Positions 1-37,511 are shown, counted from the stretch's first letter. The stretch: DNA of 37,511 nt from Deltaproteobacteria bacterium (GCA_024280265.1 JAJRQL010000089.1:1-37511); one strand, 5' to 3'. A program made the numbers and translations. Notes: generated from the sequence alone by a model not told the origin.

Positions 1-637
1 CGTCCCCCTTACGATGACAGCTCATACAGTATATATTCGCGGTGGGGCCATGGAGCCATTTGTTTTTACTGTGCAGCTTCCTATGACAGGAGAAGCATGT
101 GGGAGAATAGTCAGAATTTTTTTTGAGACGTTCAACATCGAGCCCGGCATCATCAGGGAGTTGTTCGCTGTGGCAGGCAGAGCATTTCTCGGGGATAATA
201 GCTGTGCGGTGGAAGAGGAATGCTTCTGGTGCTTCAAAATCAATGTTGAGCAGGGTTCGCACCGGCTTATAGCGAATCTTGAGTTCCTGGCGTCCTGGTG
301 TAATAACAAAGGTGTTTTTGCCCTTTTTGAGAGGCAGAGTGTAATGGATATAGAAAACTCCATCTTTTTCATGACGAAACTGGGAGTCGATAACCTGATC
401 TTCACCTTGGCGGTTCTGTGAGGTGGCAACTCGCAGACTGGCAAGCTCATCCTTGTTGGTGACTTTCAGAACCAGAGTGGATTGTGGCCGTCTCGTCTGG
501 ATACTAATTCCCTTGGATGATGTCGGCGTAAGTATGGTGGCGGCCCAGACGGATTCTCCGCAAAAAAGTGTGAGCAGAAGACAGAAGAGGAGCGGTTTGG
601 CAGATACTGAAAATGTGGGTGATTTTTGGGATGACAT
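1..637 (-). CDS. multiheme c-type cytochrome, C-terminus cut by window edge
   Basis: The gene reads leftwards from an ATG at 635-637 and is still open at base 1, giving 212 codons. Residues 1 to about 32 form a signal peptide with a hydrophobic LLFCLLLTLFC core ending near VWAA. About 120 residues of beta-rich sequence without cysteine motifs follow. Three CXXCH heme sites then appear (CSACH, CFSCH, CMSCH) with the close spacing of doubled-CXXCH cytochromes, and more hemes may lie beyond the edge. An AGGA about 12 bases upstream is a modest ribosome site. It is the last gene seen of the minus-strand cytochrome run and lies 116 bases past the HAMP gene. The periplasmic or outer-membrane electron carrier role is inferred from the heme motifs. 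The N-terminal domain is not recognised. Confidence 0.85.
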   Translation of the reverse strand, partial: MSSQKSPTFSVSAKPLLFCLLLTLFCGESVWAATILTPTSSKGISIQTRRPQSTLVLKVTNKDELASLRVATSQNRQGEDQVIDSQFRHEKDGVFYIHYTLPLKKGKNTFVITPGRQELKIRYKPVRTLLNIDFEAPEAFLFHRTAIIPEKCSACHSEQLPDDAGLDVERLKKNSDYSPTCFSCHRKLHSKNKWLHGPTANIYCMSCHRKGD

Positions 638-753
638 TAGTTCGAAATTCCTGCACACACTTTCCCGGAGGGAAGTGTAATTACGGTTGAGTTTTTTGTG
701 TGTCCCTGGGACTGGTTGTGAAAACCGGGATGAAACTGTCTACCTGCTGTCCC

Positions 754-1299
754 CTATTTTGTCTTTAACAACGCTAAGTTCTCCTGGAGATCTTTGATGC
801 AGGCCTGTACATTACTGTCCTCGATTTTTCCGTCAATTGCTTCGATGAGAGCATTCATTGCCTTTTTACTCTTTCTTACTCTGTTACGGGTCTCCATGGT
901 TGTTTTGTTTATTTCCGCCGCAAGGTCAGAGAGGACATCACCATCTCTCAATCGTATCAGTTTCGTGAGGTCACCTGCCTGAATGGGTTTAAGATCCTGC
1001 TCAATACGGAAAATAGGACCGGCTATTTTTTGTGGCAGAAAAATAGAAAGGACTATCCCACTGATAAGACTTACCATACTACCAGCGATAATTACCGGCA
1101 AGAGGAGATCGCTGACTCGTCGTATCTTTATGTGGGCGTCAAAAAATGAAGATGTTATTTCGTTGCGGGCATAAAAGTAGAGGATCAGCGCTGCTACCAG
1201 TGAACTGATAAGGACGGCTCCAAAAATTCGCTTAAGAAGCCACCGCTGGAAATATTTTTTTACACCCATGTTCAGTTTTTTTCTTTTAAAGTTGGGCAT
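754..1299 (-). CDS. membrane protein with two helices and a HAMP domain
   Basis: A 181-residue inner-membrane protein. Helix one spans roughly residues 23-43 and helix two roughly 68-90, separated by a short periplasmic stretch. A HAMP linker follows (motif IAGPIFRIE...LKPIQAGDL) and the protein ends in a charged, probably coiled-coil tail. There is no methyl-accepting signalling tip, kinase or GGDEF domain, so any output partner must be separate. The start is set by AGGAG seven bases before the ATG. HAMP proteins transmit conformational change across the membrane. Its place among cytochrome genes suggests a redox or surface-sensing accessory, but that is inference. HAMP assignment is good; the function is unknown. 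Confidence 0.8.
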   Translation of the reverse strand: MPNFKRKKLNMGVKKYFQRWLLKRIFGAVLISSLVAALILYFYARNEITSSFFDAHIKIRRVSDLLLPVIIAGSMVSLISGIVLSIFLPQKIAGPIFRIEQDLKPIQAGDLTKLIRLRDGDVLSDLAAEINKTTMETRNRVRKSKKAMNALIEAIDGKIEDSNVQACIKDLQENLALLKTK

Positions 1300-1361
1300 T
1301 TTGTTTCTCCTGAGAAGTTGTTATTTATAAAAATGAATTTGTGGCCAGCAGGTAGTCGGGA

Positions 1362-2543
1362 TCATCCGTAGCTCTTATGACAGCCGACACAGAGTTCCTG
1401 TTTTGTGGGACGTCGTATCCGCGCTTCATTTTTTGAGGTGTGGGCATCGTGGCATGTCATACAGTGCATTTTACCGTCATCAAACAGGGGATAGTCATCG
1501 GGGAAAGTCATTCCCCGCCTGGGGCCAACATCAATGGGATGGCTCGATTCTGTCTGGTAACCTGCGTGACAGGTGAGACAGACTGTGATGTTTGTTTCCC
1601 TGGAATTTCTTAAGGCTATATGTGTGGTTGGGGGAGTATTTTCCTTCCCTGGCGACTGGATGGTAATTCTGGGCCGGAGAGTATCGTCTTTACCTATACT
1701 CATATAGGTTGGGGAACTGGCAGTGATAGTTACAAAGTAGAACTCATCAACGGCCAGTAGTTTATAGCTCAGTTTATCTGCCCGTGTACCTTCCTGCATT
1801 GAGATGTCTGTTTCCGGCAGGGGGATGGCCGGCGTATCAGCAGAGAAGGTCTGCGGTTGCGAAATCGATTTGTTTCCGTGAATGTCAGTGGAGGTAACTG
1901 TGTAGCTGTACGTTTTTCCTGGTCGTATGGGGGATATACTGATGGTGTGACGTTTCTTCAACTGGACGTCCAGGTTGCTTTTCTGATTGAATTTTCCTAT
2001 GCCATAGAGTACCTGGCTGTTTGCTGGTCTGTCGGTTTCCCAGCTGATAATTGCTGAATAGAGCACACCACGTTTGATACCATGAAACTGTATATTGGAG
2101 ATCTCAGGGTGGGTTTCGTCGTTGTTAAGGGACGAGAGTTCACTGATGGGTGGCAGTGGAATGGAGGTGACTCTGGATTTGTTATCCTGGCCCTTTATCT
2201 GAATAAACAGCTTCTGGTAGATTTTATTTGAGGGAAGTAGGAAAAAATGGGTTCTGGCAGGTTCATAATGCTTTTGCAGCCAGGTGATCGTTGATCTTTT
2301 CTGTCTTTTTGAACGTTCTTGCTGAGAGCTGTCAGAGGGCAGATCCTCTCCGTCGACATGGCATGTGAAACATTTTTTCTCCTGGAAAGGCTTATGGATA
2401 TAGGAACTCATCATAGCCTTGTTATAGGCCTTGTCGTGACAGGAGAGGCATTGATCTGCTCTGTTATTGCCGCTGCTTGCAGGAGAACTTGAGAGCAGGA
2501 AGACAAGGACCAAGAGAAGAAAAGCTCTGTAACAGTATTTCAT
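1362..2543 (-). CDS. pentaheme cytochrome c with internal fibronectin III-like domain
   Basis: A 393-residue exported protein. A signal peptide occupies residues 1 to about 24. Five CXXCH sites are visible: CLSCH (32-36) and CFTCH (58-62) near the N-terminus, then CLTCH, CMTCH and CVGCH in the last 80 residues. The heme clusters are separated by about 250 residues. That middle part contains a fibronectin type III-like sandwich (motifs ISWETD, SQVLYG, YSYTVTSTD) and a further beta-rich stretch. Such domains commonly mediate binding to proteins or carbohydrate. It follows the YVTN propeller lipoprotein by 115 bases and precedes the HAMP gene. The ribosome site is weak. The protein probably hands electrons on or docks at the cell surface, but the partner is unknown. 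Confidence 0.88.
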   Translation of the reverse strand: MKYCYRAFLLLVLVFLLSSSPASSGNNRADQCLSCHDKAYNKAMMSSYIHKPFQEKKCFTCHVDGEDLPSDSSQQERSKRQKRSTITWLQKHYEPARTHFFLLPSNKIYQKLFIQIKGQDNKSRVTSIPLPPISELSSLNNDETHPEISNIQFHGIKRGVLYSAIISWETDRPANSQVLYGIGKFNQKSNLDVQLKKRHTISISPIRPGKTYSYTVTSTDIHGNKSISQPQTFSADTPAIPLPETDISMQEGTRADKLSYKLLAVDEFYFVTITASSPTYMSIGKDDTLRPRITIQSPGKENTPPTTHIALRNSRETNITVCLTCHAGYQTESSHPIDVGPRRGMTFPDDYPLFDDGKMHCMTCHDAHTSKNEARIRRPTKQELCVGCHKSYG

Positions 2544-2658
2544 TGTTTTGACCGTGTGTAAAAGGTGGATAAACTATTACTTGTTCAATGCAAAGCAAAG
2601 CAGTAAAACGTGTCCCGATCTTCAATGGTTTTTTGCAGGTGTCAACGGGCGGGCGCTT

Positions 2659-4116
2659 TTATCGGTGTAGAACGGCCATGCCACGTGGTACTGCACCCAG
2701 TGAAATTCGGCCGGTGAGTTTTTTGCTCATCGGATCTATTATATCAATGGCTCCAGCTGCTTCATTCCCCACATAGAGCCATTTGTTTGCGGCACTGTAG
2801 GCAAATTCCAGTGGTGGGCCATCCATTCTGATGCTTTGGGACACATTAAGTTGCCCTGGTCTGATAATGGAGATGGAGTGTGCCCCCTTATTTGCAACAT
2901 ACACAGTATTGTTCACGGCAAAGATCCTTGCTGGTGAAAAATCCACCTGAATTCTCTGCTGCACCATGTTTTTAGAGAGATCATAGACCATCACAGAGTT
3001 GCCTCCGGATTCGGCGATATACAAATAATTGTCTCTGTAAAGCAGCAGGCCTTCAGGCTTGTTGCCAGTTGAGATTGTCTGAACCTTGTTCATTGTTTCA
3101 GGGTCCAGCAGGACAACAGACTGAGATTTGGAAAGGGTGACTGCCAGGAGCCTCTGCTGTTCAAGATAAACGATGTAGGACGGTTGATAACCAAGACGGG
3201 TTCCAAGATCTATTGCACCTGAACGGAGATTAAGGCGAACTATGTTGCCACGTTTGCGATCCACAACAAAGGCCCAGCGACTATCCGGGCTGGTGGTGAA
3301 TTGCAGACCTTTGCCAAGCATGGAAAGAGGGAAGTTTTCTTCAACCCGGTTGGCGGCAGGGCCGATCTTTTTGATCCCGATATCGTTCTCTGTCAGTGCA
3401 AAGAGGTTGGCCGTGGGAGCAGTGGGATCACTGATAAGGTACGTTGGGCCACCTGTTACTCCCAGGGAATCACACACAATATTTTTGTCTGTACAGATCA
3501 TAAAGACAGTGTTGATATCCGGGCAGGCCGCATAGGCCACGTCGACCAGCATGTTTTTGAGTCTTGAGGCCAGGGATAAAGCTGGCTTTCCGAGGGTATC
3601 TCCCGCAAGAGAAGTTCCAATATCCCAGAGGATAAAGAGTGAATGAGAATCCCCCCTGGCAACGTAGAGCGGCTGGTTGATCGCCAGTTCAGTGGTGACT
3701 GGGGAGACTTCTGTTTCTGATCCCGGCGGCTTACAGAGAGTTGTGATGCGAAGCCTGCTGTAATATCCAACTGGCAGGGCAGATCTGCCAAGAAACAGCT
3801 GCCCCAGAGGCAGTGTTCTGGAGTCAGCTGTTACGGGTGAGCGGAGAAGGGCGATCCAGTTGTTGCTTTCTGTGAGTATGGCAATGGATTGAATCGTCAT
3901 ACTCAGCTCAGAGCCTTTGGTTTTCTTCAGGTTCAAAAATAGAGAAAGTTTCCCTCCTCGGTCATCGTGAACCTGGGCCCCATTTCCCTGGATAGCGGCA
4001 CTGGAGGAATAACCGGCTCCCTGGGTGCGGCATCCTGATAAAAATAACAATATTAGACTACAGCCCAGAAAGAGTACCAGTGTTCTGCAACAGCTGGTCA
4101 GTGACTGGCCTGGCAT
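2659..4116 (-). CDS. YVTN-type beta-propeller lipoprotein
   Basis: A 485-residue lipoprotein. The ATG at 4114-4116 was chosen because GAGGA lies six bases upstream and because it places a hydrophobic signal directly before the lipobox LSGC (Cys29). A longer in-frame ATG exists but would overlap the octaheme gene. After the lipid anchor comes a domain of about 170 residues with a beta-sandwich look, resembling DUF4382-type domains (motif LPVGYYSRLRI). Repeated blades follow from about residue 230 to the end (AFVVDRKRGNIVRLNL, LYIAESGGNSVMVYD, VYVANKGAHSISII, LYVGNEAAGAIDIID). These are YVTN/40-residue propeller repeats. It lies among cytochromes and is probably an outer-membrane scaffold or assembly protein. 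No catalytic motif is evident. Confidence 0.88.
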   Translation of the reverse strand: MPGQSLTSCCRTLVLFLGCSLILLFLSGCRTQGAGYSSSAAIQGNGAQVHDDRGGKLSLFLNLKKTKGSELSMTIQSIAILTESNNWIALLRSPVTADSRTLPLGQLFLGRSALPVGYYSRLRITTLCKPPGSETEVSPVTTELAINQPLYVARGDSHSLFILWDIGTSLAGDTLGKPALSLASRLKNMLVDVAYAACPDINTVFMICTDKNIVCDSLGVTGGPTYLISDPTAPTANLFALTENDIGIKKIGPAANRVEENFPLSMLGKGLQFTTSPDSRWAFVVDRKRGNIVRLNLRSGAIDLGTRLGYQPSYIVYLEQQRLLAVTLSKSQSVVLLDPETMNKVQTISTGNKPEGLLLYRDNYLYIAESGGNSVMVYDLSKNMVQQRIQVDFSPARIFAVNNTVYVANKGAHSISIIRPGQLNVSQSIRMDGPPLEFAYSAANKWLYVGNEAAGAIDIIDPMSKKLTGRISLGAVPRGMAVLHR

Positions 4117-4159
4117 CAATTCCTCATTTGATGAGTAATATCGTCGGCTGTTTGATAGC

Positions 4160-5464
4160 TTAAAATGCAATGCGATAGTCTCCATTTGTATCAGCCCGGT
4201 TTGCCACTCCGCCATGATAATGACAATTCATACAGGGGATGGGTGCCGGTCCTCCGGGGCCTCCACCGCCTCCGCTGTGGCAGCCGCCGCACTGTTTTTG
4301 CACATAGGGGGCATCAGTGGCCAGGTGGTGGACATATTCCCACTTGTTTGCATCACTGCTGTTGCCATAATGAGCTTCATCGTCAATATGGCAGTTGAGA
4401 CAGAGCCGCCCCCATCCGTTATCATTGAGGCTGGTGATGGCACTGCTCAGGTTTGAACCGTTGACCCGCCTTCTCAGGAGCATGACATTTTCAGCGCCGT
4501 GGGGTTCGTGGCAGTCCAGGCAGGAGAGAACAAAATTTGTTCCACTGGAAGGGGTGTCATAGGGAGGTTTTGTTGAGACCGATCCATCCATCACCCGAAG
4601 GCCATGTTTATCTCCTGTGCTGCTCCAGTCAATTGTTTTAAGGTCGCGGCCAAGACTGGTACTGTATATAGTATTTGTTGCAGTGTGGCAACTGGTACAG
4701 AAGGCAACATAGTCAGGAGTACTGTCTCTGCTGGCGGCGGGATCTGAACTGCCTGCAGGTTCAAAAAGGTTGCCGGAGCAATAGGGCGACTGGTATTTTG
4801 TGTCATAGGCGGTGCCCATGGTCTCTGTGGTTCCCCAGAGGTTGAAATGGTCATTCGGCTTTGAGATGGCAGAAAATGTCGGATCTGAGGCGTTGTTCCA
4901 GTTCTGCCGGGCCAGATGCGGATTATGGCAGGCATTGCAGGGATTGGAGTAATCGGTGAACCAGCTGAAATTCGCCTTTGAGAACGTATAGATGTCGTAG
5001 AGATTATGGTAGGAGGCCTGGTTCATTGCCGATAGAATGGTGGTGGGGCCATCAATGGCACAGCCGAAACTTCTGCTGTAGTCATTGTTTGAGACACTCT
5101 GGGCGGAGGTGGGAGCGTTATGGCAGTAAAAGCAGAAATTGTCTGATTCGGCGTAGGGGTTTTCCTTGGCTGCACTGTTAAAATTCTGGGCAAAAAGCTC
5201 ATAGGCTGCCACGCCTGTGGTGGGAACCGGTTCGCTGCCCTGAATACTGCCATGCTGTTCATGACAGTGGGCGCAGTTTCCCCGGGAGTAACCAAAGCCT
5301 GAAGGTGGTGGGTTGCCGATTATGGGGCGCAGCACTCCATAAGAACTGGACCCGTGCGCAGAATCCAGGTATGCGCCGGCATAGAGACTGGATGCTGACA
5401 GAAGAGCAGCCAGCACGATCAGTGAAGAGAGAATGAATCTCCTGGTCAGTAGACCCTGAAACAT
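4160..5464 (-). CDS. octaheme c-type cytochrome
   Basis: A 434-residue exported cytochrome. The start at 5462-5464 gives a clean signal peptide (basic n-region RR, then a hydrophobic stretch ending near LYAGA) with GAGG upstream. The longer frame upstream overlaps the preceding gene and is unlikely. Eight CXXCH motifs are visible: CAHCH, CFYCH, CNACH, CTSCH, CLDCH, CLNCH, CGGCH and CMNCH. Several are followed by PH(G) or HG, which supply likely distal histidine ligands. Between the last two hemes is a glycine-proline-rich linker (GGGGGPGGPAP). It starts 73 bases after the second OmcS-like gene and precedes the YVTN propeller. A periplasmic or surface electron carrier is inferred; no enzyme signature such as a CXXCK heme is present. 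Confidence 0.9.
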   Translation of the reverse strand: MFQGLLTRRFILSSLIVLAALLSASSLYAGAYLDSAHGSSSYGVLRPIIGNPPPSGFGYSRGNCAHCHEQHGSIQGSEPVPTTGVAAYELFAQNFNSAAKENPYAESDNFCFYCHNAPTSAQSVSNNDYSRSFGCAIDGPTTILSAMNQASYHNLYDIYTFSKANFSWFTDYSNPCNACHNPHLARQNWNNASDPTFSAISKPNDHFNLWGTTETMGTAYDTKYQSPYCSGNLFEPAGSSDPAASRDSTPDYVAFCTSCHTATNTIYSTSLGRDLKTIDWSSTGDKHGLRVMDGSVSTKPPYDTPSSGTNFVLSCLDCHEPHGAENVMLLRRRVNGSNLSSAITSLNDNGWGRLCLNCHIDDEAHYGNSSDANKWEYVHHLATDAPYVQKQCGGCHSGGGGGPGGPAPIPCMNCHYHGGVANRADTNGDYRIAF

Positions 5465-5503
5465 GGGATATGTCCTCTTTGGGTAGAATTGTGAATTCTT
5501 TTT

Positions 5504-5520
5504 CAGGCCCTTGGGGCCTG
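5504..5520 (-). other. intercistronic stem-loop
   Basis: CAGGCCC at 5504-5510 and GGGCCTG at 5514-5520 are perfectly complementary around a three-base loop. It lies between the second OmcS-like gene and the octaheme gene. In the transcript it is followed by A residues rather than a U run, so it is not a standard intrinsic terminator. It may protect or process the mRNA between the two cytochromes. Confidence 0.55.
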
Positions 5521-5537
5521 GTTGCGATGCTGTCATA

Positions 5538-6596
5538 TCAGTTTTTACTGGTATGGCAGATAGCACAACCGTTATAGCCCGCTGCAGGCCATGCCTTGTA
5601 ATTCCAGCGCAGTGAGCCTGCGTAAGGGCTTCCATGGGCTCTATGGCAGGAAAGGCACATTACCAGGGCATCATTTGCCTGGGTGAATACTGTGGTATTT
5701 AAATTAGTCGTCACATCTGCGGTGGCCACTGGTGAAATAACACTGTAGATATTATTGCCATACGTGGTTGAGTTGTTATAAAACTGGTACTCAGTTGATG
5801 ATATGGCGTTGGTCATGTCAAAGTCTGTTGGGTGCCGCAGCCAGACGCCAGTACCGAGGGTTGTCCCCGAAACGAGGGTTGCGGGGCCGTTATGGAAGTA
5901 TTCATGGCACCGGGCACACTGTGAACTGATGGATCCATCGGCTGTTTCAGTTTCAGAGGTGCGGTCGATTCCATAGTATTTGTTGTGTTTCTGGTCTGTC
6001 GGACGATATTCATAGTCGGGGACACCCATGCCCTGGGCGGTGTTCAGCATCCGGTAGCTGGTGGCAAGGGTTGTTCCGTCCTGCCAGATCGTATGGTCTT
6101 TATAGTGGTGGCTTCCTTTGACGGCAGAGATCTGCTCACTGAAATTCTGGTCACCGTGACATCCCATACTGCCTGCACAGCGAAGTTGGCTGGTGAATGT
6201 CCCATCGTTTCCAGGAGGAATGTTGAGGGTTTGATCCTTCCCTGATATGCCGTAGACATTGTGACCCCTCCTGTCTCCAATATTATTTACCCAGTAGAAG
6301 TTGCCACCGGCAAGGGTGTTGGAGTCTGCCTCTGTACCTGTTGCCCGGTACTGCGGCGGGGTGGTTGAAAAAACAAAGGGGGTGTTATTTGACCCGTCAT
6401 TTTGCCCGGTATGGCAGCCGATACATCCGGTAACCAGTAGTGCCGGGTTGGGTACTCCACTGTCTGCAACCCAGAGGTTGTCTTGGGAGTTGTGCATGGT
6501 GTGGCAGGAGACACAGGGGCCCGTTACACCAGCCAGGGAAGAGATTGGCAGAAACAGCAAAAAGCTGAATGCAGATACTCTGACAATATTTCGCAT
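5538..6596 (-). CDS. OmcS-like hexaheme cytochrome, paralog 2
   Basis: A 352-residue exported cytochrome whose ATG at 6594-6596 gives a short signal peptide ending near SSLAG. Five standard heme sites are at C28-H32, C58-H62, C227-H231, C314-H318 and C344-H348. A sixth, at C140/C146-H147, has five residues between the cysteines (CX5CH) instead of two. Landmarks shared with the Geobacter filament cytochrome OmcS as I recall its sequence are CHTMHNS at the first heme, AGGNFYWV, GHNV, a CHxxxHN fourth heme, RHP and CLSCHRAHG. Its length is below the roughly 430 residues of OmcS. It is clearly paralogous to the protein at 17553-18671. An extracellular cytochrome able to polymerise into a conductive filament is the best guess, inferred from family resemblance and context rather than shown. 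Confidence 0.85.
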   Translation of the reverse strand: MRNIVRVSAFSFLLFLPISSLAGVTGPCVSCHTMHNSQDNLWVADSGVPNPALLVTGCIGCHTGQNDGSNNTPFVFSTTPPQYRATGTEADSNTLAGGNFYWVNNIGDRRGHNVYGISGKDQTLNIPPGNDGTFTSQLRCAGSMGCHGDQNFSEQISAVKGSHHYKDHTIWQDGTTLATSYRMLNTAQGMGVPDYEYRPTDQKHNKYYGIDRTSETETADGSISSQCARCHEYFHNGPATLVSGTTLGTGVWLRHPTDFDMTNAISSTEYQFYNNSTTYGNNIYSVISPVATADVTTNLNTTVFTQANDALVMCLSCHRAHGSPYAGSLRWNYKAWPAAGYNGCAICHTSKN

Positions 6597-6760
6597 AATC
6601 GACCTGTTCCATGGAGAAATCCTGTGATACCCGGGTTCTCCTGTAAAGGTTAGGTGCTGGGCCTCCACGTTGAATTTCCAGAGACTACGGTATAAACATC
6701 TGTTGTTCATGGCGAAGTGAGCATGGATGTCGCTTTGTTCATCATTGCCAAGGGTTCCTC

Positions 6761-7654
6761 TTATCTTTTGAAAATTTCTACTTTGGCATTTCCTTCATCC
6801 ACCAGACAGAGTTCTCCCCAGGGATCAAAGCGTATCTCAATGGGGTAGTAGAGCTGCCCTCGGGTAATACCTTTCTTAAGGAAGCGGTACTTGAAGATGC
6901 CACTTCTGTCATAGGCTGCAACACTGCGGCGCTGCCTGTCAAGAACATACATATATCCTGTGGGACCAATGGCGAGTGATACAGGAAAAACGACGCTTTT
7001 ACCAAGTTTAAAGGTCTTGATCAGCTTACCGTCAAGGTTGAAACATCTGATTGTCTTCCCGGCCTGATCAAGTGCCCAGAGCTTCCGGTCATGGATCTTA
7101 AAATCAACAACCCCCCAGGCACACTCGGAGCATGAAAAGCGGGTGAGTGCCTCCAGTTGCTCGGAATAGCTGATAATGTTTCCAGTTGCCTTGTTGAGAA
7201 CATAAAGAATATCTCCATCCGCCTCGATTCTGTCGGGATAGACAAGCTCTCCGTTGTACATGAGGCTGTTTGGGGTGACTTTTTTCTCCTTGAGGTCAAT
7301 ATAGCTCAGGGAGTTACGTCCTTTCTCCACAATCCATACTCCTTTCGGGGTGGTTTTAACCATGTCAAAAGGAATATCGAGGGCCTTGCCTGCATTGAAA
7401 ATGTTGAGCAGCTCACCTTTGCGATTAAAGGAGAGGAGGCGGTTGCGGCCACTGTCCACAACATAGTAAAGCCCTTTGTCTCCATCTATGTAAAGAGAGG
7501 TCGGCATCATCATGGCATCATTGACCAGATCTTGTTTAAGAACCCTGTCCCACACCCAGGGAGATGCCGCGTGTACCCTTTTCGCGTGGTAACCTGCCAG
7601 GAGAGAAAGGAGTAACAGTAGGCTGACGATTTTTGGGCCTGATATGGTATTCAT
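6761..7654 (-). CDS. NHL-repeat beta-propeller protein, exported (OscD-like candidate)
   Basis: A 297-residue protein with a signal peptide (residues 1 to about 29, core SLLLLLSLLAG). The rest is built of NHL-type propeller blades: GLYYVVDSGRNRLLSFNRKG, GVWIVEKGRNSLSYID, ILYVLNKATGNIISY, LWALDQAGKTIRCFN, GYMYVLDRQRRSVAAYDRSG and ELCLVDEGNAKVEIF. That gives about six blades and no catalytic signature. The start at 7652-7654 was chosen over upstream in-frame codons, which would run into the 16-heme gene; GGAG lies upstream. A beta-propeller accompanies OmcS in the Geobacter omcS-companion cluster and affects filament morphology. This gene sits directly between the giant cytochromes and the OmcS-like gene. 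Equivalence to OscD is inference. Confidence 0.87.
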   Translation of the reverse strand: MNTISGPKIVSLLLLLSLLAGYHAKRVHAASPWVWDRVLKQDLVNDAMMMPTSLYIDGDKGLYYVVDSGRNRLLSFNRKGELLNIFNAGKALDIPFDMVKTTPKGVWIVEKGRNSLSYIDLKEKKVTPNSLMYNGELVYPDRIEADGDILYVLNKATGNIISYSEQLEALTRFSCSECAWGVVDFKIHDRKLWALDQAGKTIRCFNLDGKLIKTFKLGKSVVFPVSLAIGPTGYMYVLDRQRRSVAAYDRSGIFKYRFLKKGITRGQLYYPIEIRFDPWGELCLVDEGNAKVEIFKR

Positions 7655-7703
7655 TTGGTTTCTTACACTCCACTTGTTCTGCTCAAAGGTCATTTTGCAC
7701 ATA

Positions 7704-8879
7704 TTAATAGGCCCTGTGGCACAGTATGCACAAGTCACGTTTCCCTTCCTGGACCATGTGATACTTGAAATTTGTCCCCATGGGGTTGTGACAGGAGACA
7801 CAGGTAAGCATTTGTCCGGTATGCTTGTCGAGCACTTCAGGTCCCACCGGATGGGTGAAGTTGCCCTGAGTTTCGTGGCATTGTACGCAGACTGCATTAC
7901 CGTCATTTTTCAGCATGGACAGGTTCCTGCTGCCATGGGATGCATGGCAAGTGGAACAGTTATCAACCGGTGGGTGTTTGGATATGGTCTTTCTGTAGCG
8001 ACGCACAGTTTCACCATGGCAGGAGTAGCAGACCATTTTTTCCCGATTTTTCAAAAGGGCCTTGTCATTTCCGGCATGGGGAGAGTGACAGTTGAGGCAG
8101 CTGTTACCATCTTGTATTGTTATGTGGCTGTGGTTGGAAAGCATTTCTTTACCGATATTTTCATGGCATTTCAAACAGGTTGCCATGCTGACCTTTGTCT
8201 CACCCTGGTGACAGGAGGCACAGTCTTCGACATACGGCTGGTGCAGGAAATCCCGCATCAGAGCTTTTCGCTCACTGCCATGGGGATTATGGCAGGAGAG
8301 ACAACCCTTGAGAGCCACCGGGTAATCTTTGTGGCTATTGGCCAGTGCGGTTTCATCCTGATGGCAGGAGAGACAGAGCGCGTCGGGTTTATCCAAGAGA
8401 AGCTGTAAGTTGTCAGCCTGATGGGGGGTGTGGCAGCTGCTGCATTCACCGTCGGCGTATGGTTTATGTGGGATCTTATATTCTTTTTTCAGTTTTGTAT
8501 GGCACGCAAAGCAATTTTCAGCAAGATCGCTGGAGACAAGGCCTTTTTCGCTACTTGCATGAGGGGTGTGACAGACACTGCACTTTCCTTTGGAGACGGG
8601 ATCATGGACAATTCCCGAGCGGAACTGTTTCTGGCTCTCACTGTGACAGGAGTAACAGAGCACAGCCTCCTGCTCACGAAGCAGGCCCTTGTACCTGGCC
8701 ACATGCGGGTTGTGGCAGACACTGCACTTGGATTCAAGTACCGGCTGATGGGTGACAGTATCCGTGAAGAGTTTTTTGTCGTGGCACTCAAAACAGACAG
8801 CAGCATCTACGGCGGCAGTGGCCCCGCTCACAAAGAGAAGTGGCAGCAGGGCTAAAAATGCTGAAATGAATATCCTCAT
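7704..8879 (-). CDS. 16-heme periplasmic c-type cytochrome
   Basis: A 391-residue protein with a cleavable signal peptide (residues 1 to about 22, ending GATA-A) and no lipobox. It contains 16 CXXCH motifs, about one every 23 residues, mostly in doubled-CXXCH pairs with the pattern CxxCHxPHxS/G. This gives a nearly fully heme-packed wire-like protein. Its ATG overlaps the stop of the upstream 26-heme gene by one base (TGATG), so the two are likely translationally coupled and made in matched amounts. A soluble multiheme partner of an outer-membrane barrel and an outer lipoprotein is the standard layout of trans-outer-membrane electron conduits. The periplasmic role (MtrA/OmaB-like in position, not in sequence family) is inferred from this. 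Confidence 0.92.
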   Translation of the reverse strand: MRIFISAFLALLPLLFVSGATAAVDAAVCFECHDKKLFTDTVTHQPVLESKCSVCHNPHVARYKGLLREQEAVLCYSCHSESQKQFRSGIVHDPVSKGKCSVCHTPHASSEKGLVSSDLAENCFACHTKLKKEYKIPHKPYADGECSSCHTPHQADNLQLLLDKPDALCLSCHQDETALANSHKDYPVALKGCLSCHNPHGSERKALMRDFLHQPYVEDCASCHQGETKVSMATCLKCHENIGKEMLSNHSHITIQDGNSCLNCHSPHAGNDKALLKNREKMVCYSCHGETVRRYRKTISKHPPVDNCSTCHASHGSRNLSMLKNDGNAVCVQCHETQGNFTHPVGPEVLDKHTGQMLTCVSCHNPMGTNFKYHMVQEGKRDLCILCHRAY

Positions 8880-10882
8880 CAGTTTGACCTCCCTTTATGG
8901 CAGGGCCTGCAGTTGCCCTCCTGAAAAGGTGTATGGCCAACCGGGTAGAGCAGGCCTTTATCCGGACCACCATGAGCGTCATGGCAACTATTACAGGAGT
9001 CGGGGCCCGGCTCAATGCCTTTGTGAACAGTTGTGAACTCGGGGCCGGTCACAGTATGACACTCTGCGCAAAGCTGACTTCCTTTTTTATTAACCATGCC
9101 GGGTTCATTGGAGCCATGGGCCTGATGGCACTGGAGGCAGTTTTTTGCCGCCGGTCTGTGGACCACCCCTTCGCGCCAGAATTGGGCAATGTCTGTATGG
9201 CAGCTGAGGCAGATGACAGGTTGTGCTTTCTTGAGAATAAAGTCATGCGGAGAGCCGTGAGCAGCATGGCAGGTGGTACAGTTTTCATCCACTGCAGGTT
9301 TGTGGGGAAAGGTGGAGTTCAAGATGATGTCGTTGACATCACTGTGACAATCCAGACAGAGCTTGCCGGGTTTCTTTTTTATGACATAGGAATAGTCAGC
9401 AGAGTGCGGCGAATGACATATGTTGCAGTTACCCTTGGCTACCGGTTCATGGGGTCTGATGTTTTTTTCTGATTTTTGAATGGACTCATGGCAGGACGCG
9501 CAGAGTGCCCCACCGCTGTTGTCTGCTCGTAGAAAGGTTTTTTCCGTGGCTCCATGGAGCTGATGGCAGCCGCTGCAGTTTCCTGTGGCAAATGGTTGGT
9601 GCAGGCTGAACCTGCCTCGTTCATCTGCCTGTTTTTTATGACAGGAGAAGCAGAGTTCTCCCTGGGTGATTACCAGAAGTCTTGCACTTTGGGATTGATG
9701 AGGCTGGTGACAGGTGTTGCAGTTCTCCCCGTCGGCCGGTTGGTGGCTGCCGCTGGATGGCTTGTATACATCCCCGTTATGGCAGGTGAGGCAGAGGGTT
9801 TTATTGTCGTGTTTAAGCTGGAATTTACGGGGAGCAGCGTGACCGTTGTGGCATGACAGACATTGTCCGTCCACAACCGGTTTGTGACGACTGATGATCT
9901 CAGGTTTACTCTGGTCCATCATCGGTCCCTTCATCTTTTTTGTTTTCTTTTCAAAGGCTTCAGGTTGATGACAATCAAGGCAGATTTTGTTGGCAGGTTT
10001 TGCCAGCAAGACCCGTTCATCACTGGCATGAACAGAGTGACAGCTGGTGCATTGCTGATCCAGATAGGGTTTGTGGACACTGTCTTTTCCTGTGGCTGCC
10101 ATTGGCTTCTTGTGACAGTCAAGACAGAGGGTGTTGGCCGGAGCACTTGTGGTAATTTCTGTGCCACTGACCTGATGACAGGAGCCGCATTCTCCTTGCT
10201 CCATTGGTTGGTGTAGGGTTTTCTTGAGAAGTCTGGGGGCGTCACTTGCATGCGGGGTATGACATTGTATGCAGCCAGTTTGTACCGGATAGTTGCTGTG
10301 AACTTTTATGAATGTGTCCCGGTCTGCCTGGTGGCATGAGAGGCACTGTGCATCGGAGGGCATGGTAAGAAGACTGGCATTGTCCGATTTGTGTGGAGTG
10401 TGGCATGTCTGGCATCCATCATCCAGTGGGGCGTGGACATATTTTTTTCGGAATGCAGCCTGCTCATGACAGCTGAAACAGGTCGCCTCAGGGGTTTTTG
10501 TCAGGAGTTTCCGGTTTGTTGAATTGTGTGGAGAATGGCAGAGGCTGCATTCGCCTCTGGCCACGGGAGCGTGAACAGATTTCTGGTCAGCGGCTGGTGC
10601 TATTGTTTCATGGCAGTTGAAGCAGAGATCCGGTTCAGTTTGTCGCAGAAAGAGTCCTCCGATCAGGCCATGGGGCAGGTGACACTTGTCGCAGCGGTCG
10701 TTTTTTACGGGTTCGTGGACAAACCCCTGTTTAAGCCGCTGGCCCATTTCGGGGTGGCAGTCAAGGCAGCCCTGGGCTGGCCGTTTATTCGATTGGCGAT
10801 CCTGTACACAGGAAAAAAGAACTGCCCCGATAATAACAATACAAAGCGGGAAGACCTTTTTATTGAATTTAGTGATTTTCAT
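8879..10882 (-). CDS. 26-heme outer-membrane lipoprotein cytochrome
   Basis: A 667-residue protein. Residues 1-24 form a lipoprotein signal with lipobox LFSC (Cys25). I count 26 CXXCH motifs from CLDCH near residue 39 to CRPCH near the C-terminus, one per about 25 residues. They fall in doubled-CXXCH repeats with CHxPHxS and HxPV/A motifs that supply distal histidines. No other domain is visible. The ATG sits inside the end of the prolyl isomerase gene (14-base overlap) with AGG four bases upstream, and its stop overlaps the 16-heme start. It is the probable cell-surface partner of the barrel and the 16-heme protein. An inside-facing orientation is also possible because the lipid anchor does not fix the side. 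Confidence 0.92.
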   Translation of the reverse strand: MKITKFNKKVFPLCIVIIGAVLFSCVQDRQSNKRPAQGCLDCHPEMGQRLKQGFVHEPVKNDRCDKCHLPHGLIGGLFLRQTEPDLCFNCHETIAPAADQKSVHAPVARGECSLCHSPHNSTNRKLLTKTPEATCFSCHEQAAFRKKYVHAPLDDGCQTCHTPHKSDNASLLTMPSDAQCLSCHQADRDTFIKVHSNYPVQTGCIQCHTPHASDAPRLLKKTLHQPMEQGECGSCHQVSGTEITTSAPANTLCLDCHKKPMAATGKDSVHKPYLDQQCTSCHSVHASDERVLLAKPANKICLDCHQPEAFEKKTKKMKGPMMDQSKPEIISRHKPVVDGQCLSCHNGHAAPRKFQLKHDNKTLCLTCHNGDVYKPSSGSHQPADGENCNTCHQPHQSQSARLLVITQGELCFSCHKKQADERGRFSLHQPFATGNCSGCHQLHGATEKTFLRADNSGGALCASCHESIQKSEKNIRPHEPVAKGNCNICHSPHSADYSYVIKKKPGKLCLDCHSDVNDIILNSTFPHKPAVDENCTTCHAAHGSPHDFILKKAQPVICLSCHTDIAQFWREGVVHRPAAKNCLQCHQAHGSNEPGMVNKKGSQLCAECHTVTGPEFTTVHKGIEPGPDSCNSCHDAHGGPDKGLLYPVGHTPFQEGNCRPCHKGRSN

Positions 10883-12500
10883 CTACCTGCTCCAACTCTT
10901 CTTTAAGGTTCTGCCATACGGAATCATTGATTTTTACCTTGTATTCCTTTTTGAGTTGTTCCAGATAGTCTCTGCGGAGCTTCTGGCTTTTTGCAGCCTG
11001 CAGAGTTGTCCTTATGGACTCTCTGACTTCAGATAACGGCTGGATCTGTGCCGGTTTTCGTTCTATGAGCTGAACCAGGGTAATATGACCATCAACAGAA
11101 AAGACGTCACTCACCTCATTGACCGTTAATTTGTCAAGGACCTCTTTTACAGTCTTGTTGATGTGATCCACCGGCAGATCCCGGATGGGGATATCCTGGC
11201 CAGTTCTTTTCTGGGCAAGGAGCCTGAAGTCACCACCCAGGGCAACTTCCAGCCACAGAGAGTTGAGTCCATCCTCTGATCCTTCAACAATTACCATGCG
11301 GATCACCTCGGGCCGGCTGAAGAATTTTATATTTGCGTTGTAATAGGCCTCAATTTCTTCTTCACTGATGACCATATCGGTGGCAAAGAGTCGCGCTTCC
11401 AGGAGCTTTACCATCTGGTGCTGACGGTAAAACTGGTAAATAGCTTTAAAAGGGGGCCTGGTTTCGTATCCCCTGGCCACCCCCTCCCACGAAGTCAATG
11501 TCTGATCTATTATACCATTGACGACCTGGTTTTTGAATTGAAAACTTGTATCTTCGCTGAAACCATTTTTTCTTCTGAACTGGTGCAGTTGCTTGAGTTT
11601 TCCTACAACAATTTTTTCTGATATGTTGCCGTGGCTTGTGTAGATAAGAGGCTCGTCAGACAGTTCGTCATCGGGAATGGTGATGTCGAGCTGTTCCAGA
11701 CGGTCGGTATCGATTCTGACCTCATACTGTTCACGAAGATTCTTGAGCAGTTCAATGGTGAGCCTGGTTTCCTCTTTTTTCCAGATCTTTTTATGGATAC
11801 TCTCCCGGATGGATTCCATATCTTCACGGGTTCCTTCCTGCCTGTCCTGGAGACGCAGAACCACAAACCCCTCTTTCCAGGGAACCGGTGGAGACAAATC
11901 TCCTTTCTCAAGCTTGTTGAGAATGGGAAGCCAGCCGGGATTTATGGTGACAGGTCTGTACCACTCAATCCTCTTGGCATAGTAGCCACCCTTGGTCTCT
12001 GCCATGCCGGCGAACTCTTCGTCGCTGAGTGGTTTGTCACTGAGTGTATCTTTGAAATCTGTTGCACCCTCTTCTTCCTTAAAGAAAAAGATGTTGAGCT
12101 GATAGAGTGGGGCGTAGCTGTCAAGGTAGAGTTCCCAGAGGGCATCGTCTGTCACCTGTATCTTCTGATCCACCTCTTCACTTTTTAGTCGCATCAGGGT
12201 TCTGGCCTTGAGAAAGGTGCGCGTTTTGTAACGGTATGCCGGCGCCTCATAGAGCTTCATCTTCTCGGCTTCTTTAAAGAGGAGGTTCCATTCGACAAAG
12301 GCGGTCGGAGTTTCGGGGAACTGCATCCCCTCTTCTTGCCAGTTGGCCCACCAGTCCTTGAAATTCTGGGTTGAGTAGTCATCGTCACCGATGGTGACCA
12401 GGGTTGGTGGTCCCCAGGAGAACCAGCCACTCTGAGCTGGCAATACAGTGCAAAAGAAGAAAACAGTGATGCTGCAGATAATCGTTTTTATTCGGGACAT
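10869..12500 (-). CDS. SurA/PpiC-like peptidyl-prolyl isomerase chaperone (OscH-like candidate)
   Basis: A 543-residue exported protein. The ATG at 12498-12500 has AAGGA nine bases upstream. The signal peptide core is IICSITVFFFCTVLPAQS. A helical N-terminal region resembling SurA-type chaperones (about 45-125) is followed by a parvulin-like domain at about 130-225 (motifs EEFAGMAE, GYYAKRIEW, LEKGDLSPPV, GFVVLRLQDR). A second parvulin-like domain lies at about 385-490 (VIVEGSEDG, GGDFRLLAQ, VNEVSDVFSVDGHITLVQLIE). It overlaps both neighbours by 13-14 bases. In Geobacter a prolyl isomerase chaperone, OscH, folds OmcS for export. The same partnership is inferred here, possibly also for the proline-rich giant cytochromes. 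Confidence 0.88.
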   Translation of the reverse strand: MSRIKTIICSITVFFFCTVLPAQSGWFSWGPPTLVTIGDDDYSTQNFKDWWANWQEEGMQFPETPTAFVEWNLLFKEAEKMKLYEAPAYRYKTRTFLKARTLMRLKSEEVDQKIQVTDDALWELYLDSYAPLYQLNIFFFKEEEGATDFKDTLSDKPLSDEEFAGMAETKGGYYAKRIEWYRPVTINPGWLPILNKLEKGDLSPPVPWKEGFVVLRLQDRQEGTREDMESIRESIHKKIWKKEETRLTIELLKNLREQYEVRIDTDRLEQLDITIPDDELSDEPLIYTSHGNISEKIVVGKLKQLHQFRRKNGFSEDTSFQFKNQVVNGIIDQTLTSWEGVARGYETRPPFKAIYQFYRQHQMVKLLEARLFATDMVISEEEIEAYYNANIKFFSRPEVIRMVIVEGSEDGLNSLWLEVALGGDFRLLAQKRTGQDIPIRDLPVDHINKTVKEVLDKLTVNEVSDVFSVDGHITLVQLIERKPAQIQPLSEVRESIRTTLQAAKSQKLRRDYLEQLKKEYKVKINDSVWQNLKEELEQVDENH

Positions 12501-13078
12501 GGGAGCATTCCTTGGTTGGTCCAATTGGTTATAATTTCCTGGGACATGCGGCGGGCCAGGGCTGTAAGGGTTTTGAGTCTGCCAATGTGCATGAGTTGTT
12601 GGTATTCTTCTCCACGCCGTCTGTGGTAGGTTATCCAGAGAAGCTCACCAGTCTTGCCATGATAGAGTAGCAGGATGAGGGTGAGTTCAGTGTCCACAAA
12701 ATTCCCACTGTCTCTCTGGTACATTTTTTGTACAATTCCGCCAACAAGCAGATCCGGGTTGAGGCGGCCTCCAATCATCTTCAACTGCTCCCGGCTGGGG
12801 AGCCGATTTGGGTATAAGAGGAGCTGCTGATAGATATTTCTGACATCTCCCTCCTGGAGGAGTTGAAACTGGCCAGAAGCGGCCAGCTCAGAATGGAATA
12901 TCTTTGCCACCATATCACCACCCTGAAGATAATTGGATTCGTTCAGGAAAGGGAGTATGGCAATTTTACAAGTTCCTTCTGCCGGAAGCGGTGCCAGCTT
13001 TTTGGTTGAGGGAACCTGTTTACCGCAGGCGGTTAGAAGGAGCAGGGCGATCAGGAAACAGGGAAGAATATTTTTCAT
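12488..13078 (-). CDS. CsgG/TolB-like lipoprotein, third of three
   Basis: A 196-residue lipoprotein with lipobox LTAC (Cys18). The mature part shows a CsgG/TolB-N-like alpha-beta fold: an opening strand IAILPFLNES, then GQFQLLQEGDV, then LNPDLLVGGIVQKM, then LLLYHGKTGELLWI. The same four landmarks occur in the genes at 13082-14620 and 14617-15201. CsgG-type proteins form outer-membrane export pores and TolB/LpoB-type ones assist envelope complexes. Three different members in one operon suggest a hetero-oligomeric channel or its periplasmic part. The gene starts three bases after the preceding gene and overlaps the chaperone gene by 13 bases. OscEFG-like identity is inference. Confidence 0.8.
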   Translation of the reverse strand: MKNILPCFLIALLLLTACGKQVPSTKKLAPLPAEGTCKIAILPFLNESNYLQGGDMVAKIFHSELAASGQFQLLQEGDVRNIYQQLLLYPNRLPSREQLKMIGGRLNPDLLVGGIVQKMYQRDSGNFVDTELTLILLLYHGKTGELLWITYHRRRGEEYQQLMHIGRLKTLTALARRMSQEIITNWTNQGMLPCPE

Positions 13079-13081
13079 ATC

Positions 13082-14620
13082 TTAGAACTCCTCCACCCAT
13101 TCGGTTTCAATACTGGTTTCAATTTCCTCTATCTCACCTTCCGCCATCTCGAAGAGATCGCGAATCCGTTTCTTATACTGGTTGCCAAGTATATCTCTGG
13201 CGGTGAGCAGGCACTGAATCTTATCCCTGGAATCATTGGCGAGGTCGAGTTCTATGGAGGCGGGAAGCTCTGTTCCCTGTGCAAGTTTGAGAAGGCTTCC
13301 ATCTTCCTTGAAGAATTTGGCCCACCAGAAAATGAGAGGGGTTTCGGTGAAGTAATCAAGATCCACTCTGATTTGTGGATCCTCGCGGGATATTTCAACG
13401 GTCATCTCAGGCAGTTCCGGGAGGTATTGAACCCAGGCTTCTGTGGAGGATTCGCGTTCAGCACGATCCCAGGCCCTGAAGGTGATCAGGTATCCACCCG
13501 GGTCTGCGGTTGTGCCATAGGAAGTTCTGCCGTTCCAGGTCAGGCTTCGTGGCAGATTACCGGTTTTGTCGATGAGCACAATGACATCCTCATCTTCATC
13601 GGTAACTGATATTGCCCAGTGGCTGATGGGTTCTGGTTTGATAAGCTTAGGGAGGATACGCAGGTTTCGGCTGAAAAGTATTTCCCCGTTCAGTTCAGTT
13701 CCCAGTAATGTCAAGCGGACACCGGGTTCCTCAGTGTCAATGCTGTAAATGCCAATGACACTCTCCCTGCTGATACCGGACGGCCACCGGGCAAGAAGAT
13801 TCACGGTGTAGGTCCCGGCCTCCCCGCCAGCTTTCCAGGAGGTACTGTATGAGTACTCCCCTTCGTTACTGGTAAGTGGGTAATGCTGGTCGCCAACCTG
13901 AACTGAGAGTTCCGGCATACTGCCCTGTTCGTCGATGGATTTGTGGATTTTGACCCTGCAGGAGATCTCTTCTCCCGGTCGTAAATATTGGGGATGGATA
14001 AAAATGGTGTCTATGTTGAGACTGGTTGTTGCTTCCCCGGCAGTGCTTTCGGAAGTGGGCATGCTGGCAAACAGCTGCTCGAAAAATGGAGCATACAGAT
14101 CCTCAATGCCGTGGGGATCGTCGAGGCCCAGGAGGTTGATCTGGTCAGCATAGCTGAGGTTTGCCGTCTGGCTCCAGATAATTTTTGAGTCTTCAGTTCT
14201 GCTGAGCTGAAGGGTGAGGCAGAGAAGTGGCAGCTCGCCGGTGTTGATCTGGTAGAGGGTTCCCTGGAGGACAAGGTCAGCCTGTAGTTCTTTACGAACA
14301 AGAGATGCCTGGTAGCTTGTCAGCTTCCCAAGTTGCCTGATCCTGTTGCGGATCAGAAATCGCATGACTTTCTCTGCAGGTACCAGGGTTTTGTTGCGAT
14401 TAACGAGTTCCTGGCGAACTCGTTCTGTCACCGGATTGTTTATACCGTTGCTATCCCGGGTAAGGGCGAGCAGCGGGATGAAGGCAATGGTTTGGGCCCA
14501 TGCGGTTCCGGTGAACAATATGGCGCTGAGCAGCAGGGACAGGTGCAGCAGGAAAATGGCTGATCTGTTCCGTGACCGGAAGTGAGACCAAATGCTATGC
14601 ATTAGAAGCAGGTGTATCAC
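13082..14620 (-). CDS. exported CsgG/TolB-like protein with Ig-like beta domains
   Basis: A 512-residue protein starting at a GTG (14618-14620) with GGGAG five bases upstream. The GTGA overlap with the stop of the preceding gene supports this start. After a signal peptide (ending near TAWA-QT), residues 43 to about 200 repeat the CsgG/TolB-like pattern seen in its neighbours (IAFIPLLALTRDSN, LQADLVLQGTLYQI, KIIWSQTANLSY). The remaining 300 residues are beta-rich modules resembling Ig-like or FlgD-type domains (LRPGEEISCRVKI, GGEAGTYTVNLLARWPSG, DPGGYLITFRAWDRA). The acidic C-terminus is EIEEIETSIETEWVEEF. It is probably a secreted scaffold attached to the channel. No enzymatic motif is visible. 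Confidence 0.78.
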   Translation of the reverse strand: MIHLLLMHSIWSHFRSRNRSAIFLLHLSLLLSAILFTGTAWAQTIAFIPLLALTRDSNGINNPVTERVRQELVNRNKTLVPAEKVMRFLIRNRIRQLGKLTSYQASLVRKELQADLVLQGTLYQINTGELPLLCLTLQLSRTEDSKIIWSQTANLSYADQINLLGLDDPHGIEDLYAPFFEQLFASMPTSESTAGEATTSLNIDTIFIHPQYLRPGEEISCRVKIHKSIDEQGSMPELSVQVGDQHYPLTSNEGEYSYSTSWKAGGEAGTYTVNLLARWPSGISRESVIGIYSIDTEEPGVRLTLLGTELNGEILFSRNLRILPKLIKPEPISHWAISVTDEDEDVIVLIDKTGNLPRSLTWNGRTSYGTTADPGGYLITFRAWDRAERESSTEAWVQYLPELPEMTVEISREDPQIRVDLDYFTETPLIFWWAKFFKEDGSLLKLAQGTELPASIELDLANDSRDKIQCLLTARDILGNQYKKRIRDLFEMAEGEIEEIETSIETEWVEEF

Positions 14621-15201
14621 TCAACTCCCTTTGGTATGGTTAAGAGTATGTTGTCCAGCAGTTCTACGGTGATCTGGAAGGCATCCATGGGGTCCAGGCC
14701 AAAAAGACGATCGGTGAGAGAGTAGCCGTTCAAGGTATCACTTGCTCGCCACAGAATGAGGGCAGATTCACCATCAAGGAGCTGGAGGCTGACAGAAATT
14801 TCAGGATAGCTGAAGGATCCCTGTCGGTTTTCCCCAATGTTGTTTACTGTTCCAAGGACTAATCCCTGGACATTGAGTCGTTGAGAGAGCTGCTTGACAA
14901 TGGGGACATCCAGAGGACTGTTTCTGTCAATTCCCATTTCCTGCAGGGCATTGTCGACAACTCCTTTGTCCACCAGGTCAAAAATTCCTTTTGCCATGAT
15001 CTGAGTTGCGGTAATGTCGCGGATGCGGGCTGCCGCAAACTCATCCTTGGTATTGTTCTCAAATGGCAGGATGGCAACCCGGGTGATAAAGTTCAGGTCA
15101 ACCCCCTCACGCAAAAAGGTCTGGGTGGAGGCCCTCTGGCCGCAGCCGTAGCTGGAGAGAAGGGTGACGGTCAGAAACAGTAGCAATGGTAGTTTTTTCA
15201 T
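14617..15201 (-). CDS. CsgG/TolB-like lipoprotein, first of three
   Basis: A 194-residue protein with a signal ending SSYGC (Cys20, an acceptable though not ideal lipobox). The mature sequence opens with VAILPFENNTKDE, then a helix-strand unit GIFDLVDKGVVDNALQEMG, then LNVQGLVLGTVNNI and LQLLDGESALILWRA. These are hallmarks of the GNA1162/CsgG/TolB-like fold. The ATG lies three bases after the true end of the barrel gene and the stop overlaps the next start. Position between barrel and chaperone, and its two paralogous neighbours, suggest an outer-membrane export or conduit-assembly unit. Function is inferred from fold and context only. Confidence 0.8.
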   Translation of the reverse strand: MKKLPLLLFLTVTLLSSYGCGQRASTQTFLREGVDLNFITRVAILPFENNTKDEFAAARIRDITATQIMAKGIFDLVDKGVVDNALQEMGIDRNSPLDVPIVKQLSQRLNVQGLVLGTVNNIGENRQGSFSYPEISVSLQLLDGESALILWRASDTLNGYSLTDRLFGLDPMDAFQITVELLDNILLTIPKGVE

Positions 15202-15204
15202 AAT

Positions 15205-17390
15205 TTAAAACCTGCTTGTTAATCGGGCATTGATAAGCCAGGTGTTTTCCTCCTGGCCGATGATATAACTTGCTATGGATTGCATCGTAAAAAATTCGCT
15301 TATATTCCAGCTCCAGTTGGCGTTCACCCCCTGGAGGATGTCACTTTCTATGGAGCTGATCCTGTGTCCTACGGTGAAGTTGGTTTTGACGTCCGGACCA
15401 GAGAGAAGTTACTGTCGAGAAGAAGGCTCTGGTATCCTGACCAGGCCTCTCCGTAGCCCTGAGAGGCGTTGGCCTTTATTGAGACCAGGTCAGAGGGACG
15501 CCAATTGATATTCAGGGTTGCCCGCCCGCCGGACTCCTGAAGATCTGTGATTTCATTAAAGCCAACACCTTCGGAACCATGCTCTGCAATAAAGTCAACT
15601 AACAGGGTGGGGCGCAGCCGGGCGGTAAGAGTCCAGCGCATGGAGAGGCCCTCGGACGAGCGGTCCAGCTTTATATTTGTGTTAAAGTTCGTGTTGACCT
15701 CAAAGGTGGTGTCGAGATTTGGATACAGAATTGCGGTGACGTTGAGATGAAAGGAGTCATTGGTTGTCTGGGTCTTTCTGTCGGTGCTGTTTTCACTTCT
15801 GCTGATTCCAACAGTTGTGTCAAGGGTGGGAAGGAAAATTGATTGAATGTTCAGCGAATAGGAACGTTGTCCGGTGTCGGCAATATCACTGTTGCTGGTT
15901 GTGGTATCATTTACGGTGAATGAGGGGGCAAAGTATTGGTTGTACCACCACTGGACTCCGGCAGATTGAAAGATGCGGGTCCGGTCATTCGAGGTGTTGG
16001 ACTGTGAGTCATCCCAGACCATGGAGTAATTAAGAGTTGTTGAGGTGAAAGGAGTGTACCTGAGGTTCATGTCAATCAGGGTTCTGGTGTAGTCCTGTTG
16101 CTCGATATAACTGGCTCCCGTCCCCCCTGTTCTCTGGTTTCGGTAGGCTTCTATTTCTGTTATCGGAATAGAAAGTGTTGTAGGCCAGGCCGTTGTCACA
16201 AGTTTTATGTAGAGTTTCTGAACAGTTGAAATGTTGACATTGAAGCGGAAATTGTTCTGGTCATAACTTGTGGCCGGGTTTCGCTGGTCGAGTTGCCAGT
16301 TTATCCCATCGTCACTGGAGTAGAGATCCCAGCGTAAGGCGCCTGTTTCACTTACCAGTACGGGATCTATTTGTCCTGTGTAGACGTAAAGGGCGTCGAC
16401 TTCCTGGACATCTGTTTTGAGACCGATATTGGCCATCTCGTGGAGGTTGATTGCAAAAACAGCACTGTTCCTGTTGCCATCAAGAAGGCCGGGTGCTGTG
16501 GGAAGGGCGCCGCTTGTGGGAACCGGATCCACACCGGCAAATGCCTGACTGGCCTGGACGTTGACCAAGGCACTGTTGCCGCTTCCCGGGGTGACGGTGA
16601 GGTCAGTGGTGCTCTGGGTCAGCTGTCCAGAGGCGTTAAGGGAGAGCCGGTTCCCGAAAAAGGAGTCACCGTAATCAACGCGCCCAAAGTGCTTCAGCTC
16701 ATCATAACTTGTCCCTTCAACACCATCCTCCCGTATCTGGCTGTAGAGACTGTAATAGGTCTCAATTGTCTCTGATTCCCATTGGATTATAAATTCGGAC
16801 CACTGATTATTGGCATCGGTCAGGGGGACTTCTTCATTATCCTTGAGCCATTTCTGGCCGAAAATGACACTCAGATCCGGCCAGAATTCGTAGTTCCAGT
16901 TTGAAGCCAGGATGGCTTCCCAGCTCTGGTCCAGTTGGTCAGGCCTGTCTGTGTTGCTTGTTTCGTTAATGAGCCCACTGATTTCTGTGAAAAAAAGATC
17001 ATTTTCGATTTTGAAGTTTCCTGCTGGAGAGACAGTTTTCCTGACAATGTTGCCGGTGGTTATATTCTTTGAATAGCTGAAATTGGTGTCAAAGGAGATG
17101 GCTCGGGTAACCTGCGGATTCCACTGTATGCCATAGCGCTGATTAAAGCCGTTGGTGGATTCAGTTTCACTGGGGTTGACGCTGCTGTATTGCCAGGAGC
17201 CATCCAGAGATATGACTTCTGCTCTGGCAGCACTGGTGGAGTAGAGCAGAAAGAGGCAACAGAAAAGGGCCCGGAGCACTGTGGCCTGTTTTGTGAAAAA
17301 CGGTGGATGGGCTACTGTTACTGGCATTTTTTTGATAATGACTGTGGCAGCACGGTTCATCCTCGTTAAGGAGTTGATTATCCTTCTCAT
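15205..17390 (-). pseudogene. outer-membrane beta-barrel protein gene with a one-base frameshift near the 3' end
   Basis: The main frame runs from about 17390 to a stop at 15369 and encodes a signal peptide (core LRALFCCLFLLYSTSAARA) followed by alternating polar/aromatic strands typical of a 20-plus-strand barrel. Near 15371-15409 one base appears to be missing. The next frame continues the barrel for about 60 residues (VKTNFTVGHR ... INARLTSRF) to TAA at 15205-15207 and ends in phenylalanine, the usual Omp C-terminal signal. At about 16135-16470 there is an insertion with F5/8 type C (discoidin)-like motifs (RWDLYSSDDGINW, TEIEAY). The start is uncertain: 17390, 17360, 17327 or a GTG at 17279 are possible and none has a strong ribosome site. 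It is probably the porin of the cytochrome conduit. A sequencing error is as likely as true inactivation. Confidence 0.78.
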
Positions 17391-17422
17391 TTTTCTATAT
17401 ATAGGAGAAGTAGGATAATACA

Positions 17423-17452
17423 AAACCGGAGGATGGACAAGCAATGAATCGT
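17423..17452 (-). promoter_or_regulatory. possible promoter before the barrel gene
   Basis: On the minus strand TTGCTT, an 18-base spacer and TATTAT lie between the terminator of the OmcS-like gene and the barrel gene. The match is only moderate. A promoter is expected here because the terminator upstream would otherwise isolate the whole barrel-chaperone-cytochrome operon. Exact position is approximate. Confidence 0.35.
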
Positions 17453-17494
17453 CATAAACTTGCAATATCTTGAGTGAATTGCAGTAAATGGTAC

Positions 17495-17530
17495 AAAAAA
17501 ACCCCCAGCTCAAAGGTGAGCAGGGGGTTT
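17495..17530 (-). terminator. intrinsic terminator after OmcS-like gene 1
   Basis: In the minus-strand transcript a GC-rich stem (CCCCC and GCTCA pairing with TGAGC and GGGGG, one A-A mismatch, four-base loop) is followed by seven U residues. It lies 22 bases past the stop of the OmcS-like gene at 17553. It separates that gene from the barrel operon, so the first OmcS-like protein can be expressed independently and at a higher level. Confidence 0.88.
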
Positions 17531-17552
17531 GTGTTCATTAAAAAACAGGGGA

Positions 17553-18671
17553 TTATTTGGTGGTATGGCAGGTAAAGCATGCTCCGGTACCACTTACACC
17601 GGCATTCACCACACTGTAATCCCAACGTAACAGGTCGTCATTTGGTGTGCCGTGGGCACGATGACAGGCGATACAGGTGACAATGGTATCATTATTGAAT
17701 GTTACTTGACTGACAACACCTAATGACAGGTCAGAGCTGGCTACAGGAGCGGTGACCTGGTAATCATTATTGGCGCCGCCGTAGCTGTAATACTCGGTAG
17801 TGGTGTCAGCTATGTTGCCCATGTCAAAATCCGTGGGGTGGCGAACCCAAGGGCTGGCAAATACACCAGTTGTCGGATTGGTCCCGCCCACCTCCCCGGC
17901 ACCATTATGAAAAGAATCGTGGCATTGGGCACAGAGTGAAGAAATTGACTGTGGATCTTCGTCGTTTTCAGTGGTTCTTGCAACACCTTTGTACTGATTA
18001 TGCTCGGTTGAGGTTGGCGTGTATTCCCAGTCCCAGTCCTCTATTCCAATGATCCCATCAAGGAAACGGTAGCTTTTAGCAACAGTTGTGCCGTCGATTG
18101 CGCTATCATCTGCATGATGTGAACCACTGATTGCACCAAAGTCACTGTCGATTGCCTTGTCACCGTGGCACCCGTTGGTTCCAGCGCAAGTGAGCTGCGG
18201 TAATGTGGCTCCACCGGTATATCCAGGAGGGGTTGTGCCGAGCGTCGCATCTTGGCCTGAAAGACCATCTGTCGCCACGTTATGTCCTGTGGAATCAACA
18301 CCACCGCCTGTCGTTGCAACCCAGTAAAAGTTTCCGCCGGCCAGGGTGTCTCCAGTGGTACCATCAGCGCCATAGGTTGGAGTAGTGGTACTGTTGACAA
18401 AAGGAATGGTGAAAGTGCCAGCTACTCTCTGCTGGTTGGTTCCGGTATGACAGGCAACGCAACCCTTTACGAGCAGAACCTCGTTGGGTGCAGTCTGAGG
18501 AGCACCGGCAGCATCCACGGCCATTGGTGTTCCATCTTGACTGTTATGCATGGTATGACACACTGCGCACTGTCCTTCCACCTTTGCAGAAGCTGCAGCA
18601 GCCATCAAAAAAACACCGAGGCTGACACTGGCTAACACTCCGTATCTGTAGAGTTTGCGGTTAGATTTCAT
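17553..18671 (-). CDS. OmcS-like hexaheme cytochrome, paralog 1
   Basis: A 372-residue exported cytochrome with a signal peptide ending AAASA-K (residue 29) and a strong ribosome site (GGGAGG five bases before ATG). Heme sites are C35-H39, C71-H75, C247-H251, C333-H337 and C365-H369, plus an unusual CX5CH at C162/C168-H169. It shares with its paralog and with OmcS the motifs CHTMHNSQ, AGGNFYWV, GHNV, SYRFLDG, CHxxFHN, RHPTDFDM and CxACHRAHG. Unlike the paralog it is a single-gene transcription unit with promoter, about 160-base leader and strong terminator. That is what one expects of the abundant filament subunit. Polymerisation into a nanowire is inferred from resemblance, not demonstrated. 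Confidence 0.87.
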   Translation of the reverse strand: MKSNRKLYRYGVLASVSLGVFLMAAAASAKVEGQCAVCHTMHNSQDGTPMAVDAAGAPQTAPNEVLLVKGCVACHTGTNQQRVAGTFTIPFVNSTTTPTYGADGTTGDTLAGGNFYWVATTGGGVDSTGHNVATDGLSGQDATLGTTPPGYTGGATLPQLTCAGTNGCHGDKAIDSDFGAISGSHHADDSAIDGTTVAKSYRFLDGIIGIEDWDWEYTPTSTEHNQYKGVARTTENDEDPQSISSLCAQCHDSFHNGAGEVGGTNPTTGVFASPWVRHPTDFDMGNIADTTTEYYSYGGANNDYQVTAPVASSDLSLGVVSQVTFNNDTIVTCIACHRAHGTPNDDLLRWDYSVVNAGVSGTGACFTCHTTK

Positions 18672-18763
18672 TTTTCCCTCCCATTGAATTTCCGTTCATT
18701 GTCTTCCAGGTTCTGTCCTGTCCGGCAATATGGTTAAGTTCCTTCCCCTGTACCTCAATTCTG

Positions 18764-18811
18764 CACATCACACACCACGAAGCTAAATCTATCACGATGT
18801 GGTGGTATGTG
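18764..18811 (-). promoter_or_regulatory. leader hairpin upstream of OmcS-like gene 1
   Basis: CACAT (18764-18768) and CACCAC (18773-18778) pair with GTGGTG (18799-18804) and ATGTG (18807-18811), giving an imperfect stem with an internal loop in the 5' leader. It lies 92 bases before the start codon and is not followed by a U run. A role in mRNA stability or regulation is plausible. It does not match the GEMM riboswitch consensus known upstream of some Geobacter cytochrome genes. Confidence 0.5.
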
Positions 18812-18836
18812 TTGTTTACGCCATCCTGTTACCATT

Positions 18837-18865
18837 AATATAGGTTGAATGCAAGAAATTAACAA
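18837..18865 (-). promoter_or_regulatory. sigma70-type promoter of OmcS-like gene 1
   Basis: On the minus strand TTGTTA (18860-18865), a 17-base spacer and TATATT (18837-18842) form a good vegetative promoter. The predicted start near 18830 leaves a leader of about 160 bases before the ATG at 18671. Confidence 0.6.
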
Positions 18866-19236
18866 TGCGGCATATTGTCGCAGAGATCCTGATATTGTTC
18901 ATTGTCTGCCTTGTAAGATTGTCTTTTCGCTCAATCTCCTGGTTATGTATGGAGTTTTACCCTAGGAATATCAGCTATATGTCCGTGGTGTAATTTTGTA
19001 CATGCCTATATCCAGCGACTCTGAAAAGTCTTCCAACCTGTCGGGTTAGTGATACCATTTTATTGAAACCCGCCAAATTCACGGAAGACGAGTTTGGCAG
19101 TGATGCAGACCCATGTTTCCATAGGTGGATATTGTGAGGAACTACCAGTGGCCGGGTTGGACGAACTCCTGGAGGAGCTCATTGGAAAATATTTTCCGGT
19201 CTGAGCTGGAAGGCCGATGCCAGTTTGCCATGCCAT
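18866..19236. other. intergenic region between cysK and OmcS-like gene 1
   Basis: About 370 bases without a convincing gene. It holds one copy of a 34-base imperfect repeat (18963-18996). It also holds a 33-codon plus-strand frame at 19103-19204 that lacks a ribosome site and recognisable domain. I regard the stretch as an eroded remnant or plain spacer. Confidence 0.4.
18963..18996 (+). repeat. imperfect direct repeat, copy 1
   Basis: This stretch (core GGAATATCAGCTATATG) matches 37412-37445 (core GGAATAGCAGATATATG) at about 26 of 34 positions. The copy at 37412 overlaps the start of an open frame running off the window. This copy hits a stop four codons after the shared ATG. It could be a decayed 5' end of the same mobile or repeated gene. 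Confidence 0.4.
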
Positions 19237-19269
19237 GCTATTTGAGCATTAAGTCTGTGCTCAAATAGC
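19237..19269 (-). other. perfect 12-bp stem-loop over the cysK stop codon
   Basis: GCTATTTGAGCA at 19237-19248 and TGCTCAAATAGC at 19258-19269 pair perfectly around a nine-base loop and contain the last codons and stop of cysK. No U run follows. It probably protects the 3' end of the cysteine operon mRNA or acts as a weak terminator. Confidence 0.6.
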
Positions 19270-20155
19270 GCTCCCCTGTGTCAGGTAGTATGGTGATTAC
19301 GGTTTTGCCGCGGTTTACCATGTCGGAGGCCACCTGCAGGGCGGCCCACATGGCTGCACCTGAGGATATCCCAACCAGCAGGCCCTCTTTTGCAGCCAGC
19401 TGTCTGGCAGTTTCCATGGCATTTTCGTTCGTTACGGCAATGATCTGATCAATGAGCTCTGTCTTGAGGATGGATGGAATGAAGCCGGCTCCAATGCCCT
19501 GGATTTTGTGGGGCCCCGATACTCCTCCGGCAAGAACCGGGGAGTCAGCAGGCTCCACTGCAATACCGGTAATTGCCGGATTTTTTTCTTTAAGGTTTTC
19601 CATAACACCGGTGAAAGTACCTCCAGTTCCCACTCCTGCAACGAAAATGTCGACCTTCCCGCTGCTGGCCTGCCAGATCTCTTCGGCAGTGGTTGTCCTG
19701 TGTATAGCAGGATTCTCAGGGTTGTCAAACTGTCTGACCAGAAAAGCATTTCTGGTGTCAGCCTGTAGCTCCTCCGCCGCCTCAATAGCTCCTTTCATCC
19801 CCTTTGCCGCAGGGGTGAGGACAAGCTGTGCTCCGAGGTGTTTCAGGAGGGTCCGTCGTTCCAGGGACATGGACTCCGGCATGGTGAGAACAAGATGGAG
19901 GTTTTTGGCAGCACAGACTGCAGCCAGGCCAAGCCCTGTGTTTCCTGATGTTGCCTCAATGATGAGTGTACCAGTATCAATATGCCCATCCCGTATACCT
20001 GCCTCAATCATGGCGAGGGCAATACGATCTTTGACGCTACCCATGGGATTGCGGGATTCCTGTTTAGCAAGAATGGTTGCACAGCAGTCTTTGCTTATGT
20101 TTTCAAGGGAAATAAGGGGAGTGTTGCCGATGGTGGCTGTGGCTGGACTGCTCAT
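19238..20155 (-). CDS. cysK: cysteine synthase A (O-acetylserine sulfhydrylase)
   Basis: A 305-residue PLP enzyme that makes cysteine from O-acetylserine and sulfide. The PLP lysine lies in NPMGSVKDR (Lys42). The substrate loop TSGNTG is at about residues 69-74, the phosphate-binding GTGGTFTG follows, and the C-terminal PDTGERYLS motif is present. Length and motifs fit the CysK/CysM family; CysM cannot be fully excluded. Its start overlaps the stop of the serine acetyltransferase gene by four bases (ATGA), so the two consecutive enzymes of the pathway are coupled. A free-sulfide-producing sulfate reducer could supply its sulfide directly. The many heme-binding cysteines encoded nearby make cysteine supply relevant, though that link is only inference. 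Confidence 0.96.
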   Translation of the reverse strand: MSSPATATIGNTPLISLENISKDCCATILAKQESRNPMGSVKDRIALAMIEAGIRDGHIDTGTLIIEATSGNTGLGLAAVCAAKNLHLVLTMPESMSLERRTLLKHLGAQLVLTPAAKGMKGAIEAAEELQADTRNAFLVRQFDNPENPAIHRTTTAEEIWQASSGKVDIFVAGVGTGGTFTGVMENLKEKNPAITGIAVEPADSPVLAGGVSGPHKIQGIGAGFIPSILKTELIDQIIAVTNENAMETARQLAAKEGLLVGISSGAAMWAALQVASDMVNRGKTVITILPDTGERYLSTDLMLK

Positions 20156-21123
20156 GATGTGCCTCCTTTTCTTCCTGAGTAGAGGAGCTCTGGACGCTTG
20201 AGTACCACACGGGTATCTGAAGGTACCGATTCGGTGAGCCAGATGTTACCACCAATTATTGATCGTGCTCCAATGGTTGTGTCCCCGCCAAGGATTGTGG
20301 TGTTGGCGTATATAATGACATCATCTTCAATGCTGGGGTGGCGCTTGACATTTCGCATCAGTTTCCCGGCATCCTTGGGAAGGGAGAGGGCCCCCAGGGT
20401 TACCCCCTGGTATATCCGTACATTTGCCCCGATAACTGTTGTCTCACCAATAACAACGCCCGTGCCGTGATCAATGAAAAAACCCGGCCCGATGGTAGCC
20501 CCGGGGTGGATGTCGATTCCAGTGACACTGTGGGCATGCTCGGTCATGATACGGGGCAGGGTGGGAACGTTCAGGAGGTAGAGCTCATGGGCAATTCGGT
20601 AAATTGCTGTGGCCAGAAGGCCGGGATAGCAGAAAATGACCTCATCGGGGCTGGCCGTTGCCGGATCTCCTGCCAGGGTTGCCCGGATGTCAGTAGACAG
20701 CAGGGCGGATATACCGGGAAGAATTTCAATAAAAGAGATGGCCATGCGCTGGCCGCGTTCTTCACAGTTGGTGCAGGGGAGGTTTGAGCGTCTGCATTCA
20801 TGGCGGATGGCCATGATGGTCTCCTGTGACAGTCGTTCGTAAAGCTCCGTTGTCTCCTTGCCGAGGTAATATTCGAGGTTTGAGGCATGGAGTATGGTCT
20901 TGGTGAAGTAGCCGGGAAACAGTATCTTGCGAATTTGATAGATAATATCAACGATTTCAGTGTGGGATGGTGTGGAAACCGGGCCCACATGATCAAAGCA
21001 GTCTTCTGTCTGCCAGGCTGCGACCAGTGTTTTTACCACCGGAGGCAATCTGTCGTGGAATGACTCCTCACGTTCCGGCTTCTGGTCGCAGAGTTCCGGG
21101 ATGTGGATACTCCTGGTTGCCAT
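20152..21123 (-). CDS. cysE: serine O-acetyltransferase, EpsC/CysE type
   Basis: Acetylates serine with acetyl-CoA, the first step of cysteine synthesis. The C-terminal half is a left-handed beta-helix with hexapeptide repeats (GIDIHPGATIGPGFFIDHGTGVVIGETTVIG is spread over several turns) including the catalytic-type HG and DHG histidines. The N-terminal 170 residues are helical, longer than in E. coli CysE and typical of the EpsC-like branch, with a CTNCEE cysteine pair. The ATG at 21121-21123 was chosen because AGGAGG lies seven bases upstream; the ATG two codons earlier is too close to it. The gene overlaps cysK and follows the TPR gene with only two bases between stop and start. Confidence 0.94.
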   Translation of the reverse strand: MATRSIHIPELCDQKPEREESFHDRLPPVVKTLVAAWQTEDCFDHVGPVSTPSHTEIVDIIYQIRKILFPGYFTKTILHASNLEYYLGKETTELYERLSQETIMAIRHECRRSNLPCTNCEERGQRMAISFIEILPGISALLSTDIRATLAGDPATASPDEVIFCYPGLLATAIYRIAHELYLLNVPTLPRIMTEHAHSVTGIDIHPGATIGPGFFIDHGTGVVIGETTVIGANVRIYQGVTLGALSLPKDAGKLMRNVKRHPSIEDDVIIYANTTILGGDTTIGARSIIGGNIWLTESVPSDTRVVLKRPELLYSGRKGGTS

Positions 21124-21125
21124 TG

Positions 21126-21764
21126 TCATTCCTCCTGTTTTCCGGGAGCTGCCTGCAGCTGTTTTCGTATCTCTTCTATGGCCTGTTGCAGGGGCATTCC
21201 ATTGTTCAGCTTGACCTGCGAATTTACCTGCAGCAGATCTTCCCAGGCGGCAATAGCAGCTTCCGGATTGTTGAGGTCGTAGAGGAGGACTATGCCTTTG
21301 TTGAGGCGCGAGGGTTCGTGAGCGGGATTGATGGCGTGAGCCTTTTCAAATGCCGCCAACGCTTCCTGGGGCTGTTTGTTTCTACGGTACATAACCCCCA
21401 AGTCGGTGAGAACATCAGGGTTGTCAGGCAGTAGCGTGAGCGAATGGGTATATGCCTTAATGGCTTTAGTAACCTGATTTGTGTCGTAGTAGAGGTGCCC
21501 CAGCTGGGTCCAGGCTTCACCATTGTCATGATTTCTGGTCACCTCAGCCTCAAGGTTGGCAATGGCTGCTACTATCTGCTGGTTGATCTCTCCGGTATTC
21601 TGGCTGGTCTGTGGCTGGGCCTGCTGAGCGGGCTGTTCCCGGGGAGTTAAGGGGGTAAGCTTATAAACCGCCAGGACAGCTCCTGCAATAAAGCCTATGC
21701 CAAACCCAATGAGCAGGGCATATATTACGGTCTCTTTTTTTACCATATTACTATTGTCTGACAT
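21126..21764 (-). CDS. membrane-anchored TPR protein
   Basis: A 212-residue protein starting at 21762-21764 (AAAGG ten bases upstream). An N-terminal membrane helix (about residues 10-32, ALLIGFGIGFIAGAVLAVY) is followed by a glutamine-rich linker. Three to four tetratricopeptide repeats come next (NGEAWTQLGHLYYDTNQ, PDVLTDLGVMYRRNKQPQEAL, HEPSRLNKGIVLLYDLNNPEAA). The arrangement resembles the periplasmic TPR part of CcmH/CycH cytochrome c maturation proteins and related deltaproteobacterial TPR proteins. It is first in the operon with cysE and cysK. A link with cytochrome maturation is tempting but not shown. Confidence 0.85.
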   Translation of the reverse strand: MSDNSNMVKKETVIYALLIGFGIGFIAGAVLAVYKLTPLTPREQPAQQAQPQTSQNTGEINQQIVAAIANLEAEVTRNHDNGEAWTQLGHLYYDTNQVTKAIKAYTHSLTLLPDNPDVLTDLGVMYRRNKQPQEALAAFEKAHAINPAHEPSRLNKGIVLLYDLNNPEAAIAAWEDLLQVNSQVKLNNGMPLQQAIEEIRKQLQAAPGKQEE

Positions 21765-21822
21765 TGGTTCTGTACCTTTTTCTCTGAGGTGGCTCTGTCC
21801 TTGGTTAGTATCCATCAAGAAA

Positions 21823-21850
21823 AGTATAGGCCAAATATTTCCCCTGTCAA
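21823..21850 (-). promoter_or_regulatory. near-consensus sigma70 promoter of the TPR-cysE-cysK operon
   Basis: On the minus strand a perfect TTGACA (21845-21850) is followed by 16 bases and TATACT (21823-21828). The start would be near 21816, leaving a leader of about 50 bases. The -35 box lies inside the palindrome at 21835-21891. Confidence 0.75.
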
Positions 21851-21891
21851 ACTGTAACTTTGTGGCAGCTACAGTTTAATGTGGGAAATAT
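21835..21891. promoter_or_regulatory. nested palindrome overlapping the -35 box, probable operator
   Basis: Outer arms ATATTTCCC (21835-21843) and GGGAAATAT (21883-21891) and inner arms AAACTGTA (21849-21856) and TACAGTTT (21870-21877) are all perfect. They are separated by symmetric five-base gaps, with a 13-base centre. The TTGACA box falls between the arms. The arrangement suits a dimeric or tetrameric repressor or activator of the cysteine operon. The regulator is unknown. Confidence 0.65.
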
Positions 21892-22140
21892 ACTGTAGAG
21901 ACAGGCTGTTTGGCAATAGGCAACCGTTCTTTTCTGCTCTGATGGCCAAGGTGCTCTTCGCACTATCCATGGAGGGGAGGCGGTTCCTGATGGTCAGGGC
22001 TGGATTTTGAAGTTGATCTGGTAATAAGATGAACCGGCAGGCAGTAAATGGCGCAGGAAAGGTGGTGCCGGAATAAATGATTTGTGCTATACAGGTGGAT
22101 TTTAGTGATCTGGTACCACCTTCTTTTCTGTTTTTGGATC
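21892..22140. other. intergenic region upstream of the cysteine operon
   Basis: No gene is seen. It contains an 11-base inverted repeat, AAGGTGGTGCC (22059-22069) with GGTACCACCTT (22112-22122), one mismatch that could pair as G-U. No U run follows either arm. Function is not apparent. Confidence 0.4.
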
Positions 22141-22185
22141 AAAAAATAAGAGCGATATCCTGATAAATCAGAGTATCGCTCTTAT
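22141..22185 (-). terminator. intrinsic terminator after tRNA-Cys
   Basis: A perfect 12-bp stem (22146-22157 with 22174-22185, GAGCGATA core) is followed in the minus direction by a run of U (22141-22146). It lies five bases past the CCA end of the tRNA. Confidence 0.88.
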
Positions 22186-22190
22186 ATGAC

Positions 22191-22266
22191 TGGAGGCGGC
22201 GAGCGGATTTGAACCGCTGAATCATGGTTTTGCAGACCAGTGCCTTAGCCGCTTGGCTACGCCGCC
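22191..22266 (-). tRNA. tRNA-Cys (anticodon GCA)
   Basis: The minus strand folds as a cloverleaf: acceptor GGCGGCG with CGCCGCC, D arm GCCAAGCGGCTAAGGC, anticodon loop CTGCAAA with anticodon GCA, T arm AGCGG-TTCAAAT-CCGCT. The discriminator is U, as cysteine tRNAs require, and CCA is encoded (22191-22193). The first anticodon-stem pair is a C-U mismatch. It has its own promoter and terminator and lies upstream of the cysteine synthesis operon on the same strand. Confidence 0.95.
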
Positions 22267-22295
22267 GAATATGCCCGGTTAGGCATGAGCAACAA

Positions 22296-22323
22296 TTTAT
22301 ACCACAGTTTGTTTTTTTAACAA
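22296..22323 (-). promoter_or_regulatory. promoter of tRNA-Cys
   Basis: On the minus strand TTGTTA (22318-22323), 16 bases, then TATAAA (22296-22301). It lies about 30 bases upstream of the tRNA, as expected, in the gap to the divergent rnc gene. Confidence 0.6.
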
Positions 22324-22330
22324 GGGGAAA

Positions 22331-23074
22331 ATGGCCATGGATATTGATTCACTGGTGCGACGAAACAAAGATGATCTGGCAGTGCTGGAACAGCATCTTG
22401 GATATCGTTTTACCGATCTGCGCCTGTTACAAAAAGCTCTGATTCATTCATCTTTTGCTTTTGAACAGGGGCAGATCGATAAAAACAATGAAATACTGGA
22501 GTTCCTGGGTGATGCGGTGCTTGACTTGGTTATTGGTCATACTCTTTGCCGGCGTTTTCCTGGCATGCGTGAGGGGGATCTTACCCGTCTCAGATCATCA
22601 CTGGTCAATGAAACACATCTTGCCTCCGTGGCCAGAGAACTGCAACTCGGTGAGCACCTCTGCCTTGGCAAAGGTGAGGATGCCTCAAATGGACGCAACA
22701 AATCCTCCATTCTGTCCTGCGCCTACGAGGCGGTAATCGGGGCAATTTTTGAAGACAGCAACTATATCACCGCTGAAAAGATTGTCTGTCGATTCTTTGT
22801 GCCGGCAATGGCTGCCAAAAAAGAGGAGTTGCTGATGGCAGATTCCAAGAGCAGGCTTCAGGAAGCTCTGCAGGAAAAATTTTATGAGGCGCCCTCTTAC
22901 AGGATTGACCTTGAGGAGGGGCCATCACACCAGAAGGTGTTTACGGTCTCTGTCATATTTCGTGATGAGGCGCTTGGTACCGGTTCCGGAGCTTCCAAGA
23001 AAGAGGCGGAACAGCGCGCGGCAGCGGCAACACTTGCTGTTCTTAAAGATGTGATAAGAAAGTTCAGTTCCTGA
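22331..23074 (+). CDS. rnc: ribonuclease III
   Basis: A 247-residue double-strand-specific endoribonuclease for rRNA and mRNA processing. The signature NNEILEFLGDAVL (about residues 52-64) carries the metal-binding Glu and Asp. The second acidic cluster YEAVIGAIFED lies near 136-146. A C-terminal double-stranded-RNA-binding domain (about 175-245) contains SKSRLQEALQE and GSGASKKEAEQRAA. The ATG follows AAGGGG at short spacing; a second ATG two codons on is possible. It is the first gene of a plus-strand operon with a radical SAM protein seven bases downstream. Confidence 0.97.
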   Translation: MAMDIDSLVRRNKDDLAVLEQHLGYRFTDLRLLQKALIHSSFAFEQGQIDKNNEILEFLGDAVLDLVIGHTLCRRFPGMREGDLTRLRSSLVNETHLASVARELQLGEHLCLGKGEDASNGRNKSSILSCAYEAVIGAIFEDSNYITAEKIVCRFFVPAMAAKKEELLMADSKSRLQEALQEKFYEAPSYRIDLEEGPSHQKVFTVSVIFRDEALGTGSGASKKEAEQRAAAATLAVLKDVIRKFSS

Positions 23075-23081
23075 CCCTGTT

Positions 23082-24089
23082 ATGGCCCTGGTAATCCCCA
23101 TATTTATTCCTCATCAGGGCTGTCCGCAGCACTGTCTTTTCTGTAACCAGGTCTCAATCAGCGGCAAGGGAGAGGGAAAAAGAGGAGACACGGAGTTGGT
23201 GCGTCAAACCATTGAGGAGTGGCTCGGTTTTGCAAAGGAACAGCAGCTGGTCCAGGTTGCCTTTTATGGCGGCTCGTTCACATGCCTTCCTGTTTCACGG
23301 CAGCGGAGTTATCTTGCGGCGGTGCAGCCTTTTCTTGATAAAGGGCGGGTTTCCTCTATCCGTCTCTCCACCCGGCCCGATTGCATTGATGGGGATATCT
23401 GTGATTTTCTCCTAGGTCAGGGTGTCCGAACGGTGGAACTTGGGGTGCAGTCCTTTGATGACACCGTGCTTGCGGCGGCGGAGCGGGGGCACAGCAGTGA
23501 TGATTCCCTGCAGGCCGCAGCTGTTCTCAGGACAAAGGGGCTGGAGCTCAGTATCCAGCTCATGCCCGGATTGCCGATGGAAAGCAGTCGTTCTTTTCTA
23601 AAGACGCTGGCTCGAACGATATCCTGCCGGCCCGCTTTTGTCAGGCTTTATCCAACCCTTGTCATTAATGGCTCCGGGTTGGCTGGTGCCTATCGCAGAG
23701 GTGAATATCGTCCCATGAGCATGAGTCGGGCTATTGCCATATGCTGTCTTGCCAAAAAGAGACTGGAAGAGGCGGGGGTGGAAATTCTGCGTATTGGACT
23801 GCAGGCTTCCGCATCCCTTGAGCGTGAACTTGTGGCCGGGCCGTATCATCCCGCTTTTGGTGAATGTGTGGCCGCACGGCAATGGTTTCTACGGGTTCGG
23901 CCACTCCTTGCCGGTGTTTCTACACAGGAAACTGTCCATATCACCATTTCACATCGGGATATGTCCGCCTTTGTGGGGCCGGGACGGCGAAATATCAGAC
24001 GACTGGAGCAACTCGGACTTGCAAAACAGATGGAAATTACAACGGATAAACGCTTGAAACGAGGCACACTGAATTATGTTATCAATTAA
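23082..24089 (+). CDS. radical SAM protein, Elp3-like without acetyltransferase domain
   Basis: A 335-residue protein with the radical SAM cluster motif C14-X3-C18-X2-C21 in HQGCPQHCLFCNQ, followed by VAFYGGSFTCLP and RPDCID. The strand VELGVQSFDD and the later LMPGLPMES are typical of the Elp3/HemN-like branch. The GNAT domain of full Elp3 is absent. Proteins of this kind are often encoded beside rnc in bacteria and their substrate is unknown; RNA or tRNA modification is plausible. It starts seven bases after rnc and overlaps the ABC-F gene by 14 bases. Confidence 0.9.
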   Translation: MALVIPIFIPHQGCPQHCLFCNQVSISGKGEGKRGDTELVRQTIEEWLGFAKEQQLVQVAFYGGSFTCLPVSRQRSYLAAVQPFLDKGRVSSIRLSTRPDCIDGDICDFLLGQGVRTVELGVQSFDDTVLAAAERGHSSDDSLQAAAVLRTKGLELSIQLMPGLPMESSRSFLKTLARTISCRPAFVRLYPTLVINGSGLAGAYRRGEYRPMSMSRAIAICCLAKKRLEEAGVEILRIGLQASASLERELVAGPYHPAFGECVAARQWFLRVRPLLAGVSTQETVHITISHRDMSAFVGPGRRNIRRLEQLGLAKQMEITTDKRLKRGTLNYVIN

Positions 24090-26049
24090 TCACCTGGATA
24101 TCCGTTACGGAGACAAACATCTGTTCAAAGACCTTTCCATACAGGTCCATGACGGGAAACGGATCGGTCTGTTAGGAGTCAATGGCGCCGGAAAATCAAC
24201 CCTCTTGAAGATCATGGCAGGAGTTACTGAGTGTGATGATGGTGTTGTGAGTCGTTCGAAATATTTTTCAGTGGCATATCTGCCGCAGGAACCGGGAGCC
24301 CTGGTATCAGGGCGAAGTTTGTATCAGGAGGCTGAATCTGCCTTTGCAGAACTGCTTAAACTGCAAAAGGAGGTGGATCGGATTAATGAGGGGCTTTCCG
24401 AGATTGATCCTCGCTCTGAAGAGTTTGCGGTGATGCTTGAGAGGCAGGGAGAGATTCAGCACCGGATCGAGGGCAGCGGGATTTACACCATGCGGGCCAG
24501 AATTGAGAAAATTCTCCTTGGGCTTGGATTTCATAAGGATGATATGGACAGGCCGGCAGCCTCGTTTTCGGGTGGCTGGGTCATGCGCCTGATGCTTGCC
24601 AAAATGCTGCTGTCGGCACCTTCACTTCTTCTTCTGGATGAGCCGACAAACCATCTGGATCTCACATCCCTTACCTGGGTGGAGGAATTTCTGCGCTCCT
24701 ATGAGGGGGCCATGGTGATTATTTCACATGACAGAACATTTCTTGATAAGGTGACCAGTACCACCTGGGAGTTGAGCCTTGGAAAACTCTCGGTCTACAA
24801 GGGAAACTACTCCTATTATGAAAAGGAGAAGGTGGAACGCAAGACCATTGAAAAAGCCGCATATGATAATCAGCAGGCCCAGATTAAGCAGAGCATGCAG
24901 TTTATTCAGCGTTTTCGGGCAAAATCCACCAAGGCCAAACAGGTACAGAGCCGGGTGAAGCAACTTGAAAAGATGGAGTTGCTGGAAATTGGTGAAGAGG
25001 ATCGACAGATTCACTTCAGTTTTCCACCGGCCCCGCAGTCGGGTCGTGACGTGATCACCGTTACGAATCTCTGTAAGAATTTTGCCGGAAAAAAGGTACT
25101 TGAGAATGTGAGTTTCCAGTTTCAGCGTGGTGATAAGGTTGCTGTGGTTGGAGTAAATGGTGCGGGGAGATCCACTCTGGTGAAGATCATCGCAGGTGCT
25201 GTTGCTGCGGATTCCGGAGAGGTCAATCTGGGGCACAAGGTGCAGCTCTCCTACTTTGGCCAGCATCAGGCCCAGGAGCTGAGTCCTGCACTCACCGCAC
25301 TTGATACTCTGTCGCTCTCTGTGAAAGATATGACCATCACCCGGATACGCTCTCTTCTTGGTGCATTTCTTTTTCGCGGTGAAGAGGTGGACAAGAAAGT
25401 GGCGGTTCTCTCTGGTGGAGAAAAAAGTCGTCTGGCGCTGGCCAAGATGATCGCTTCTCCTGCTAACTGTATGCTCCTTGACGAGCCCACCAATCATCTT
25501 GATATCAGCTCCCAGGAGGTTCTGCAGGCGGCCATGGCCCAATATGACGGTTTTATTCTGGTGGTTTCCCATAATCGTTATTTCCTTGACAGCTTTGTTA
25601 ATAAAGTGCTTGAAGTGAAGAATGGTGCAGTAACTGTTTATGAGGGAAACATAAGTGACTATCTGATAAAGATTGCAACCGATGAAGATGAGCGCCAGGA
25701 GAGTGAGCAGGCCCGTAAGATGCAGGAGCCCGAATCGCAGATATCCGGGCAGGGTGGGCGTCTTTCTCGTAAAGAGCAGAGAAAACAGGATGCACAGCAG
25801 CGACAGCTCCTGAATAAAAAAATTGGTCCCTGGAAGAAAAAGGCCCAGGAGGCGGAAAAGAAGGTGGAGACACTTGAGGTGCTGCAACAGGATCTTGAAG
25901 AGAAGATGGCTGATCCTGACTTGTACCAGGATCAGAAGGTGTGGCTGAAGGTATCAGCGGAGTATGACGACTGCTGCAGAAGGCTTGAGCGCTGGTATAA
26001 GAAGTGGGAGGAAGCTCAGGGAAAACTTGAAGGGCTGTCAGTTGAGTAA
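24076..26049 (+). CDS. ABC-F family ATPase
   Basis: A 657-residue soluble protein with two ABC cassettes and no membrane domain. Cassette one has Walker A GVNGAGKST (34-42), signature FSGGW and LLLDEPTNHLD. The interdomain linker is rich in Lys/Gln helices. Cassette two has signature LSGGEKSR and LLDEPTNHLD, but its Walker A reads GVNGAGRST with Arg365 in place of the invariant lysine. A C-terminal coiled coil (about 545-655) resembles the Uup/YheS-type tail. ABC-F proteins act on the ribosome in translation or antibiotic protection. It overlaps the radical SAM gene, so both may serve RNA or ribosome functions. Which subfamily it belongs to was not resolved. Confidence 0.92.
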   Translation: MLSINHLDIRYGDKHLFKDLSIQVHDGKRIGLLGVNGAGKSTLLKIMAGVTECDDGVVSRSKYFSVAYLPQEPGALVSGRSLYQEAESAFAELLKLQKEVDRINEGLSEIDPRSEEFAVMLERQGEIQHRIEGSGIYTMRARIEKILLGLGFHKDDMDRPAASFSGGWVMRLMLAKMLLSAPSLLLLDEPTNHLDLTSLTWVEEFLRSYEGAMVIISHDRTFLDKVTSTTWELSLGKLSVYKGNYSYYEKEKVERKTIEKAAYDNQQAQIKQSMQFIQRFRAKSTKAKQVQSRVKQLEKMELLEIGEEDRQIHFSFPPAPQSGRDVITVTNLCKNFAGKKVLENVSFQFQRGDKVAVVGVNGAGRSTLVKIIAGAVAADSGEVNLGHKVQLSYFGQHQAQELSPALTALDTLSLSVKDMTITRIRSLLGAFLFRGEEVDKKVAVLSGGEKSRLALAKMIASPANCMLLDEPTNHLDISSQEVLQAAMAQYDGFILVVSHNRYFLDSFVNKVLEVKNGAVTVYEGNISDYLIKIATDEDERQESEQARKMQEPESQISGQGGRLSRKEQRKQDAQQRQLLNKKIGPWKKKAQEAEKKVETLEVLQQDLEEKMADPDLYQDQKVWLKVSAEYDDCCRRLERWYKKWEEAQGKLEGLSVE

Positions 26050-26197
26050 ATGCGTTGGATTATAGTAATGGTTCTGTTATAAACATGGAGAGATAGGCGG
26101 CGTTGTCTGATGCCCGGGGCGGATGTGGCATTAAGCAGGCCGAGGGCGGCAAGATGAGTAATGATTGGATGATAATGTTTGAAACAGGAGAAATTGA

Positions 26198-27706
26198 ATG
26201 ACCACTGTTCAGGATTTTTTTGATGAAAAAGTCAGATTACCATCGCCACCGGCCATAGCCTTAAAGATTCTTGAAGCGGTTCGGGAAGAGGAGAATTCTT
26301 TTGATGATCTGGCCCGGATTGTCAGCACTGATCCATCGTTAAGTGTCCGTATTTTACGGGTAGCCAACTCCTCTCTCTATGGACTCAATCAGCCAGTTGA
26401 TTCCCTCGCCCAAGCTACCGGAATTATTGGAACAGATGCCCTGAAGAACATCGCTCTCGCCTTTGTTATTGTTCAGTAGTTTCAAAATGCGCCCCAGGGG
26501 AGTTTTGATCTGGAACATTTCTGGAGAAGGGCAGTTACTGCTGCGGTGGCGGCTGATATGCTGGGAAAAGCTGCAGGCTGCAGGGATCAGGATCTTTTTG
26601 TTTCCGGCCTGCTGCAGGATATTGGAGTCCTGATTTTATTTCTTTCTCATCCCGAAGGTTATACAACGGTTCTTGATGAAAAACGGGTCAGTGGAACCAG
26701 CACTTTCCTGGCAGAAAAAGAGCAGTTTGCCTGTGATCACATGGAGGTGGGCCATTACCTGCTTAGCTCCTGGAACCTCCCGGACTCCATCGCCCAGCCT
26801 ATTCATTATCACCATTCTGCCGATGAGGCAGATGGGGAGTATCAACGTTCTGCAAGGGTGTTGGATTATGCTGATAAAATTTCAGCAATGTACCATGGGC
26901 TGCGCAGTAATGAGAAATCTCTTGTCGTTCACAAAGGGCTGGCTCGGCACTGGAAGTTGTCTGGAGAAGTGATCAGTGAGTTGATTGACAGTGTCGGGGA
27001 GAAAACCCGTGAGATTCTTAAAGTCTTCTCTATTGATCCCGGTAAGATAAGGCCGTCTTCGCAGATCATGCAGGAAGCCAATGAAGAGCTTGGTGAGTTG
27101 AATTTCTCCTATGAACAGATGGTGCTTGAGTTGAAACAGGCAAAACAGAACGCCGAACAGCTGGCGCTTGAACTGCAGAAGGCCAATAACAGTCTTCGGG
27201 AACTTGCTTATCGGGACAGCCTGACCGGGCTTTATAATCATCGCTATTTCCAGAAACTGCTTGAGGCTGAGTTGGCGAGAGCTGGCCGGTATGACAATCC
27301 AGTGTCGTTGCTCATGGTGGATATTGATTTCTTTAAAAAGGTCAATGATTTATACGGTCACCTGGTGGGGGATGATGTTCTGGCTGAGGTGAGCAGTGTT
27401 CTTGTCCGACTGGTACGAAGCTGCGATGTTGTAGCCCGTTATGGTGGGGAGGAGTTTGCCGTCGTGTTGCCTGAAACCGGTACAGGTGGAGCTAAAGTGC
27501 TGGCTCAACGGTTGAGAAGGGGCGTTGAACAGAAAAAAATTGAGAGCAATGGACAGGTTGTTTCGGTGACCATCAGTGTTGGTCTTGCAAGTACTGATAT
27601 GAGTGAGCATGTTCTCAGCAGAGTGGCCCTTATAGAGTGTTGTGATCAGGCGCTCTACATGGCCAAGCACAATGGAAGAAACAGGGTGGAATTGGCCGTG
27701 ATCTGA
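26198..27706 (+). pseudogene. HDOD-GGDEF signalling protein interrupted by an amber codon
   Basis: The start has AGGAG seven bases upstream. The frame reads an HDOD domain (LPSPPAIALKILE, DPSLSVRILRVANS, TGIIGTDALKNIA) to TAG at 26477-26479 (codon 94). It then continues in the same frame without any other stop to 27706. The second part completes the HDOD domain (FWRRAVTAA, LLQDIGVLI), then a coiled coil, then a GGDEF diguanylate cyclase domain with RDSLTGLYNHRYF and active site GGEEF. Full length would be about 502 residues. A CAG-to-TAG change would explain the break. The 3' part starts at possible internal codons near 26546 and could still give a cyclase without the complete HDOD domain. 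A sequencing error is possible. Confidence 0.85.
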
Positions 27707-27720
27707 GCAGGAGTGGAGGT

Positions 27721-27778
27721 AAGTCTCACTAAAAAAACCTTGATCCTGTACAGGGTCAAGGTTTTTTTAGTGAGACTT
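27721..27778. terminator. 58-bp bidirectional intrinsic terminator
   Basis: The two 29-base halves are complementary at 28 of 29 positions. The CCTTGA-to-TCAAGG stem is flanked by A7 on the left and T7 on the right, so it works in both directions. It lies between the convergent HDOD-GGDEF and SulP genes and serves both. Confidence 0.9.
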
Positions 27779-27791
27779 CTGTTTATCCGTA

Positions 27792-29950
27792 TCAGGCTGG
27801 AATGTATTTAACCAGTGGACAGTTTTTGCATTCAGCCAAGGGGTTTTCAAGGTCGTTGTGTACTTTGTCGATGATATCAGTAACCGCTGATTCTGTATCG
27901 GGATAAAGGTTTTAAATACCGATTCGGTCAATCAGGTGAGTTCGTTCCATGACGGCCATGACCTGTCCTTTAATGCCGGACATGGCAAAGCCGAGGTTGG
28001 CGGCCCGTAGCCGTTCCACTATCATAGACAGAGCTTCTTCGCCAGAGGCGTCCATATCATTGATCCCTCTGGCATCAAGGAGAATGTAGCGCAACTCAGG
28101 ATGCTCGGTCCTGAATTTTGCAACTTGTTCATCAAGGTAGCTGGCATTTGCAAAAAAGAGCGCGCCATCGAAACGAACAACTGAGATGTGGCGACAGCCT
28201 TTGAGACGATAATGCTCAGCACTTTTTAAGACCTTGTCCTCATGCATGGAGAGCTCGGCGACAACCGGGCGCATGGATTTGTAGAGGAATACGCCCATGG
28301 AGAGTACAAAACCCACCATGATACCTTTGTCAAGGTGTGGTGCAAAGTAAAGGGTTACCAGAAAGCTGAGGACAGAGATAATTCCATCGTATTTCTGAGC
28401 ATGCCAGGCATGAATGAACCCCCTGATGTTTACCAGTCCGATGACCGCCATCATGATTACTGCGGCCAGTGTGGCCTGGGGGAGATGGTAGAGCAGGGGA
28501 GTGAAAAAGAGCAGGGTGATTACAACCATCACTGAGGTGATAACCGAGGAAATACCACTTACCGCCCCGGCCTGAAGATTTACTGCAGAACGGGAAAAGA
28601 TCCGGAGACCGAGTAACTCTGGCCAATGGAACCAAAAATATTAGCAAGCCCCTGTCCGATCAGTTCCTGGTTGGCATCAATTTTCTGACCGGTTTTGGCG
28701 GCCATGGCCTTGGCAATAGCAATGGCTTCCATGAAACCCAGAAGTGAGATGATGATTGCCGTTGGCAGCAGTTTGAAAAAACTTTTGGCAGTGAGTTCAG
28801 GGATCTTGAATTCAGGTAGTCCTTGTGGAATGTCACCGACAACAGCACCACCCCCCATCAGAGTCAGCTCATTGAGGTCAAGGGGGGAGTTCTTCACTTT
28901 GATTCGCCAGGTTGCACCATCGGTTACCACGCCGCCAGGAATGTTTTGTTTGGGATAGAAGGTGTAAGTATCGCCATCTTTAACCGCCTCAAATTTCATC
29001 CTTCTCAACTCTTCACGTAACAGGTGGGCCTCTTCTTTGGCCTGGTTCATGAGAACGGTAAGGGTTGCAATTTTAGCCTCAAGCTCCACCAGCTCGACAG
29101 TAGGACCGGTGTGGCCACTTTTTTTGAGTTCGTTGCGCAGTTTATCTACTGCCTTCCCGGTGGCAGCACGTTCCTGGCCGTAGTCATTGATACGGGCTGT
29201 GGCAGCATTGAATTGTTGGATTTTCTCTGCTATACCAAGATCCTGAATGGCTGCTATGTCGACCTTGGTATCATTTTTGAAACCGGTGTAATAGGAAAGC
29301 AGAGTAGTGACAAATACAGCAATGAGAACTGCCGGGATCTTGGGGTTGATTTTTTTTAAGACCATCATGATGGTCACCGCTCCGATTCCATACAGAAGGG
29401 TTGGGATATGGGTGTAGTCCATAGCGGCCTGGGCCACACGAATCATGGTTTCGTAATGGTGTGGCGCTTTGTCCACATAAACCCCGAAGAACTTGGAAAA
29501 CTGAGAGGAGGCTATGATGATAGCAGCGGCATTGGTGAACCCGTTTATTACCGGATGGGAGAGGAAATTGACAACCATTCCCAGACGTAGAACACCGAGC
29601 GAAAACTGAAAAATTCCGACAACCATTGCCAGGATAATCGAGTAGGCGATAAATTCAGGTGACCCTGCTGTGGCAAGGGGTTCCAGGGAGGCAGCAGACA
29701 TGAGTGAGACAACGGCCACCGGGCCGGTACCCAGTTGGCGACTGGATCCGAAAAGTGCTGCTATCATAGGGGGAAGGAAGGCTGCGTAAAGACCATAGTA
29801 GGCAGGAAGCCCTGCGAGCTGGGCATAAGCCATGGACTGTGGAATCAAAACCAGAGCCACTGTGATACCGGCGACCAGATCATGTTTGAATGATTCCCGT
29901 TTATATCCTTGGAACCAAAGCAGAAACGGAAAAACTTTTGTTAGAATCAT
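27792..29950 (-). pseudogene. SulP-family anion transporter with a frameshift and a premature stop
   Basis: The N-terminal 450 residues (start 29948-29950) show SulP membrane motifs: DLVAGITVALVLIPQSMAYA, GPVAVVSLM, FLSHPVINGFTNAAA. At about 28591-28598 a base seems lost from the TTTTCCC run after SGSF. The next frame continues SRSAVNLQAGAVSG-like sequence, the last membrane helices and a STAS domain (ILLDARGINDMDASGEE). A TAA at 27912-27914 ends that frame, yet the same frame continues for about 40 codons with a CKNCP motif to TGA at 27792. An unusual coiled-coil insertion of about 130 residues (about 240-370) sits within the membrane domain. SulP proteins carry sulfate, bicarbonate or similar anions. 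Confidence 0.82.
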
Positions 29951-30404
29951 AACTGATGAACCCTTTTGTCTGAAGGTTACAGGGTGGAAATGGGATTATA
30001 CATAACTGACTGAATGACCATTCAGATTATTTTCTCTGGCCATTGGTAGCGCTGCAAAGCCTATCCGTCAAGTTTTTTTTATGTTTCGTAAAAAACAGGT
30101 TGCTTTTTTAGATCAGAGAGTTTCTCTCGAAAAACTTCCTGGTAAGGCTGTTTTTTTTAGACGGGGTAAGGATCTGCACAATGTGGTAGCGGGAGTATGG
30201 AGTGATGATTTGCCTGGCGATTGCTAAAAAATACTTGCCTGAATGTCTGTTTTCAGGGTAGCTTTGCTTAGCTTTTTGTAGGCTTATGCCGGAATCTTCC
30301 GGGCGAAGGTCTGGTTTTTACTTTTTTAGTAGTCTGGTAATGGCTGATAATAAAAAGAAAAGTTTATGTACAGATTTTTGAAAATGTTATACTGAACTGT
30401 CCAG
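29951..30404. other. intergenic region with probable operator and no clear gene
   Basis: Between the divergent SulP gene and the iorB remnant there are about 450 AT-rich bases. Apart from the operator at 30010-30025, I see a 48-codon plus-strand frame at 30081-30227 without a ribosome site, and a short CCGGAA/TTCCGG dyad near 30291-30304. The missing 5' part of iorB and iorA, expected here from related operons, cannot be recognised. Confidence 0.45.
30010..30025. promoter_or_regulatory. palindromic operator of TetR type
   Basis: CTGAATG, two bases, CATTCAG form a perfect 7+7 dyad. TGAATG-N2-CATTCA is a common operator pattern of TetR-family repressors. It lies 60 bases upstream of the SulP start codon, where it could control SulP or the plus-strand operon. 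No TetR gene is in the window. Confidence 0.55.
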
Positions 30405-30665
30405 GTGGGGCAGAATCCTAGTCCGGTTGATGTACTTGATACAATCAGCGACAAAGGTGTTAAATTGATAACTGTTGATGCCTTTGATATCGCCCGTGAT
30501 GCGGGTGAAATGAAGGCGGCAGACGTGGTGATGGTTGGACCATGTCCGCTTTCCTGCCCATGGGTGCTGATGTCTATGAGGACATTATCAATATCCGGAT
30601 CTCGTAAGCGTTTTTGTGAAGTCAATCTGAAGGCATTTTCCGCCGGAAGAAAAATCACAGCATAG
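30405..30665 (+). pseudogene. iorB: decayed 3' fragment of indolepyruvate oxidoreductase beta subunit
   Basis: The frame encodes DVLDTISDKGVKLITVDAF, DIARDAGEMKAADVVMVG and, at the end, CEVNLKAFSAGRK, matching the C-terminal third of IorB as I know the family. The middle (LPMGADVYEDIINIRIS) is readable only in a shifted frame at about 30540-30605, so two compensating indels are present. The first two thirds of the gene and iorA are absent. The fragment ends 23 bases before paaK, the usual operon partner. The loss of the N-terminus cannot be a base-calling error, so this is a true remnant. Confidence 0.75.
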
Positions 30666-30688
30666 ATAGGTAGAAAAGAGAGAAACTT

Positions 30689-31996
30689 ATGACACTGTAT
30701 TGGGAAGAAGAGATGGAGACCCTGCCTCGGGTGGGGTTGGAGTCCATTCAGCTGAAGCGACTTCAGCATCTGGTGGCACGGGTCTGTAAAACCGTTGCCC
30801 CGTACCGCGAAAAGATGGATGCTGCAGGTGTGAAACCTGAGGATATCCAGTCTATTGCAGATCTTGCGAAACTGCCATTCACCGTGAAAGAGGACCTGCG
30901 GGAGAACTATCCCTTTGGACTCTTCACCGTTCCCATGGATCAGGTGGTGCGTGTCCATGCATCATCTGGAACCACCGGAAAACCAACGGTTGTGGGCTAC
31001 ACCAAAAAAGATATCAGAACCTGGTCGGGACTTATGGCCCGTGCCCTAACCTGTGCAGGTGCAACTTCGGCTGATATGGTGCACAACGCCTACGGATATG
31101 GTCTTTTTACGGGTGGGCTTGGAGCTCACTATGGTATAGAACGCCTTGGTGCCACGGTTATTCCGGTGTCTGGTGGCAACACCAAACGTCAGATAACCAT
31201 CATGAAGGATGTTAAATCTTCTGTGCTGCTGGCTACTCCTTCATACGCGCTGAATCTTGCTGAGACCATGGAGACCCAGGGTGTTGACCCCAAGGATCTT
31301 TCCCTGCGGGTGGGCGTGTTCGGGGCTGAGCCCTGGAGTGAAAACATGCGTAATGAGGTGGAGCGCAAGCTGAACATCAAGGCAGTGGATATCTATGGCC
31401 TCTCCGAGGTTATTGGTCCCGGTGTTGCCATGCAGTGTCTTGAGGGTGAGAAGGGAATGCACATCTTTGAGGATCATTTTCTGCCGGAAATCATTGATCC
31501 TGATACTGGTGAAGTGCTGCCTCCTGGTGAAAAGGGTGAGCTGGTCTTTACAACACTTACCAAAGAGGCTTTCCCAATTATTCGCTATCGTACCAAGGAC
31601 ATTTCCCGTCTCCTCTATGACGACTGCGCCTGTGGCAGAACTCTGGTTCGCATGGAGAAGGTGACCGGCCGAACGGACGATATGCTCATCATTCGTGGCG
31701 TCAATGTCTTCCCTTCCCAGATAGAGCATGTGCTCATGGGGACGGAAGGTGTTGAGCCTCATTATCAGATTGTGGTGAACCGCGAAGGCAATATGGACAC
31801 CATGGCCGTTGAGGTAGAAGTGAGTGAGGATATCTTCTCCGATGAGATCAAGAAACTTGAGAATCTCACCAAACGGATTCAGATGGATATCAAAGACATG
31901 CTTGGGGTGACCTGCCGGGTGAAACTGGTGGAGCCAAAGACCATTCAGCGCAGTGAAGGAAAGGCGCAGCGGGTAATCGATAATCGGCAGTTATAA
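30689..31996 (+). CDS. paaK: phenylacetate-CoA ligase (aryl acid-CoA ligase)
   Basis: A 435-residue adenylate-forming enzyme that activates aryl acetates such as phenylacetate or indoleacetate with ATP and CoA. The phosphate-binding loop [10 protein letters not shown] lies at about 91-100, the [10 protein letters not shown] and [11 protein letters not shown] motifs follow, then YRTKD and the C-terminal [20 protein letters not shown] hinge. In many deltaproteobacteria and archaea it is encoded beside IorAB, which produces arylacetyl-CoA-type products from aromatic amino acids. Here iorB is a remnant, so the enzyme's substrate supply in this cell is unclear. The ribosome site is modest (AGAGAG). 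Confidence 0.95.
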
Positions 31997-32011
31997 AACG
32001 GAGGATCTGAA

Positions 32012-32443
32012 GTGCGAGTAGAACAGATTGCAGTATTTTTAGAGAATAAATCAGGTCGTCTGGCTGAGATCACCGCAACACTGGCAGCAGAAAATATTAA
32101 TATTCGGGCACTGTCTGTTGCGGATACTGCTGATTTTGGTATTCTGCGCCTCATTGTTGATGATGTTGAAAAGGCCAAAAGTACCTTGAAAAACAATGGT
32201 TTTACCGTTGGTATTACCAACGTTATTGCTGTTGAAGTGGCCGACAAGACAGGTGGTCTTGCCAGAGTGCTCAAGACCATTGAAGAAGAAAAACTGAATG
32301 TGGAGTATATGTATGCATTTGTTAACAAAACCGGAGAGAATGCGGTGTTGATCTTTCGTTTTGATGACATGGATAAGGCCATTGAGGCCTTGCAGCGTAC
32401 TGGTTATACCATTCTCAGTGGTAAGGAAATCTGTGCTTTATAG
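32012..32443 (+). CDS. tandem ACT-domain protein
   Basis: A 143-residue protein starting at GTG (32012) with GGAGG seven bases upstream. It is composed of two ACT domains: [19 protein letters not shown] near the N-terminus and [20 protein letters not shown] near the middle. ACT domains bind amino acids and regulate enzymes or transport. Genes of this type regularly follow paaK in amino-acid fermentation operons. It starts 15 bases after paaK. A role as amino-acid sensor for the operon is inference. Confidence 0.92.
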
Positions 32444-32524
32444 TTTTCGGAGTCTATCCGGAATACTTTTCTTGGCAGAACCAGAGAGGCTCTGCCGCGA
32501 TATCCTATCTGAATGGGGGAAACG

Positions 32525-33673
32525 ATGAAAAAAATAGCATCAAAACTTCTCATGGCCGTGATGGCAGTCAGTCTTCTGGCTGTGCCGGCTTTTGCTGAGA
32601 CCATTAAAATTGGAGCCATCCTGGCTGTTACCGGTGGAGCCTCCTTCCTCGGCGGCCCTGAAGCCCGTAGCCTTGAAATGATGGTCGAGGAGATCAATGC
32701 CAATGGCGGAGTGAACGGCAACAAGATTGAGCTCATTATAAAGGACTCTGCAGCAAGCCCTGAGAAAGCCATCTCATTTGCAAAACAGCTCATTGAAGAA
32801 GAAAAGGTTCTGGCAATCATTGGCCCCTCCACAAGTGGAGAGACCATGAAAATTAAGAATATATGTCAGCAGGCTAAAACTCCGCTGATTTCCTGTGGTG
32901 CTGCAGAGGTTATTGTTAATCCTGTTGCTTCCTATGTATTTAAAACCCCCCAGAAAGATTCCTTTGCTGTGAAAAAGATTTTCATGGAAATGAATAAATT
33001 GGGAATTTCCAAAATAGCCGTTCTCGCTGGAAATACAGGCTTTGGAAAGGCAGGAAAGAGTCAACTTCTGAAGCTTGCTCCTGAGTTTGGTATCGATGTT
33101 GTTGAAGTTGAAGTGTATGACAAGAAATCCAATGACCTCTCTGCAGTTGTGGCCAAAATCAAAGCCAACAAAGACGTACAGGCAGTGATCAACTGGTCCA
33201 TCGTTCCTGCTCAGGCTATTGTTGCCAAAAACATGCGGCAGGCTGGCTGGGATGTGCCCCTTTTTCAGAGTCATGGTTTTGGAAATATTAAATATGTTGA
33301 AGCCGCTGGTGCTGCTACCGAGGGAATTATTTTTCCTGCAGGACGTCTTCTCATTGCTGAGAGCCTTCTCGATGATCATCCTCAGAAAGCACTACTGATG
33401 GCTTACAAGAAAAATTATGAGGCCAAATTTAATGAGCCTGCATCCACTTTTGGTGGTCATGCTTATGATGCCATTACCATTCTTGCAGCTGCCATTGCCG
33501 TGGGTGGAAATGATCGTGAGAAGGTACGAGATGCGATCGAGAACCTGAAGAACTTCCCTGGAACCGGTGGAATTTTCAGCTTTTCTGCAGAAGACCACAA
33601 CGGTCTTGATATTGATGCATTCCAGATGATGACCGTTAAAGACGGAAAATTTGTAGCCTATACTGGTAAATAA
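32525..33673 (+). CDS. livK: branched-chain amino acid ABC transporter substrate-binding protein
   Basis: A 382-residue periplasmic protein of the Peripla_BP_6 family. The ATG at 32525 has GGGGGA four bases upstream and gives a clean signal peptide (MKKIASKLLMAV... ending PAFA-E). Mature motifs are IKIGAILAVTGGASFLGGPE, LIEEEKVLAIIGPSTSGE and FGGHAYDAITIL. It binds leucine-type or aromatic amino acids for the LivHMGF transporter encoded next. A terminator follows, so it is likely made in excess over the membrane components, as is usual for binding proteins. Confidence 0.95.
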   Translation: MKKIASKLLMAVMAVSLLAVPAFAETIKIGAILAVTGGASFLGGPEARSLEMMVEEINANGGVNGNKIELIIKDSAASPEKAISFAKQLIEEEKVLAIIGPSTSGETMKIKNICQQAKTPLISCGAAEVIVNPVASYVFKTPQKDSFAVKKIFMEMNKLGISKIAVLAGNTGFGKAGKSQLLKLAPEFGIDVVEVEVYDKKSNDLSAVVAKIKANKDVQAVINWSIVPAQAIVAKNMRQAGWDVPLFQSHGFGNIKYVEAAGAATEGIIFPAGRLLIAESLLDDHPQKALLMAYKKNYEAKFNEPASTFGGHAYDAITILAAAIAVGGNDREKVRDAIENLKNFPGTGGIFSFSAEDHNGLDIDAFQMMTVKDGKFVAYTGK

Positions 33674-33702
33674 TCGACAACAAAACAAAAAGCTGGATCC
33701 GG

Positions 33703-33735
33703 CCGGACTGGAAATGTTTTTTCAGTCCGGTTTTT
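33703..33735 (+). terminator. intrinsic terminator or attenuator between livK and livH
   Basis: CCGGACTG (33703-33710) pairs with CAGTCCGG (33723-33730) and is followed by TTTTT. It lies 30 bases after the livK stop. Partial read-through would set a high ratio of binding protein to permease. Confidence 0.82.
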
Positions 33736-33752
33736 GTTGTGATCGGTTCCGG

Positions 33753-33813
33753 TTTTCAGTTGTAAGTGTTTAGTGTCGCACCAAAGAAAGGGTTGAAAAC
33801 TTACAACTGAAAA
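33753..33813 (+). other. 15-bp perfect inverted repeat before livH
   Basis: TTTTCAGTTGTAAGT at 33753-33767 and ACTTACAACTGAAAA at 33799-33813 are perfectly complementary with a 31-base loop. It ends 35 bases before the livH start, whose ribosome site is weak (GAGG 13 bases upstream). It may control livH translation, serve as a second pause site or bind a regulator. Confidence 0.6.
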
Positions 33814-33848
33814 TCCTTTTCCTGAGCCGCTGAGGCGCCCATACTCCA

Positions 33849-34739
33849 ATGACAACCGAACTTTTTATTCAATACCTTATGGCTGGTATTACCTATGGCA
33901 GTATTTATGCCATTGTTGCCATCGGGTTTAATATAATTTACAACACCACCGGCATCATTAATTTTGCTCAGGGTGAGTTTGTCATGTTCGGGGGAATGAT
34001 TGCCATTTCCCTTCTTCAGTATATGCCCCTGCCGCTGGCCATAGCTCTTTCAGTTGCCATCACCATGCTGCTCGGTGCTCTGATAGAGATCTGTTTCATC
34101 CGGTGGCTCAAATCGCCATCAGTTCTGCGGATGATTATTATTACTATCGGTGTTTCTATTATATCCCGTGAAGTTGCTGTTCATATCTGGGGGGAATCCA
34201 TACGATCCCTCCCCTACTTTGTCGGCAATGAGATCAGCTCCATTCCAGTATTTGGGGCGCGTATCTCTCCCCAGGTATTGTGGGTTGTTGCGGCGTCGGG
34301 CCTGATGGTTATCAGTCTTGGTATCTTTTTTAAAACAACCTCTGTGGGACGCGAGATGCGGGCTTGTGCTTCCAATCGCAAAGCGGCGACGCTTTGCGGT
34401 ATCAATACCCAGAATATGGTGACCCTCTCTTTTGTTTTGAGTGCTGGCATTGGCGCTTTAGCTGGTTGTGTCATGTCACCTATTACGTACAGTCAGTATG
34501 ATATGGGCACAGGGCTTGCTATTAAGGGATTTACCGTCGCTATTCTCGGCGGCTTGGGCAGTTCAGGCGGTGCAGTTGCTGCCGGATTGTTGTTGGGAAT
34601 CATAGAGGCCTTTTCTGTATCCGTTGTACCGCTCGCTTTTCAGGATGCAATATCCATTGCCATCCTGTTGATTATTCTCTTTGTACGGCCCCAGGGGTTG
34701 TTTGGTTCCAAAGAGGCAGCTGGACTATCGGAGGTTTGA
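33849..34739 (+). CDS. livH: branched-chain amino acid ABC transporter permease LivH
   Basis: A 296-residue inner-membrane permease with about eight hydrophobic helices. Family motifs are YGSIYAIVAIGFNIIYNTTGIINFAQGEF near the N-terminus, split over residues 16-44, and the conserved cytoplasmic loop MRACASNRKAATLCGI. The end IILFVRPQGLFG is also typical. It forms the transport channel together with LivM. The stop lies four bases before the livM start. Confidence 0.95.
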   Translation: MTTELFIQYLMAGITYGSIYAIVAIGFNIIYNTTGIINFAQGEFVMFGGMIAISLLQYMPLPLAIALSVAITMLLGALIEICFIRWLKSPSVLRMIIITIGVSIISREVAVHIWGESIRSLPYFVGNEISSIPVFGARISPQVLWVVAASGLMVISLGIFFKTTSVGREMRACASNRKAATLCGINTQNMVTLSFVLSAGIGALAGCVMSPITYSQYDMGTGLAIKGFTVAILGGLGSSGGAVAAGLLLGIIEAFSVSVVPLAFQDAISIAILLIILFVRPQGLFGSKEAAGLSEV

Positions 34740-34743
34740 GATT

Positions 34744-35823
34744 ATGAAGAAACTGCTATCAGTTCTGCCACTTTTTGGTGTGGTTATAGGAATACATCTT
34801 CTGACCAGTGCCACAGACACCATGTATTATCTGACCCAGATGACCATGTCCGCCTACTATTCACTGCTCATCATCGGACTCTGTGTCTTAATGGGCTATG
34901 CCGGTCAGATATCTCTCGGTCATGCCGGATTTTTCGCCATAGGTGGCTATCTCTCTGCTGCGCTTACCACCAACAGCCTGACTTCCTATCAGGAGTCAAC
35001 ACTGGTTCGTATGCTTGATTCCATGGGAATGTTGCTTTCAGGGAACAATCTTTACGGCGAGGCATTCCTTGTGGTGACTCCGTGGGCGGCCTGTATTATC
35101 GCAGTACTTACTGCGGCACTCATCGCTGTAATTATTGGAATTCCGGTGTTAAAGCTTAAGGGGCATTATCTTGCCATGGCCACTCTGGGGTTTGGTATAA
35201 TCATTTATCGGGTGACGCTTGCTCTTGAGTATTTTGGCGAGGCTGATGGTATTTCAGAGGTTCCCCCCTTTGTATTGCTTCCCGGCTTGAGTGTCAGCGG
35301 AGACTTCAGTGCCCGGGTTCAGAATTATTATATTGCCTGGATACTTTTGCTGCTTGGGATGGTACTTCTTCTGAACCTTATTGACTCTCGGGTGGGCAGA
35401 GCTCTTCGTGGTATTCACGGTTCCGATGAGGCTGCCGAGGCCATGGGGGTGAACACCTCTCGCTTCAAACTGCAGACCTTTGTCCTCTCTGCTGTTTTTG
35501 CAGCCATTGCCGGGGTGTTTCTCACCCATTATAATGGTGGAATAGGACCGTCCGAGGCCGGTGTCATGAAGTCTGTCCGATATGTGGCCATTGTAGCTGT
35601 TGGGGGTATGGCCAATCTCTGGGGCGCACTCCTTATGGGGATAGTGCTTAATTTTCTTTCCATGCGGGGAGTTTTTGGTTCTTATGATGATGCTGTCTTC
35701 GGACTGATCCTGATTCTGATAATGCTCTTTGCACCCAATGGGATCTTGAGCATAAATATCCGGTATCGTCTGAAACAGCTTTTTGGTCGCGGACAAGATG
35801 AGGAAGAGGGGGGGCAGCGATAA
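34744..35823 (+). CDS. livM: branched-chain amino acid ABC transporter permease LivM
   Basis: A 359-residue permease. The ATG at 34744 was chosen for GGAGG nine bases upstream and for a start after the livH stop. About nine helices are present, with family motifs LMGYAGQISLGHAGFFAIGG (about residues 50-69), LKLKGHYLAMATLGF and RALRGIHGSDEAAEAMGVN. The C-terminus is LFAPNGIL followed by a basic tail. The stop directly abuts the livG start, so the two are probably coupled. Confidence 0.95.
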   Translation: MKKLLSVLPLFGVVIGIHLLTSATDTMYYLTQMTMSAYYSLLIIGLCVLMGYAGQISLGHAGFFAIGGYLSAALTTNSLTSYQESTLVRMLDSMGMLLSGNNLYGEAFLVVTPWAACIIAVLTAALIAVIIGIPVLKLKGHYLAMATLGFGIIIYRVTLALEYFGEADGISEVPPFVLLPGLSVSGDFSARVQNYYIAWILLLLGMVLLLNLIDSRVGRALRGIHGSDEAAEAMGVNTSRFKLQTFVLSAVFAAIAGVFLTHYNGGIGPSEAGVMKSVRYVAIVAVGGMANLWGALLMGIVLNFLSMRGVFGSYDDAVFGLILILIMLFAPNGILSINIRYRLKQLFGRGQDEEEGGQR

Positions 35824-36582
35824 ATGGCACTCTTGGAAGTGTATAAGCTGAATAAGCGTTTTGGTGGGCTTCTTGCCGTGAATGATGTGTCTTTTCAGGT
35901 GAACCCGGGACAGATCAAGGCTGTTATTGGTCCCAATGGTGCAGGGAAGACCACCCTCTTTAATATGATTTCAGGGACCTTTCCGGCGACATCAGGTTCA
36001 GTTGTTTTTCAGGATTGGGATCTGAAAGGAAAAAAACCGTTTCAGGTGGCTGAACGGGGAATGGCCAGGACCTTTCAGAACATTAAGATGTTTAGTGGAA
36101 TGACGGCCCTTGAAAATGTGATGGTTGGTAGGCATGTCCAGTCAAGTGCGGGGTTTTTCTCATCCATGTTTCGCATGCCATGGACCTGGAAGGAAGAGCG
36201 GGCTATTCGTGACAAGGCCATGGAGTTCCTTGCTCTGCTGGAGATTGAGGAGTTTGCCAACACGGACGCCAGCAGTCTGGCTTTTGGTCAGCAGCGAGCC
36301 GTTGAGCTTGCCCGCGCCCTGGCCCTTGAACCGCAGCTCCTCCTCCTTGATGAACCAGCAGCGGGCTTGAATATATATGAGACAGCTGAGGTTGGACGGT
36401 TGATAACAAAGATTCGGGATCTTGGTATAACTGTCCTGCTGGTAGAGCATGATATGTCGCTGGTTATGGATATTTCCGATGAAATCGTGGTACTTTGTTT
36501 TGGTGAGAAGATTGCTGAGGACAGCCCCCAGAATATTCAACAGGACCCTGAGGTGATCAAAATTTACCTGGGGGAGGATTGA
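35824..36582 (+). CDS. livG: branched-chain amino acid ABC transporter ATPase LivG
   Basis: A 252-residue ATPase. Walker A is GPNGAGKTTL (about 37-46), the family motif is GMARTFQNIKMF, the signature region reads LAFGQQRAVELARAL, Walker B is LLLLDEPAAGLN and the switch histidine is in LLVEHDMS. All catalytic residues are present. LivG pairs with LivF on the cytoplasmic side of LivHM. Because livF next door is broken, LivG may act as a homodimer or the transporter may be dead. Confidence 0.95.
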   Translation: MALLEVYKLNKRFGGLLAVNDVSFQVNPGQIKAVIGPNGAGKTTLFNMISGTFPATSGSVVFQDWDLKGKKPFQVAERGMARTFQNIKMFSGMTALENVMVGRHVQSSAGFFSSMFRMPWTWKEERAIRDKAMEFLALLEIEEFANTDASSLAFGQQRAVELARALALEPQLLLLDEPAAGLNIYETAEVGRLITKIRDLGITVLLVEHDMSLVMDISDEIVVLCFGEKIAEDSPQNIQQDPEVIKIYLGED

Positions 36583-36583
36583 T

Positions 36584-37306
36584 ATGCTGAAAATTCGCAA
36601 TCTTGTCTCAGGATACGGCAAGATAAAGGTCTTGAAAAACATATCCATGCATGTGGCCTCCGGTGAGATTGTAACCATTATAGGGGCTAATGGAGCCGGG
36701 AAAACCACCCTGCTTTCCACCATTGCCGGACTGATCAGAGCGTAATCAGGTGAGACCTTATTTAAAGATACCAATGTAGTAAAGGTAAAGGCCTCTGATA
36801 TTCCAGGACTTGGCTGTGTTATGGTGCCGGAAGGCAGGCAGGTTTTTGGCACCATGACTGTTGAGGAAAACCTGCTTCTTGGCGGGCATGTGGTTCAAAA
36901 AAAGGGTAAGCAGGCGCTGCTGGAACTTCTGGAGCATCAATATGAACTTTTTCCCATTCTTCGCGACCGGAAAAAACAGCTGGCAGGAACTCTGTCCGGT
37001 GGGGAGCAGCAGATGCTGGCCATGGGGCGTGCGCTCATGGCAAAGCCCTCTCTTGTTATGATGGATGCACCATCCACCGGTCTTGCCCCACTCATTGTAA
37101 AAGAGATCTTTCAGGTAATTGTAAGGCTGCGTGATGAGGGGAACACGGTACTTCTTGTGGAACAGAATGCAAAGGCGGCTCTGGGTATTGCCGATCGGGG
37201 GTATGTGCTTGAAACCGGAAAAATTATTGTGCAGGGACCTGCAGAGGATTTGCTGGCCAACCAAGCTGTGCAGCGGGCCTATCTGGGCCGGGACAGGGCA
37301 GAATAG
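36584..37306 (+). pseudogene. livF: livF ATPase gene with in-frame stop and altered Walker B
   Basis: The gene starts with ATG at 36584 behind GGGGAGG and encodes Walker A GANGAGKTTLL, then a TAA at 36743-36745 (codon 54) after AGLIRA. The same frame continues without a stop to 37306 with SGE, VPEGRQVFGTMTVEENL and LSGGEQQMLAMGRAL. Full length would be 240 residues, the family norm. The stop fits a CAA-to-TAA change. In addition, Walker B reads MMDAPSTGLAP: the catalytic glutamate after the aspartate is alanine (codon 37067-37069). Two independent damaging changes make true inactivation more likely than a base error. Confidence 0.87.
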
Positions 37307-37411
37307 TATCAGTTTGTGCCTGTCCGGAAATGGTCTTTTCCCCTAACTCTTCGTTGTTTTAAAATTTTTACCCAGTATTAACAACGTTAAAGTAAGCTGG
37401 GTACTTTGTCC

Positions 37412-37445
37412 TCGGAATAGCAGATATATGCCTGCGGTAAAATCT
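37412..37445 (+). repeat. imperfect direct repeat, copy 2
   Basis: Matches 18963-18996 at about 26 of 34 positions, spanning bases just before and after a possible start codon at 37427. See the entry at 18963. Confidence 0.4.
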
Positions 37446-37511
37446 CTTCTGCGCTTCGATTTAGAAGAAGAAATCTCATTTCTGGACGGACACCAGTTTA
37501 ATTCCAGGGCC
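37427..37511 (+). CDS. possible partial open frame at the window edge
   Basis: An open frame beginning MPAVKSLLRFDLEEEIS runs off the window after 28 codons. The composition looks protein-like but there is no clear ribosome site and no recognised family. Its first bases belong to the 34-base repeat, which hints at a multicopy gene, perhaps a transposase; that is a guess. Confidence 0.3.

Follow-up and report, generated by a model that had tools for sequence, protein, structure and literature searches.

Gene Content of the Locus

The window, the whole 37,511-nucleotide stretch of DNA that was analyzed, carried on its minus strand a co-directional run of genes from position 18671 down to position 5538, in which ORF and motif analysis distinguished ten exported proteins (Table 1). 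The order, read directly from the DNA, was OmcS-like a, a beta-barrel, three LpoB/TolB/CsgG-like proteins, a parvulin, a 26-heme lipoprotein, a 16-heme cytochrome, an NHL propeller and a second OmcS-like cytochrome. All the members of this run had been named in a preliminary description of the locus and were recovered on the minus strand with correct coordinates. The three "small" proteins were present as a related trio, but one of them was 512 residues long; its part beyond the N-terminal region is presumably Ig-like. The ORFs of the NHL protein and of OmcS-like b were over-extended at the 5' end, with likelier starts at about 7654 and 6596, respectively. The operon reached at least position 754, with four more genes past position 5538 that were kept in relatives, and another multiheme protein, cut by the contig end, occupied positions 2–658.

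Table 1. Genes and motifs of the operon in the window.
Feature	Position	Strand	Remarks
OmcS-like cytochrome a	17553–18671	-	5 CxxCH + CX5CHG at heme 3
CX5CH motif CAGTNGCHG, heme-3 position of OmcS-like a	18163–18188	-	
Large outer-membrane beta-barrel, MtrB-sized	15369–17513	-	ORF frameshifted near 15,385 vs sister genome (L040/L099)
LpoB/TolB/CsgG-like small protein 1, putative lipoprotein	14617–15201	-	LpoB E 5e-6
512-aa protein; N-terminal region related to small proteins 1 and 3	13082–14620	-	FlgD_ig weak, E 0.03
LpoB/TolB-like lipoprotein 3, lipobox LTAC	12488–13078	-	LpoB E 2e-5, TolB_N E 5e-4
Parvulin-type PPIase, OscH counterpart	10869–12524	-	Rotamase_2 E 7e-28
26-CxxCH cytochrome, putative lipoprotein, lipobox LFSC; GSU2495/OscI counterpart	8879–10882	-	
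16-CxxCH secreted cytochrome, plain signal; GSU2494/OscJ counterpart	7704–8879	-	
NHL beta-propeller, GSU2493 counterpart	6761–7654 (ORF 6761–7906)	-	NHL E 2.5e-5; start taken at MNTISGPK
OmcS-like cytochrome b	5538–6710	-	5 CxxCH + CX5CHG; likely start 6596
CX5CH motif CAGSMGCHG, heme-3 position of OmcS-like b	6154–6179	-	
8-CxxCH secreted cytochrome	4160–5635	-	Likely start 5464; beyond the ten-gene run; same place in relatives
YncE/YVTN-type propeller lipoprotein, likely OscD counterpart	2659–4215	-	YNCE E 5e-7; beyond the ten-gene run
5-CxxCH cytochrome, fibronectin-like middle	1362–2543	-	Neighbor of the propeller in relatives as well
HAMP-like small membrane protein	754–1299	-	Operon end, conserved

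The PPIase, the LpoB/TolB-type proteins, the NHL and YncE propellers and the multiheme cytochromes were supported by Pfam and NCBIfam. Promoter and terminator scans of the window stayed at chance level, and the Rfam scan of the window returned a tRNA match only.

The host genome (3.3 Mb, 96% complete) was taken as that of a member of the Desulfobulbales from its nearest named relatives. It contained aprA (genome G000); dsrA and dsrB were not found in this 96% complete bin. Since the genus mates carry both genes, their absence is likely a gap in the bin.

Counterparts in OmcS-Bearing Clusters

OmcS-bearing genomes were located with the OmcS sequence, itself verified at every residue against the PDB entry. 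Clusters with an OmcS 70–72% identical to that of Geobacter served as references and stand in for G. sulfurreducens, which was not found among the genomes searched. Near their OmcS gene lay a YVTN propeller, a barrel, two small proteins, a PPIase, a 26-heme cytochrome, a 15- or 16-heme cytochrome and an NHL protein. The homology between the window locus and these clusters was one-to-one and distant, with 16–35% identity between the proteins. The parts had been expected to be related to the OmcS-companion machinery, and every one of them was matched by profile, with E-values from 2e-17 to 1e-121. The strongest matches were those of the 26-heme (1e-121) and 16-heme (3e-73) cytochromes to their counterparts, followed by the YncE propeller with the YVTN propeller (2e-35), the PPIase (6e-34), the barrel (9e-33), small protein 1 with the OscF-position protein (5e-30), the NHL propeller (8e-23), and small protein 3 and the 512-aa protein, both with the OscG-position protein (3e-19 and 2e-17, respectively). 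The names OscD–OscG were attached to single positions on the basis of gene order and lengths, with the help of published descriptions (PMC13194489, PMC12977616, PMC3495685). The NHL protein, initially a candidate for OscD, was set aside in favor of the YncE/YVTN propeller at 2659–4215, given the profile match of the latter to the YVTN propeller of the OmcS clusters.

The layout resembled that of the Geobacter osc operon GSU2504–GSU2493, in which OmcS-like gene(s), a propeller, a barrel, TolB/LpoB-like proteins, a PPIase, a 26-heme cytochrome, a second large cytochrome and an NHL protein also form one run. Every genome with the GSU2501 hexaheme cytochrome has the eight-gene block GSU2500–GSU2493, called "nanowire secretion", and GSU2501 and this block have been linked to OmcS maturation and secretion (PMC12977616). 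Compared with the Geobacter operon, the window had three LpoB-like proteins and not two, its YVTN propeller sat at the downstream end, 8- and 5-CxxCH cytochromes were added, and heme 3 of the OmcS-like proteins corresponded to a CX5CH motif. The locus had been thought to merge a filament-assembly cluster with a separate conduit. This idea had to be abandoned because the OmcS-bearing clusters carry the same cytochromes, and GSU2495, which has 26 heme motifs (PMC2996986), lies inside the Geobacter block: the layout is the normal one.

A search with the PPIase among 395 genomes of the phylum gave 28 carriers. The complete block, from the barrel through small protein 1, the 512-aa protein, small protein 3, the PPIase, and the 26- and 16-heme cytochromes to the NHL protein, was present in 20 stretches fetched from other genomes, and a few had variants. 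The counts of 26 and 16 CxxCH were constant across complete blocks. As 20 complete blocks share both the order and these fixed counts, the gene run is not a chance assembly. Named carriers with the same order included Desulfobulbaceae and Desulfocapsa MAGs and Thermodesulfatator atlanticus, besides Deltaproteobacteria. Among relatives, the OmcS-like genes were nearly always linked to the osc block, and the predicted synteny was conserved.

Related arrangements have been published. In Desulfobulbia and Thermodesulfobacteria, OmcS/OmcX-like genes take the place of omcS/omcT at oetABI conduit cassettes (Murali et al. 2023, PMC10553843), and another sulfate reducer has 26- and 12-heme cytochromes with a PPIase (PMC12246660). 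Likened by its published description, the oetABI cassette of ANME partners shares with the window operon a barrel, a lipoprotein cytochrome, a periplasmic cytochrome and OmcS/OmcX-like genes, and seems to be the same locus. The operon for OmcS assembly and conduit forms one conserved unit that occurs far outside Geobacter, sulfur-cycling Desulfobulbales included, and its two branches are now linked by a gene-by-gene map. The window operon represents a divergent new branch of a known machine, with one possibly new structural detail.

The Barrel and the Large Cytochromes

The barrel gene of the window showed a one-base deletion at 15,380–15,390 relative to the sister genome, whose protein is 91% identical, and the last ~58 residues were cut off. 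Past this point the other frame ran on to a normal outer-membrane C-terminus (LTSRF); the frameshift may be genuine or may result from misassembly. The AlphaFold model of the intact sister copy (pLDDT 82.4) was a large barrel in which about 28 long strands were counted. MtrB (6r2q_B) was among its top structural matches, with a Z-score of 18.7 over 449 residues and a likeness along the full length of the barrel, tied with TonB-dependent receptors, and a sequence search with the barrel profile gave no match to MtrB. An insert near residues 273–401 showed a weak likeness to CBM32 or F5/8C domains (E 0.007), which Pfam recognized in one of 18 relatives (E 3e-4).

The 26-heme cytochrome matched chain 6r2q_A with an E-value of 2e-20. 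The label of this chain, cystathionine beta-synthase, was considered wrong because 6r2q contains the Mtr complex, and the match was treated as one to the Mtr cytochrome. The 16-heme cytochrome matched a DmsE-type decaheme profile (E 4e-50), under the curated cut-off of that profile. The locus is comparable to Shewanella MtrCAB in its MtrB-like barrel fold and in the similarity of the 26-heme protein to an Mtr-complex cytochrome. It differs in that no MtrC was found in the window locus, in its heme numbers of 26 and 16 as against 10, and in the inserted, possibly CBM32-like domain of the window-type barrel. The view that a barrel and large cytochromes lie together as in known conduits was correct in outline, since the barrel is MtrB-like and grouped with the large cytochromes, but they are not a second system joined to the first.

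The eight-gene block could alternatively be a secretion and assembly line for the OmcS-like proteins only, with the 26- and 16-heme cytochromes acting in assembly and no conduit at the locus. Folding and secretion are indeed the roles reported for OscH and OscE–G (PMC13194489, PMC12977616). However, two very large cytochromes beside an MtrB-like barrel define porin-cytochrome conduits, and Murali et al. assigned OetA, OetB and OetI to the conduit (PMC10553843). We consider an assembly line of this kind unlikely.

The OmcS-Like Cytochromes

A profile of the OmcS-like relatives found OmcS (6ef8) as its best match in the PDB, with an E-value of 9e-25, whereas the PDB search with a single OmcS-like sequence gave no match. 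With BLASTP, OmcS-like a and b aligned to OmcS with E-values of 4e-10 and 9e-15, respectively. In the tree, OmcS-like b formed a separate orthologous line. AlphaFold modeled the OmcS-like protein poorly (pLDDT 53.5), and Foldseek returned nothing useful with this low-confidence model; VIA-align listed OmcS with a Z-score of 5.8, too weak to rely on.

The OmcS-like proteins might be non-polymerizing terminal reductases or periplasmic cytochromes, the locus being then a conduit without wires. Homology cannot separate wire from non-wire cytochromes, and among several Geobacter paralogs only OmcS is known to form wires (PMC12977616); moreover, the identity to OmcS is about 27%, and few OmcS relatives have been proven to polymerize. 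Against this, the five CXXCH sites align with OmcS heme columns, most of the OmcS axial-His columns are conserved, and there is the near-constant association with the osc block reported above. A wire-free locus appears doubtful to us, and we retain filament formation as the working interpretation.

A Possible Atypical Heme-3 Site

The two OmcS-like proteins had been described as hexaheme. Six candidate sites were indeed present, but each protein had only five CxxCH, the sixth site being CX5CHG. In a set of window-type OmcS-like proteins defined by the motif itself, all 37 had CAGxxGCHG or a near variant at the place of the third CXXCH of OmcS, CX5CHG being invariant; the same invariant residues were seen in 36 of 36 proteins of a second alignment, chosen by homology and position. 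At the DNA level, the motif pattern was present in 37 of 395 genomes, not all of these matches being confirmed within OmcS-like genes, and a reversed control gave one match. The tree split the OmcS-type proteins from the window side with full support, and paralogs of the window-side clade had CX2CH, CX3CH or CX4CH in the same columns. This CX2-to-CX5 series argues for a heme anchor with a loop of variable length. Judging from these alignments, the filament subunit would probably keep six hemes, heme 3 being held through CX5CH and not CXXCH.

CX5CHG may also be no heme site at all, heme 3 having been lost and the two cysteines taking part in a disulfide or in metal binding, so that the subunit would be pentaheme. 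CX5CH is not a recognized heme motif, and no mention of it as such was found in the literature searched. In a gapless alignment of CSSCHDPHG with CAGTNGCHG, the CH of CX5CH is shifted by three residues, so that CHG falls on the PHG of OmcS rather than on the CXXCH histidine. The loss of heme 3 is nevertheless rather improbable in our opinion: the paralogs of the same clade have their shorter motifs at exactly those columns, the CH and both cysteines are invariant, and six bis-His hemes are feasible because eight other histidines are conserved in 95–100% of the rows of the OmcS-like alignment.

We propose, as a hypothesis that we hold to be evenly balanced, that heme 3 is bound via CX5CH, at the end of the CX2-to-CX5 series, in the OmcS-like wire subunits of Desulfobulbales, Thermodesulfatator and relatives, that CXXCH counting misses this heme, and that the heme chain of this branch is built differently from that of OmcS. 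Such an atypical anchor looks like the new part of the locus. Surveys based on CXXCH counts would call the window-type proteins pentaheme and miss their kinship with OmcS. The invariant CX5CH offers a test of whether a loop of this kind can hold a c-type heme in a wire.

Proposed Function of the Operon

We regard the locus as quite probably a divergent operon of the osc/oet type in a member of the Desulfobulbales, encoding OmcS-like wires, their assembly and an outer-membrane conduit, a function deduced from homology. In this model, the two OmcS-like cytochromes would be exported, loaded with heme in the periplasm and polymerized into surface filaments, as their homology to OmcS suggests. By analogy with the role reported for OscH, the parvulin would keep them in shape, whereas the LpoB/TolB/CsgG-like proteins and the barrel may aid their passage through the outer membrane, like OscE–G. 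The fold of the barrel and the MtrA-like sequence point to an outer-membrane electron conduit to the filament, which the MtrB-like barrel would form with the 16-heme periplasmic cytochrome and the 26-heme lipoprotein. The propellers might conceivably shape or dock the filament.

Other Arrangements in Relatives

The HAMP-like protein at 754–1299 was located at the operon end in both operon branches and may be regulatory or an anchor. Two genomes held both branches, OmcS-type and window-type, at separate places (L080/L098 and L048 in G301; L082/L097 and L058 in G008). A third OmcS-like gene with CX5CH was seen on another contig with no osc block nearby (G000:C117:1968-3080; L003, L034). In L047 (G249:C7), L112 and L113, a solitary OscH-like PPIase adjoined a 7-CxxCH OmcS-like gene, the rest of the block being absent; a wire protein and its chaperone may form a minimal pair here. 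Finally, a 1049-aa protein with 42 CxxCH, encoded near OmcS-like genes and beside two LpoB-like proteins (L095:13271-16420), is related to the 26-heme cytochrome but larger.
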